From NCBI RefSeq assembly GCF_004359215.1, contig NW_027152023.1, positions 106,373 to 170,372 of the forward strand: a stretch of DNA of 64,000 bases. The letters are read 5' to 3'. Source of the stretch: Bremia lactucae. Its lineage: Eukaryota; Oomycota; Peronosporomycetes; Peronosporales; Peronosporaceae. The notes beneath the pieces are model-generated. The model saw nothing but the letters and a program-made list of their open reading frames with translations. It did not search any database and was not told where the DNA came from. Of this stretch, positions 1 through 64,000 are shown piece by piece (the first letter of the stretch is position 1; the number at the start of each line of letters is the position of its first letter). The position numbers and the translations under genes are program-made.

Positions 1-745
1 GATGACGAACTAGCTTGAGCCTGTCTCAAGCTAAAGTCCTCCTGTTCCGCAACGGATATTGCTTCTTCAAGCGTATCCAGTTCCAAGCGGAACAGGTGGG
101 TCTTTACGGGACCATCCGTAAGACCTTGCATGAACACCGTAATCAACGTGTGTTCATGAACTGGGTTATTTGTTATGCAACTCGCTAAGAGTCGTATGTG
201 CTGGGCATATGCGTGAACATCACGCTTGCTTTGCTTGAGTTTCAGAAGCTCTGATCGAGCTCCACACTCAGCCCTAGGCGGTTCAAACGTCTGTTTGAGC
301 CGGGCTTTAAAATCCTCTAGCGATCCAAAGACACATGGGTCGCGCAACTTAAGGCCTAATGCCCAAGTTTTGGTACGACCTGCCAAATTTGATTGAGCGA
401 ATGCGACTTGCATGAGCTCGTCGATGATGTGACGTGCCCTTATGGCATCGTCCAACTCGACAAACCATCTCAAGAGGGAGTTTCTTCGACTACCCTATAC
501 TTAGAGATGTCAATAGTTAAGGTTTTGGGACGACGCGTGTGCGTCATCCGAGGTACAGGGGTCTGTACCTGTTGTAACCTCAACAGTTCTGCCTGTTAAG
601 AGCCTTGCGGATTCAGCAATGCTACCTTCTCCTTCATCTCGTCAAGTTCATGTTGTATGAACTTGGCGATGGCTGAATGGAGGGCATCTCTGTCCAAACT
701 GGACAGCATGGCCAAGATGGCATCGCTTCCTACGATCGAACTCAT
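1..745 (-). pseudogene. Fam-4 Ty3/gypsy Gag, 3' end outside window
   Basis: The minus strand encodes a retrotransposon Gag (Retrotrans_gag type), the structural protein of the particle. It starts at an ATG at 743-745 (MSSIVGSDAIL). The middle carries the usual helical capsid segment, with VHAYAQHIRLL followed by LITVFMQGLTDGP and then LDTLEEAISVAEQEDF near the window edge, a series typical of oomycete gypsy Gags. A stop codon lies at 597-599 and a frameshift near 475, so the copy is dead. The zinc knuckle and pol would lie beyond base 1. It belongs to a different family from the Gags elsewhere in the window. The family call rests on motif recognition. Confidence 0.8.
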
Positions 746-872
746 TCGTTCGACCGCACTCCTTTCTATGTCAATTAGGAGTTGATTTCACGCGAAACGT
801 GATGCGTATTCCCACTATCATCTAACATGTTTATGTTAGATGAAGAAATTGTGGTCCTTGGACGGACTACAA

Positions 873-882
873 AGTGCTACCA
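873..882 (-). other. Primer-binding site of the Fam-4 element
   Basis: On the minus strand the motif TGGTAGCACT lies between a probable LTR end (…GTCACA, ending at 885) and the Gag leader. The same motif follows LTR ends in the Fam-1 and Fam-2 elements of this window. The TGGTAGC start is the form expected for pairing with a tRNA 3' end in …GCTACCA, such as an initiator-Met tRNA; which tRNA is used is inference. Confidence 0.6.
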
Positions 883-884
883 GG

Positions 885-1200
885 TGTGACGGGGCACTTC
901 GACTTGTACTGCTTCAGTACAAGTTCACTTCGCACTGCTTCAGTTGCGAGTGGTGCCTTACGTCACTCCACGTACACTAATACGTGCAGAGGAAGACTTT
1001 TCTTTAAGGTAACTAGCTTAAAGAGGGTTAAATGATAACTGTATTAATATAATTAAGTATGTCTTCTTTCTATCTGTTAATGCTAACTTAATTATAAAGT
1101 AATACTAAACATGCATTTGAAATCTTATCTGTCTCTCTCTTTGTTTATATCTACAGCTGATTAGTCTGCGGAATTTATAGATATAATGGTATAGGTGGTC
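885..1200 (-). repeat. Probable 5' LTR of the Fam-4 element (far end not defined)
   Basis: This AT-rich stretch sits directly upstream of the primer-binding site and Gag on the minus strand, where the 5' LTR is expected. It ends CACA next to the PBS. Its outer end cannot be placed because no second copy of the LTR is in the window. No coding sequence was seen. Confidence 0.45.
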
Positions 1201-1512
1201 GACGGTCGTGAAAGGGACGCCGAACACCATGTTGAACAAAAGTCAAAGGTTCCGAGTGGGCAGTACCTAAGGTGCTGGATACTGTCTGAACGAATCGGGA
1301 AATTGTAATATCCTCTTAATCCAATATAGTGGGACAGATCTAACCAGACTCCGCGGAGTTAAGTCACAAAAACGCCATCGGACACAATTTTTGTACAAAT
1401 GCCGTTTTGACGCACGCCATCGGACACATACCATCCGATAAATTCCATCGGACAAAAGTTTGTAAGTGCTCACATGTATCACTTTGTGAGGGTATAAACG
1501 CTTGCTAAGAAT
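1201..1512. other. Unassigned DNA with three CCATCGGACA repeats
   Basis: No gene was recognised. The ten-base motif CCATCGGACA occurs at 1375, 1417 and 1445, with a near match CCATCCGATA at 1431. Confidence 0.4.
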
Positions 1513-1562
1513 ATTCCTACCAACTCGGTTTCCGCGGTCTTCAAGACCAAATTGCGCCCGGT
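1513..1562 (+). pseudogene. Short fragment of Fam-2 integrase C-terminus
   Basis: The plus strand from CTACCAACTCGG to GCGCCCG matches, almost base for base, the integrase C-terminal segment of element C at about 24745-24800 (VSAVFKTKLRP in translation). Nothing further of the element is recognisable on either side, so this is an isolated 50-bp relic. Confidence 0.6.
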
Positions 1563-1871
1563 TCTGGATCGATTCTAGGAGACGGAGTAGATATGAAGAC
1601 AATGGAGCATACCCCTTCTCCTAAAAGATCGCCAATTTTTACCGGCCACTTATTTTGTGCCTGGCGATCGACTCATGCAAAAGGTGCAGCGCTTCAATTA
1701 GCTCGGGTTGATAAATTGTGACATGGGACATGCACCTGGGTCAAATATGAAGGACAGGGCGTGAACGGCGATTTATCCCACGGATGCATTTTTTTTATGG
1801 GACTTGGTAGTATTTCTTAGTTCTGGCAAGGCGTTCGTTGGCCAAGTGAGCTTTTCTGAGCACACAGCTGG
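1563..1871. other. No recognisable feature
   Basis: There is no coding sequence, repeat or RNA that I can support. An octameric T run lies at about 1790. Confidence 0.5.
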
Positions 1872-2355
1872 TTTTGCCTGACCCGGAGATATCAAGGTCG
1901 ATATTCAAGGACAACACCTTGCGGATACGGCACTGGAACATGAGACCACACGACGGAAATATGAAGTTGTTTACGGCGAGTGAAGTGGCTCATCGGATTT
2001 GGACTGAGAATTTGTTGAACCGGACGCGTGTAGATGTGCGCATTATGCGAATCCGTCGATTCGGATGATAATTTTGTCCAGACTGGATATCCATAGGTAG
2101 GACTGTCTACGTTAAACAGAAGAATTGTGCCTATTTGCACAATCTACCGAAGTTGAGCCGCGCTCCAAGAACTTAGGTCACGACGTGGTAAACGCTGTCG
2201 TTTCAACAAATATCTTCGAGTTCAAAGACAACGCTGATTAACAGGGGCATACAAATGCAACCGCTGTGGTCAAACGAGTCACATGGGCGTCGCATGCACT
2301 CAAAAAAAGAAAGTGGTCAGCAAGAAGGCTTCGGATAACCCTACTCGCTTTTGAT
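1872..2355 (+). pseudogene. Decayed retroelement Gag with a CCHC zinc knuckle
   Basis: The clear part is at 2256-2300, where the plus strand reads YKCNRCGQTSHMGVACTQKKK. This is a CX2CX4HX4C knuckle followed by basic residues, as in retroelement nucleocapsids. Upstream the frame is broken by several stops and shifts, and no capsid motif could be assigned with certainty. The spacing does not match the Fam-1 knuckle (CFKCGKRGH), so this belongs to another element. Ty1/copia and Ty3/gypsy origins are both possible. Confidence 0.55.
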
Positions 2356-4100
2356 ATCGGAGCCGAAGCAAAGAGGTAGAAATATGCATTTTTATCTGAT
2401 TATTTAATTTGGCATATCCCCTTGAGCCTTATCTGGCCTTCATGGTAGGTCGCCTGAAGACTTAAGCGGCTAAAATTGTTTACTACATACGAAAATTAAG
2501 AAGCCGATAATGTTTGCGACACTGAATGCGGCATTAGGCACGTTTGCTGCTCTTTCTGTTACAGGAGCACATATAACAGTTAGGCACCGACGTTCCGCTA
2601 AAAGCGGTGTCATACCGTACGGTATGCTATATTTCGAGCTCGATTCATTCGCTGCAAAAGCCGGGATATATTCAGCCCCCCTTTCTTCTCTATGAACTTA
2701 GTCTTACTCTGAAATCCTTCGACAACATTAAGGAATGACGGTGGCCGTGTTATAAACTGCATTACGAAATACGCGGTAACACATGAAAGTTTGCAAATTT
2801 TTGGTTACAAAAACCCAAGCTTTTGTATTTAAGTATAACATCTAGTTATGACTGGAGCATTTTCAGAAACTTTATTATCTCCCGCGCATCTTTACGGTGT
2901 ACCACTGTACCGTAGACACCCGGCAAGCGTTATAATTACGTGCGAATATTGCTTAAGGACATCGAGGGCCTGACAAATACTGTAGGTCTTACTATTTGCT
3001 TCAAGTTTAAGAATAGCAACTCATGGATGTCTGCCCATTAATGTGGGTTTCAGTGTAAAAATTCGAGTGTTGAAGTACAGGTTTTGGCGGTGAAGTGGAT
3101 AATTAAGCTTCAGTAGCCAGGGCGAGGAACTGGTTTCAACCGTCCGCTTTTGAGATCACTGAGCGGGATACCGGTTCCTTATGGAAGGATGGGTGGTGTA
3201 GAATGCACTAGATAAAAGGTTAGGCTAGCACGACTGCTAGCTTATAATTCACTTCTTCTTTCTACAAGTAATTCCCATCGAACTAAAAGGTTACGAACCC
3301 AGCAGTTTACACCGTTAATCCAGGCGAAAGCGACAAGACGGAAAAGACCAAGTCGGATTACGAAAAAGTCAGTGTGCAAGCGTGTCAAGGATGTAACCCC
3401 TTGCTTTAGGCTTGAAAACCATTCATTCAAAATGTGCATAGCACAGGTTCCGAGGCCTGGCTTGACAAATGGTTACTTTACACAACCAGTTTGAAAGATG
3501 GTCTGTTTAAGCGCGTCGCTGCCTTCTTCGCCCTCCTATCAGTAAGTACCCGAATTTTCGAAGCGAAAATTCTCGCGCACTGTACGTGTTGTGCGAGGCG
3601 AATGGTGTTGAAATTATCACAAAACTTTAATTTCAATGTCGTCCCCACACGATACTAACAAAATGAAATTAATTTTTTTGAAAACATATTATTAATAGTT
3701 CTTATAAAGTATTTTGTTCTAATTTAAATTACTTTTAAATAAAAAAGGTATCAATAAATAAAAAAAGTGGTGATGAAGGAAAGTTAGAAGGAGTCATAAG
3801 AGATTATTTTGTGCCAAAACATACGCAGGAAAGGCATCTCGAACTACTATCAGGCATCACGATTAACATGGAGGTGTCGCAACAGCGACAGGACGAGAAG
3901 GAGCAGAAAAGCCGAGAGGGCAATGCATTAGCTTGATCACTGGGCAAGGGGGGGGGTGAGCAGGTAGGCATTGGGATAAACGCCACCCCTAAGATCCTCT
4001 CCTCAAGAGTCGCCGGCTACCCAGGCAGCGCGGCTGTGGACAAGCCGCGGCTAACGTCGTAAGGTCAAGATGGCGCAGGAACTACACCCTGATCTGCCTC
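2356..4100. other. Unassigned, partly AT-rich DNA
   Basis: I recognise no gene here. Short open stretches exist on both strands (for example 2510-2695 plus and 3434-3658 plus), but none shows motifs. From about 3765 to 3937 the plus strand reads an uninterrupted charged stretch (…GKLEGVIRDYF… QRQDEKEQKS…) that could be a decayed exon of something unrecognised. A run of nine G at about 3948-3956 follows. Confidence 0.4.
3552..3572. repeat. Small perfect inverted repeat
   Basis: The nine-base arms GAATTTTCG and CGAAAATTC are separated by AAG. No neighbouring gene gives it a function. Confidence 0.5.
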
Positions 4101-4104
4101 AACA

Positions 4105-4575
4105 CTATGTGCCGCCGCCCGCCAGCATACCACACGCCAGCGCTAGGTGCCCGGCTCCTTCGGGTTCCCGACGCGTGTCAAAGGAAGCTAGAAATTCACC
4201 CATCTGACGGCAAGGATCGTATCGGGGATTGTGTAGAGGTTTCCTATCATGGGGGGCAACGATATGCTCAACAAATCTCATTCGCGGAACGTGCGAGGGG
4301 ATTTTTATGGGGAGAGGATGTACAGGACGACATACCTGGACACCACTTGGCAGGAAGGTCTGAGAGGTACTGCACTCAACAGGTTGACGATAGGTGACAT
4401 GAAGACCCAACTTTAAAACATGCGACGCAGAGACTACTGAAACATTGGCGACCAAGATAACACTACCCGAATTCACTAGGAGGATCATCACCTGGTCATA
4501 GCATCGTACTTGAGCGCTATAGACCAGCAGAGTTGAAGTCCGAAATTTCGAGACCTCAGGGACTATGCTACCCAT
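4105..4575 (-). pseudogene. Fam-1 aspartic protease region (catalytic Asp changed)
   Basis: This follows the zinc-knuckle Gag on the same strand, where a gypsy protease is expected. The reading MILLVNSGSVI at about 4460-4490 lines up with the retropepsin active site (normally D-S/T-G), but the catalytic Asp reads Asn. The downstream part is too decayed for firm alignment and the pol that should follow is missing. The domain call is moderate because it rests mainly on position and the short NSGS motif. Confidence 0.45.
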
Positions 4576-4637
4576 TCGTTCTACAACTCTGAACTTAGGG
4601 GTAGCTTCTGAGTCCGCGTCAGTAAGGCATCCCGCCC

Positions 4638-5450
4638 CTACTGCGCTCCTGCATTTCCCGACCCCTCAGTGGTTGATGCAGAACTCATCCGTCTCTCACG
4701 CTGGTTCTTGCCATCGCCCTTTGGGTAATGAGTCCTCTTGCTGGGCGTCTTCGCCCCAGCAGGGACCCTGGCATAGCAGCGAGCCAGTATATGGCCGCGC
4801 TTGCCACATTTAAAACAGACAACGTCTGCATTGCCCGACTTCATGGGAGTGGCATCTGACCTCTCGGCCACGGCTTATACCAAGCTGTCGCCGAGGCACT
4901 GTTGAAGGATTGCTCCCTAACTAAGGCAATTTGGATTCCCTCTTCCATCGTTGACGGCACCTTTTTAGAAAGGGTTGTCGCGATAGGCAATGCCGTGGTC
5001 CGTTCATACACGTGGGCTTCTTAATGTGCCGACAGCAAGCGCATATCTTGCACATACTTCTTGCAGGGATCGCTTCGCCTGTCGCGCTCCAAAGAAGCGC
5101 GCCTGAACCAACACCAATAGTGTGCGCTGCAGTTCCATCAAACTTAACCGGGTCCATCCGAATGGGCCTCGACTGATGCGGCCGGGCGGAGAGCATCTCA
5201 ACAGTCCTGTTGAGAGTCTCGCTCCGAGCCTGATTTCGCCGAAGCTCGTCCTGAGTCTGAGGGACAGACTCCGCCGCGGTATCGCTGTGTGCCTCGGACG
5301 CGACCCTTTGCTGTCCGAGCATGAAGCCTCAAACTGCTTCAACAGAGCAACATATTGCTCCGGAGGACAACTCAAGAGCCTGGTCAGGACTTGTTCACCA
5401 AGTCCCTGCGCCATTTGCCTTCCCACCTCCCGATGATGTTTAAAGAGGTG
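4638..5450 (-). pseudogene. Fam-1 Gag
   Basis: The broken minus-strand frames read, in order, EVGRQMAQGLGEQVLTRLL, ASEAHSDTAAES, ETLNRTVEMLSARPHQSRPIR and finally the knuckle CFKCGKRGHILARC (CX2CX4HX4C) at about 4775-4816. Every block except the knuckle, which is replaced by a deletion junction, is seen in element A (16144-16565), and all are seen in element F (42190-43260). At least two frameshifts disable it. It lies directly after an LTR (5541-8440) and a PBS, so that LTR serves as its 5' LTR. Confidence 0.75.
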
Positions 5451-5528
5451 GGGGGAAATGAGCCCAATCGATATTGAGGCTCATCTTCACTATCACGGTC
5501 TGAAAGACGGGTCGTGGGAAGGATTTCA

Positions 5529-5538
5529 AGTGCTTCCA
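5529..5538 (-). other. Primer-binding site of the Fam-1 gag copy
   Basis: The minus strand reads TGGAAGCACT two bases after the LTR end …CGCCTACA. It differs by one base from the intact TGGTAGCACT of element A. Confidence 0.6.
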
Positions 5539-5833
5539 AGTGTAGGCGGGCACGTCGTATTGCGGCCACGTCGTATTGCGGCCACGCTCTATTTAACGAG
5601 CGCCACCCTTATTATTAGTTGCTAATTTATTACAAAGTATAAAAGAACTCTAATAAAAATTAATAATAGGTTAATGGAAGGTCCGCATATCTCAATTAAA
5701 CCTTTATCAACCATTTTATAAGTTACATTATAACCGATTTTAATTAATATTGATTAATAAATTCATAATAAATTTTATCCAGATACCATTTTCTATTTAA
5801 AAAATGATAAAAATAAAGACCATATTTAAAAAT

Positions 5834-6374
5834 TTAAAAATTATATAAAATTTAAATTTAAAAATATATCTATAAAGCACCAAATTAATTTAACGTCTTT
5901 TGTTTTAAAAAAATAAAAAAGAAATTTAAAGGGTAAATATCTGTTAGATATTTAACTTTAAAATTTCTTTATAAATTTTTTAAAACATTGTATCTCCCTA
6001 AACCTGTACCATGTATGAAATTTTTTGTATTTTGAACTTTCTTAATTTGAAGGTATTTGTTAATTTTATATACTATTAATTGGACATTATACGGAGTGTT
6101 TTTTTTAATTTTGTTTCTTCTTGATTTGTTAATAACGATTCGTAATCATTTTCAAAAAAAGACTAGACTAATAAATTCCCTTTTTGTTATTTTTATATAT
6201 TTTAACATGCTCATATTTTTTTTTGACCTTAGGATTAGTCTCTAATAAAGAGAATGGGCCTTCAAACGAGGTATTTGAGGCCGTAGCCCAGTTTCAAGCC
6301 ACCAAAATTAGACGAACATTTTAAGTTAAGCAAAAGTTCACAAGCCTGGTGAGGACGAAACGGAATTCTTTATC
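5834..6374 (+). repeat. Direct repeat left of an assembly gap
   Basis: This 541-bp block is repeated at 6870-7410 with no difference that I saw, and exactly fills both edges of the 495-N gap. The same sequence is single at 15411-15951, so the doubling is probably an assembly effect. Confidence 0.75.
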
Positions 6375-6869
6375 NNNNNNNNNNNNNNNNNNNNNNNNNN
6401 NNNNNNNNNNNNNNNNNNNNNNNNNNNNNNNNNNNNNNNNNNNNNNNNNNNNNNNNNNNNNNNNNNNNNNNNNNNNNNNNNNNNNNNNNNNNNNNNNNNN
6501 NNNNNNNNNNNNNNNNNNNNNNNNNNNNNNNNNNNNNNNNNNNNNNNNNNNNNNNNNNNNNNNNNNNNNNNNNNNNNNNNNNNNNNNNNNNNNNNNNNNN
6601 NNNNNNNNNNNNNNNNNNNNNNNNNNNNNNNNNNNNNNNNNNNNNNNNNNNNNNNNNNNNNNNNNNNNNNNNNNNNNNNNNNNNNNNNNNNNNNNNNNNN
6701 NNNNNNNNNNNNNNNNNNNNNNNNNNNNNNNNNNNNNNNNNNNNNNNNNNNNNNNNNNNNNNNNNNNNNNNNNNNNNNNNNNNNNNNNNNNNNNNNNNNN
6801 NNNNNNNNNNNNNNNNNNNNNNNNNNNNNNNNNNNNNNNNNNNNNNNNNNNNNNNNNNNNNNNNNNNNN
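6375..6869. other. Assembly gap (495 N)
   Basis: Only N is given here. It sits in the AT-rich half of insertion X. Confidence 0.99.
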
Positions 6870-7410
6870 TTAAAAATTATATAAAATTTAAATTTAAAAA
6901 TATATCTATAAAGCACCAAATTAATTTAACGTCTTTTGTTTTAAAAAAATAAAAAAGAAATTTAAAGGGTAAATATCTGTTAGATATTTAACTTTAAAAT
7001 TTCTTTATAAATTTTTTAAAACATTGTATCTCCCTAAACCTGTACCATGTATGAAATTTTTTGTATTTTGAACTTTCTTAATTTGAAGGTATTTGTTAAT
7101 TTTATATACTATTAATTGGACATTATACGGAGTGTTTTTTTTAATTTTGTTTCTTCTTGATTTGTTAATAACGATTCGTAATCATTTTCAAAAAAAGACT
7201 AGACTAATAAATTCCCTTTTTGTTATTTTTATATATTTTAACATGCTCATATTTTTTTTTGACCTTAGGATTAGTCTCTAATAAAGAGAATGGGCCTTCA
7301 AACGAGGTATTTGAGGCCGTAGCCCAGTTTCAAGCCACCAAAATTAGACGAACATTTTAAGTTAAGCAAAAGTTCACAAGCCTGGTGAGGACGAAACGGA
7401 ATTCTTTATC
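6870..7410 (+). repeat. Direct repeat right of an assembly gap
   Basis: Second copy of the 541-bp block at 5834-6374, with an offset of 1036 bases. Confidence 0.75.
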
Positions 7411-8440
7411 GATGCCTTTTTCCGGCATCGGTGATACACATTTAAGCGAGCAAAGGATGTCATACCTTCGTCCAAGCTTTTTTATAGTTAATTATTAAAA
7501 AAGTGGATAAAAATAACTAATAAAAATTTAACTATATTGCCTGGATATAATTAACGTACTGTAAATGTTTACAAAGTTTACAACGGTAAAATTTCATTTT
7601 GATTCTCGAGTTAGCAGAAATTCTTCTGCTGACTCATTTGTTTTGTCTCTTTCAGTACGCTTTGTGCGTACTGCCATGATATCATTTTCGTCTTCGATGC
7701 TTCGTGATCAACGTTCTCCCGTAAATCCAGGCGAACGTGATTTAAGTCACAAAGATGACTCAAATGCCCTTAAAATGGTGAGCGCCAGTGAAGATATTTG
7801 CAAGTCAAGCACTTAATAACCGAGCGTTTTCTGTCTATGCAAAACGGAGAGATTGAAATTCAAAGGAATTAACGGGAGTCTACACTTCGTTGCAATCATT
7901 GCAAAAGCACGTTGGGTGGGTGAGGCTAATTCTTGCTATCTGCTGGTACTGACATAGTGGCTGTCTTCTCTCAGCCGCAGTGAGGTAGTTGGTGGGCGCC
8001 TAAGCGATCTTACCCAACGAATTGTAAGCCTTTGTTTAAGTGACGTCATTGGAGTGGTATTCCGGCTCCACGTGTGCACTTACGAACTACGAAGTAGTCT
8101 TCAGACTGATTTTATATAATCGTATTAAATATAAATTTTTTATTTAGCCAATCATAAACGCCATCTCCGTAGATATGCTGTTTCATGTATTACGAGCGTA
8201 TTGTTCTAGATACCTCGTATTTTGAATGACTCAAGCCGTCATCACGGATGACGCTGGGCGTCATCCCTCCTAATGTGAATGCACCCATGTGCATCACATA
8301 CACAAGGGTTGGTCACAAATGTGCACCACACCCGAGTGCTGGGTCTAATTACTATTATTTAGTAATTGACCATCCCCTTAAGCACACTAAGTGTACTTAA
8401 CGGGGACTGTGTGACATTAGGGCAACTTTAACCCGTTACA

Positions 8441-8456
8441 CTATCCCCCCCCTTTA
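8441..8456 (-). other. Polypurine tract of element B
   Basis: On the minus strand AAAGGGGGGGGATAG runs straight into the LTR start TGTAACGGG. This is the normal place and composition of the plus-strand primer of an LTR retrotransposon. Confidence 0.75.
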
Positions 8457-8535
8457 AGAACGAATTTACATTTTTAAATTCGTCAAAGAGGAGAGAGGAA
8501 CTGCGAGCAGCTTTACGCGCCGCTAGTTTACTCGA

Positions 8536-8543
8536 TCACTCTT
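8536..8543 (+). promoter_or_regulatory. Initiator-like motif before the antisense ORF, copy 1
   Basis: TCACTCTT fits the oomycete initiator pattern YCAYTYY and lies 31 bases before the ATG at 8574. The paralogous copy has TCACTCC at the matching place (19522-19528, minus). Promoter activity is inference. Confidence 0.4.
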
Positions 8544-8573
8544 GCGCACGTGTTTCCATACACGGCGTCCAAG

Positions 8574-8907
8574 ATGCCACCTAAAAGGGGCCACGTTGGT
8601 GGGTCTTCTGCGAAGACGCCCACTCATCCTCGCAATAAGCGAAGCGCCGCGTTGATTCGCCGGCCGCGTCTAATGCCTTAGTCGGAACGCCGACAGCCAC
8701 TGCGGCTGTCGCGTTAACAGGGCTAAAGGATCCATCCCACTTTAACAGTGAGGATGTTGATCCGCCGCTCATTGTCGACTACAATGAGTCGACACCGTTG
8801 CCGTCACCTCATAGTAGTGATGCGGACAACGAGCTCATGAGGAGTGATGATGCGGCATTATTGCCCATCCAAACTTCTCTCATGGCTCACAACATGGAGA
8901 CAGCATC
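8574..8907 (+). pseudogene. Antisense ORF of Fam-1, copy 1 (N-terminal part)
   Basis: It lies on the strand opposite to element B, between the end of pol and the 3' LTR. It starts at ATGCCACC (MPPKRG), breaks by a frameshift near 8680, then continues through VDYNESTPLPSPHSSD and ALLPIQTSLMAHNM until the gap at 8908. The paralogue at 18579-19489 reads nearly the same protein. Many base differences between the copies are silent third-position changes (GAG/GAA, TTG/CTG, CTC/CTA, AGG/AGA), as expected for a sequence once under protein selection. No known domain was recognised; the N-terminus is basic and Ser/Thr-rich. The rest of the protein is hidden in the gap. Confidence 0.6.
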
Positions 8908-9806
8908 NNNNNNNNNNNNNNNNNNNNNNNNNNNNNNNNNNNNNNNNNNNNNNNNNNNNNNNNNNNNNNNNNNNNNNNNNNNNNNNNNNNNNNNNNNNNN
9001 NNNNNNNNNNNNNNNNNNNNNNNNNNNNNNNNNNNNNNNNNNNNNNNNNNNNNNNNNNNNNNNNNNNNNNNNNNNNNNNNNNNNNNNNNNNNNNNNNNNN
9101 NNNNNNNNNNNNNNNNNNNNNNNNNNNNNNNNNNNNNNNNNNNNNNNNNNNNNNNNNNNNNNNNNNNNNNNNNNNNNNNNNNNNNNNNNNNNNNNNNNNN
9201 NNNNNNNNNNNNNNNNNNNNNNNNNNNNNNNNNNNNNNNNNNNNNNNNNNNNNNNNNNNNNNNNNNNNNNNNNNNNNNNNNNNNNNNNNNNNNNNNNNNN
9301 NNNNNNNNNNNNNNNNNNNNNNNNNNNNNNNNNNNNNNNNNNNNNNNNNNNNNNNNNNNNNNNNNNNNNNNNNNNNNNNNNNNNNNNNNNNNNNNNNNNN
9401 NNNNNNNNNNNNNNNNNNNNNNNNNNNNNNNNNNNNNNNNNNNNNNNNNNNNNNNNNNNNNNNNNNNNNNNNNNNNNNNNNNNNNNNNNNNNNNNNNNNN
9501 NNNNNNNNNNNNNNNNNNNNNNNNNNNNNNNNNNNNNNNNNNNNNNNNNNNNNNNNNNNNNNNNNNNNNNNNNNNNNNNNNNNNNNNNNNNNNNNNNNNN
9601 NNNNNNNNNNNNNNNNNNNNNNNNNNNNNNNNNNNNNNNNNNNNNNNNNNNNNNNNNNNNNNNNNNNNNNNNNNNNNNNNNNNNNNNNNNNNNNNNNNNN
9701 NNNNNNNNNNNNNNNNNNNNNNNNNNNNNNNNNNNNNNNNNNNNNNNNNNNNNNNNNNNNNNNNNNNNNNNNNNNNNNNNNNNNNNNNNNNNNNNNNNNN
9801 NNNNNN
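8908..9806. other. Assembly gap (899 N)
   Basis: Only N. It removes the integrase core and chromodomain of element B and the C-terminal part of the antisense ORF. Confidence 0.99.
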
Positions 9807-12082
9807 AGTCTGTCTACAAAGACGACTAGCCCTGTCCGACCCTTATGATCGGGCGGCATGCCAAACATGAAGTCCAGGCTTACTGACTTCCAACAGTTGG
9901 TTGGAATCGGTAGCGGCTTCAGTGGCGCACTGCTGGACGGTGCAGGCTTAATGCGCTGACACTGTTCGCAAGAGCGAATATAGTTGGCCACCCATCTATA
10001 TAGGTGTGGCCACCAAAATTCCTCTGACACTCGTAAGAATGTCTTTTCACGGCCCAGATGCCCACTAGATGGTGCATCATGGAGCTCGTGAAGGATCATC
10101 AACTTGAGATCTGTGTCATGAGGCACATAGATTCTCAAGGGATCACAAGGTGACAGCTGATGCCATAACAGGCCATCGCTGTAGCTAAAGCGATTGAGCT
10201 TAGCTTTCAGGTGCGACGGAAGGGAAACCTTTCGTCCACCGAAGTGATCCAACAGCAGGCGACAGTGGTCGTCCTGACTGTAGCTCTCTTTTATCTCAGA
10301 GGCCAATGAGCTCGTCACGTGGTATGCCTTCATGGCTGCCAACGTCGACGGCTGAAATTGTGCTTTCGCACTAGACACACTTTCCTGGTGTCTAACCTCG
10401 AAGTCTGGTCTGCGCGATAAAGCGTCAGCCAAGACATTCGACTTACCCGGCTTATATTCAACTTTGAAATTAAATTCAGAGAAGAATGTGAGCCATCTTG
10501 CCATTCTAGGCGAGAGGTGCGGTGAGTTTATTGCGGTCCGCAGTGATGCGTGATCCGTATAAACCACAAATGGTTCGGTGCCCAATAGGTGCACACGAAA
10601 CTTGACAAGAGCATACTTTATTGAAAGTAGCTCTTTGTCATGCACAGGGTAATTCAGTTCCGCGGCTTTTAATAGCCGGGACTGATAAGAGATGACGCGG
10701 TCAACGCCGTCGTCATCCTTCTGCATGAGCGCGCTGCCGATTGCAAAATTACTTGCATCGCAGACGACGCTAAAGGGCTTATCCGCGTCTGGCAATGCCA
10801 AGACCGGTGCCTCTACAAGAGATTGCTTCACTGATGTGAACGCATCTTCTTGTTCTTTTAACCAAACCCATTCTGTGTCCTTTTTAAGGAGATCAGATAA
10901 TGGTTTAGTTTGCTCCGCATAATTCTTGCTATACTTATGCAAGTAATTAGCGAGCCCTAGGAATTGGCGCAAATCCTTCACATGCCGTGGGATTGGCCAT
11001 TCCTTTACTGATTTTACCTTGTCTGGGTCTGCTCGTACACCATGTGTACCAACGATGCAGCCCAGTACAGGTATCTCAGGGACCCCTATGACGCACTTTT
11101 GCAAGTTGACGTACAATTGGGCGTCCTTTAAAGTCTGCAACACAGCGTCTAAATGACGCTTGTGCGACTCTATTGCGCTCAGCCCGTCCTCGGCCCTACT
11201 ATGCACGAATACATCGTCAAAGTAATGAGGCGCGTAGGCACGGTGCTGACGCATCACGTGAGCCACCACTCGGTTGAATGTCGCTGGTGCGTTTTTCAAA
11301 CCTTGGGGCATCACAAGCCACTCCCAAAGCATACCGCTTGGGGTGCTTACTGCCGTTTTGGCTACATCGGACTCTCTCATGAGTACCTGATAGTAGCCAT
11401 CCTTCAAATCCAACGCGGAAAAGATAGTTGACTTTCCCATGGAGTTCAACAAGACATCTTTCCGCGGGATTGGCGTTTGTGCCGGTATGGTCGCCGTGTT
11501 CAGCTTATTGTAAGCATGAACCACGCGCCATCCACCTGTGGCTTTACGCACACAAAAGGTCGGGCTGCAGTGAGGCGATTTGCTCTCACGCACATGTCCC
11601 GCCTTGGCTCGGTTGTCGAAGATCCCATCGATATAATCGACTTGTTCTTTCAGCAACGGCCATTGCCAGGTCACATGCCAGGTTCGAGATCAATCTTGTG
11701 CCCGATGCCACTATTTGCTGGTAGGCGGCTCGGCACTTCTTCTGGGAACACTTCGCGATGTTTCCACAGAACCTCAAAGAACGGACTGTCTCTCAAGGCA
11801 TCCCAGCCTTGAGCAGCAAACCGCTTCTTTTTGTCCGTTTCTAGGACGCTCTCGTCCATTGTGGACGACAAGCAACAGTCCAAGTTCTCTCCCGGAACTG
11901 GTGCGACTATTTCGTAGATTTTTCCTTCCTTTATTTCGGCAAGGAACAGATCCCACGACATCTCCGGGAGATTTACTATCTCCTCGGCAGATTAAAGCCT
12001 GAGGATGCCTCCGCAATTTCGTCTTTGACGGCCTCGAACACCTCGTTCGAAGGCCCGTCCTCTTTATTAGAGACTGATCCAA
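9807..12082 (-). pseudogene. pol: Fam-1 element B Pol: RT, RNase H and integrase N-terminus
   Basis: This is the best-preserved pol in the window. From about 11674 down to 9807 one frame is open. RT shows RKDVLLNSMGKSTIFSALDL, the LVMPQGLKNAPATFNR block and an intact YFDD active site (HYFDDVFVHS). RNase H follows with VVCDASNFAIGSALMQ, the HDKELLSIKYAL helix and VYTDHASLR, keeping the D-E-D residues. The integrase zinc finger (HELHD…SGHLG…CEQCQ) is complete. The catalytic core begins at SLDFMFGMPPD, then the gap starts. Upstream, the linker from 12082 is broken by a frameshift near 11965 and by a small deletion with frameshift at about 11672, so the polyprotein is not continuous. Apparent coding beyond the gap on this strand is the shadow of the antisense ORF. 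Confidence 0.9.
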
Positions 12083-12116
12083 AGGTCACTATGGATCAGT
12101 CTCTAATAAAGAGGAC
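12057..12116. repeat. Perfect 25-bp inverted repeat with 10-base spacer
   Basis: Arms 12057-12081 and 12092-12116 are exact reverse complements around AAGGTCACTA. The right side of the element (toward 12030) is normal pol linker. The left arm's mirror copy replaces the sequence expected upstream. This has the form of a local template switch. Confidence 0.85.
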
Positions 12117-12273
12117 TTTAGACGTGCCTTTGATCGTCCTAATGTATCGGGTACTCGTTCATCGAGTCACCACGACCTTTTTCTGGGAAGTATGTGCCCC
12201 TCCAACCGCACCAGGCTCTAGGAGCTGTGCCGGTTCATGCGACGCTTGACTCCTGTCAGTTCGCCGTCTACTG

Positions 12274-12780
12274 CTACAGGCTTTCGGCTCTGTTGAGGAC
12301 ATTCGGCACATGACTACTTGTCATCGTCCTTTTCACTACCCCAGTCTCCTCGAGCTGGGTACGTCTTGGTGATGTTTGATATCCCGTCGACGTACCCTCA
12401 ACGTGTTCGACATCAGTTGCATAGGCCTCTCGGAGGAGCACATTCTTGTCAGTGTCTTGCGTAGAGTTCTCAACTGTGCGTGTACGCCAGTCTATCCACG
12501 GTTGGGATTTTTCATACCATGGCATGCCTAGGATGAGGTCATACGGACTCTCCATTCCTAGCACTGTGAACTTCTCTTTACAAGAGAAGTCACTAAAGCT
12601 GAAAGCGAGTTCTACCTGAACTTCCTCAGACTTAACGAGCGCGCCGTTCGCTAAACGAACGGTCGCCTCTTCTCGCTTGCCATCCTGGCAAAGCGACTCA
12701 AACATCGCTGGTCTCTTTCTTAGAGCCGCGAGGTTTACAAAATTTGTGATCCGACTCGAAGCATGTAGAATTTACCTGCA
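12274..12780 (-). pseudogene. Fam-1 element B retropepsin
   Basis: The readable part (12274-12705) contains EATVRLANGALVKSEEV and the flap-to-C-terminal block YDLILGMPWYEKSQPWIDW, which is characteristic of gypsy-type aspartic proteases that cut Gag-Pol. The segment before it reads NFVNLAALRKRPAMF in frame. Where the catalytic Asp-Ser-Gly should be (about 12745-12765) small indels leave HASSR instead, so the active site is lost. It lies upstream of RT on the same strand, in the usual order. Confidence 0.7.
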
Positions 12781-13039
12781 CCCAAGAGCAGGAATAGAAG
12801 CTGAACGGAACTTTACCTCTACATGGTTGCTGTGCGGTGGGGCGGACAACTTGGACAATGTCGTCGTCTTTACTCGGCAAGTAAGAAACGTGGAGACGCT
12901 CACGAGTGAGCAGAACAAACAATTGTGCCGGCTACATTAAGACGAGGCATTGCAGGAGCGCTAAAGCAAATATACCAGGGCCGAACCGATACCCAAAGTC
13001 AAAGAAAAAACAGGCCAAGGCCGGAGGAGAACGTGGACT
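12781..13039. other. No recognisable feature (boundary of element B)
   Basis: Element B loses similarity to other Fam-1 copies here; its gag and 5' LTR are absent. No other gene was seen. Confidence 0.4.
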
Positions 13040-14381
13040 CGAGATGAAAACTCTACCCGTTTAAGGGCACACAAAGTAGATGTGGGAAAGAAGCATCTCA
13101 CTGTGAAGAATGGCGTAAGACATGAGTGCGATGTGATAAATATAGCGCGGAACGAAGTTCCTAAAGCTAAGGACTGATTATGCATAGTATCTCAGAAGAA
13201 TAGATGGATCGTTGCCATAAAGGAGGAACTTCGGTCATTGGACGAGAATAGCGTATGGACGGTGGAGGTGCCTCGTACCGGTAGCCATGTTCTACACACA
13301 AAGCGGGTTTTCTAGACCAAATCACACATATGGGAATATCGAGCGTTATAAAACGAGACTCATGGCCTGTGGTAGCGAGCAACTTTTCGGCGTCGACTAT
13401 GAACATAGTTTGTTGCCGTTATGGAGCTCAAAACTGTGAAAGTGGTACGGGGCTAGCAAGGAAATGGGTTGTGCCGGCGAGGCACGGAGACATTCCGAAA
13501 AGGTTTTGCAAGATGTAAACTTTATCTTGCACATATGTAGTTGTTAAATTAATCTCCAGTCTTACATTTGGAATGATGAAATCTAAATCGCGAGCTTCTA
13601 AAGTACTTAAAATTATTACAGAATTCGGTCCGGTAGTTGCGTTCTTCATTGAGCATAAATTCGGTGGTATTATGGAAGCGACCTTGTATGTATTAATCAA
13701 TTCAATTCACCTGCAGACAAAAAAGAACATTTCGCGATTTACCTGCCCATACCTCAATTATGGAGGTTTTCACGCAGAAGACATGCGAAAGTTGGGTGCG
13801 AATACGCGGAGTTAGATAGCGATCAAAGAAGTCGCCATACGGAGACGTAAGCACGCGGAAAGATTGTAAAGTCAACTACTACACAACAACCTAGAAGATA
13901 TGGGATTTACACGCTCTATTAAATCGATACTGAAGCTGGTGGATTCTTTTTGCTGCAATGGGTACACTCTCAATAGAGAACCTCTTTTTCTAACAGGAAA
14001 TTATTGGGTATGCATTGAGCTTATAGACGGAGATGGCTACACTCTCTATCACAAGGCGATTATAGAAGAATTCATGGATTGGTTGAAGCAATCGGGGTAC
14101 ACATTCCGGTAGGCGAGGATAGACGTGAAGCTAAAGCGAAGGAGATGTAGCGTCTGGTGAACGAAGGAACACCAAGTTAGCCACGTATTCGCAATTTTCA
14201 GTCCCTTGTTCGGAGTTTGTTGTGGATTTCACGATATACGCGGCCAATTTAAGTTTCGCCATGCACAAGGCGATGCGACGAACTCATCAGCCGACTCTAC
14301 ACGACTAGATATTACCAAAAAGGTGCTCGCTATCTGAAGGGTACGAAAGAACTGAATTTGCACACGCAAGCAGGCGCTTCG
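13040..14381 (+). pseudogene. Ty1/copia Pol relic (RT region)
   Basis: At about 13165-13440 the plus strand reads IKEELRSLDENSVWTV, then GSHVLHTKRVF and IERYKTRLMACGSEQLFGVDY. These are the opening blocks of a copia reverse transcriptase. At about 14260-14370 it reads HKAMRRTHQPTLHD followed, after a shift, by YLKGTKELNLHTQAGA, the copia block near the end of RT. Between them (13460-14250) only short unassigned frames remain. Stops and frameshifts are numerous. The relic is cut exactly at 14382 by the LTR of element A. Confidence 0.75.
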
Positions 14382-14863
14382 TGTAACGGGCTAAAGTTGC
14401 CCTAATGTTACACAGTCCCCGTTAAGTACACTTGGTGTACTTAAGGGGATGGTCAATTACTAAATAATAGTAATTAGACCCAGCACTCGGGTGTGGAGCA
14501 CAATTGTGACCAACCCTTGTGTATGTGATGCACATGGGTGCATTCACATTCGGAGGGATGACGCCCAGTGTCATCCATGATGACGGCTAGCGTCATCCGT
14601 TACGCGAGGTATCTAGAAAGATACGCTCGCAATACAAATTAAGTGTTATTTATAGAGATGACATTTTAATTGGTACAAATAGGTATTTATATTTAATTCT
14701 ATTAAATATAAATCAGTTCAAAAACTACTTCCTACTTGGTAAGTGCGCACGAGGAGACGGATTACCACTCCAATGACGACACTTAAACAAAGACTTAATG
14801 CGTTGGGTAAGATCGCTTACGCGCCCACCAACTACCTCACTGCCGCAAGAGAAGCAGCCAAAA

Positions 14864-16018
14864 TGTCAGTACCAGCAGATAGCAAGAATTAGCCTCACCC
14901 ACCCAACGTGCTTTTGCAATGATTGCAACGAAGTGTAGACTCCCGTTAATTCCTTTGAATTTCAATCTCTCCGTTTTGCATAGACAGAAAACGCTCGGTT
15001 ATTAAGTGCTTGACTTGCAAATATCTTCACTGGCGCTCACCATTTTAAGGGCATTTGAGTCATCTTTGTGACTTAAATCACGTTCGCCTGGATTTACGGG
15101 AGAACGTTGATCACGAAGCATCGAAGACGAAAATGATATCATGGCAGTACGCACAAAGCGTACTGAAAGAGACAAAACAAATGAGTCAGCAGAAGAATTT
15201 CTGCTAACTCGAGAATCAAAATGAAATTTTACCGTTGTAAACTTTGTAAACATTTACAGTACGTTAATTATATCCAGGCAATATAGTTAAATTTTTATTA
15301 GTTATTTTTATCCACTTTTTTAATAATTAACTATAAAAAAGCTTGGACGAAGGTATGACATCCTTTGCTCGCTTAAATGTGTATCACCGATGCCGGAAAA
15401 AGGCATCGATAAAGAATTCCGTTTCGTCCTCACCAGGCTTGTGAACTTTTGCTTAACTTAAAATGTTCGTCTAATTTTGGTGGCTTGAAACTGGGCTACG
15501 GCCTCAAATACCTCGTTTGAAGGCCCATTCTCTTTATTAGAGACTAATCCTAAGGTCAAAAAAAAATATGAGCATGTTAAAATATATAAAAATAACAAAA
15601 AGGGAATTTATTAGTCTAGTCTTTTTTTGAAAATGATTACGAATCGTTATTAACAAATCAAGAAGAAACAAAATTAAAAAAAACACTCCGTATAATGTCC
15701 AATTAATAGTATATAAAATTAACAAATACCTTCAAATTAAGAAAGTTCAAAATACAAAAAATTTCATACATGGTACAGGTTTAGGGAGATACAATGTTTT
15801 AAAAAATTTATAAAGAAATTTTAAAGTTAAATATCTAACAGATATTTACCCTTTAAATTTCTTTTTTATTTTTTTAAAACAAAAGACGTTAAATTAATTT
15901 GGTGCTTTATAGATATATTTTTAAATTTAAATTTTATATAATTTTTAAATTNNNNNNNNNNNNNNNNNNNNNNNNNNNNNNNNNNNNNNNNNNNNNNNNN
16001 NNNNNNNNNNNNNNNNNA
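14864..16018. mobile_element. Insertion X (copy 2)
   Basis: Reverse-complement copy of the block at 5610-7954, without the internal doubling. It contains the 66-N gap 15952-16017. The pol-like piece is at about 15449-15545. Confidence 0.6.
15952..16017. other. Assembly gap (66 N)
   Basis: Only N. It breaks at the same AT-rich sequence that borders the gap in copy 1 of insertion X. Confidence 0.99.
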
Positions 16019-16090
16019 ACCGCTTCCTCGCTGTGCTAGGGTGTGTGTCTAAGTAGAGCGTGGCCGCATTACGACGTGCCCGCCTACACT

Positions 16091-16100
16091 TGGTAGCACT
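16091..16100 (+). other. Primer-binding site of element A
   Basis: TGGTAGCACT lies two bases after the LTR end CGCCTACA. Confidence 0.7.
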
Positions 16101-16143
16101 TGAAATCCTTCCCACGACCCGCATCTCTGCGTGTGTACGTGAG

Positions 16144-16565
16144 GATGAGCCTCAATATTGATTGGGCTCATTTTCCCCACCTCTCCGAACATCATCGGGA
16201 GGTGGCAGGGCTTATGGCGCAGGGACTTGGTGAACAAGCCCTGGCTAGGCTCCTAGGTAGTCCTCCTGAGCAACATGTTGCTCAGTTGGAGCAGTTTGAG
16301 GCATTCTTGCTCGGAAAGCGGAGGGCTGCGTCCGAGGCACAGGGCCATGCTGCGGCGGAGTCCATCACTCAGACTCAGGGAGCTAAGGTATGAGTAGGCT
16401 CGGAGCGAGGCTCTCAACAGGACTGTTGAGATGCTCTCTGCCCGACCGCATCAGCCGAGGCCCATTCGGGTGGACCCGCCCAAGTTCGATGGAACTGCAG
16501 CGCCCACGATTGTTCACTGGATTTTAGCCGTGGAGCAATGCGGTGTCCCCCAGCTCAACGAGGAC
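16144..16565 (+). pseudogene. Fam-1 element A Gag, truncated
   Basis: The Gag starts at ATG 16144 (MSLNIDWAHFPHLSEHH) and continues with EHVAQ-type helices, ASEAQGHAAAES, VEMLSARPHQPRPIR and TAAPTIVHWILAVEQ. A frameshift near 16385 splits it. At about 16565 it jumps directly into the RNase H-integrase linker, so the zinc knuckle, protease, RT and RNase H are deleted. Blocks match the Gags at 4638-5450 and 42190-43260. Confidence 0.75.
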
Positions 16566-18567
16566 GACAGCCGGATGGTGTCCACTGTCGCCTGCTGTTG
16601 GATCACTTTGGTGGACGAAAGGTTTTCCTTCCGTCGCACCTAAAAGCTAAGCTAAATCGCTTTAGCTACAGCGATGACCTGTTATGGCATCAGCTGTGAC
16701 CTTGTGTTCCCTTGAGAGTCTATGTGCCTCATGACACAAATCACAAGCTGATAATCCTTCACGAGTACCATGATGCACCATCTAGTGGGCATCTGGGCCG
16801 TGAAAAGACATTCTTACGAGTGTCAGAGGAAATTTGGTGGCCACATCTGTATAGATGGGTGTCCAACTATATTCGCTCTTGCGAACAGTGTCAGCACATT
16901 GAGCCTGCACCGTCCAGCACTGCGCCACTGAAGCCGCTACCGATTCCAATTCACCGTTGGAAGTCAGTAAGTCCGGACTTCATGTTTGGCATGCCGCCCG
17001 ATCATAAGGGTCGGACGGGGCTAGCCGTCTTTGTAGATAGACTGAGCAAAATGGTGCATTTAGCACCATGTAAAAAATTGATAACAGGCAAGGAGACAGC
17101 TCTCTCTTGTTCCTGGTCATGTTAACCGACTACACGGGATAACTGAGCCCATTGTATCGGACCTAGGTCCACGTTTTACGTCTGGGTTTTGGTGACATGT
17201 GTTTGAGCTGCTAGGTAGCAAGCGCTATATGTCGACCGCAGATCATCTCCAGACCGATGGCCAATCAGAACGTGTCAATCGGGTCGTGGCGGATGTCTTT
17301 CGCACTAAAGCGACTCCCAAAAATAGGAGCAATTAATTTCTTTTCATGGAGTTTGCTGTTGTGTCCACGCCAGTACGGGTGAGACACCGTGTTAATTTTA
17401 ACGGTTTTCGTTTTTATCCTCGGATGCCAGTCTCGTTTGTCGCAGCCCGAGTTTTAGTGGGGGAGGGCCCCTCACTATGCTCTGTGCGAAAGAGGGGCAT
17501 AGTTTGGTCAATATGATGATGAACCATGAGGGTATCATCTCAAAGACTAAAACTGGCCCTAGTACCCCTGCCAATTTAGCAGTGGTCAAAAACAATTACG
17601 TCCTATGACCGACCTCGCGGCGGTATCATAGGCGAGTTGGATGCTAAAAGCGTGAGCGAGGCTCAACGCTTTGTGGATGAGCGATTAGCCATCACACCAA
17701 AAGTCCGTGACGCAATCGCAAGCGAACAGGACAAGCAAAAAGAAAATGCGGACCGAAATGGTCGCAAAAAAAGAATGCTTTAGAGTGGGTGAAAAGGTAC
17801 TATTAAGTACTGCTATTCTACCTATAAATGCAATTTCTGTACTACCTGGAGGTGCTACGAAGTTGTTGCCGCGTTTTATTGGGCCTTTTACGGTGGTAGA
17901 AGAGGTTGGAGACCTAAACTATAGGCTCACCCTTCCCCCGTATATGAAGACGCACACCGTATTTTACGTGGGTCGTCTGAAACGGTATGTAGACCCAAAT
18001 GAGGTCACATATGGCCGTGAGTCGAGCTTCGATCGGGTGAGGGGGACGGTGAAGGTGAAAAACTATTAGCCGAATGACTCCTCCCACCACGAAATTACTC
18101 GGAAAGCGGGGATACCACGCGCATACTGGAGGTCTCTCAGCATCAACTTCTCCAGGATGTCAAGCCGAAGTTTCGGGCGTTGATAACCCTGACGATCCTT
18201 CGCGCAGACATTTTGAAGATCCGAGGTCAGTCTCAGGACTTGACCCTCGAGATCCCTAATTCGTCGACCAGCAGCACTTAACGCGTACGACTGAACAGAC
18301 GCGGGTAAGGCAGCCGCGATTGGGTGGGCGAAATCGCCACTCCTTTCGGGCGCCGCCTGCACTGATGGGTGCGGTTGGGAATCAACGATTCCTTGTTGGA
18401 AGGTTTCTTGCCCGCCACTCCGTGAGGCAAAAGTATTGAATCCTCGTCCAGTGGAGGGGAACCCGAAAAATTTCGACTCTCGGGAACCGAACGATACTTT
18501 ACGTATTGACGTGCCCTGCTTGATGACTGCCTATGAAAAGGAGCACCAGCTGAGGCCTCTCTGCTAG
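16566..18567 (+). pseudogene. Fam-1 element A integrase and chromodomain
   Basis: This begins inside the linker before integrase. The zinc finger (HEYHD…GHLG…CEQCQ) is at 16755-16900. The catalytic Asp residues are seen in SPDFMFGMPP (about 16970) and IVSDLGPRFTSGFW (about 17150), and the Glu in TDGQSERVNRVV (about 17260), in three shifted frames. The C-terminal part 17707-18069 reads PRFIGPFTVVEE, THTVFYVGRLKRYVDP, typical of gypsy integrases. The chromodomain follows at about 18350-18567: PPALMG, FLVGRFLARHSV, ILVQWRG, then a 2-base frameshift and VPCLMTAYEKEHQL, with the stop at 18565-18567. Many stops and shifts mean it is not functional. A chromodomain directs integration in chromoviruses. 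Confidence 0.85.
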
Positions 18568-18578
18568 TCTCAAATGGA

Positions 18579-19489
18579 TTAGCAGGAGTAGCGTGGTGAG
18601 AAGAAAACAGGGGGTACAGTACCGCCCATGATTTCCTTAACACGCACGCGGGCGAAATTAATTCGCTGCGAGCGCTGTTTTACCACATCGTAATGCGGTT
18701 GAAAGCGGCACGTGAATTCCGCCTCAAATTCGTCGGGCGTTGCATTTGAACGCAACACGACCGAGTTCAAGGGAATACAACCAAGCGATTTTCCCTGAGC
18801 CTTTCATGAATTAATAACGCCATATTTTAGAAGCGTCTACATTAGTGCGCTCTAGAGCGACGCTTTGGACCGTTGGACGATGCCATTGATATAGAAGGAG
18901 CATAAGTGGTATGCCACCCGTCACATAGCCACGTTTAATACAACTGGCTTGTAATACCGACTGAACACGCTTATGTGCCGTCGGTAGAGCTTTATGCTCA
19001 GGCTCTTCTGCGTCAGACCCAATGTGAATGATAGACTAAACGACAGGTGATGTGGTTTTACCAAACTGAGAAGCATCTGCGCCTTAAGGGCATCGTTCTC
19101 ATTAATGGTCGCTACGCTAGCCAGCGCAGACGACGAGACAGCATTAGAAAACTTTGTAGTCTTCATGTTAGGAGCAATGAGTGAAGTTTGGATGGGCAAT
19201 ATAGCGCCAGCATCCTTTCTCATTAGCTCGCTGTACTCATCACTACTATGAGGTGACGGCAGCGGTGTCGATTCATTGTAGTCAGCAACGAGCGACGGAT
19301 CGAAATCCTCACTGAGAAAGTGGGATGGATAAGTCAGACCAATTAACAGCGTGACAGCATCAGTAGATGTCGGCGTTTCCACTAAGGCACTAGGCGCCGG
19401 CAGCGTGTTGAGGCGGCGCGTTCGCTTCGTGCGTGGTTGAGTGGGTGTCTTTGCAAACGACCCACAAGCCTTGACCTTTTAGGTGGCAT
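18579..19489 (-). pseudogene. Antisense ORF of Fam-1, copy 2
   Basis: On the strand opposite to element A it starts ATGCCACC at 19489 (MPPKRSRL) and runs toward pol, ending about 12 bases from the pol stop. Blocks in order: KTPTQPRTKRTRR, DYNESTPLPSPHSSDEY, ILPIQTSLIAPNM, SSSALASVATINENDALKAQ, then after a frameshift EEPEHKALPTAHKRVQSVL and, after another, TPDEFEAEFTCRFQPHYDV and FARVRVKEIMGG. The total is about 300 codons with at least three frameshifts. No known domain was recognised; the N-terminus resembles a nuclear localisation signal. The same ORF is at 8574-8907 in element B. Readings further left on this strand (18066-18570) lie over the chromodomain and may be shadows. Confidence 0.6.
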
Positions 19490-19521
19490 GTTTGGCGCCG
19501 TGTATGTACACACAGATCGCT

Positions 19522-19528
19522 GGAGTGA
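19522..19528 (-). promoter_or_regulatory. Initiator-like motif before the antisense ORF, copy 2
   Basis: The minus strand reads TCACTCC, about 33 bases before the ATG at 19489. It matches the position of TCACTCTT in copy 1. Activity is inference. Confidence 0.4.
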
Positions 19529-19553
19529 CTGAGAAAACTAAAGCGGCGCGTAC

Positions 19554-19844
19554 AGCAGATCTACAAAGATAAAATTTATGATTGGTCAAAATAGGTTTTA
19601 CATTTATTACGATTACATATAGATCAGTCTGAAGACTAATTCCTAATTCACAAGTGCGCACGTCGAGACGGATTACCGCTCCCGTGACTTCACTTAAACT
19701 TAACCTTATAGTTCGTTAGGTGAGGTCGCTTAGGCTCCCACCAACTACCTCACTGCACGTGAGAGAAGACGGTCAAACCGCTTTCTCGCTGTGCTAGGGC
19801 GTGCGCTTAAGTAGAGCGCGGCCGCAATAGACGTGTCCGCCTAC
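19554..19844 (+). mobile_element. Element A 3' LTR, 5' part deleted (Fam-1)
   Basis: From TCTACAAAG to GTCCGCCTAC it matches the second half of the 530-bp Fam-1 LTR, including AACCGCTTTCTCGCTGTGCTAG. The first half and the polypurine tract are missing. Fam-2 gag begins straight after it. Confidence 0.75.
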
Positions 19845-19867
19845 GGGAAACGTTTCCAGATCTGTCA

Positions 19868-20750
19868 GAGGCGCAACGCGCAGCTTATAACAAGCTCAAA
19901 ATTCTTTTTGGGCTCGAACATGTAGAGTTCATTTTATCCTACGGACCAGAGGTCCTGCACGCAAGGCTTGAAGCCTTCATGCGATATCAATCCTTCCTGA
20001 TCGGCCAGGTACAAGATCACCTTGCGGCATCGATGCCAACTCGGTACATCTCGGTACCTGATTCGGAGCTTAAGGCTTGCCCTCTAGTTGTCAATGTGAA
20101 TACATTTAAAGGAAAAGAGGAAGGAAGCCTCCCTTTTTTCTTTTGGGGGGAATAGGCAGAGAGATGTCTACTGACTCCGCCTTGTTCTTAAAAGAACGAC
20201 AAAAGGTGGCCATGTCCATGTCCAAGCTCGGAGGTAGAGCTATGGAGTGGGTACTCTCATGCAGCACGTCCATAAACGACGCTTTTCCCTCATGAGGTTC
20301 GCTGAAACAAGTAAATAAACAGCATGTTTGCGCCGCCTAATCAGGCTTTTCGCAATCGGTCACGGCTCATAGCGACTCGAGAGGGTAAACGAACCCTACG
20401 GGACTATGTCCAGGAGTTAAAAATTCTCATTGCATCCATGCATAAGACCCGGTGCAAGAAGCAATTGTCGTAACAGTCTTTAAGAAGGGTCTCAATGAGG
20501 GCGTTGCCCGGACGGAATTATTCCGATCCCATCCTGCTACTTTCGAAGAGGCAGCGCTACGCGCTGAGTTTGACTTCAAGTCTGCTCGTATTAGCCCGCC
20601 TGTTTTCCGTACAAGCTCTTCGAGCACATGGGTTTCGTCTAATAGACCGGAGCTCATGGATCTAAGCCTCGTTGAGGAAGGAGGAGTGGCACTTCAATCT
20701 GTAAAAAAGCATAAGAACATCCGTAGACGTTATATGTGCGGAAGCACGTA
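19868..20750 (+). pseudogene. Fam-2 element C Gag
   Basis: Readable blocks are [51 protein letters not shown] and TDSALFLKERQKVAMSMSK. After frameshifts come GKRTLRDYVQELKILIASM and RPELMDLSLVEEGG. The same blocks occur in D, E, H and J. The start is cut off by the junction with element A, and there are several stops and shifts. A knuckle-like tail (YMCGS) is at about 20730-20750. It is part of the left arm of the large inverted repeat. Confidence 0.8.
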
Positions 20751-20949
20751 ACATTTACGTCCGACCTTTCCCCTACGAAATACCCGTAAGCTCGCAAGAG
20801 CACCAATTCCGACCTATACCAGAAATCTGGTACGGTGCGGGAAACGTCGATATCCAGTGGGTGCGGGGCGCCCTACTGGGGAATACCTAGGCTCTTTTGA
20901 ACCTCTAAGAGGTGAGAGTAAACAGGACCTAGCCCCAGTTAGCTCGGTG

Positions 20950-21340
20950 TGTAATGGCACGAAGCGTGAGTACAAGCCTGGCTTGTTAATCGCTCAGGCG
21001 ACTGCGAAGGGCTTTGATGAGCCATGGTTAAGTTAAATTGACTCAGAAGCGTCTTGCAATAATGCTCGACGTCTTTTCCTTGAGATTATTAACCAACAAT
21101 ACGTTGAGGCGCTTACAGCGTATGAAAGTGATACAATCACTGTTCGCCAAGCGACTCGGACTCGTGTCAGTATTTTTAAAGTTCTGTTGAACTTAGGTAT
21201 GAAAAAGTTTCTGGAATTTGACAGCATGGAACGCTGTCTCGCCTTAATTTGGATTTTATATATGATCTCATCCTTGGTATGGCCTGGCTTGAACGCCATG
21301 AACCATGGATCGATTGGAGGTCTAAGACCTTAGGCGCCAC
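20950..21340 (+). pseudogene. Fam-2 element C retropepsin (active site changed)
   Basis: Blocks EYKPGLLIAQATAKGFDEPW and IDSEASCNNARR are followed by SDTITVRQATRTRVSIF. The active-site Gly reads Glu (DSEA instead of DSGA), and a stop precedes it. Element E keeps DSGA at the same place, which supports the domain call. Confidence 0.75.
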
Positions 21341-22239
21341 GCGCAATGTTCCTAGCAAAGTTTTGGAGAGTCATGAAACTCACTTTTGCTAGGCAACAAA
21401 AGCGATATTGGCGCGGCTGAGTCTATCAGTATTTTAGACATTGGAATATCTGAGTTAATAATCTCCAATGTTGAAAACATTAATTCTGAGCCCGACTCAG
21501 AAGAAGGAAGTGGAACAGCACGTACTCCGTCGAGTGACACTCGTTGTAATAACGATTTACTGAATACTAAAAGCATTGTTGGCCAAGGCCGAGTCATCAA
21601 GGGTGTAATATCCCTGAGGTACGTGGAGTGGCACGTCTATGTACACCGAGTCTGGTCAGCCGAGGTGGCACCATACTGGGTGTCAATAGTGACACTATTG
21701 GCGGTTCGCCAGGGTATTTTGGGTCAAATTCTTTTAATGCACATGAAGCGACACGTAAACGTTCGCTGGATAAGGAAGTTGAGTTACGTAACTCCTTGTC
21801 GGATGTCGAATTAGACACCATGTCTGGTATTGAACCAATACAGACTGGAAAGTTCGGGGACGTGAATGTCCCGGCCTCTAACAGGCGTATTTGTCTCTAC
21901 TCCAAGACAGGAGAGACGCGAAGCGATTTATAGTCCTAAAAGTGATATGTGTTAGCAAGTACACACGCTTGTAAATGGTGTAAACTGGTAACATTGAGGG
22001 AGAAGTTAGCCTTGCGGCAATCCCTTCGCTACATGCTCTCTTAGAGCTAGACGAAATGTCTATCGATGAGTGCGGCCGAGCCTTGAAGGCTGGCGACTTA
22101 TCTGAGATGGTGTTCATTCAGCCTATGATTGGACGAAGCTGTCCTGGATGACACAAAAGCTGCACTAAGCGCTCGGAGTGGGTCATCGATCCTTAAAGAT
22201 CCCACGGATCCATTTTATTCCTTGATTTAGGAATTCCAA
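21341..22239 (+). pseudogene. Fam-2 element C protease-RT linker
   Basis: Broken frames match the same interval of E and H (for example the shared readings around NINSEPDSEEGS and SLSDVELDTMSGIEPIQ). No catalytic domain lies here. A deletion relative to E and H lies near 22115-22135. Confidence 0.6.
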
Positions 22240-23620
22240 GATGTGGTATGTACCAATCCACCATCTCTTTTACCTCCGGATAGAGGTGTCCGTCATAAAA
22301 TTGACTTGGTTTCGGGAACCAAATACTGTGTCACACGACAGTGGCCTTTACTCAGGGAAAAGTGTGACGTCATTGACGATTTCTTCCGAGCCAAGCACGA
22401 GGCGGGAATGGTACGAGAGAGCAAATAATTCAATTCGACACCGACATTTTGTGTTAAGAAGCCAAATGGTAAATGACGCATTGTACATGCTAGTATAAAG
22501 CTTAATGCTGCCAATATACCAACACAAACCCCCATTCCTAGAAAGGATGTTCTTCAGATCAATATGGTGGGATGTACAGTGTAGAGTGCTCTTGACTTGG
22601 TTGATAGTTACTACCAACCGCTCATGCGAGCTAGCGACATTCCGCTTACAGCGGTTAGCACCCCAAGCGGTATGCAATGGGAGTGGTTGGTTTTGCCACA
22701 AGGGCTTTCCAACGCCCTGGCAACATTTAATCGTCGAGTGACGCAACTGTTCCGCCCTCATCGAAGTTATCCATAGACTTATTTGACGACATATTTGTCC
22801 ATAGTCGTGCGGAACAGGGCCACATACGGATGTGAAAAACCACTTAGACCATTTTCGAGCAGTGGTCGAGTGTATGCGTACAAATAAGTTGTATGCCAAT
22901 ACATCTAAATACATGTTTGGTGCAGAAGAAATTCCTGTCTTAGGGTGCTTCATTGGGAAGCAAGGCCTTAAAGCGGATCCTATTAAAGTAAAAGTCATAG
23001 TAGATTGGCCGGTTCCAAAGCACCATAAGGATTTGCGGAAGTGGTTGGGTCTCGCCAATTATTAACACAAATATAGCGAAAATTACGCTGATATGGCTAG
23101 GCCATTATCTAATCTCCTTAAAAAGGATACAAATTGGAGCTGGGCTAGCACAGAACATAATGCTTTTCAAGCAGTTAAGGGATAGCCTTTTCCATGCCCC
23201 GATTCTGGCACTGCCGAATCCAAATCGGCCTTTCAGTGTCGTCTGTTACGCATCAGATTTTGACTTTGGCAGTGCTCTGTTACAAACAGATGCTGATGGG
23301 CGTGAACGTGTTATTGCATTCGAATTGTGATAGCTTAAAGCTGCAAAAAAGCACTACCCAGTTCATGACAAAGAGTTGCTTGCTATGAAGTATGCTCTCG
23401 TCAAATTCAGACTTCATCTGCTTGGCTTTAAGCCGCTTGTGATATATACAGATCACGCGACATTCCGCACTGCGGCTAAGTCGTCCCATCTCTCACAGAG
23501 AATGGCCCGATGGCTATCCTTTTTCACCGAATACAATTTCCAAGCGAAACACAAGCCTGGCAAGCAGAATGCTTGGCCGATGCGTTATCATGCAGGCTGG
23601 ATTATGAGCTCTCTCATTTT
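22240..23620 (+). pseudogene. Fam-2 element C RT and RNase H
   Basis: RT opens with PPDRGVRHKIDLVSGTKYC and passes PTQTPIPRKDVL, SALDLVDSYYQPLMRASDI and the LPQGLSNALATFNRR block. The YxDD region is destroyed (a base change and frameshift near 22775). The thumb EEIPVLGCFIGKQGLKADP and KDLRKWLGLANY follow, then a stop. RNase H remnants include VHDKELLAMKYALVKF-type helix readings and VIYTDHATFRTA at about 23440. At least six disabling changes are visible. Confidence 0.85.
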
Positions 23621-23639
23621 CCAACTATAATGTCGCCTA

Positions 23640-25345
23640 TAACTAAATTAAAAATCCGTTCGGCTTACGCCAAGAATGAACAGTGTGTAGCTCTGCTACG
23701 AGCTCTAAAGAGCACTGAATCGAGTTTTGATTGTCGGCACGTTTGCGTACAAGGATACATCGATTTTTATCGATAACGACCTGTTTCTTAATTGCACGAA
23801 CACTGGGGATACTCCGCGCGTCGTTGTTCGTCATGATGAGAATTTGAAGTATCGAATCTTTTATGAGGCGCATGATACTGTCCTTGGTGGTCATCTCGGT
23901 AAAGAAAAGACCTACGGCTCTGTAAGCCAGATTTATTGGTGGTCCAACCTTTACAATTGGGTCAGCACATACGTTCGCACATGTGAAACTTGCCAACGAG
24001 TTGAACGCTCGGCTCATGCTGCTGAAAATCACTAGCAAGTCTGCCCGTACCCACATGGTTTTGGGAGTCCATAAGTATGGATTTTGTTGTCGGCCTACCG
24101 AAAGATTCGGTCGGTTACACCGTCATAGTGGTCTTTGTTGACCGATTGAGCAAAATGGCTCACTTAGCGGCTGGGCCGGATTCCATTGATGGTGAAGGTA
24201 CAGCAAGGCTGTTCATCGATCGCGTGATTCGACGACACGGTTTGACTGTGGCATTTGTCACTGATCGGGACCCCCGTTTCGCGGGTAAATTCTGGAAATT
24301 ATTTTTTCTTCGAGTGCTTGCACTAGATTGGGCATGTCCACTGCGGACCATCCGCAGACCGTGGTCAAACTGAACGTGTCAATGGGATTATTGAAATTGT
24401 TTTACGCAATGTGTGTGCTCAAACACCAAAACACTGGAGCTCAATGCTCAGGTAGTGGAAGTTGCGTAAATAACGCTGTCCTTGCCTTTACAGGCTTCTC
24501 CGCTCAATGTCAAACCACTGTATGGCTCAGGGCTGGTGGGGGAGAATTAGCCGTTAAGCTTGCTAATGTTAGGCCTGTTACCGTTCGAAAACAAGTAAGC
24601 GAGTTCCTCGCGAACGATTTAGTGTCTTAAGGCATGTAAGCGACACGATGGCTGATAGCCAAGACAAAGAAAAAGAACAAGCAGATGCCAAAGGCAGAAG
24701 CTGTATTAATTCTTATATGGTCGGAAACCGATACTAAACGCTAAAAATCTACCTACCAACTTAGTTTCCGCGGTCTTCAAGACCAAATTGCGCCCGCGCT
24801 TTATTGAACCATTTACGGTCGTGGCCAAGAAGAGACTAGCTTATACGCTAAACCTTCCTAGCAAGTTGCGTACACACCCAGTGTTCTACGTTGGCTTGCT
24901 TAAGCCATATCGGGACCCTTCCCACGTGGACTTGAAGGCGCTTGCGCCGAGATAGGCGGTCTTGCTGCAGACTGCTGCATCCACACCAGGTTGTCCAGCT
25001 AACCCTCTAAGCGAGGTTGCTGACGTTCCAGCATTGAGATTGTTTTATACCACCTCAAGAGTGCCCTCAACCCGAGCAAGGCCCTCGCGAAGGAGTAGCA
25101 CCTCGTACTTTAAAACATCAAATGCTTTCGTCGAGATTTCGGCCCCCTCCCGCGCTGCTTGATGCGCGACGGAACCTTCATTTTCACGTATCGAAACTCT
25201 TAAAGCGACGCCTTCGTAAGGTCCAGTATCTGATGAATTGGCTGGGTTACCCTCTTCAGAAAACTCGTGGGAGGTTGAGGTACCTCTTCGGCAAGATAGC
25301 CCGTACGCCATTGACGTTTTTGAACGCCAAGCTCAGGGTCACTTT
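23640..25345 (+). pseudogene. Fam-2 element C integrase and chromodomain
   Basis: The integrase zinc finger is intact (YEAHDTVLGGHLGKEK…CETCQRV, 23860-24000). The core keeps two Asp residues (MDFVVGLPKDS at about 24076 and VTDRDPRFAGKFW at about 24255), but the third acidic residue is behind a frameshift near 24340. The C-terminal part reads PSKLRTHPVFYVGLLKPYRDP, ending at the TAG of 24953-24955. A decayed chromodomain (RPPPALLDARRNLHFHV, NWLGYP) is at about 25135-25345, with a frameshift after the GYP motif. Element G holds a better copy of that chromodomain. Confidence 0.8.
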
Positions 25346-26054
25346 GCGTCAAACGACGCTTCACACCAAAAGAAGTGGGAATAGGTGGATCTATAGCCTC
25401 AGTGTGGCTTCGATCCATGATTGCACGGTAAACCGAAGCACTGAAATATTGGCTAGGCCTATCCTCGTTTTGTGGCATAAACGCCGAATGTAAGTGGCCT
25501 TCGGCCTTAAGCTTTGGGAAGCCGAAGCGAAGCTTCCGTTCCAATCGAACATCAGCCACATCCGCAGACTCTCCAATATTCCAACTGTTGCGGAGGCGGC
25601 GGGTCCGATGGACCCAGCTCTCAAACGAAGTGTCATTATCGCGTTATGTTTCGTTTAGAAACAAAACGATCGGAATTTCTCTCATTCCGGTCACCGAAGC
25701 CCCACGGGCTTGATCACGCAGACGCGTCAGATACTGACCTCGCGTCATTAGCTGTGGCGTAAGGTATCGCTAATGAAGAGCGTCGCGAGCAGCGAGCTCC
25801 TCCGGCGTCTTCGCCGTGGGTACGGAGGTCCAGATGGCCAATCTGTGACCCGCGATCTCTTTGAGACGCTCTTCTGCACTAAGCGGAGTGAATCTGTATT
25901 TACGATGAGCTTTATCTTTCGCTATCTCGGCAGCTCTACGACGAGCTTGTTCCTCTATAACGATTGCCCGCTCTTGCTCTTTATCGAGCGGAATCGTAAT
26001 GTTGTTGGACTCAGGGTCCTGTGTCCTGCTCAAGGCAGTTAAGATTGGTGGCAT
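25045..26054 (-). pseudogene. Antisense ORF of Fam-2, copy in element C
   Basis: It starts ATGCCACC at 26054 (MPPILTALSRTQDPE) and reads 94 codons of a highly charged, helical stretch (PLDKEQERAIVIEEQARRRA, PLSAEERLKEIAGHR, PEELAARDALH) before a stop at 25770-25772. After that the frame continues with shifts: TRLRDQARGASV, MREIPIVLFL, VRLERKLRFGFPKLKAEG, DRPSQYFSASVYR, and on to 25045. Copies lie at 34075-34824 and 60374-61235. The part below 25345 overlaps the chromodomain on the other strand and may be a shadow; the first 235 codons do not overlap pol. No domain was recognised. Confidence 0.55.
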
Positions 26055-26285
26055 CACGTTCTAAAAACGGAATCGGGGCCCGCCGACGTTCATCCGGAGG
26101 AGAAGGTGTGTAGATACGCTTGAAAGACCAGCACTTAAACAAACATAATTTTACTTTTTAAATATAGACGAAGGACTTATTCCTACTCAACTAATACAGC
26201 TTAAAAATAATTCTTAATAGCAATGCCTTTTAAAACTATCAATATGCTATCCGCTTTTAGAAAAGCAATTTTCCACAGTGCTAAG
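26055..26285. other. Leader region next to a Fam-2 LTR, no gene seen
   Basis: AT-rich. Next to the LTR end the minus strand reads TTAGCACT, a worn form of the TGGTAGCACT primer-binding site. Confidence 0.4.
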
Positions 26286-26746
26286 TGTAGCGGAGCTAAA
26301 GTCAGAGAAAAAAATATAGACACAAAGAATCTCTTAGCTGTATAGAACTACTAGGTTTAACAACTCAGGGAGTCGTACAAGCTATTAAAGCTTAGTGAAT
26401 CCTAATTCAAGGGATTCAGGGGCTCGTAGAACCAAGTGGCAACTAGTGCCCGAGAGTATGAGCTTTAGAAAGGCTTCTGTCTCTCACAGATCAATGCGCA
26501 AGCCTTAGGAAGGCACTAGTCGCTTTAAGATCTGAACTTTATTTAATTATTTATATAAAACCTTACCCTAGCTAATTTAAAAATAGATTTCGGCCGCCAG
26601 ATTTATGTCTGGCGGCGACACAATTTTTACCCGTAATAAATATAATTCAAGTAATTTATTTTTTTAGAGTAGGATAAAATGGTATTTTACCCATAAAGTT
26701 AATGTACCACAACAACGGTTCTCAAACCGATATGGGTCCCATTACA
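26286..26746 (-). mobile_element. Fam-2 LTR
   Basis: On the minus strand it starts TGTAATGGG at 26746 and ends CTCCGCTACA at 26286. It aligns along its length with 33149-33631 and 56803-57264. The palindromic stem of this LTR family is at 26593-26616. A polypurine-like GGGGGAGAT stands just before its start (26747-26757). Confidence 0.85.
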
Positions 26747-26757
26747 ATCTCCCCCAT
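26747..26757 (-). other. Probable polypurine tract of a Fam-2 element
   Basis: AATGGGGGAGAT on the minus strand abuts the LTR start. The next 140 bases (to 26898) match no other part of Fam-2 and carry no recognised feature. Confidence 0.5.
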
Positions 26758-26898
26758 TAGACTGCTGACACCGAGTGACGACATTCGCTTCATTTCCTTA
26801 TTGAGGTTGGAACCTAAACAGCTAACCATTCGGTTGTGTTTTCTTTCCTTTATCCCCGGACAATCAAGCGTGAGTCACAGACTCTTAGCCCTTCCTCG

Positions 26899-27805
26899 CT
26901 TCCTAGCTCCAATTTGTATCCTTTTTAAGGAGATTAGATAATGGCCTAGCCATATCAGCGTAATTTTCGCTATATTTGTGTTAATAATTGGCGAGACCCA
27001 ACCACTTCCGCAAATCCTTATGGTGCTTTGGAACCGGCCAATCTACTATGACTTTTACTTTAATAGGATCCGCTTTAAGGCCTTGCTTCCCAATGAAGCA
27101 CCCTAAGACAGGAATTTCTTCTGCACCAAACATGTATTTAGATGTATTGGCATACAACTTATTTGTACGCATACACTCGACCACTGCTCGAAAATGGTCT
27201 AAGTGGTTTTTCACATCCGTATGTGGCCCTGTTCCGCACGACTATGGACAAATATGTCGTCAAATAAGTCTATGGATAACTTCGATGAGGGCGGAACAGT
27301 TGCGTCACTCGACGATTAAATGTTGCCAGGGCGTTGGAAAGCCCTTGTGGCAAAACCAACCACTCCCATTGCATACCGCTTGGGGTGCTAACCGCTGTAA
27401 GCGGAATGTCGCTAGCTCGCATGAGCGGTTGGTAGTAACTATCAACCAAGTCAAGAGCACTCTACACTGTACATCCCACCATATTGATCTGAAGAACATC
27501 CTTTCTAGGAATGGGGGTTTGTGTTGGTATATTGGCAGCATTAAGCTTTATACTAGCATGTACAATGCGTCATTTACCATTTGGCTTCTTAACACAAAAT
27601 GTCGGTGTCGAATTGAATTATTTGCTCTCTCGTACCATTCCCGCCTCGTGCTTGGCTCGGAAGAAATCGTCAATGACGTCACACTTTTCCCTGAGTAAAG
27701 GCCACTGTCGTGTGACACAGTATTTGGTTCCCGAAACCAAGTCAATTTTATGACGGACACCTCTATCCGGAGGTAAAAGAGATGGTGGATTGGTACATAC
27801 CACAT
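26899..27805 (-). pseudogene. Fam-2 element D RT
   Basis: Same readings and same stops as the RT part of element C (22240-23147), ending abruptly at 26899 in the thumb region. RNase H and integrase are absent. Confidence 0.8.
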
Positions 27806-28699
27806 CTTGGAATTCCTAAATCAAGGAATAAAATGGATCCGTGGGATCTTTAAGGATCGATGACCCACTCCGAGCGCTTAGTGCAGCTTTTGTGTCATCC
27901 AGGACAGCTTCGTCCAATCATAGGCTGAATGAACACCATCTCAGATAAGTCGCCAGCCTTCAAGGCTCGGCCGCACTCATCGATAGACATTTCGTCTAGC
28001 TCTAAGAGAGCATGTAGCGAAGGGATTGCCGCAAGGCTAACTTCTCCCTCAATGTTACCAGTTTACACCATTTACAAGCGTGTGTACTTGCTAACACATA
28101 TCACTTTTAGGACTATAAATCGCTTCGCGTCTCTCCTGTCTTGGAGTAGAGACAAATACGCCTGTTAGAGGCCGGGACATTCACGTCCCCGAACTTTCCA
28201 GTCTGTATTGGTTCAATACCAGACATGGTGTCTAATTCGACATCCGACAAGGAGTTAGGTAACTCAACTTCCTTATCCAGCGAACGTTTACGTGTCGCTT
28301 CATGTGCATTAATAGAATTTGACCCAAAATACCCTGGCGAACCGCCAATAGTGTCACTATTGACACCCAGTATGGTGCCACCTCGGCTGACCAGACTCGG
28401 TGTACATAGACGTGCCACTCCACGTACCTCAGGGATATTACACCCTTGATGACTCGGCCTTGGCCAACAATGCTTTTAGTATTCAGTAAATCGTTATTAC
28501 AACGAGTGTCACTCGACGGAGTACGTGCTGTTCCACTTCCTTCTTCTGAGTCGGGCTCAGAATTAATGTTTTCAACATTGGAGATTATTAACTCAGATAT
28601 TCCAATGTCTAAAACACTGATAGACTCAGCCGCGCCATTAGCGCTTTTGTTGCCTAGCAAAAGTGAGTTTCATGACTCTCCAAAACTTTGCTAGGAACA

Positions 28700-29095
28700 T
28701 TGCGCGTGGCGCCTAAGGTCTTAGACCTCCAATCGATCCATGGTTCATGGCGTTCAAGCCAGGCCATACCAAGGATGAGATCATATATAAAATCCAAATT
28801 AAGGCGAGACAGCGTTCTATACTGTCAAATTCCAGAAACTTTTTCATACCTAAGTTCAACAGAACTTTAAAAATACTGACACGAGTCCGAGTCGCTTGGC
28901 GAACAGTGATTGTATCACTTTCATACGCTGTAAGCGCCTCAACGTATTGTTGGTTAATAATCTCAAGGAAAAGACGTCGAGCATTATTGCAAGACGCTTC
29001 TGAGTCAATTTAACTTAACCATGGCTCATCAAAGCCCTTCGCAGTCGCCTGAGCGATTAACAAGCCAGGCTTGTACTCACGCTTCGTGCCATTAC
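28700..29095 (-). pseudogene. Fam-2 element D retropepsin
   Basis: Carries the same IDSEAS change at the active site as element C. Between it and RT (27806-28699) lies the linker, matching that of C with a few substitutions. Confidence 0.75.
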
Positions 29096-29289
29096 ACACC
29101 GAGCTAACTGGGGCTAGGTCCTGTTTACTCTCACCTCCTAGAGGTTCAAAAGAGCCTAGGTATTCCCCAGTAGGGCGCCCCGCACCCACTGGATATCGAC
29201 GTTTCCCGCACCGTACCAGATTTCTGGTATAGGTCGGAATTGGTGCTCTTGCGAGCTTACGGGTATTTCGTAGGGGAAAGGTCGGACGT

Positions 29290-30177
29290 AAATGTTACGT
29301 GCTTCCGCACATATAACGTCTACGGATGTTCTTATGCTTTTTTACAGATTGAAGTGCCACTCCTCCTTCCTCAACGAGGCTTAGATCCATGAGCTCCGGT
29401 CTATTAGACGAAACCCATGTGCTCGAAGAGCTTGTACGGAAAACAGGCGGGCTAATACGAGCAGACTTGAAGTCAAACTCAGCGCGTAGCGCTGCCTCTT
29501 CGAAAGTAGCAGGATGGGATCGGAATAATTCCGTCCGGGCAACGCCCTCATTGAGACCCTTCTTAAAGACTGTTACGACAATTGCTTCTTGCACCGGGTC
29601 TTATGCATGGATGCAATGAGAATTTTTAACTCCTGGACATAGTCCCGTAGGGTTCGTTTACCCTCTCGAGTCGCTATGAGCCGTGACCGATTGCGAAAAG
29701 CCTGATTAGGCGGCGCAAACATGCTGTTTATTTACTTGTTTCAGCGAACCTCATGAGGGAAAAGCGTCGTTTATGGACGTGCTGCATGAGAGTACCCACT
29801 CCATAGCTCTACCTCCGAGCTTGGACATGGACATGGCCACCTTTTGTCGTTCTTTTAAGAACAAGGCGGAGTCAGTAGACATCTCTCTGCCTATTCCCCC
29901 CAAAAGAAAAAGGGAGGTTTCCTTCCTCTTTTCCTTTAAATGTATTCACATTGACAACTAGAGGGCAAGCCTTAAGCTCCGAATCAGGTACCGAGATGTA
30001 CCGAGTTGGCATCGATGCCGCAAGGTGATCTTGTACCTGGCCGATCAGGGAGGATTGATATCGGATGAAGGCTTCAAGCCTTGCGTGCAGGACCTCTGGT
30101 CCGTAGGATAAAATGAACTCTACATGTTCGAGCCCAAATAGAGTTTTGAGCTTGTGATAAGCTGCGCGTTGCGCCTC
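29290..30177 (-). pseudogene. Fam-2 element D Gag
   Basis: Mirror of the Gag of element C with the same frame breaks. Beyond the inverted-repeat arm (30178-30245) it continues into the Gag start and leader, so D keeps a 5' end that C has lost. Confidence 0.75.
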
Positions 30178-30245
30178 TGAAGTTCTGGAACTTCCATTCC
30201 AGTGAAGGCTTAGTATTATACAGACTCAGGCGCAGGTTGACTACG

Positions 30246-30255
30246 AGTGCTACCA
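30246..30255 (-). other. Primer-binding site of element D
   Basis: TGGTAGCACT on the minus strand, between the shortened LTR and the Gag leader. Confidence 0.65.
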
Positions 30256-30256
30256 G

Positions 30257-30426
30257 CTAATTTAAAAATAGATTGGGGCCGCCAGATATAATCTGGCGGC
30301 CACATTTGTAACCCATAATTAATGGGATTTAAGTTATTTACTATTTAAGAATAGGATAAAAGGGTATTTTAGCCATAAATTAAATGTACCACAACAACGG
30401 TTCCCCAACCGATGTGTGCCCCATTA
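30257..30426 (-). mobile_element. Element D 5' LTR, shortened (Fam-2)
   Basis: Only the first 170 bases of the LTR are present (TAATGGGGCACACATC to the TTTTTAAATTAG region). They join directly to the primer-binding site; about 300 bp of the LTR 3' part are deleted. The palindromic stem is at 30278-30300. Confidence 0.75.
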
Positions 30427-30756
30427 AATAATTGGTATATCTGTTCTAACACCATCATTCGCGAATCTACTCATGTAGAATAAAATGCATGTAACTAAAT
30501 TCATTAGATCTTCGCCTTTCCAAATTGGAGCTACTCCACTTTTGACAAATGAGGAATATTTACTATTTATTCGCGCGATATGTGCCCTGTGCAGCTAGGT
30601 GACACTGAGTAGCACAGTTGGCAAAGCTCTTATTGTAATTCCTTTAAGGTTCGAACGAGAGCCCTCAATACGTCGTAAATGCATTCGTCCGCTATTTTTA
30701 AATCTTCGTTGGTATCTACAGATAGTATAGCATACTATTTGTTAAACTAAAAATGT
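30427..30756. other. Intergenic DNA downstream of the anoctamin gene
   Basis: No gene was seen. Its last part holds the 3' flank of the anoctamin gene. Confidence 0.5.
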
Positions 30757-32875
30757 TTACGACGAATCTTCGTCATCGATATTTAGCATGATTTCTATGT
30801 CGTCGTAATCAGCACCAAATGTCCAATTGACGTCATCGTCAGGCATGTGGTACAAACACTTGCTAATAAGAAACTCTTGCCGGTATTTCTGCACGACGAC
30901 GTCCTCAGGAATATCATCAATACAAACCTCGAGAAAATACTTAAATAGGAACATGAAGCAAATGAACATTGTAAACATCCATACGCGAGTGGCCATCGCT
31001 AAATGATTAAAGAAATTTCCGGTGAATATGACAACAGCACCGTTGGTGCATACTGAGATGGCTGCAAATGCCTGCAGCACAAGGTACCAGTATCCCATAC
31101 TGCGTACATTGCGCGGACGAGGACGACGAGACTCAAAAATCAGGCGGTAGGCATCTAATCGAATCTCAAAGTAATTATTTACATACGAAAGCAAAGGTGC
31201 AAACGGGAAAGCTACCACAAACATTGTTGTGAAGCCGAACTGAAGAGCCATTTCTGTATAGTCATCGAATGTACCGTGCCAGTCATACTGTGCCATAAAC
31301 AGCTCTCGTTCGGCATCTGACTTTTTGTAGTCGTCAATGTGCCCTAGTAAGCGATACTTGCTCAAGTAAACGAAAAAGCGCGGAATGGCCACCTCAGTGA
31401 TATTTCCAACGAAAAGGCGCGAGCAAAAGACGATGGCAAGCATGTACTCAAGCTCATGGATACAACTTATATCGCAACCTTCTAAGCCTTCCTTAAGAAA
31501 GGCTACATAAAAGAGTCCGGCATAATTGTTTACAAATTGGAAAATCACAGTCTTGATGATAAGACTGTTTTCATATTCCATATCGGTGCGATGGTTCTCC
31601 TGGTCGACAAGCACAATTGACACATAGTTGTAAATTTTCGTCATAACCGTAATCTGGACAACATTCGCCAACGAAGACACGATGGAGCCGTACTTAAAAT
31701 TATCCAGGACGAGAAAATTCGAGTCACTACCCTTAGTAAGGTCGTACGTCAGCATGAAAATCGACGACACGAGAACAAACACTATCAAGATGAGAAATGA
31801 AATTACGACCCAGCTGTACGCCACCCGCTTAAGCTTTTCACGTGGTGAAAAATACCGCGTCGACTTGCCATTAATGGGCGATGGAATGCGTTCCCCATAA
31901 AACTGAGGCCGAAGGTTCACGGTCTCGGAATAGTGCGCTGTACCCCACCGCAGTGTCTCGCGAGAGCTAAGGCGCTTCCAATTCTCGAGGTAGATGGTCA
32001 TCCAAATGGTCATAAACGCTCCAAACAAGGGCGATATGTACGCAAACACAGCATTGTAATCATCACGCGGGATGGAATAACTGATTATGCCCGTTACGAT
32101 TCCTACGAGCGTTGGATAGAGTAACCACTTGGTATAGTGTCCTAGATAGAGGAAATACAGAGCCACCTTGACGCCAAAGTATTGGCAAATTCGGTCAAAA
32201 GGCTGGTTCATGGGGGACATGTTCCATACAATCCAGTTATCCTTAAGATCCATTTTCTCCTGCTCTTCGTGCAATGGATACGTGTCGACAATAGTTTCCT
32301 CGTAAATGAGCCGATCAATGTCTTGGCCAGCTCCAGTTTGGTGATTGGTAATAATATGCTCGATCAGGCCAATCCGATCTGTGCTCGAAAAGATCGAGCC
32401 ATTTGGGCCCTTTCGAGTATAAAAGTGCTGTAGATCCCGTGCCTGGAAGTAGGGCGCAAAGATGTAGTCGAAGGGAGAGTACCTGTATATTTGCTTTACG
32501 TCTCGAATCGGAAAAGGCGCAATGCCATACTCTGGGATGCCATTGAATGAAGCGTGACGCAGCTCGGTTGGATCGAGTTGGAGGTGTAATTTAAGTACCT
32601 CCGCTTCTCGCCGCATAAGCTCTTCTGGAGCACGGATCTTGCAGAATACGAGCTCCTTGCCCACGGAAAAAAATAGCCGCAGTCGCAGCCCAGCAGCGCG
32701 CAGTCGTTTGATGATAGTGTCGCGCTCATCGCTGACCTCGATCACGTGCTTTGGGGGATTTGGAAACACAATTACATAGTCCCACCGCCCGCCTGTCTCG
32801 ACTAAGGACGTGCCATAATGCAGCGGCACGCGTACGCGTAGCTCGGCTGTCTGTGGTTGGGGATAAGGGTCGGTC
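30757..32875 (-). CDS. Anoctamin/TMEM16 family membrane protein
   Basis: The uninterrupted 706-residue frame starts at ATG 32873-32875/32877 (MTDPYPQPQT) and has no intron. Anoctamins are dimeric membrane proteins that act as calcium-activated chloride channels or phospholipid scramblases. Residues 1-235 form the cytosolic N-terminal domain, with YPLHEEQEKMDLKDNWIVW near 200-219. The family hallmark QYFGVKVALYFLYLGHYTKW (232-251) opens the membrane part, and about ten hydrophobic segments follow to 650. FQFVNNYAGLFYVAFLKEG (446-464) is the TM6 block. ALQFGFTTMFVVAFPFAPL (544-562) and EIRLDA (571-576) form the TM7-TM8 region, the latter giving two acidic residues of the family calcium site. 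The C-terminus is acidic. Length is typical of lower-eukaryote members. Channel versus scramblase activity and membrane cannot be told from the sequence. Confidence 0.93.
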
Positions 32876-32937
32876 ATACGACCGTGAGTTCTGATTTATG
32901 AAAGAGCACTTTATAAATAATTTTAGGGAAATGTTAT

Positions 32938-32992
32938 TGCCACCCGACTTTTTTATCACTACCCGACTATTTTTTATTGCTACCCGACCATT
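32938..32992. repeat. Three imperfect repeats upstream of the anoctamin gene
   Basis: The unit CTACCCGACTATTTTTTATTG occurs about two and a half times (CCACCCGACTTTTTTATCA, CTACCCGACTATTTTTTATTG, CTACCCGACCATT), 60-115 bp upstream of the start codon. A regulatory role is possible but not shown. Confidence 0.6.
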
Positions 32993-33148
32993 AATACGTC
33001 GACCCCATTGGCTACGTCTGGCATGCCCATTGGCTACTGTCTCGTGTCCCGTCTACAACATGTGTGTACAGTGCCCTACCAGACGTAATGGAATTTAACT
33101 ATTAGTCACATACAGAACCGCCTTTTTTAAACCCAGCATCACTCCATC

Positions 33149-33631
33149 TGTAATGGGGCACACATCGGTTGGAGAAGCGTTGTTGTGGTACATTTACTTT
33201 ATGGGTAAAATACCCTTTCATCTAATTTTAAAATAGTTAATTACTTAAATCCCATTTATTATGGGTAATGAATGTGGTCGCCGCCAGATATAAATCCGGC
33301 GGCCACAGTCTATTATAATTAGCTAGGCAAGGTTTTTAGATTTAAATAATTAAATAAAGCTCAGTTCCACTTTTGATCTTAAAGCGTCAAGTGCCTTCCT
33401 AAGGCTTGCGCATTGATCTGTAAGAGATAGAAGCCTTTCTAAGGTATATCCTCTTGGGCACGAGGTGCCACTTGGTTCTACGAACCGCTGATTCCCTTGA
33501 ACTAGGACTCCTTAAGCTTTAATAGCTTGTACACTCCCTGAGTTGCTAAACTCATTAGTTCAATAGAACTAAGTGACTTCTTGAGTCTGAAAGTCTTCCT
33601 CTGACTTTAGGAGCGAGGTAGCTCCGCTACA
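33149..33631 (+). mobile_element. Fam-2 LTR of short element J
   Basis: Complete 483-bp copy, TGTAATGGGG to CTCCGCTACA, with the palindromic stem at 33280-33303. The primer-binding site TGGTAGCACT follows at 33634-33643. Confidence 0.85.
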
Positions 33632-33633
33632 CC

Positions 33634-33643
33634 TGGTAGCACT
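33634..33643 (+). other. Primer-binding site of element J
   Basis: TGGTAGCACT two bases after the LTR end. Confidence 0.7.
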
Positions 33644-33690
33644 TGTAGTCAATCTACGCCTGAGTCTGTAAAAGACTAATTTCTCACGAA

Positions 33691-34074
33691 AATGGAAGAG
33701 GTTCCAGAACTTTTAGAAGCGCAACGCGCCGCTTATGACAAGCTCAAAACCTTATTCGGGCTTGAGCACGTGGAATTTATTATCTCCCAGGGACCAGAGG
33801 TCCTGCATGCAAGGCTTGAAGCCTTCATGCGGTACGAAGCCAACCTGATCCGTCAGGTACAGGCCATTTAGCGGCATCTATGCCAACCCGGCGCATATGT
33901 ACCTGACTCAGAGCCGAGGGCTCGCCCTCTAACTGTAAATGTGAAAACATTTGAGGGAAAAGAGGGAGAAAAAATCCCTTTTTGGATTAAGCAGATGGAA
34001 ATGTCCATTGATTCCGCCTTGTTCTTAAAAGAACGGCAAAAGGTGGCTATGGCCATTTCCAAACTTGGAGGTTC
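33691..34074 (+). pseudogene. Fam-2 element J Gag, truncated
   Basis: It starts at ATG 33691 (MEEVPELLEAQRAAYDKLK), then FGLEHVEFIISQGPEVLHA, a frameshift near 33865, then [16 protein letters not shown] and DSALFLKERQKVAMAIS. It stops at GGAGGT, where the sequence changes to the antisense ORF of element E. This is among the least decayed Gag starts of Fam-2 in the window. Confidence 0.8.
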
Positions 34075-34824
34075 GCTGCCCGCGACGCTATTCATTAGCA
34101 ATACCTTACGCCAAAGGTAATTACGCGAAGCCAGTATCTGACGCGTCTGCGTGATCAAGCCCGTGGGGCTTCGGTGGCCGCAATGAGAGAAATTCCGATC
34201 GTTTTGTTTCTAAAAGAAACATAACGCGATAATGACACTTCGTTTGAGAGCTGGGTCCATCGGACCCGCCGCCTCCGCAACAGTTGGAATTTTGGAGAGT
34301 CTGCGGATGTGGCTGATGTTCGATTGGAACGGAAGCTTCGCTTCGGCTTCCCAAAGCTTAAGGCCGAAGGCCACTTACATTCGGCGTTTATGCCACAAAA
34401 CGAGGATAGGCCTAGCCAATATTTCAGTGCTTCGGTTTACCGTCCAAATATGGATCGAAGCCACACTGAGGCTATAGATCCACCTATTCCCACTTATTTT
34501 GGTGTGAAGCGTCGTTTGACGCAAAGTGACCCTGAGCTTGGCGTTCAAAAACGTCAATGGCGTACGGGCTATCTTGCCGAAGAGGTACCTCAACCTCCCA
34601 CGAGTTTTCTGAAGAGGGGTAACCCAGCCAATTCATCAGATACTGGACCTTACGAAGGCGTCGCTTTAAGAGTTTCGATACGTGAAAATGAAGGTTCCGT
34701 CGCGCATCAAGCAGCGCGGGAGGGGGCCGAAATCTCGACGAAAGCATTTGATGTTTTAAAGTACGAGGTGCTACTCCTTCGCGAGGGCCTTGCTCGGGTT
34801 GAGGGCACTCTTGAGGTGGTATAA
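34075..34824 (+). pseudogene. Antisense ORF of Fam-2, copy in element E
   Basis: It enters in frame at AARDAIH (34078), has a stop, then reads TRLRDQARGASVAAMREI. From 34309 it is open for 171 codons (RLERKLRFGFPKLKAEG, NEDRPSQYFSASVYR, HTEAIDPPIPTYF, RRLTQSDPELGVQKRQW, a coiled-coil-like VLLLREGLARVEGTLEVV) to TAA 34822-34824. The N-terminal 90 codons are missing at the junction with J. The section from about 34520 lies over the decayed chromodomain of E on the other strand. The sequence is nearly identical to the copy at 25045-25760. Confidence 0.55.
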
Positions 34825-36200
34825 AACAATCTCAATGCTGGAACGTCAGCAACCTCGCTTAGAGGGTTAGCTGGACAACCTGGTGTGGATGCAGCAGTCT
34901 GCAGCAAGACCGCCTATCTCGGCGCAAGCGCCTTCAAGTCCACGTGGGAAGGGTCCCGATATGGCTTAAGCAAGCCAACGTTGAACACTGGGTGTGTACG
35001 CAACTTGCTAGGAAGGTTTAGCGTATAAGCTAGTCCCTTCTTGGCCACGACCGTAAATGGTTCAATAAAGCGCGGGCGCAATTTGGTCTTGAAGACCGCG
35101 GAAACTAAGTTGGTAGGTAGATTTGTAGCGTTTAGTAAAACTCGGTTTCCGACCATATAAGAATTAATACAGCTTCTGCCTTTGGCATCTACTTGTTCTT
35201 TTTCTTTGTCTTGGCTATCAGCCATCGTGTCCCTTACATGCCTTAAGACACTAAATCGTTCGCGAGGAACTCGCTTACTTGTTTTCGAACAAGTAAGCGA
35301 GTTCTTCGTGAACGATTTAGTGTCTTAAGGCATTTAAGGGACACCCCCACCAAGCCCTAAACCACGCAGTGGTATCATTAGTGGAACGCCCGGGTGGGTA
35401 AGACCGTTTATATAGAACGGAGTTTAGCCTGTAGAGGCAAGAACAGCGTTATTTAACGCAAATTCCACTACTGAGAGCATTGAGTTCCAGCGCTTTGGTG
35501 TCTGAGCACACACGCTCGTAAAACGTCTTCAATGACGCGATTGACACGTTCAGTTTGATAATCGGTCTGCGGATGGTCCGCAGTGGACATATCCAATCTG
35601 GTGCCAAGCACCCGGAAAATTGATTTCCAGAATTCACCGTGAAACGGGGATCCCGATCAGAGACAATTGCCACTGGCAAACCGTGTTGTCGAAACACGCG
35701 ATCGATAAATAGCTTAGCTGTACCCTCTCCATCAATGGAACCCGGCACGGTCACTTAGTGAGCCATTTTGCTCAAACGGTCAACAAAGACCACTATACCG
35801 GAGTTACCGGCTGAATCTTTCGGTAGCCCAAAAACAAAATCCCTATTAATGGACTCCTAGCATTCGATAGGAACGGGAAGACTCGCCAGTGACGCAGCAG
35901 CATGTGCCGAGGGTTTAACCCGTTGGCATCTTCGCATCTGCGAACAGATGTGCTGACCCATTTATAAAGTTTGGGCCACCAATAACTCTGGCTGATAGAA
36001 CCGTAGGTCTTTTTTCTACCGAGATGACCACGAAGGATAGTATCGTGTGCCTCATAGAGGATCCGGTACTTCAAATCCTCATCATGAGGAGCAGCGACAC
36101 TCGGAGGGTCCGTGATATCTGTGCAATAAAGCAACATGTCGTTATCGATAGAAACTCGATGTAACCTTGCACGCAAACGTGCCGGTAATTTAATACCCGA
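34525..36200 (-). pseudogene. Fam-2 element E integrase and chromodomain
   Basis: On the minus strand the zinc finger reads YEAHDTILRGHLGRKK but the second Cys of the CxxC pair is lost (RRCEDANG). The core has FVFG…, FVDRLSKMAH at about 35770, SDRDPRFTVNSGNQ at about 35640, and the rest is shifted. The C-terminal part 34914-35225 is open (NLPSKLRTHPVFNVGLLKPYRDP). The chromodomain at about 34525-34735 shows RPPPALLDARRNLHFHV and LMNWLGYPSSENSWEVEVP. Between the core and the C-terminal part, 35227-35344 is a hairpin replacing normal sequence. Confidence 0.8.
35227..35344. repeat. 118-bp near-perfect palindrome
   Basis: Arms of 57 bases (35227-35283 and 35288-35344) differ at three positions and are separated by TTCG. 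The left arm is normal pol (it matches 24600-24660 of element C). The right arm is its mirror and replaces sequence present in elements C and G. Confidence 0.9.
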
Positions 36201-37417
36201 ATACGAGTTTTAAGGCTCGTAGCAGAGCTACACACTGTTCATCCTTGGCGTAAGCCGAACATATTAATTCAGGAATAGGTGACGAGATATTCGTTTAATG
36301 AGAAAGCTCATAATCCGGCCTGCGTGATAACGCATCGGCCAAAGCATTTTGCTTGCCGGGTTTATACTTCACCTCGAAGTTGTTTTCCGCAAAAAAAGGA
36401 TAGCCATCTGGCCATTCTCTGTTAGAGATAGTCGCCGTGCGTAATGACGCGTGATCTATATAAATCACAAACGGCTTAGAGCCGAGCAGATGAACTCTGA
36501 ATTTGACGAGAGCATACATCATAGCAAGTAACTCTTTGTCATGAACTGGGTAATTCTTTTCCTCAGCTTTAAGCTGTCTAGACTCGAACGCAATAACACG
36601 TTCATGCCCCTCAACATCTGTTTGTAACAGAGCACTGCCAATGTCAAAATCTGATGCGTAACAGACGACACTGAAAGGCCGATTTGGATTCGGCAGTGCC
36701 AGAATCGGGGCATGGAAAAGGCTATTCCTTAACTGCTTGAAAAGCATTATGTTCTGTGCTAGCCCAGCTCCAATCTGTATCCTTTTTAAGGAGATTAGAT
36801 AATGGCCTAGCCATATCAGCGTAATTTTCGCTATATTTGTGTTAATAATTGGCGAGACCCAACCACTTACGCAAATCCTTTTGGTTTTTAGGAACCGGCC
36901 AATCTACTATGGTTTTCACCTTAGCGGGATCCGCTCTAAGGCCTCGCTTCCCAATGAAGCATCCTTAAAAAGGAATTTCGTCTGCGCCAAAGATGCATTT
37001 AGATGCATTGGCATCCATTTGTCTCTGCGCATGCACTCGAGCACTGCTCGCAAACGGTCTTAATAGTTTTCCATATCCGACGAACCTGCTCCGCACGACT
37101 ATGGACAAAAATGTCATCGAAATACGTCTGTGCATAACCTCGATGAGGGCGAAATAGTTGCGTCACTAGACGATTAAATGTTGCCGGGGCGTTGGAAAGC
37201 CCTTGTGGCATAACCAGCCACTCCCATAACATGCCGCTTGGGGTGCTAACCGCTGTAAGCGGGATATCACTAGCTCGCATGAGCAATTGGTAGTAACCAT
37301 CGACTAAATCCAATGCACTGTACATGCCACCATATTGATCTGAAGAACATCCTTTCTAGGAATGGGGGTTTGTGCTGGTATAGTGGCAGCATTAAGCTTA
37401 TTATAAGCATGTACAAT
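36201..37417 (-). pseudogene. Fam-2 element E RNase H and C-terminal RT
   Basis: RT reads on the minus strand from IVHAYNKLNAATIP at 37417 through SALDLVDGYYQLLMRASDI, LVMPQGLSNAPATFNRLV and TYFDDIFVHSRAEQ, where the YFDD active site is intact; then frames shift. RNase H at 36295-36747 reads VVCYASDFDIGSALLQ (the first catalytic Asp is changed to Tyr), VHDKELLAMMYALVKF and VIYIDHASLRTA. The N-terminal RT is inverted next to it (37418-37770). Confidence 0.85.
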
Positions 37418-37770
37418 CTCGACGAAGCTGTTCTGGATGACACAAAAGCTGCACTTAGTGCGCGAAATGGGTCATCGATCCTTAAAGATCCTACGGATCC
37501 CTTTTATTCCTTGATTTAGGAATTCCAAGATGTGGTATGCAATAACCCACCATCTGTTTTACCTCCGGATAGAGGTGTTCGTCATGAAATTGACTTAGTG
37601 TCGGGAACCAAATACTGTGTCACAAGACAATGGCCTTTACCAAGGGAGCAGTGTGACGTCATTGACGATTTCTTCCGTGCTAAGAACGTAGCTGGAATGG
37701 TACGAGAGAGCAAATCTCCTCATTCGACACCGACATTTTGTATCAAAAAGCCAAATGGTAAATGGCGCAC
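37418..37770 (+). pseudogene. Inverted RT N-terminal segment of element E
   Basis: This 350-bp segment reads on the plus strand ([49 protein letters not shown]), while both flanks read pol on the minus strand. If flipped it would fit exactly between linker (…LNSSSL) and IVHAYNKL, so it is an in-place inversion. The same arrangement begins at 63742. Confidence 0.85.
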
Positions 37771-38580
37771 AAGTGACGATGAGTTTAACTCAACCATAGG
37801 TCGAATGACCACCATTTCAGATAAATCACCAGCTTTTAAGGCTCGACCGCACTCATCAATAGACATTTTGTCTAGCTCTAAAAGAGCATGTAGCGAAGGG
37901 ATTGCCGCAAGGCTAACTTCTCCCTCAATGTTACCAGTTTACACCATTTACAAGCGTGTGTACTTGCTCACACGTATCACTTTTAGGACTATAAAACGCT
38001 TCGCGTCTCTCCTGTCTTGGAGTAGAGACAATACGCCTGTTAGAGGCCGGGACATTCACGTCCCCGAATTTTTCAGCCTGTATTGGTTCTATACCAGACA
38101 TGGTGTCTAATTTGACATCCGACAAGGAGTTAGGTAACTCAACTCTCTTATCCAGCGAACGTTTACGTGTCGCTGCACGTGCATTAGAAGGATTTGACCC
38201 GAAATGCCCTGGCGAACTGCCAATAGTGTCACTATTGACACTCAGTATGGTGCCACCTCGGCCGACCACGCTCGGTGGACTTAGACGTGCCACTCCACAT
38301 ATCTCAGGGATATTGCACCCTTGATGATTCGGCCTTAGGCCAACAATGCTTTCAGCATTTAGTGAATCGTTATTATAACGAGTGTCACTCGACGGAGTAC
38401 GTGCCGTTTCAGTTATTTCTGCTGAGTCGGGCTCAGAAAAATGTTTTTAAAATTAGAGTTTATTAACTTAGACATGCCAATGCCCAAAACACTGACAGAC
38501 TCATTCAATGATCCGCGCCAATAGCGCTTTTGTAGCCTAGCAAAGGTGGGTTCATGACTCTCCAAAACTTTGCTAGGAAC
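37771..38580 (-). pseudogene. Fam-2 element E protease-RT linker
   Basis: Broken frames matching the linker of C, D and H (for example SLSDVKLDTMSGIEPIQ). No catalytic motifs. Confidence 0.6.
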
Positions 38581-39000
38581 ACTGCGCGTGGCGCCTAAGG
38601 TCTTAGACCTCCAATCGATCCATGGTTAATGGCGTTCAAGCCAGGCCATACCAAGGATGAGATCATATATAAAATCCAAATCAAGGCGAGACAGCGTTCC
38701 ATACTGTCAATTCCAGAAACTTTTTATACCTAAGTTCAACAGAACTTTAAAAATACTGACACGAGTCCGAGTCGCTTGGCGAACAGTGATTGTATCACCT
38801 TCATGCGCTCTAAGTGCCTCAACGTATTGTTGACTTCCTTCAAGGGAATGACGTCGAGCATAATTGCAAGACGCTCCTGAGTCAATTAAAATTGACCACG
38901 GCTTATCAAAGCCCTTTACAGTCGCTTGAGCGACTAGCAAGCCAGGCTTGTACTCTCGCCCCGTGCCATTGAGCACCGAGCTAATTGGGGCTATGTTCTG
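38581..39000 (-). pseudogene. Fam-2 element E retropepsin, active site kept
   Basis: Reads REYKPGLLVAQATVKGFDK, then ILIDSGASCNYARR with an intact Asp-Ser-Gly-Ala, and EGDTITVRQATRTRVSIFK. The frame breaks at about 38715. The flap and second half are decayed. This copy shows what the family's active site looked like. Confidence 0.8.
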
Positions 39001-39179
39001 TTTATTCTCACCTCCTTGAGGTTCGACAGAGCCTAGGTCTTCCCCAGAAGGGCGCCCCGCACCTACTGGGTATCGACGTTTTCCCCTACCGTACCAGGTC
39101 TCTGGTATAGGTCGGAGTTGGAGCTCTTTCGAGCTTTACCCGAATTTCGAAGAGGACAGGCAGGGCGTTAAAGTTTCGT

Positions 39180-39918
39180 GCTTCCGCACATATAACATCT
39201 ACGGATGGTCTTATGCTGTTCCACAGCTTAGAGAGCCTCTTCTCCTTCCTCAACGAGGCTTAAATCCATAGGTTCCGCCCATTTAGACGGAACCCATGTG
39301 CTCGAAGAGATGTTCGGTAGACAGGCGTGCTAACGCGAGCAGACTTAAAGCCAAACTCGGCGCATAGCGTTATGGCAACTGCCTCGTCGAACGTAGCCGG
39401 ATGAGATCGGAACAATTCCGTCCGGGCAACGCCCTCATTGAGAACCCCATAAAGATGGTCACTACAATTGCTTCTTGCACCGGGTCTTGATGCATAGATG
39501 CAATGAGAGTTCTCAACTCCTGGACAAAGTCCCTTAGGGTTCTGTTACCCTGTCGAGTCGCTAGGAGCCGTGCTCGCATGCGAAAAGCCTGATCAGGCGG
39601 TGCAAACATGCTGGTCATTTGCTGAATTACCGAATCCCATGAGAAAAAAAAGCGTCGTCTATGGACGCTGCACGAGAGTGCCCACTCCATGGCTCTATCT
39701 TCGAGGTACAGAGATATACCGAGTTGGCATAGATGCCGCAAGGGTGATCCTGAACCTGGCCGATCGGGGAGGATTCGTACGCATGAAGGTTTCAACCCTT
39801 GCATGCAAAACCTCTGGTCCCTGAATATACTGAACTTTACATATTCAAGCCCAAATAAAGTTTTGAGCTTGTCATACGCTATGCCCTGCGCTTCTATAAG
39901 TTTTGAGACCTCTTCCAT
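39180..39918 (-). pseudogene. Fam-2 element E Gag, internally deleted
   Basis: Starts ATG 39916-39918 (MEEVSKLIEAQGIAYDKLK). After CQLGISLYL it jumps to EDRAMEWALSC, lacking roughly 165 bases present in H and C, then QMTSMFAPPDQAFRMRARLL and QGNRTLRDFVQELRTLIAS. Frameshifts follow. A knuckle-like region at about 39200 is not convincing. Confidence 0.8.
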
Positions 39919-39962
39919 TTCAGTGAAGGCTTAGTCTTATAAAGACTCAGAGATTGACTACT

Positions 39963-39972
39963 AGTGCTACCA
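39963..39972 (-). other. Primer-binding site of element E
   Basis: TGGTAGCACT on the minus strand, two bases after the LTR end CTCCGCTACA. Confidence 0.7.
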
Positions 39973-39974
39973 GA

Positions 39975-40258
39975 TGTAGCGGAGCTTCTTCGCTGCTAAA
40001 GATAGAGGAAGACTTTTAGACTTCAAGATCAAAAGGAAAACTCAGCATTTTTAATTTTAATTTAAATTCAAAACCTTACCGTAGCTAATTCAAAATAGAT
40101 TTCGGCCGCCAGATATATATCTGGCGGCGACTACATTTGTTACCCATAATAAATGGAATTTAAGTAATTAATTATTTTAAAATAGAATAAAAGGGTATTT
40201 ACCCATAAAGTAAATGTACCACAACAACGGTTCTCCAACCGATGTGTGCCCCATTACA
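39975..40258 (-). mobile_element. Element E 5' LTR, internally deleted (Fam-2)
   Basis: Starts TGTAATGGGG at 40258 and ends CTCCGCTACA at 39975, but about 190 bp in the middle are missing. The palindromic stem is perfect at 40105-40128. Confidence 0.8.
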
Positions 40259-40306
40259 ATAAAGGTACCACAAAACGGTTCTCCAACCAATGTGTGCCTC
40301 ATTACA
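40259..40306 (-). repeat. Tandem duplicate of the first 47 bases of the Fam-2 LTR
   Basis: A second TGTAATGAGGCACACATTGG start lies directly outside the LTR of element E. In the paralogous copy at 56803 only one start is present. Confidence 0.7.
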
Positions 40307-41068
40307 GAGGCAGTCAAAAACACGTCGATTTGGGCGAGCGCGCGTGAACAGGCACAACCGCGTCTCCGATTGCGCATAAAATGCAACGTCAACATTTGAT
40401 GATATTCCATATGTCTAACGTTAACTCCATTTTGTTCGGTATTGAGGTTTCGACCTCCAAGCGGTACGGAACCGTACATTCGACCAGCACCATTTGTTGG
40501 ACACACTGCTGAGCTTTATAGGAACGTTATTTAAGTTGTATATGGCATAAGCGGCCACTATAGTAATTTGATAAGGCCTTTCGGTGCGCGTGCTGCTCTT
40601 CGAGTAACGCCAAATAGGCAGCCTCCGCATGTGTGATTAGCTGTACTCGAAAAGGCGGGACCAAGCCAGACCCATTCTTAGACCCGGCTTTGATATTGTC
40701 GATTACCAGATCAGGAGCAAGCCTGGTATGAGCGAGCGTTAAAATTTTACGCATACGCCAACTGCTGACGCTAACCTAAATGTAGTGATAGCGTAAACGA
40801 CTTTCAGTAGACAGCGAAGGCCTAAATGATACCTGCATCTTCCTACGATGTTCCGCTGTAAATATATGCTGCAGCGAGTGTACGCTCGAAATTATGCTCG
40901 ACCTCTAAAATTAAAATTGCGTGGGCTAAAATTTAAGCTTCATTGTAAGGGTGGTCGATTTGGCTATTTTCGCCTCGCGAACCAGACTCAAGATTTTTAT
41001 TGATCTTCCTATCTGATGAATTTTAATTAAACGATAAATGCTCAGGACTCAATTCAGGCATCAGTAAA
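40307..41068 (-). other. Duplicated unit U, copy 1 (unrecognised coding-like DNA)
   Basis: The minus strand reads a 75-codon open stretch (40527-40754) with TRLAPDLVIDNIKAGSKNG, PPFRVQLITHAEAAYLALL and EEQHAHRKAL, followed after stops by VPYRLEVETSIPNKMELTLD. A paralogue on the plus strand at 55514-56802 carries the same readings with different breaks. I do not recognise the protein. It may be a host gene relic or part of another element. In both places U is joined to the start of a Fam-2 LTR at the same point. Confidence 0.55.
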
Positions 41069-41070
41069 CT

Positions 41071-41290
41071 GCAAGCGGGCACGTCGTAATGCGGCCACGC
41101 TCTACTTATACACACACCATAGCACAGCGAGGAGGCGGTTTAACCAGCTTCTTTTGCGTGCAGTGAGGTAGTTGCGGTGGGCGCGTTAGCGACTTCACCT
41201 AACGCACTAAGTACTTTGATTAAGTGTCTTCACGGGAGCGGTAATCCGGCTCGTGCTAAATAGTTCCGCTTACCATTTTTGGTAGGTGTG
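41071..41290 (-). mobile_element. Fam-1 LTR fragment, 3' end of element F
   Basis: Matches the last 220 bases of the Fam-1 LTR (…CCGCCTCCTCGCTGTGCTATG…GTAGAGCGTGGCCGCATTACGACG). The terminal CCTACA is worn to CTTGCAG. The first part is missing. Confidence 0.75.
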
Positions 41291-41529
41291 TGGACTTCTT
41301 AGATGGACTTTTGGGTAATCAAACCAAAGGAAGTTGGAGGCAATAACAGGTCTGGGATGCCCTTAGATGTTCTGGGCCGCACGCATGCTACGACGGGGTG
41401 TATCGTTACATAAAATTAACACTTATAAATAGTTTATTAATATATTATCTAAAAGGTAGAGAATATTTGGAGAATATTACTTACATAGTAATGTTCAGAA
41501 ATCTTATCCATAAATAGGTATAGGCCATT
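41291..41529. other. AT-rich DNA, no recognisable gene
   Basis: Separates the integrase of element F from its LTR fragment. Neither the chromodomain nor the antisense ORF is present here. Confidence 0.4.
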
Positions 41530-42175
41530 ATATCTATTTATCCACCACGACCTGATTGGCACGTTCTGTTTGGCCATTGATCTGAGGATGGTCTGCAGTC
41601 GACATGGGGAACTCGCCACCTAGCAGCCCAAGCACTTGTCGCCAAAACCCAGACGTAAATCATTGATCCCGGTCCAATACTATGGACTCGGCCATCTCGT
41701 GTAATCGGTATACGCGATCCAGGACAAGAGAGCTGCCTACTTGCCTTTGATCGATGTCTTACATGGTGCTGAATGAACCATCTTGCTTAGACCGTTTACG
41801 AAGACGACGAGCCCCGTCCGACCCTAATGTGAAGTCTAGACTTACTGACTTCCAACAGTTGGTTGGAATCGGTAGCGGCTTCAGTGGCGCACTGCTGGAC
41901 GGTGCAGGCTTTATGCTGACACTGTTCGCAAGAGCGAATATAGTTGGCCACCCATCTAAATAAGTGCGTTCACCAAAATTTCTCTGACACTCGTAAGAAT
42001 GTCTTTTCACGGCCCAGATGCCCACTAGATGGCGCATCATGGAGCTCGTGAAGGGTCATCAGCTTGAGGTCTGTGTCATGAGGCACATAGATTCCCAAGG
42101 AATCACAAGGTGACAGCTGATGCCATAACAGGCCATCGATGAAGCTAAAGCGATTTACCTCAGCTTTCTCCTGCA
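41530..42175 (-). pseudogene. Fam-1 element F integrase
   Basis: The zinc finger reads HELHDAPSSGHLGREK (42060-42000), but its CxxC pair is lost behind a deletion. The core keeps VSLDFTLGS (first Asp), VLDRDQ with FTSGFWRQVLGLLGG (second Asp), and TADHPQINGQTERANQVV (Glu) at about 41560-41610, with a frameshift and a stop between. The start joins directly to the zinc knuckle of Gag; protease, RT and RNase H are deleted. Confidence 0.8.
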
Positions 42176-43270
42176 TTTTTTCGACCCCTCAGTGGTAGAT
42201 GCGGACTCATGCGTCTCGCACGCTGGTTATTGCCATCGCTCTTCGGAAAGGGATTCCTCTTGCTGGGCGTCTTCGCCCCAGCAGGGGCCCAGGCATAGCA
42301 GCGCTCATATGACTGCGCTTGCCACATTTGTGACAGACAACGTCTGCATTGCCCAACTCCATGGAAGTGACACCTGTTCTCTCGGCCGACGGCTTATACC
42401 AAGCTATCGCCGAGGCACTGTTGTAAAATTTCTCCTCAACTAAGGCAATTTGGATTCCATCGTTGACGGCACCTTTCTAATAAGAGCCTGTCACGATGAG
42501 CCATGACGTATTCCGTTCATAAACTTGGGCACTTTTATGTGCTCCCCAATCGGACCTACGGTAATTGATCCCGACAGCTAGTGCATCTCCTGCACATGCT
42601 CTTGCATAGATCGCTTCGCCTGCCACGCCCCGAAAACGCGCACCTTATGCAACACCTCGTTGTTTGGTGGCTGGCACATGGCGCGAGTCTTTGTCTTATA
42701 ATCGCCCATGAAGGGAACACCTTGAATACGCTATACCCGCCGAGTAAGCCCACTCTGAGGCTTTACCGCGCGGGTGCGACATGGAGTACGGCACCATCGG
42801 GCTGTCATCTTCGATTAGCTGCGACACACCGCATTGCTTTACTGCTAACAGCCGATGGATATCGTGCGCGCTGCAGTTCCATCGAACTTGGGCGGGTCCA
42901 TCCGAATAAGCCTCGGCTGAGAGCGGAGAGCATCTTAACAGTCCTGTTGAAAGCCTCGCTTCGAGCCTGCTCTCGCCTTAGCTCATCCTGAGTCTGTGTG
43001 ACAGACTCCGCCGTAGCATGGCTTTGTGCCTCGGACGCGACCCTTCGCTGTCCGAGCATGAGTGCGTCAAACTGCTCCAACTGAGTAACATGTTGCTCAG
43101 GAGACTACCCAAGACCCTGGCCATGGCTTGTTCCCTAAGTCCCTGCGCCGTCTGCTCAGCCAACTCCCGATGATGTTCGGAGGTGGGGGGAAATGAGTCC
43201 AATCGATATTGAGGCTCATCCTCACGTACACGCTCAAAGATGCGGGTCGTGGGAAGGATTTCAAGTTCCA
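42176..43270 (-). pseudogene. Fam-1 element F Gag
   Basis: Reads in shifted frames HHRELAEQTAQGLREQAMARV, ASEAQSHATAESVTQTQDEL, EAFNRTVKMLSAL and, near 42310-42350, the knuckle VCHKCGKRSH. All parts align with the Gag at 4638-5450, including its leader. At least three frameshifts. Confidence 0.75.
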
Positions 43271-43275
43271 CCAAG

Positions 43276-43715
43276 TGTAGACGGGCGCTACTTAAAGCTG
43301 CCACGTACTACGCACGCACACACCTTCGACGATTTACCGCCTTCTCTCACGTGCAGTGAGGTTTGTGGTGGGCGCCTTAGCGACCTCACCCAACTCACGA
43401 AGTACACTGATAAAAGTGTCGTCACGGGAGCGGTAATCCGGCTCCTCGTGCAAACTTATCAAGTATATTGTAAGTTTAAGACTGATTTATATTTAATCGC
43501 ATTAAATATAAATTTCTGTTATTACCTAGCATAAATGCCGTCTTTGTAGATAGACTAATATGTGCTGCGAGCGTATCGTTTTTGGGTATTTCGCATAGCG
43601 GATGACGCTAGGATGTACCAATGTGCATCACATACATAAGGGTGGGTCACATATATATGAAGCACACTTAAGTGGTAGGTTTTTTTTTTATTACTTCAAT
43701 TAAGTACCTAGGAAT
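43276..43715 (-). mobile_element. Element F 5' LTR, worn (Fam-1)
   Basis: Ends CGTCTACA at 43276, followed by a damaged primer-binding site (TGGTGGAACT). It matches most of the Fam-1 LTR, with the first 60-80 bases not alignable. Confidence 0.7.
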
Positions 43716-44041
43716 TTAAGTTGAATATAACAATTCCAACGTAAATACTTCTTTATTATTTTCTCTTACAGAAATAATATTCATGTTTTAACGGTACACC
43801 CCGTTCCATTTCGTGCTAAACTGACGGCCCCGGGTCACTCGATGTTATGTAAGAGCTAATTCCTGTCTAGGACAGCGACTCAAAGAAGTAATTCACTATT
43901 CTTTCCAATCCTGGGTGCAGGTCCTAGTGCCGTGTCATCTTTTGTGCATTTGGGCATGTAAGTTCAGTGCTTAACAATTAATTCATTGTAAATGCCCACA
44001 TAACGCGATAATCTTTTATCGATAAAGTCATCCAAGAATCT
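43716..44041. other. Intergenic, no recognisable feature
   Basis: Lies between the element F LTR and the 3' end of the DUF4460 gene. AT-rich at the start; no gene seen. Confidence 0.5.
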
Positions 44042-45139
44042 TTACTCGCTCTGTTGATTACAAGCTTCCGCAGTGAATCTCGTAACGTCCAAGGAGCTTT
44101 GAGCAATGACGTTCTCGAGACGCTTTTCAATATCGACGGTATGAAGCAAAATTCGCTGCATTAGAATCGCCGAGTCGCCATCTAATCCAGGAATCAGTGC
44201 CTGTAGATTCCGTTCGCCTTGCCACAATTGAATAACTCCCGCTTTCAGTGAATACCCTTGAGCATCGAGGTCATCGAGACCTGATCCGTGTTCAAAATGA
44301 GTTTTAATAGCTTGCTGTTGCTTGTCGTCGTCGTCAAGATATGGCACGACAGCAATAAGCTGCAACGTGTCGTCTAACTCATTCAGAACCTTTTCAATCG
44401 AATGATCTTCTGGTGCTTTACGATCCACGGGATTATAAGCCGGAGCTGAAGAATGCCGTTCTTCGCGCTTGGCCTCGTGACGGTCGTTCTCATGCGTTTC
44501 ATCTTCCTTTTCAAAGCCTAAATTTGGATTCTCTACTGCGTGTTTACCTACACTTTTGCCCCAGCTTCCTTTGTCCCATTGAAAGACCTCAGGGAGCCCA
44601 CAGTTGCTGAAAAATTGACCCAATGCCTCCTCTACCAACGTATTACATGCACCTCCCGTCGTGCGTAGTTGCAACTCGACTTCTTTAAATTCACCCTCGA
44701 TAGGTGTTTTTAAAAAAAATGGAAGTTTTAAGGTCTTGGCTGGGGGAAATTGATTGTGTTTCTCAATGGCGTCCAGGATGCCCAAGAGCTCTTTGTACGA
44801 TTCCTCATTTGCGCGCTGCTGCGTTGGATACTGTCCAAAGAGATCCGGATGCGTACGCAAATAGAGCTTGCGCAACGTTTCTTTAAGAATTGGCACCTTG
44901 ACTCCTTTTTGGCTCTTGTTGACGCGTAATTTCTTCCGACGGAGCGTGCGTTCGCTGACTTTTGTTCGTACAAAACTAATGCTGCTGGTTCGGGTTGATA
45001 GGAATGGAGGGTCGATAGAGCAAGGCACGCGGTGCTTATGCATTTGTTGCCAGGGAATTGCTGTGCTTAAGCGTGTAGACGCGTGCATTTGGAAGCGAGA
45101 AACGATAAGCGTCTGACGAGCTAGTGCGACGAAGCCCAT
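44042..45139 (-). CDS. Mitochondrial-type DUF4460 protein (TCAIM-like)
   Basis: The frame of 365 residues starts best at ATG 45137-45139 (MGFVALARQTL); the frame is open two codons further but from a GTG. Residues 1-65 are rich in Arg, Ser and Thr with almost no acidic residues, as in a mitochondrial presequence. Residues about 83-180 carry the DUF4460 signature: LRKLYLRTHPDLFGQYP (89-105), then ANEESYKELLGILDAIEKH, a J-domain-like helical motif also found in the animal mitochondrial protein TCAIM. A charged low-complexity linker (205-245) leads to a C-terminal domain (about 248-350: VLNELDDTLQLIAVVPYL, HFEHGSGLDDLD, RILLHTVDIEKRLE) that I do not recognise but which is shared with the neighbour at 45502-46122. 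Function is unknown. Confidence 0.85.
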   Translation of the reverse strand: MGFVALARQTLIVSRFQMHASTRLSTAIPWQQMHKHRVPCSIDPPFLSTRTSSISFVRTKVSERTLRRKKLRVNKSQKGVKVPILKETLRKLYLRTHPDLFGQYPTQQRANEESYKELLGILDAIEKHNQFPPAKTLKLPFFLKTPIEGEFKEVELQLRTTGGACNTLVEEALGQFFSNCGLPEVFQWDKGSWGKSVGKHAVENPNLGFEKEDETHENDRHEAKREERHSSAPAYNPVDRKAPEDHSIEKVLNELDDTLQLIAVVPYLDDDDKQQQAIKTHFEHGSGLDDLDAQGYSLKAGVIQLWQGERNLQALIPGLDGDSAILMQRILLHTVDIEKRLENVIAQSSLDVTRFTAEACNQQSE

Positions 45140-45501
45140 TACCACCGCTTTTCAGAGCCCTGAAGGCAAGAATGAATAAAATTATTTATCACTTTTTTTG
45201 AGAGCAAAATATGCGTTTTTCGTAATGAGCACAAATTCGGGTCATGCCTGAAATTACATGTTGCCCATTTTCTTGTGCATTTTACGGCGAGGTATTCTTA
45301 CAATCGTTCTTTATTTCTAACATAAGATAAGGAGAATTTATCAATGGTGCAAGTATACGTACATCATTTATACGGGACTTAGACGTCTTGATTGCCTGTG
45401 TCGAATCAAAAGTTAAGAGCAAAAGCAAAGCACGCGGGCTCGACCAAGATCTCCGCAATACCTTGATGGTGTCGAGATGACTTCTTTTTTAACGGACAAT
45501 C
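45140..45501. other. Intergenic between tandem paralogues
   Basis: About 360 bp. It must hold the promoter of the DUF4460 gene and the 3' end of the upstream paralogue. No clear motif was seen. Confidence 0.5.
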
Positions 45502-46122
45502 TCAAATGACCTGATTGTCTTCTTGCAACTCATCTTTGTCATCGGGATCAACTCCACCATTCGAGAGCATCTCACGCACTTTTCTCTCAATATTAAGCGT
45601 GTGGAGCAGGATACGCTGCAGAATCTGGGCCGAATCGGTATCCAATCCCTCAACAATCTTTGTAAGGTCGCGCTCACCCTTCCAAATCTTATGCGTCCCA
45701 GCTTTAATATTATACCCACGTTCATCAATCTCATCAAGACCACTGCCACTCTCAAAGTGTTGGCGCACTTCCCCATACTCCTCTTCATCCATCAGTGGCA
45801 CAGCAGCAATAATTTCAAAAACTTCATTGAGCTCTTTCAGCAAGTTTTCAATCGAAGCATCTTCAATTGTCATTTCACTGTCGTCAAATGCTAGCGTAGG
45901 TTCAATTTCGTTCTCTTCTGGCAGGACCACACGCTCGCTCACCTTTGTTCGCAAAAAGCCTACTCGAGTCGATAGGATCGGAGACTCCATCGCACAGGGC
46001 AAGCGCTGCCACTTCGTTCGCTGCAAGAATTGCTCATTAGCTACAAGAGGACAAACGCGCATACGGGAATAGAGGAATCGAGAAGTGGCGCGTGCCTGAC
46101 GAGCTACCGACATGAAGGCCAT
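45502..46122 (-). CDS. Mitochondrial-type paralogue lacking DUF4460
   Basis: The intact 206-residue frame starts at ATG 46120-46122 (MAFMSVARQARATS). Its N-terminus is presequence-like and parallels the neighbour (SPILSTRVGFLRTKVSER against PFLSTRTSSISFVRTKVSER). Right after RTKVSER the two diverge: here a short acidic stretch leads straight into the shared C-terminal domain (IENLLKELNEVFEIIAAVPL, HFESGSGLDEIDERGYNIK, ILQRILLHTLNIERKV). About 175 residues, including all of DUF4460, are absent. Both genes point the same way, 360 bp apart, so this is a tandem duplication with domain loss or gain. No stops or shifts are seen. Function is unknown; the C-terminal domain is the common part. Confidence 0.85.
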   Translation of the reverse strand: MAFMSVARQARATSRFLYSRMRVCPLVANEQFLQRTKWQRLPCAMESPILSTRVGFLRTKVSERVVLPEENEIEPTLAFDDSEMTIEDASIENLLKELNEVFEIIAAVPLMDEEEYGEVRQHFESGSGLDEIDERGYNIKAGTHKIWKGERDLTKIVEGLDTDSAQILQRILLHTLNIERKVREMLSNGGVDPDDKDELQEDNQVI

Positions 46123-47736
46123 GACGCAAGGCGAAGAGTGTTGTTTTTATTGGTTTTGAGTCATTTCTTGTACAGCGTGATATTAGGTACGTAGTCCATT
46201 ATTGCTTCAAAACTTTTTTTATTTTCAAGCTGACAAGCAATAGTAGCCGAAGATGCTTTTTTAGCCGCTTAATACTCCATAATAGCTCAAATTTAAAATT
46301 TAAAATAGTTTCTTACATCCTTGACAACCTCAAAATGGAAACTGCAAAAAAAAAGTAGCGTAAATAATACTGTACATACAGTACATCGTCTGATACAACC
46401 GTTTGCTCTTGAGGTCACGGGAGAGCTGTAACATGAGTTATTTAAATAGTGTCGGAAAACCTAAAGTGACCTCAGGCAATTTGCATACAAGGCCAATGCA
46501 AGTCTTTAACGCTACCAGTAGCTAGAAAGCCTGTTGCATGTGACAGAAAAACACGATCTAGAATATTTTCGTGCCTTACATAATAGCACTCCTCTGAATT
46601 ATGCAATGCGGAGACCTCCAACACATTCATGAGCGCACATTGCAATGAAGTTCAGTCGCAAATAATAAACTGTTTTTGGGAATATGCGTCCAATATTGCG
46701 CAAAAGTTTGTTTCGCGAGGAACATGAAAGTTTGCAGCGATTGATCGAAGAGCATTTTTTTATTTGGTGATGAGCAAGCTAAGTGACTCCTACACGGCCC
46801 CGAAGACTTCGCAAAAAAAATTGCGTCTTAATACGGCAATGTGAAGAATGCGTCTTTTTACATGACAGGACGTCGACGCTGGCATACCTCTAAATCGTTA
46901 AGTTGCTTGCTAATCACTTTTGAGTACCGCGAGTTTTTACGTGTTTGTATAGAAGTCGGATGAAAACCTATTTGCGCTTAAAATATTAGAGGAAGGCACC
47001 TTGAATTCTCTTGGTAGAACCACCTTTTGCCATCACGGCCGGTCGGCTGCTTTTGTTTTGATACGGAAAACAGCCTGCATTTTCGTGGCTTATTGCAGTT
47101 AGGACGTCGACAGCTTGATTTAAACCTCGCATTAGCTTGAACGATATTGTGCTTTCCCTTGAAATTAATTAGCTATTTCTTACATCGCAGTGTTCTAGCC
47201 ATTAATTTTTAGCATCACATTCCAGAATCTTAAGTTGTAATCGCGATAACTTTTTTTCTGTTTGAAAGTAATCGTTAAAAGGTATAACAACTCCCGCCAA
47301 ACAAAATAATTGAAAATTGCTGCTGCAGTGCGAGGGAGCACCAGCGCAGACTACTCGTATAATTGTATACTCTAATAATAATCTAAAAGATTTGCATATC
47401 CATTCCAACGAAAGAAGACCTTCACGATTACAGTCTGTCAGAAAAAAATTAAAATCCGCCCGTGTCTAGCATTTTAAATACTGAAAATTCGGGATCTAAT
47501 TACGCACCTTGTGATAGTCAAACCCAATAAGAGCTCTGCAGACCTAATTGGCCTGGCGTCGAATGAATAAGAAGTATCTCTGACATTTATTTTGTCTAGC
47601 TTGGTCCCGACGAACAAAAAAAAAAATAGTGCGTTTGATACACGCTGAATGATAGCTTTTAGATTTTTTTAATTATCTGAAACTTACTCAATTCAGCAAA
47701 AACTTGGACAAGACAAACGTAATTTAAACACTCAAT
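46123..47736. other. Intergenic, no recognisable gene
   Basis: 1.6 kb of mostly AT-rich DNA with only short chance frames on both strands. No retroelement similarity was noticed, unlike the rest of the window. Confidence 0.5.
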
Positions 47737-48495
47737 TTAATCATGCTTGGTACCAGTGGTCGTGGCAAAACGCCTCTTTAGTCTTGGGAGCACAAGGCCA
47801 CCTACGATAGCAACCACTATAAGCTGCATCGTCGTGGCGCTATCAATAATGTCTCCACGCGATCGTAGCTCGCGCAGAATAAGCCCAGCTTTGCAGCTCA
47901 GGAAATTGTACGGAACGAGCCCAAATAGCGGGCCTAACGTAAATTGGCCTAGCGGAATGGCCAAGTGGGGCGACGCCATGTTAATAAACCAATTGGGGGT
48001 GAATGGAAATACGCGCAGGAATATCATATTCAGCGCCATTTCGTCGCGATGTGCGTCCAATATACTTCTTAAGCGATCGAGTTTTTGCGGAAAAAAGTGC
48101 GTGACGACGCGGTAGCCAAAACGCCGCGAAAGGAGAAACATAAAGACCGATCCCAGTGTGTTGTTAGCCAAGCACAGAGGAAATCCCAGCGTCATCCCAA
48201 ACAACGCGCCGCCCAATAGATTGAAAAATACGGTGCCCGGAATCGCAAATGTTTGCAGGTATAGATAGCAGCCCATGTGTGCGAGCAAAAGTGAACCTCG
48301 TTGGCGCTCGGAGAAGCTCTGAAGGGTCTTGCCTAGCTCTTGAGCTGCCTCGAGCGTTGTAGGCAGTCGAAGCGCGAGCCACTCGGTGTCTGTGAGCGTC
48401 GAGATTACCAGCGAGTGCAACATCACGCCTAATAGCGCCGTGGTGACTATGAAAACGACGCCCACGAGCTGAAGATCACGGCGCCAGTCCGACAT
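47737..48495 (-). CDS. VTT-domain (TMEM41-like) membrane protein
   Basis: The frame of 252 residues starts at ATG 48493-48495 (MSDWRRDLQLVG); the extension upstream has no ATG. A first membrane segment covers residues about 8-28. The VTT/SNARE-associated domain spans about 75-215: the FAIPGTVFFNLLGGALFG block (83-100), NTLGSVFMFLLSRRFG, and FLRVFPFTPNWFINMASP (159-176) followed by GPLFGLVPYNFLSCKAG. The FPFTPNWFINMASP-type signature is typical of TMEM41A/B, which act as ER phospholipid scramblases involved in lipid droplets and autophagy. A final membrane segment and a basic tail (LKRRFATTTG) end the protein. Retention in the ER is inferred from the family. The 5' region is duplicated beyond element K. 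Confidence 0.92.
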   Translation of the reverse strand: MSDWRRDLQLVGVVFIVTTALLGVMLHSLVISTLTDTEWLALRLPTTLEAAQELGKTLQSFSERQRGSLLLAHMGCYLYLQTFAIPGTVFFNLLGGALFGMTLGFPLCLANNTLGSVFMFLLSRRFGYRVVTHFFPQKLDRLRSILDAHRDEMALNMIFLRVFPFTPNWFINMASPHLAIPLGQFTLGPLFGLVPYNFLSCKAGLILRELRSRGDIIDSATTMQLIVVAIVGGLVLPRLKRRFATTTGTKHD

Positions 48496-48941
48496 CGTTG
48501 CTAAACTTTGTCGACTGCTGCGGATCCTGTTCAAGAAAGTGTTCGGAAGAACGGGGGGTAGGTTATTTTTTGGAAATTTTTATTTTGTTATTTGAATGGA
48601 TTTTATTGCCAGATCGTTATTAATTAAAAAAAAGAATGCCAGTTAGCAAACAGTTTAACTAAGTAAAATTTTAGGAAAACATGATCCTTTGGCTGATGTA
48701 TATTTGGTAAGGCTGTAGAGATAGAGTGCGGCAACCGATTCTAGTTTACAGATGGACAAAGGTCTAAGTCCTTCATACTAGCCATAGAAGGATATGAATA
48801 TTAAAAATAACGACGACAAGAAACAGTCTCTAATTTGCTCTACACTGTTTAGTAAGTATACTTCGTTACGACGTAGTGCTAGCTAAGTAAAATAAACAGG
48901 TGTTCCTTGTACCGCACACTATCTCCGTCCCAGCGCGAGAT
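48479..48941. repeat. Promoter-side segment, copy 1, next to element K
   Basis: Runs from inside the first codons of the TMEM41-like gene through its 5' flank to GCGCGAGAT, where the element K LTR begins. Copy 2 is at 54837-55309. By eye the two differ at roughly one base in ten, with small indels. Confidence 0.85.
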
Positions 48942-49191
48942 TGTCAGGACCATTCAACTCGCTGAGCCCATGACCACTCATTTCGATTTATCTTTTATAC
49001 CATTCCTTTTCTATTGATTCAAATTACATATGCGCCATAATAAAAACAAGTAAAAAGGTTGGCGCAATAAGGAGAGATGATACTTAGTAATAATTAGATT
49101 TAGGATAGGCGATCCTTAGAGGATGAGCCAAAAGTATCGGCTAGTAAAGCAAAAAAAATAATTCAGTCGTAATTTACCCTCATTCCTCACA
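48942..49191 (+). repeat. Element K 5' LTR (Fam-3)
   Basis: TGTCAGGACC to CCTCACA. A possible primer-binding site TGGTACCACT follows at 49194. Confidence 0.85.
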
Positions 49192-49213
49192 AGTGGTACC
49201 ACTTGTTGGTCTT

Positions 49214-49346
49214 CCGCTCGCTTCTTCGCCGTCCGCTCGCTTCTTCGCCGTCCGCTCGCTTCTTCGCCGTCCGCTCGCTTCTTCGCCGTCTACTCGCTTC
49301 TTCGCCGTCTGCTCGCTTCTTCGCCGTCCGCTCGCTTCTTTGCCGT
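49214..49346. repeat. 19-bp minisatellite in the element K leader
   Basis: Seven units of CCGCTCGCTTCTTCGCCGT, two of them starting CTACTCG or CTGCTCG, plus a partial eighth. Because 19 is not a multiple of three, all frames cycle through the repeat and several stay open on both strands, which is not evidence of coding. Confidence 0.9.
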
Positions 49347-49668
49347 CCGTTCGCGCTTCGCTGGATTGCACTGCGTTGGATTGCCCAGCACTACTTGTAG
49401 CGTAAGGGATTCCACTCGCAGCCAGTAACGTACTGCTTGTAGCGTGGGAATTTCCGCTCGCAGTCAACTGCTCCATTCCTTTGGAAGCGCTGCGTAGCAG
49501 TTTTGATTGTGTGGCTTCAGTATCCACTGTAACTCTAAGCGTCTGCCTGACAGATATAGTCGCTTAGTCTGTGTGAGGTTGGGACCGGCTTAACACGGTG
49601 AAACAGTTAATCCATCTGGAATAAGATTGAATCTCTTACCCATTACGCTTAATGGCTAAAGAAAGTCG

Positions 49669-51008
49669 TTGAGATTTATGAGCAAAAAGCTAAAAGCTAA
49701 TAATCAGATTCCATACTACTGTAGTAAGGCTTTCCTCTTTGAGTACGGTGAAAAGTCTGCAAAGACTGCGAACGATTTGCCTGCGTCATTACAAAAGACC
49801 CGACGCATTACAAAAGGCCCGACGCATTGCAAAGATCTTAGCAAAGCAACTCACCAAGGAGAAAGGATGCCTGCCCAAGCAAGAGTCCACCTTATCAGCT
49901 CCGTTACACGAGGTATACGCGCTTTTAGAAGAAGCCGAGCGCACCATTTTTAAGGATCTTCGGTTCAACTTAAGAGCCTAGTCTTTTTATAGTTCCGAAC
50001 ACATTCTTCTTCCATTATGGGCAACCCTCAAACGCCGAGCTAATGCAGCAAATGATGCACATGCTACAGCAACAACAAGAGTTAATCAAAACATTCGCTA
50101 ATTCCTAAAAGATAGGTGGGCTTAAGGTGGACGGGCTAAGGATGCCGACGTAAAGCGGAAAAAGCGAAGAGTCGGTTCGCCTTTATTACGCGCAAGTACA
50201 GCAATATTTTATTGCGCACGGTAAGAAGTGGAAAGAGGACGCAAAGGCTCCTCAAGTACTTGCCGTACTAGGAAGCTCATTGCGAGGACCAGCAGCACAA
50301 TGGCTCTTGCTGCATCAAAAAAGAAATTCACTCAGCCGATGAGTTTTCTCTAGCAGTGAAAAAAAAACAATTCGTCTTTGCGGATCTGCAACAACGTCTT
50401 CGAGACGATCTGCATCGGCTGAGACAAGCCAATTGCAAAGGCTTAACGGACTACATTGCGAAATCTCGACACATTATTTCGCAAGTTGAGGACATGACTC
50501 GAGTTGACATTTCATCTATTTTCAACGAGGGTTTAAAGCAAGAACTCAAGAAGAAGTTCAATATCGACGGGGAAACGCACTGTAGGATGCTATTACTGTG
50601 GCGCTCGATTTTGAACGCACACATTCGGGTGTTTATCATCACCACAACGCTACAAAACCTCGTCCTGGTCCACAAAATGTGGCCAGAGAATTAAACAAGA
50701 AGCCAGAGCCGATGGAAATCGGCAATGCTCGGCCATTTAATAGGTCTTCTTGCGTCCATAATCGACGTCGAAATAAACGAAAGTGTGCATACTGCAAAAT
50801 ACTGGGGCACACGATTCAGCAGTGTTACAAGCGCAGGAACCAGCAAAATAATCGCGGCAACGGATATCGTCGCGATCGTGCGAACGCCAACTATTTCGTG
50901 AATGAGTCAGTTAAAGAAGAAACCATCGCGACTGCGTCAAACGAAGCTATCACCACACTATGTGAAGCTGACTTTGCTTCCTTCACGGGAAAAGATTTGA
51001 TCATCTAA
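49669..51008 (+). pseudogene. Fam-3 element K Gag
   Basis: The first part reads ARRIAKILAKQLTKEKG and LLEEAERTIFKDLRF in shifted frames. The capsid region reads VQQYFIAHGKKWKEDAK-type blocks, then from 50356 KKQFVFADLQQRLRDDLHRL, KGLTDYIAKSRHIISQVED and IFNEGLKQELKKKFNIDGE. From 50598 the frame shifts by one and continues to the knuckle CAYCKILGHTIQQC (50784-50825, CX2CX4HX4C) with a basic Asn-rich tail, ending at TAA 51006-51008. The later half is well preserved; the first half has many breaks. Confidence 0.85.
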
Positions 51009-51019
51009 AAGGGTCATCT

Positions 51020-51440
51020 TGACGATCGTGCTGTCAATATGATACTCGATTCTGGCGCCACATGCAATGGGGTGAAGCCGAGTTTGCTGCAATGCGTCAT
51101 GTCCTGAAATGGCTTTCAAGTCACTCGTTTCGAAGGCACTAATAACACCAAAAATAAGTGAAGAAAGGAGTCGCCAATAGCCCATTTGATGATAATCGAA
51201 TTTCTGACGTTCCGGTCATTGAGTGGCCAATGAGCAATTGCCATGATGTAATTCCGGGTAAGCCCTGGTGTGCTGCGCACGAGCCAATCATTAATTGACG
51301 TACTCATCAAGTTTCGTTCAAAAGTGGTGACATACCATATGATGAGGTTGTGAATCGGTCATTATTCCTCTGCTGACTTCTTAAGGAAATTGAAGACATC
51401 ACAATTTGAAGAAGTCTATCGTGTCAAAATTTATCAAGAG
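51020..51440 (+). pseudogene. Fam-3 element K retropepsin
   Basis: NMILDSGATCNGVKPSLL keeps the active-site Asp-Ser-Gly-Ala (51048-51059). The downstream half is broken by stops and shifts, though NCHDVIPGKPWC fits the C-terminal loop of the family. Confidence 0.75.
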
Positions 51441-51469
51441 TCGGAATTTACAAAACCTCGTGAAAACGA

Positions 51470-53060
51470 TTGAAGGCTTTACTCGATTCCTATAAAGATG
51501 TATTCCCAGAAAAGTTACCGAATTCATTGCCTCCTCATCGGTCGGTGGAGTTTGGTATCAATATACAGCCCGGTGTGCAACCGAGTAATCGTTCGCCATT
51601 TCGACTTTCACAAGCTGAACAAAAGGCTTTACAGAAGTTCGTCGATGAGAACCTTTCATGCGGATAGATCGAGCTTTCAGACTCGCTTTGGGTATCAAAC
51701 ATCTTCGGCATTCCTTAAAATGACCCAACGATCGGTACGAGGTGTATCTCGTTCGGAATGGATTCGATCCGGAAACGCGAACATTTTGCTCAGTTGGGTG
51801 ATTGGCTTTCGTTACGTCAACTCAACGTCAGTCGTCCCTAAAATACCTTTGCCGCGAATCGATAAATTATTCGATAAGATGTATGGTATGAGCTACTTCA
51901 CAGTCATTGACTTAGCTCAAGGGTACCATCAGAGGCATATTCATCCGGATAGCAAAACGTACACTGCGTTTCGTAAATCAAATGAGACATATCAGTGGTG
52001 CGTTGCGCCGATGGGCCTTGCTGGAATGCCTCGCATTTCGTCGCGCTTGATGCGTGTTCTTTTTGAAAAGTTCTCATTCGTTGTTGTATATTTGGATGGT
52101 ACATGCATCTTTTCCGTCTCAAAAAAAGGTACTTCTGAAAATTCTAAATTATCTGAACATTCATAACCCTGACACCATTGGCTATTAATTACTTTTAATG
52201 TAATACTGGGGTCAATTATTTCATGCTATCGTGTTCGACGTCTTACGCAAGTGAATACTCTTCGCTCACATTGGTAAGTGCAAGTTCGCGCGTCAAGAGG
52301 TCAGCTTTTTGGGGCACGCTGTTTCTGGTGACGGATTATTTATCGAAAACAAAGGCGGAAGCAATCGCGAAGTGGCCTTCACTTACCTCTGTAAAGGAAT
52401 CGCAAAGTTTTCTTGGTCTTGCTTGTTATTATCGCCGCTTTATTCATCAGTTTGCGCAAATAGTTCTGCCGTTGAGCCATCTCGTTAGGAAAGATTTTTC
52501 ATGGGTCTTGAATGCAGAACAAGAGGATTTGCTCGTAAGGCTGAAGTCTGCCTTACAAGCTGCACCTGTGCTGACTTTGCCTAACTCTTCACGCCCGTTT
52601 GTTCTCACTACGGATGCATCGGGGTCGTGCATTGGTGGCGACTTATCGCAATTTATCAATAGACATGACCATCCAGTAGCGTTTTACTCAAAGAAACTTG
52701 GAATCCGTGAGATTAGTTGGCCTGCTCGTGAGAAGGATCTATTTGCAATAAAAGAGGGGTTAGAAAAATGGGCAATAGCGCCTGCTCTTGGCTTCTTCAT
52801 CATCCGTCAGTCTCGCCGAAGTTGGCTCGATACTTGACCACCTTCGCTCAATACGCGTTTACTATACACCACATTAATGGTGCTTTAAACGTTGTAGCTG
52901 ATGCGCTTTCGCGCCGGCCTGATGATTCTGTCGTGGACAATATCCGCTTTCATAAGTGCGATTTTCTAGTTGCCAACAACGAGGTACACGTTTACTTTGT
53001 TCGCCCTCGGTGCCAACTCTGCCCCGGGAGGAAGCTGAGACTCTGCAAGTTGCTGCCTTA
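51470..53060 (+). pseudogene. Fam-3 element K RT and RNase H
   Basis: RT opens DSYKDVFPEKLPNSLPPHR and QPGVQPSNRSPFRLSQAEQ, shifts, then VPKIPLPRIDKLFDKMYGM, FTVIDLAQGYHQ and WCVAPMGLAGMPRISSRLM. The YxDD motif reads YLDG (52089-52100), so the second catalytic Asp is lost. After a gap the thumb reads SVKESQSFLGLACYYRRFI. RNase H has VLTTDASGSCIGGDLSQ and SWPAREKDLFAIKEGLEKW, then a deletion, then NSACSWLLHHPSVSPKLAR and VVADALSRRPDD. The deletion removes the segment between the second and third RNase H blocks. Confidence 0.85.
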
Positions 53061-53129
53061 ATGACAGTGTCGTATGGCGAGTTGTCAACAGAAGTTCGTA
53101 AGCTACTTCAATAAGGCTTTGCCAGAATT

Positions 53130-54250
53130 GCCTAAAGAAGCATGGAAAAGCTCCGAAACAAGTTTATTGATTGTGAAGCAAGAGAAATTGTTGTTTTTGC
53201 GCACATTAAACGTCTTTGCGTGCTCAACAACAACCGCTTGCGAACGAATGTAATATCGAAATATGATAATTCGGCAATAGCTGCTCTGCCGGGCAATCGC
53301 AGAACATTCTTGCGAGTTGCTCAGTGGTATTACCGGAAATCGTTGCAGAGAAACGTCAAGGAATATGTCAAAACTTGGGAAACCTGCGCACGTCGGAAAC
53401 ATGATAATTAACAAAAAAACAACGTATTACTTATGCCAATTCCAATACCGGATGCTTGCTGGCAAGTGGTATCAATGGACTTTATAAGAGGGCTTCCTGT
53501 TTCCAATGGATTTGCCATCCTAACTGTTGTCGATAAGTTTTCCAAACGCACGAAGTATGCAGCAGTGCACGATAAGGACGATGCATGCACCACAGCAAAA
53601 GTATTTTTTGATGCTGTCATTCGACACCATGGTATTCCCGCAGTTAATATCAGTGACCGAGATAGCAAGTTCACGTCCATGTTTTCGAAGTCATTGATGA
53701 CGATCATCGGTGTTCGTCTAAGTATTACAACCGCTTATCGGGCTTAAGCCGATGGACAGACCGAGCGCCAGAACCTTGTGGTAGAAGACGCACTCAATCG
53801 CATAGCATCTTACCATGGCACTGACAGGACCGAACACTTGGGAAGCATAGAGTATGCGTCTATACTGGTTCGTGCATCTACTGGATACTCTTCCTTTGAA
53901 ATAGATACGGGAAGAAGGGAACGCTCTGCATGGCAAAAGTCACTGGGCTGGACTAGTCAACCAAAGGATATTGACGTTTACGCAAAAGAGTTTATCGAAG
54001 TACGAGCAAATATCATCGATCAGGCTCGCAGAAATCTGTTGATAGCACAAGCTTCGCAAAAGCAATATTACGATCAAAAGCGCCGAATAAATCAGGTCGA
54101 ATTCAAAGTTGGAGATCTACTTATACTTGATACTCGCAAAATATCGTTTAAACACGCTGCGAAAAATATGGGACACCAAGAGCCAAGATTGCGGCAAGAA
54201 AGGTGGAACCATTCGAAACTATCAAAATGTTTAATTCTAATGTGGCAAGC
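53130..54250 (+). pseudogene. Fam-3 element K integrase
   Basis: The zinc-finger region is worn: the CxxC half reads CARR with the first Cys changed (TWETCARRKH). The core is well kept: SMDFIRGLPVSNGF (first Asp), VNISDRDSKFTSMFSKSLM (second Asp), then a stop at 53745 followed by ADGQTERQNLVVEDALNR (Glu). The C-terminal part reads KQYYDQKRRINQVEFKVGD, a typical gypsy integrase segment, then decays. Confidence 0.85.
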
Positions 54251-54572
54251 TTGAGTTACCACAAACTATGAATAGGATTATTCCAACCTTTAATGTTGAT
54301 GTTCTATCAAGTATGAACCGACACCGGAAAGGTTTCGAAGTCGCCCGATACCGAAAGCATCACAATTCGTGGATAATGGCACAGCGGATCATTTTCAAGT
54401 TATTGAACGTCTGTTGAAGAAAGCCAACTCAATCGCTAACCATACTGGCTCGTACAATGGCATGGCGAAACTAAGGAAGAAGCAAGCTAAGAAAAAGAGA
54501 AAAATATTCGCCATGTCTCCCACTGGAAGGACCTCGTCGCCGACTTCAATCAGCGTCAACGAGAGATCAAAT
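54251..54572 (+). pseudogene. Element K 3' coding end, possible worn chromodomain
   Basis: FQVIERLLKK at about 54390 resembles the start of a chromodomain, and WKDLVADFNQRQ at about 54520 the end, but the core KWxGYP block is not recognisable. Low certainty. Confidence 0.35.
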
Positions 54573-54581
54573 CGGGGAGGA
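54573..54581 (+). other. Polypurine tract of element K
   Basis: GGGGAGGA stands directly before the 3' LTR start TGTCAGG. Confidence 0.7.
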
Positions 54582-54828
54582 TGTCAGGACCAGTTAACTC
54601 GCTAAGCCCTTGGCCACTCATTTCGATTCATCTATTGAACCATTCATTTTCTTTAATTCAAATTTACATATGCGCCATAATTAAAACAAGTATAAGGTTT
54701 GCGCAATTAGGAGATATGATACTTCGTAAGAATTAGATTTAGGATAGGCGATACCTTAAGGAGTGAACCAAAAGTATCGGTTAGTAAAACTAAATTAATT
54801 CAGTCGTAATTTACCCCCATTCCACACA
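54582..54828 (+). repeat. Element K 3' LTR (Fam-3)
   Basis: TGTCAGGACC to CCACACA, aligned over its full length with the 5' LTR. Confidence 0.85.
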
Positions 54829-54836
54829 AGAGGTCC

Positions 54837-55309
54837 CGGCGCCATTCCGATAACGTTGTAAACATTGTCGACTGCTGCGGGTCCATTTTAAGAAAGTGAT
54901 CGGAAGAACGTAGGGTAGTTATGTTTTGAATATTTTATATAGTTATTTAAATTGAATTTTATTGCCAGGTCGTTATTAAAATTAAGAAAGAATGCCAGTT
55001 GGTATACAATTTAACTAAGTAAAATTTTAGGGAAGTATGATCCTTTGGCTGATGTATATTTGGTAAGGCTGTAAAGATCGAGTGCGGCAACCGATTCTAG
55101 TTTACATTTGGATAAAGGTCTACGTGGCTCGGAGCCTACCGCCATAATAGCCATAGAAGGATATCAATATTAAAAATAATGACGACAAGAAACAGTTTCT
55201 TATTGCTCTACATTGTTTAGTAAGTATACTTAGTTACGACGTAGAGCTAGCTAAGTAAAATAAACAGGTGTTCCTTGTGCTGCACACTATCTCCGTTCCA
55301 GCGCGAGAT
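54837..55309. repeat. Promoter-side segment, copy 2, beyond element K
   Basis: Second copy of 48479-48941. The start codon of the TMEM41-like gene is lost here (the CAT of the plus strand is replaced), so it is a dead 5' fragment. It ends at the same GCGCGAGAT. Confidence 0.85.
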
Positions 55310-55513
55310 TCATTTGCGACGTTTGAGGTAATTCCCCCCGATTAAAATACACTTATTATGAGTACTGCGTAAGATGCATGGTAAGTTGTTCCTGAGCGAA
55401 TCCGTCACATGTTTACGCAGGGCATCCCAGTGAAAAGCGCTCAGTTAGAGGCATGTCGATGAGAATGCTCTTGATTAAAGCCTACACTAAGATCAACGTG
55501 CCGGCTCAGGCTG
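55310..55513. other. Flank of unit U, coding-like on the plus strand
   Basis: From about 55450 the plus strand reads MSMRMLLIKAYTKINVPAQ and on into unit U (LLMPELNPIIGLIKF). This part is missing from copy 1. No domain recognised. Confidence 0.4.
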
Positions 55514-56802
55514 ATTTACTGATGCCTGAATTGAATCCTATCATCGGTTTAATTAAATTCGTCGGATAGGAAGATCAATGAAAATCTTCGCATCTGGTTC
55601 GCGAGGCGAAAATGACCAAATCGACCACCCTTACAATGAAGCTTCAATTTTAGCCCACGCAATCTTCATTTTAGAGGTCGAGCAAAATCTCGAGCATACA
55701 CTCGCTGCAGCATATTTTTATAGCGGAACATCGTAGGAAGATGCAGGTATCATGTAGGCCTTCGCTGTCTACTGATAGTCGTTCACACTATCGCTACATT
55801 TAGGTAAGCGTCAGCTGTTGGCGTATGCATAAAAATTTACGCTCGCTCATACCAAGCTTGCTCCTGATCTGGTAATCGACAATATCAAAGCCGAGTCTAA
55901 GAATGTGCCCGGCTTGGTCCCGCTATTTCGAGTACAGCTAATTATACATGCGGAGGCTGCCTATTTGGCGTTGCTAAAAGAGAACGCGCACCGAAAGGCC
56001 TTATGCCATTAGTATATTGGCCGCCTATGTCATAACAATTTAAAAAACGTGCCTAGAGTGTAACGGGCTAAAGTTGCCCGAATGTAACACAGTTCCCGTT
56101 AAGTACACTTGGTGTACTTAAGGGGATGGTCAATTACTAAATTATAGTAACTAGACCCAGCACTCGGGTGTGGTGCACATTTGTGACCAACCCTTGTGTA
56201 TGTGATGCACATCGGTGCATTCACATTACGAGGGATGACGCCTAGCGTCATCCGTTACGCGAGGTATCTAGAAAGATACGCTCGCAATACATATTGTTAT
56301 CTATAGAGATGACATTTCGATTGGTAAAAATAGGTACTTGTATTTAATATGATTAAAAATATAAACCAGTCTGAAAACTACATCCTGCTTGGTAAGTGCG
56401 CACGAGGAGCCGGATTACCGCTCCCGTGACGACAGTTAACCGGAGTACTTAGTGCGTTGGGTGAGGTCGCTTGCGCGCCCACACAACTACCTCACTGCGC
56501 GCAAGAGAAGCTGGTTAAACCGCTTCCTCGCTGTGCTAGGGTGTGTGTCTAAGTAGAGCGTGGCCGCATTACGACGTGCCCGCCTACATATAGAGCTCAG
56601 CAATGTGTCCAACAAATGGTGCTGGTCGAATGTAAGGCTCCGTATCGCTTGGAGGTCGAAACCTCAATACCGAACAAAATGGTGTTAATGTTAGACATAA
56701 GGAATACCAACAAATGTTGACGTTGCATTTCATGCGCAATCAGGGACGCGGTTGTGCCTGTCTACGCGCGCTCGCCCAAATGGACGTGTTTTTGACTGCC
56801 TC
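55514..56802 (+). other. Duplicated unit U, copy 2, split by a solo LTR
   Basis: Plus-strand counterpart of 40307-41068 (SKPSLR-type breaks differ between copies). It contains the solo Fam-1 LTR at 56059-56588 and runs straight into the Fam-2 LTR of element H at 56803, just as copy 1 runs into the LTR of element E. Confidence 0.6.
56059..56588 (+). mobile_element. Solo Fam-1 LTR with 5-bp target duplication
   Basis: Uninterrupted 530-bp copy, TGTAACGGG to CGCCTACA, with no internal element sequence. Left flank TAGAG and right flank TATAG correspond to the single site TATAA in the empty paralogue at 40516-40520 (minus strand), consistent with a worn 5-bp target duplication. An inverted motif GATGACGC-CTA-GCGTCATC is at 56234-56252. 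Confidence 0.9.
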
Positions 56803-57264
56803 TGTAATGAGGCACACATTGGTTGGAAAGCCGTTGTTGTGGTACATTTACTATGTGGGTAAAATACCCTTTATTTTACTTTAAAATAGTTGATTATCAA
56901 AATCCCATTGTATTATGGGTAACAAATGTGGTCGCCGCCAGATCTTTATCTGGCGACCAAAATTTATCTTAAAATTAGGTACGGTAAGGTCTAAAGATTT
57001 AATTAATTAAAAAAGTTGAGTTCCCCTTTTGTTCTTAAAGCGTCTAGTGTCTTTTTAAGGCTTGCGCATTGATCTGTGACAGATAGAAGCCTTTCTGAGA
57101 TACATTGGTTCTACGAACCCCTGAACCCTTGAACTAGGATTCATTAAGCTCTAATAGCTTGTACGAATTCCTAAGTTGTTAAACCCAATAGTTCTATTGA
57201 ACGAAGAGGCTCTCTGAGGCTAAAATTCTTTCTCTGACTTAAGGGACGAGGTAGCTCCGCTACA
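56803..57264 (+). mobile_element. Element H 5' LTR (Fam-2)
   Basis: 462 bp from TGTAATGAGG to CTCCGCTACA, with the stem at about 56934-56956. The primer-binding site CGGTAGCACT follows at 57267-57276 with one change. Confidence 0.85.
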
Positions 57265-57324
57265 CTCGGTAGCACTCGTAGTCAATCTACGCCTGAGTCT
57301 TTACAAAACTAATCCATCACGAAA

Positions 57325-58230
57325 ATGGAAGAGGTTCCAGAGTTGTCAGAAGCGCAACGCGCCGCTTATGACAAGCCTAAAACCTTATTCGAGCTTGAAC
57401 GCGTGGAATTTATTATTTCCCAGGAACCAGAGGTCCTAAATGCAAGGCTTGAAGCCTTCATGCGGAACGAAACCTCCCTGGTCGGTCAGGTAGGACCACT
57501 TTGCGGCTTCTATGCCAACTCGGTATATCTCTGTACCTGACTCAGAGCCGAGGGCTCGCCCTCTAAATGTAAATGTGAAGACATTTGAGGGAAAAGAGGG
57601 AGAAAATCTCCCTTTTTGGATTGAGCAGATGGAAATGTCCATTGATTCCGCCTTGTTCTTAACAGAACGGCAAAAGGTGGCTATGGTTATTTCCAAACTT
57701 GGAGGTAGAGCGGGCACTATCGTGCAGCACGTCCATAAATGACGCTTTTCCCTCATGGGATTCGCTGAAACAGCAAATGACCAGCATGTTTGCACCGCCT
57801 GATCAGGCTTTTCGCATGCGAGCACGGCTCCTAGCGACTCGACAGGGTAAAAGAACCCTAGGAGACTTTGTCCAGGAGTTGAGATTTCTCATTGCATCTA
57901 CGCATCAAGACCCGGTGCAAGAAGCAATTGTAGGAACCATCTTTATGGGGGGTCTCAATGAAGGCGCGTTGCCCGGACGGAATTAATCCGATCTCATCCT
58001 GCTACTTATGAAGAGGCAGTTGCCATAGCGCTACGCACCGAGTTCGACTTTAAGTCTGCTCGCGTTAGCACGCCTATTTACCAAACAAGCTCTTCGAGCA
58101 CATGGGTACCATCTAATAGACCGGAACCCATGGATCTAAGCCTTGTTGAGGAAGGAGAAGAGGCACTTCAAGCTGTGGAACAGCATGAAATCATTAGATG
58201 TTTTATGTGCGGAAGCAAGAAAAATTTACG
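57325..58230 (+). pseudogene. Fam-2 element H Gag
   Basis: ATG 57325 (MEEVPELSEAQRAAYDKPK), then ERVEFIISQEPEVLNARLE, a shift, [38 protein letters not shown] and [11 protein letters not shown]. After another shift come QQMTSMFAPPDQAFRMRARL, QGKRTLGDFVQELRFLIAS and, after more, DLSLVEEGEEALQAVEQH and FMCGSKK. This copy covers the whole Gag and is the best guide to its order. Confidence 0.8.
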
Positions 58231-59729
58231 TCTGGCCTGTCCCCAACTAAATACTCGTTAAGCTCGAACGAGCACCAATTCCGACATATACCAGAAATCT
58301 GGTACGGTGCGAAAAACGTCGGTACCCAGTAACCGGGGAAGACCTAGGCTCTATTAAAACTCTCGGAGGTGAGAGTAGACATGACCTAACCCCAATTAGC
58401 TCTTTGCGTAATGGCACGGGACGTGAGTACAAGCCTGGCTTGTTAGTCGCTCAAGCGACTGTGAATGGACTTTGATAAGCCATGGTCAGTTTTAATTTGC
58501 TCAGGAGCGTCTTGCAATTATGCTCGACGTCTTTGATTGTAAGAAGTCAACAATACGTTTAGGACTTAAAGCGCATGAAAGTAATTCAATCACTGTTCGC
58601 GTAGCGACTGGGGCTCGTGTCACTCTTCCTAGAGTTCCTTTGAACTTACGCATAAAGTTTCTTGGCTTTGACAGTATGCAACGTGGTCTCGTCCTTGATT
58701 GGATTCGAGATATGATCTCATCCTTGGTATGGCCTGGCTTGAACGCCAAGAGCCATGGATCGATTGAAGGTCTAAAACCTTAAGCGTCACACGCAATGTT
58801 CCTAGCAAAGTTTCGAAGAGTAATGAGCCCACCTTTGCTAGGCAACAAGAAACGCTATTGGTGCGAATGACTGACTAAATCTGTCAGTGGGTTAGACATT
58901 GGAATGTCTAAGTTAATAAACCCAATGTTGAAAACATTAAGTTTGAGCCCGCAACAGAATTAAGTGGAACGGCACGTATTCCGTCGAGTGACACTCGTTG
59001 TAAAAACGCCTCAATGAATGCTGAAAGCTGTTGGCCTTAGACCGAGTCATCAAGGGTGTAATATCCCTGAGAAACGTGGAGTGGCAAGTCTAAGTCCACC
59101 GAGTTTGTTCGGCCGAGGTGGCACCATACTGAGTGTCAGCAGTGACACTATTGGCGGTTCGCTAGGGCATTTCGTGTCAAACTCTTCTAATGCACGTGAA
59201 GTGACATGTGGACAAGGAAGCTGAGTTTTCTAACTCCTTGTCGGATGTCGAAGTAGACACCAGCTCTGGTATAGATCTTATACAGGCTGAAAATTTGAAG
59301 ACGTGAATGTGCCGGCCTCTAAGAGGCGTATTGTCTCTACTCCAAGGCAGGCGAGATGCAAAGTATCTATACCCTCACAAAGTGATACGAGTAAGGAATA
59401 GAATATGCTTGTAAATGGTGTAACCGGTAAAATCGAGGGCGAATTGAGCCTTGCGGCAATCCCTTCGTAACATGCTCTTCTGGAGAAAGACAAAATGTCT
59501 AGTGATGAGTGCGGTCGAGCCTTAAAGGCTGGCGGCTTCTTGAGACGGTGGTCAGTCGACCAACGATTAAGTTAAACTCATCGTCACTTCTGGACGAAGT
59601 TGTCCTGGATGACACAGAAGCTGCACTTAGTGCGCGGAGTGGATCATCAATCCTTAAAGATCCGCAGATCCATTTTATTCCTTGATTAAGAATTTTAAGA
59701 TGTGATCTGTCAAATATACCATCTGTTTA
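58231..59729 (+). pseudogene. Fam-2 element H protease and linker
   Basis: EYKPGLLVAQATV at about 58430 marks the start of the protease, and HESNSITVRVATGARVTLP (58570) its second block. The active site between them has been lost to base changes and a stop. The linker (about 58780-59690) keeps blocks seen in C and E. Confidence 0.7.
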
Positions 59730-60373
59730 CCCCCGGATAGAGGTGTCCGTCATGAAATTGACTTAATCCCTGGAAACAAATACTCTGTCACACGACAGTG
59801 GCCTTTACCAAGGAAACAGTGTGACAACATTGACAATTTTTCCGAGCTAGGCACGAGGCTGGAATGGTACGACAAAGCAAATCTCCCCGTTCGACACCGA
59901 CATTTTGAGTCAGAAAGCCAAATGGCAAATGGCACATTGTACTGCTTATAATAAGCTTTTCTTATGCTGTCACTATACCTGCACAAACCCCCATTCCTAG
60001 AAAGGATGTTCTCCAGAACATTGTGGTGGGATGTACAATGTACAGTGCACTTGACGTAGTCGATGGTTATTACCAACTGCTCATGCGAGCTAGCGATATT
60101 TCGCTTACAGCGCAACTCAGGCAGTATGCCATGGGAGTGGTTGGTTATGCAACAAGGGATTTCCAACGCCCCGGCGACATTTAATCGTCTAGTGACGCAA
60201 CTGTTCCGCCCTCATTGAGGTTATGCACAGACTTATTTTGATGAATTTTTTGTCCATAGTCGTGCGGGGCAGGGTCGGTAGGATGTGAAAAATTATATAG
60301 ACCATTTCGAGTAGTGCTCGAGTGTATGCGCACAGATAAATTGTATGCTAATGCATCTAAATGCATTTTTGGT
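59730..60373 (+). pseudogene. Fam-2 element H RT, truncated
   Basis: RGVRHEIDLIPGNKYSVTR, then PAQTPIPRKDVL, LDVVDGYYQLLMRASDI, a stop-laden MGVVGYATRDFQRPGDI region, and CIFG at the end. The catalytic YxDD segment is shifted. At 60373 the sequence switches to element G in the opposite orientation. Confidence 0.8.
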
Positions 60374-61235
60374 CACACGGCCAGGACGTCGGAGGAGCTC
60401 GCTGCTCGCGATATTCTTCATGAGCAATACCTTACGCCAAAGGAAATGACGCGAAGAATCTAACGCATTTGCGTGATCAGGCCCGTGGGGCTTCGGTGAC
60501 TTCAATGAGGGAAATTCCGATCGTTTGTTTCGAAACGAATTAAAAGTCAAAACGAAAACGAGGTCTCATTTGAGAACTGCGTCCATCAGGCCCGCCGCCT
60601 CCGCAGTATTTGGAATAATAGAGTCTTGGACGTGGCTGATAATCGTTTGGAACGGAAGCTTCGCTTTGATTACGCCAAGCTTAAGACCAAAGGCCTGTTA
60701 CGTCCGGCATTTAAGCCACAAAACGAGGAAAGGCCTAGCCGATATTTCAGTGCTTCGATTGACCGTATAACCATGGATAAAGCCGCACTGAGGCTATAGA
60801 TCCACCTAATCCCACTTCTAGTGGTGAAAAGCGTCTTTGACGCAAGTTGACTCTGAGCTTGGCGATCGAAAACGTCAACGGCGTACGGGCAATCTTGCTG
60901 AAGAGGTACCTCAAACTCCCAAGAGCTTTCAAAAGAGGGGTACCCCTGCCACTTCACCAGATACTGGTATTGGCCCTTACGACGACGTCGCTTTAAAAGT
61001 TTCTCCACGTGAAACTGAAGGTACCCTCGCGCATTAAGCATCGCGGGAGGGGGCCGAAATCTGGATGGAAGCATTTGATGCTCAAGAGCACGAAGTGCAA
61101 CTTCTTCGTGAGAGCCTTGCTCGGGTGAGGGCACTTTTGAGGCGGTTCAAAACCTTCTTTCGATGCTAGAACATCAGCAACCTCGTTTAGAGGGCCATTT
61201 GGACATCCTGGTGAGGATGCAGAAATCTGCGGCTT
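60374..61235 (+). pseudogene. Antisense ORF of Fam-2, copy in element G
   Basis: Enters at ARTSEELAARDILHEQYLTP, then RIRDQARGASVTSMREIPI, shifts, NRLERKLRFDYAKLKTKG, PQNEERPSRYFSASIDR, and from 60837 TQVDSELGDRKRQRRTGNL. After another shift come EHEVQLLRESLARV and NLLSMLEHQQPRLEGHLDI, ending at TAA 61233-61235. Relative to the copies in C and E many residues are replaced conservatively (FGFPKLKAEG against FDYAKLKTKG). The first part lies outside pol; from about 60800 it overlaps the chromodomain of G on the minus strand. The N-terminal 85 codons are missing at the junction with H. Confidence 0.55.
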
Positions 61236-61440
61236 AACCGCCTGTCTCGGCGCAACCGCGTTAAGTCCATGTGGGAAGGATCCCGATATGGCTTAAGCAA
61301 GCCGACGTAGAACACTGGGTGTGTACGCAGCTTGCTAGGAAGGTTAAGCGTGTAAGCTAGGGTCTTCTTGGCCATGACCGTAAATTGTCCAATAAAGCGC
61401 GGGCGCAATTTGGTCTTGAAGATCGCGAAAACCAAGTTAA
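60800..61440 (-). pseudogene. Fam-2 element G integrase C-terminus and chromodomain
   Basis: At 61187-61435: LRPRFIGQFTVMAKKTLAY and SKLRTHPVFYVGLLKPYRDP. The chromodomain at about 60820-61060 is the best in Fam-2: RPPPAMLNARGYLQFHVEK, QYLVKWQGYPSFESSWEFE and QQDCPYAVDVFDRQAQ. Its KW-GYP-SW-E core is complete. The two parts are out of frame with each other. Confidence 0.85.
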
Positions 61441-62560
61441 TAGGTTAATTCTTAGCTTTTAATTAAAGGTAATCTCCGACCACATAAGCATTAATACAGC
61501 TTCTGCTTTTGGCATATGCTTTTTCTTTTTGTTTGTCTTGGCTATCAGCCATCATGTCACGTACATGTCTTAAGACACTAAATTGTATTGCGATAAACTC
61601 GCTTACTTGTTTCCAAATGGTAAATAGGGCTAATATCAGCAAGCTCATCGGCTTATTCTCCCCTACCAGCCCTAAGCCACGCAGTGGTATCGTTAACGGA
61701 ACGCGTGGGTGGGTGAGGCCGTTGACATAGAGCGGAGTGTAGCCTGTAGAGGCATGGACAGCGTTATTTAACGCAAATTATCCCACTGGAAGCATTGAGC
61801 TCCAGTGCTTTGGTGTTGGAACACACACACTGCGTAAAATGTTTTTAATGACGCAATTGACACGTTCAGTTTGACCATCGGTCTGCGAATGGTCTGCAGT
61901 GGACATATCCAATCTGGTACCCAGCACTCGGAAATCGATTGCCAGAATTTACCCGTGAAACGGGGGTCCCGATCAGAAACGTTTGCCACTGGCAAACCGT
62001 GCTGTCGAAATACACGATCGATGAACAGCCTTGCTGTACCTTCACCATCAATAGTATCCGGCACGGCCGCTAAGTGTGCCATTTAGCTCAATCGGTCAAC
62101 AAAGACAACTATGCCGGTGTTACTGGTCGAATCTTTCGGTGGACCGAAAACAAATCCATACTAATGGACTTCCAACACCCTATGGGTACGGACAGACTTG
62201 CCAGTGACGCAGCAGCATGCGCCGAGGGCTTAACCCGTTGGCAAGTTTCGCACGTGCGAACCTATGTGCTGACCCATTTATAAAGTTTGAGCCACCAATA
62301 AATCTGCCTTACAGAGCCGTAGGTCATTTCTCTACCGAGATGACCACCAAGGACTGTATCGTGCCTCATAGAAGATTCGGTACTTTAAATTCTCAACATG
62401 AGGAACAACGACAGGTGGAGGATCCACAGCGTCCGCGCAATAAAGCAATAGGTCTTTATCGATAAACAATCGACATAACCTTGCGCGCAAACGTGCCGGC
62501 AATTTAAAACCCGAGTCAGAGTTCTTTAAAGCTCGTAGCAGAGCTACACACTGTTCATCC
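61441..62560 (-). pseudogene. Fam-2 element G integrase core
   Basis: Decayed but ordered: zinc finger region at 62220-62340 with broken frame; DRLSKMAHLAAVPDTIDG at about 62070; SDRDPRFTGKFWQ at about 61960; then shifts. It keeps the region between the core and C-terminus (61590-61680) that element E replaced by a hairpin. Confidence 0.75.
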
Positions 62561-62569
62561 TTGGCTTAA

Positions 62570-63741
62570 GCCAGACGGATTAAGTCAGCAATAGGCGACA
62601 TGATAGTCGTTAAATGAGAGAGCTCATAATCCGGCCTGCGTAATAACGCATTGGCCAAAGCATTCTGCTTGTCAAGTTTATACTAAACCTCGAAGTTGTA
62701 TTTGATGAAAAAAGATAGCCATCGGGCCATTCTCTGCATGGGTTAAGGCGACTTAGTCGCCGTGCGTAATGACGCGTGATCTGTCCATATCACAAACGGC
62801 TTAGAGCCGAGCAGATGAACTCTGAATTTGACGAGAGCATACTTCATAGCAAGTAACTCTTTGTCATGAACTGGGTAGTTCTTTTCCGCAGCTTTAAGCT
62901 GTCTAGACTCGAACGCAATAACACGTTCATGCCCATCAACATCTGTTTGTAACAGAGCACTGCCAATGGCAAAATCTGATGCGTCACAGACGACACTGAA
63001 AGGCCAATTTGGGTTTGGCAGTGCCAGAATCGGGGCATGGATAAGACTATCCTTAACTGCTCGAAAAGCATTATTTTCGGTGCTAGTCCAGCACCATTCT
63101 GTATCCTTTTTAAGGAGATTAGATAATGGCCTAGCCATATCAGCGTAATTTTCGCTATATTTGTGTAAATAATTGGCGAGACCCAACCACTTACGCAAAT
63201 CCTTTTGGTTTTTAGGAACCGGCCAATCTACTATGGTTTTCACCTTAGCGGGATCCGCTCTAAGGCCTCGCTTCCCAATGAAGCATCCTTAAAAAGGAAT
63301 TTCGTCTGCGCCAAAGATGCATTTAGATGCATTGGCATCCATTTGTCTCTGCGCATGCACTCGAGCACTGCTCGCAAACGGTCTTAATAGTTTTCCATAT
63401 CCGACGAACCTGCTCCGCACGACTATGGACAAAAATGTCATCGAAATACGTCTGTGCATAACCTCGATGAGGGCGAAATAGTTGCGTCACTAGACGATTA
63501 AATGTTGCCGGGGCGTTGGAAAGCCCTTGTGGCATAACCAGCCACTCCCATAACATGCCGCTTGGGGTGCTAACCGCTGTAAGCGGGATATCACTAGCTC
63601 GCATGAGCAATTGGTAGTAACCATCGACTAAATCCAATGCACTGTACATGCCACCATATTGATCTGAAGAACATCCTTTCTAGGAATGGGGGTTTGTGCT
63701 GGTATAGTGGCAGCATTAAGCTTATTATAAGCATGTACAAT
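62570..63741 (-). pseudogene. Fam-2 element G RNase H and C-terminal RT
   Basis: The open stretch 62743-63243 reads KTIVDWPVPKNQKDLRKWLG, ARPLSNLLKKDTEWCW, then RNase H: VVCDASDFAIGSALLQTDV, NYPVHDKELLAMKYALVKF and VIWTDHASLRTA, with all three acidic residues kept. RT at 63323-63649 reads SALDLVDGYYQLLMRASDI, LVMPQGLSNAPATFNRLV and TYFDDIFVHSRAEQ with intact YFDD. From about 63177 up it is almost identical to element E (offset 26324); below that point the two differ noticeably. Confidence 0.85.
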
Positions 63742-64000
63742 CTCGACGAAGCTGTTCTGGATGACACAAAAGCTGCACTTAGTGCGCGAAATGGGTCATC
63801 GATCCTTAAAGATCCTACGGATCCCTTTTATTCCTTGATTTAGGAATTCCAAGATGTGGTATGCAATAACCCACCATCTGTTTTACCTCCGGATAGAGGT
63901 GTTCGTCATGAAATTGACTTAGTGTCGGGAACCAAATACTGTGTCACAAGACAATGGCCTTTACCAAGGGAGCAGTGTGACGTCATTGACGATTTCTTCC
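63742..64000 (+). pseudogene. Inverted RT N-terminal segment of element G
   Basis: Same inversion as in element E (37418-37770), same left junction, cut by the window end. Reads DEAVLDDTKAALSARNGSS and PPDRGVRHEIDLVSGTKYC on the plus strand. Confidence 0.85.

What the first reader, a model, noticed from the sequence alone, without database searches (positions are those of the whole stretch)
18579..19489. Fam-1 retrotransposons carry an antisense gene-like ORF between pol and the 3' LTR
In two Fam-1 elements lying in opposite orientations (A: 18579-19489 minus; B: 8574-8907 plus) the strand opposite to pol reads a related protein starting MPPKR at the same relative position. Copies differ often at third codon positions while the protein blocks (NESTPLPSPHSSD, PIQTSLIAPNM) stay. 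An initiator-like TCACTC motif sits 31-33 bases before each ATG, and the ORF ends about 12 bases from the pol stop. Antisense accessory ORFs are known for plant LTR elements such as Grande1 and RIRE2 and for HTLV-1 (HBZ). I know of none described for oomycete chromoviruses, though I could not search.
Basis: partly seen in the sequence, partly recalled or inferred. Interest (0 to 1): 0.8.

Follow-up and report, generated by a model that had tools for sequence, protein, structure and literature searches.

The report
Antisense gene in downy mildew retrotransposons

Summary
The antisense gene is real, but the two window copies are dead relics: the MPPKR frame stops at codon 36 in both, and the named blocks lie in another frame. 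Elsewhere in the genome an intact copy encodes 493 aa. 27 public proteins match the family, including Peronospora effusa and P. farinosa at 44-51% identity. In P. farinosa and one unnamed record the frame runs on into antisense integrase, so the tail-to-tail layout is shared between genera. All 20 sampled integrase loci have the gene's 3' end directly downstream, 14 over nearly the whole 600 bases read. Differences in single copies look neutral (ratio 1.08); those shared by six or more copies are constrained (0.73, no stops); an integrase piece in 19 of the copies gives 0.67. An oomycete initiator motif lies 25-60 nt before the ATG in 26 of 32 copies. The protein is basic, mostly disordered in the model, with a coiled coil and no Pfam match. 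It is a member of the known kind of antisense accessory ORFs (Grande, RIRE2, Retand, Boty), with a protein of its own. Expression and function are untested.

The parts
18017..19489 (-). Copy A: decayed antisense accessory gene (aORF), start MPPKR at 19489; frameshifts and stops inside
   Evidence: blastn to the intact aORF of L045: 78.7%, query 1-1455, window 19489-18017; stops in frame
19522..19528 (-). Initiator-like YCAYTYY (TCACTCC), starting 39 nt before the ATG of A
   Evidence: INR definition YCAYTYY in PMC3599244, passages seen
19552..19770 (.). Truncated 3' LTR next to A: keeps about 220 nt of the LTR, lacks the polypurine tract and the rest
   Evidence: 79.5% to window 7963-8181; the stretch that B has between 8181 and 8510 is missing
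16582..18069 (+). Copy A: remnant of pol; the integrase C-terminal reading ends in a stop at 18067-18069
   Evidence: 16582-17043 matches B's pol at 93.5%; L001 reading
8574..8907 (+). Copy B: 5' part of the aORF, cut by a run of N at 8908-9806; frame broken near 8645
   Evidence: blastn 94.6% to L045 aORF nt 1-335; tblastn splits at 8645
8536..8542 (+). Initiator-like YCAYTYY (TCACTCT), starting 38 nt before the ATG of B
8460..8483 (.). Inverted repeat ACGAATTTA-6-TAAATTCGT between polypurine tract and initiator
   Evidence: best inverted repeat of the upstream region scores >=9 in 13 of 32 copies, against 0.3% of shuffles
8441..8459 (-). Polypurine tract of element B (element sense is -), next to the LTR end GTTACA
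   Evidence: direct reading
7963..8440 (-). 3' LTR of element B; its outer boundary is uncertain
   Evidence: repeat matches; LTR pairs in L039 and L034
8858..11689 (-). pol of element B (reverse transcriptase, RNase H, integrase zinc-binding), interrupted by the run of N
   Evidence: Pfam PF00078, PF17917, PF17919, PF17921

Best explanation
A and B are dead copies of a Ty3/gypsy-type LTR retrotransposon family whose better-kept members carry a true antisense accessory gene between pol and the 3' LTR. Shown here: a frame of about 480-495 aa from MPPKR, conserved between the window's genome (inferred Bremia) and Peronospora, tail-to-tail with pol and overlapping its 3' end, present at all 20 sampled loci of this integrase lineage. 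Inferred: it is transcribed from its own initiator-type promoter between the polypurine tract and its ATG, independently of the 5' LTR. Inferred, less certain: the product enters the nucleus (basic start with a KRTRR-type motif, basic Arg/Ser-rich end), self-associates through its coiled coil, and acts in trans on the element's own nucleic acid, chromatin or integration complex, regulating expression or integration in the manner suggested for Grande GENE23 and known for HBZ. Probabilities: real selected protein gene about 0.93; own antisense promoter about 0.7; nuclear regulatory or integration role about 0.4.
For: Intact 493-aa frame in L045. A second frame open for 429 codons up to a run of N in L016. 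Relatives covering the whole query: P0001 75%, P0006 54%, P. effusa P0007 51%, P0008 48%; 32 invariant columns in 13 sequences. Tails of P. farinosa P0010 and of P0015 equal antisense integrase (33 and 28 of 47 identical; E 2e-23 and 4e-17 in a subject set of 299 letters). 20 of 20 sampled integrase loci have the aORF 3' end directly downstream (14 over 575-594 nt, 6 over only 69-85 nt, five of these six followed by N). Pooled nonsynonymous/synonymous ratio against a substitution-matched null: 0.80 in the aORF frame, the lowest of six. Variants in one copy 1.08; in six or more copies 0.73 with 0 stops, 4.5 expected, 4 of 200 simulations reaching the synonymous count. Between-subfamily differences 0.69 and 0.59 at two thresholds with 0 stops (41 and 22 of 500 simulations). 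Median NG86 ratio 0.69 over 55 pairs of 11 chosen low-indel copies. Integrase yardstick 0.665 in 19 copies. Initiator 25-60 nt upstream in 26 of 32 copies, shuffle expectation 4.6%; reverse orientation in 1 of 32. pI 9.7-10.4 in the 6 proteins computed. Long helix 372-441, mean pLDDT 80-93 over 391-440.
Against: Most copies are dead: 1 of 93 matches is both full-length and free of stops. Constraint inside the genome is modest, the copies are not independent, and single copies range from 0.54 to 1.12. The antisense frame that shares third positions is nearly as low (0.84; 0.77) and in the overlap is lower than the gene's own frame (0.68 against 0.84). At the stricter threshold the overlap shows no constraint (ratio 1.55 on 11 changes). 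The core that is best conserved between genera gives 0.71 and the linker 0.96, weaker than the N-terminal part (0.46). No RNA or protein evidence of expression was available. No Pfam match, no convincing PDB match, low model confidence (mean pLDDT 47 and 63), so the function is inference from composition and analogy. The initiator is inherited by related copies, so 26 of 32 is not 26 independent cases.
Confidence: 0.6

Rival explanations
1. Regulatory antisense RNA: the conserved unit is an antisense transcript that pairs with the genomic RNA and limits the element through double-stranded RNA; the protein is secondary.
For: The layout is convergent and the gene's last 95 or so codons lie opposite pol in the intact copy. 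Antisense transcripts of other elements are discussed this way in PMC7264820 (section 8 read).
Against: The frame is open over its whole length in another genus at 51% identity (P0007); old differences avoid stops and favour synonymous sites. An RNA role alone does not need that. Both roles could hold together.
Confidence: 0.12
2. Capsid, packaging or other structural accessory protein rather than a nuclear regulator.
For: Basic, disordered, coiled-coil proteins can be structural (recalled); no function was shown here.
Against: The sense strand already has a zinc-knuckle Gag-like stretch (3 of 16 stretches scanned, L032, L042, L044) and a retroviral-type protease (L044). No zinc knuckle is seen in the aORF proteins printed, and an antisense gene fits a separately timed product better.
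Confidence: 0.15
3. Captured host gene carried as a passenger.
For: Relatives in P. effusa are deposited as unnamed protein products; gene capture by LTR elements is known (PMC7264820, section 6 read).
Against: Present at all 20 sampled loci of the lineage and in the same antisense place in another genus. Three protein searches found only this family, though each scored only the candidates sharing most words (7998, 7992, 4265), so a divergent host gene could be missed.
Confidence: 0.06
4. Chance or nested insertion seen in two copies, with no coding meaning.
For: Both window copies are broken and their codon-position pattern is nearly flat.
Against: At least 40 scored DNA matches, an intact frame, relatives in another genus, constraint on shared variants.
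Confidence: 0.02

Closest known systems
Antisense aORFs between pol and the 3' LTR of plant LTR elements: maize Grande (gene23), rice RIRE2, Silene Retand, PvRetro13
   Same: Antisense, between pol and 3' LTR, family-wide, conserved across species; a promoter upstream of the ORF is reported for gene23 (PMC7264820, sections 5-8 read)
   Different: No TRP28 (PF04195) or other Pfam match at E<=1; host is an oomycete (inferred); the frame overlaps pol's 3' end by about 95 codons. Sequences of the plant proteins were not compared directly
Boty-like elements of Botrytis cinerea with antisense gene brtn (Zhao et al. 2011)
   Same: Antisense gene in a non-plant LTR element of a filamentous eukaryote
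   Different: Only the title (in a reference list) and a mention in PMC7264820 were seen; sequences were not compared. No protein named as fungal was among the 27 hits
HTLV-1 HBZ
   Same: Antisense gene of a retroelement; HBZ is nuclear and critical in the virus life cycle (PMC11963269, passages seen); HTLV's antisense promoter lies in the 3' LTR (PMC7264820)
   Different: No Pfam match of any kind in the aORF, bZIP included; the putative start signal here lies inside the element next to the ATG; splicing not examined
Retand TRP28 proteins
   Different: No PF04195 match

Membership tests
Antisense aORF between pol and 3' LTR (aORF-3R) | Lies between pol and the 3' LTR in antisense | tested here: met
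   overlaps pol's end in the intact copy
Antisense aORF between pol and 3' LTR (aORF-3R) | Present in most copies of the family | tested here: met
   20 of 20 sampled integrase loci, 14 over nearly all of the 600 bases, 6 over 69-85 nt only; the 20 were hand-picked from 139 rows, avoiding rows I had seen to adjoin the gene
Antisense aORF between pol and 3' LTR (aORF-3R) | Conserved as protein between species | tested here: met
Antisense aORF between pol and 3' LTR (aORF-3R) | Transcribed in antisense from its own promoter | not testable with these tools
   only a motif match: YCAYTYY in 26 of 32 copies
Antisense aORF between pol and 3' LTR (aORF-3R) | Nuclear protein (shown for gene23) | not testable with these tools
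   basic ends and pI near 10 only
TRP28 / Retand antisense protein | PF04195 domain | tested here: not met
   no Pfam family at E<=1 in 5 proteins or pieces
HBZ | bZIP domain | tested here: not met
   no Pfam family at E<=1; a coiled coil is modelled
Ty3/gypsy LTR retrotransposon (the carrier) | LTRs, protease, reverse transcriptase-RNase H before integrase | tested here: met
   read from different copies, no single uninterrupted copy was read
Chromovirus | Chromodomain at the integrase C-terminus | tested here: not met
   L027:2717-3859 gives SH3_Tf2-1 (above its cut-off) and Integrase_p58_C (below), no chromodomain at E<=0.1; one piece only
Chromovirus | Place in the reverse-transcriptase tree | not tested
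   no reference set was at hand

The most novel reading that the evidence does not exclude
Downy-mildew gypsy elements evolved, independently of plants, fungi and deltaretroviruses, an ambisense design in which a self-associating nuclear antisense protein takes over a control or targeting task that other lineages give to a chromodomain or to LTR-encoded regulators; its end and pol's tail have been fitted into one overlapping antisense stretch.
Probability: 0.15. Interest if true: 0.75.

Novelty: new member of a known kind. Interest (0 to 1): 0.52.

Why it matters
Antisense accessory genes in the same slot are reported from plants and from a fungus, with unknown roles (PMC7264820). An oomycete case with its own protein family suggests that the slot is filled again and again, which makes 'what is an antisense gene there for' a comparative question. 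It also affects annotation: these frames are already deposited as unnamed protein products of Peronospora effusa and P. farinosa, so they can inflate mildew gene counts.

Tried and rejected
Rejected: chance or two-copy insertion. Secreted effector: no search was run; the start of the protein reads as basic with no hydrophobic stretch, a direct reading only. bZIP, TRP28 and any other Pfam domain: no match at E<=1. PDB by sequence: one hit at E 0.054, judged chance. PDB by fold, on the full-length model: one match, E 5.9, meaningless at this confidence. Viral contigs: 36 stretches matched a pattern, none confirmed. A second model, of the conserved core, gave three helices at mean pLDDT 63 and pTM 0.29 and was not searched. 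Target-site duplications: not evident by eye in the two LTR pairs read (89% and 91% identical); the third pair, in L037, includes the tract and initiator and so is no 5'-3' LTR pair. Pol's tail in the overlap: ratio 1.33 in the pol frame against 0.84 in the aORF frame, which I read as the aORF being the constrained one; the antisense frame that shares third positions gives 0.68 and is read as a by-product, which these data do not prove. P0027's tail matched nothing in the one comparison made. The 11 low-indel copies were chosen by hand from 31; L028, with as few indel blocks as the chosen L024 (6), was left out. In one search, 10 of 29 copies were dropped for gaps or short coverage. Paper searches for an oomycete case: (listings with starts of abstracts only); none listed is about one, and PMC6570648 has 'antisense' 0 times in its main text. 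The library lacks most subscription journals and preprints. Nearest stramenopile note seen: an opposite-strand gene in a Sola1 DNA transposon of Ectocarpus (PMC12477816, passages).

Full report
What was claimed and what is there. The window lies in a genome of 115.9 Mb in 220 contigs. Size and gap content fit the Bremia lactucae SF5 assembly (115 Mb with 24 Mb of gaps; passages of PMC6570648); the species is therefore inferred, not given. Element A (antisense strand from 19489) and element B (from 8574) both begin MPPKR on the strand opposite to pol. B is cut by N at 8908. The two copies differ by 20/20/29 changes at codon positions 1/2/3, too flat to carry the claim on their own.

The gene is real elsewhere. 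A DNA search of the genome scored 40 matches of 2280 candidates. Of the 30 fetched, L016 is open for 429 codons from its ATG to a run of N. A further locus, L045, is open throughout: 493 aa from MPPKRG to RRHHRSP and a stop. A search with the P. effusa relative gave 93 matches (89 of 5322 candidates scored): 18 have no stop inside, and 1 is both full-length and free of stops. Most copies are thus broken, as expected of a transposon family.

Relatives. Sixteen public proteins match at E<=0.01 and 25 at E<=0.001 with a profile, 27 different ones in all. Identity to L016 runs from 44 to 93%; the named Peronospora ones of that list are at 44-51%. A third search on the conserved core found only proteins of this family. 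Each search scored only the candidates sharing most words. No hit was named Phytophthora, but transposon frames are often left out of gene sets, so this is weak evidence of absence. Two relatives run on past the gene into a reading that equals the antisense of this family's integrase end: P0010 of P. farinosa (33 of 47 identical, E 2e-23) and P0015 (28 of 47, E 4e-17); these E-values are for a subject set of 299 letters. The tail-to-tail layout is therefore shared between genera.

Linkage. A search with 280 aa of integrase gave 139 matches (138 of 13954 candidates scored). I picked 20 of the 139 rows by hand over the identity range 100-82%, avoiding rows I had seen to adjoin the gene, and took 600 bases downstream. 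All 20 carry the gene's 3' end in antisense: 14 over 575-594 nt, 6 only over 69-85 nt. In five of those six, N (1 to 498 of them) follow within two bases; L050 has none. The query came from a gene-bearing copy, so this speaks for this pol lineage, not for other families.

Selection. All 30 copies first fetched were compared with L045 on its codon columns, with a null that keeps the kinds of substitution. For codons 1-396 the pooled ratio is 0.80 in the gene's frame (single copies 0.54-1.12) and 0.84-1.16 in the other five; the next lowest is the antisense frame that shares third positions. Variants in one copy only give 1.08, in two 1.10, in three to five 1.09, and in six or more 0.73 with no stops against 4.5 expected; 4 of 200 simulations reach the synonymous count. 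Recent differences are neutral and old ones constrained, as expected if selection acts on active lineages and dead copies drift. Differences between two subfamilies (11 and 20 copies, split by identity to L045) give 0.69 or 0.59 at two thresholds, none making a stop (41 and 22 of 500 simulations). In the overlap the same test gives 0.68 and, on 11 changes, 1.55, so it is inconclusive there. Among 11 hand-chosen low-indel copies the 55 NG86 ratios have median 0.69, range 0.43-1.04; by part, medians against L045 are 0.46 (codons 1-180), 0.71 (181-300), 0.96 (301-385) and 0.62 (386-493, 22 copies). These pairs are not independent, and the part best conserved between genera is not the most constrained here. 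An integrase piece in 19 copies (10 of 29 dropped) gives 0.665, so the gene is constrained somewhat less than integrase.

Anatomy. Reading along the gene: 3' LTR, polypurine tract, a short inverted repeat, an initiator-like motif, ATG, frame. In P. infestans the initiator is YCAYTYY, and start sites lie 32-144 nt (median 50) before the start codon (PMC3599244, passages). Here YCAYTYY lies 25-60 nt before the ATG in 26 of 32 copies, at 38 or 39 nt in 21 of them, against 4.6% in shuffles for the 25-60 range; L004 has it at 57, not at the common site. In L045 the gene's last 95 or so codons are opposite pol. Of 15 loci whose integrase end was recognised, pol's frame runs that far or nearly so in 8 and stops earlier in 7. 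In the overlap the ratio is 0.84 for the gene's frame and 1.33 for pol's. The integrase piece of L027 ends in an SH3_Tf2-1 domain with no chromodomain match. A protease (L044) and a zinc-knuckle Gag-like stretch (L032, L042, L044 among 16 stretches scanned) are on the sense strand, so the antisense protein probably does not stand in for Gag. Copy A has lost its polypurine tract and part of its LTR.

Protein. pI 9.7-10.4 in the six proteins computed; first 40 residues basic; last 60 basic and serine-rich. The nuclear-signal reading of the KRTRR-type motif is recalled knowledge, not a prediction run. AlphaFold2 on 10 sequences gives mean pLDDT 47: mostly disordered, helices between 199 and 275 at moderate confidence, and one long helix at 372-441, confident (80-93) over 391-440. 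The core alone gives three helices at mean pLDDT 63. No Pfam match and no convincing PDB match.

How it most likely works. Shown: a conserved antisense protein frame of a retrotransposon lineage, with signs of selection. Inferred: own promoter. Inferred with less confidence: nuclear, self-associating regulator or integration helper. This follows the composition of the protein and the suggestions made for plant antisense genes (PMC7264820, sections 5-8 read; PMC11963269, passages).

Novelty. The kind is known in plants and in the fungus Botrytis. No paper on an oomycete case was listed in the searches made, and the protein matched no described family. I file it as a new member of a known kind.

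Changes on checking.

Noticed in passing
window 8460-8483 and the same place in other copies: Inverted repeat between polypurine tract and initiator, kept in many copies (score >=9 in 13 of 32); variants in L002, L003/L006 and L028 look compensatory by eye, which suggests a hairpin with a role next to the 3' LTR.
   Followed up: partly
L001 and other fetched copies: The antisense gene differs more between copies than integrase does (L001: 80% against 92% identity; different reference copies), hinting at recombined 3' ends or faster evolution.
   Followed up: no
window 20132-23144 and 26902-29914: 3013-nt inverted repeat, 100% complementary, 3757 nt apart: a very young inverted duplication or an assembly artefact.
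   Followed up: no
window 5834-6374, 6870-7410, 6801-7963, 14855-16017: Identical direct and inverted copies around runs of N, possibly collapsed or scaffolded repeats.
   Followed up: no
window 30757-32895 -, 44042-45151 -, 47737-48579 -: Host-type genes: anoctamin, DUF4460 and VTT-domain proteins.
   Followed up: no
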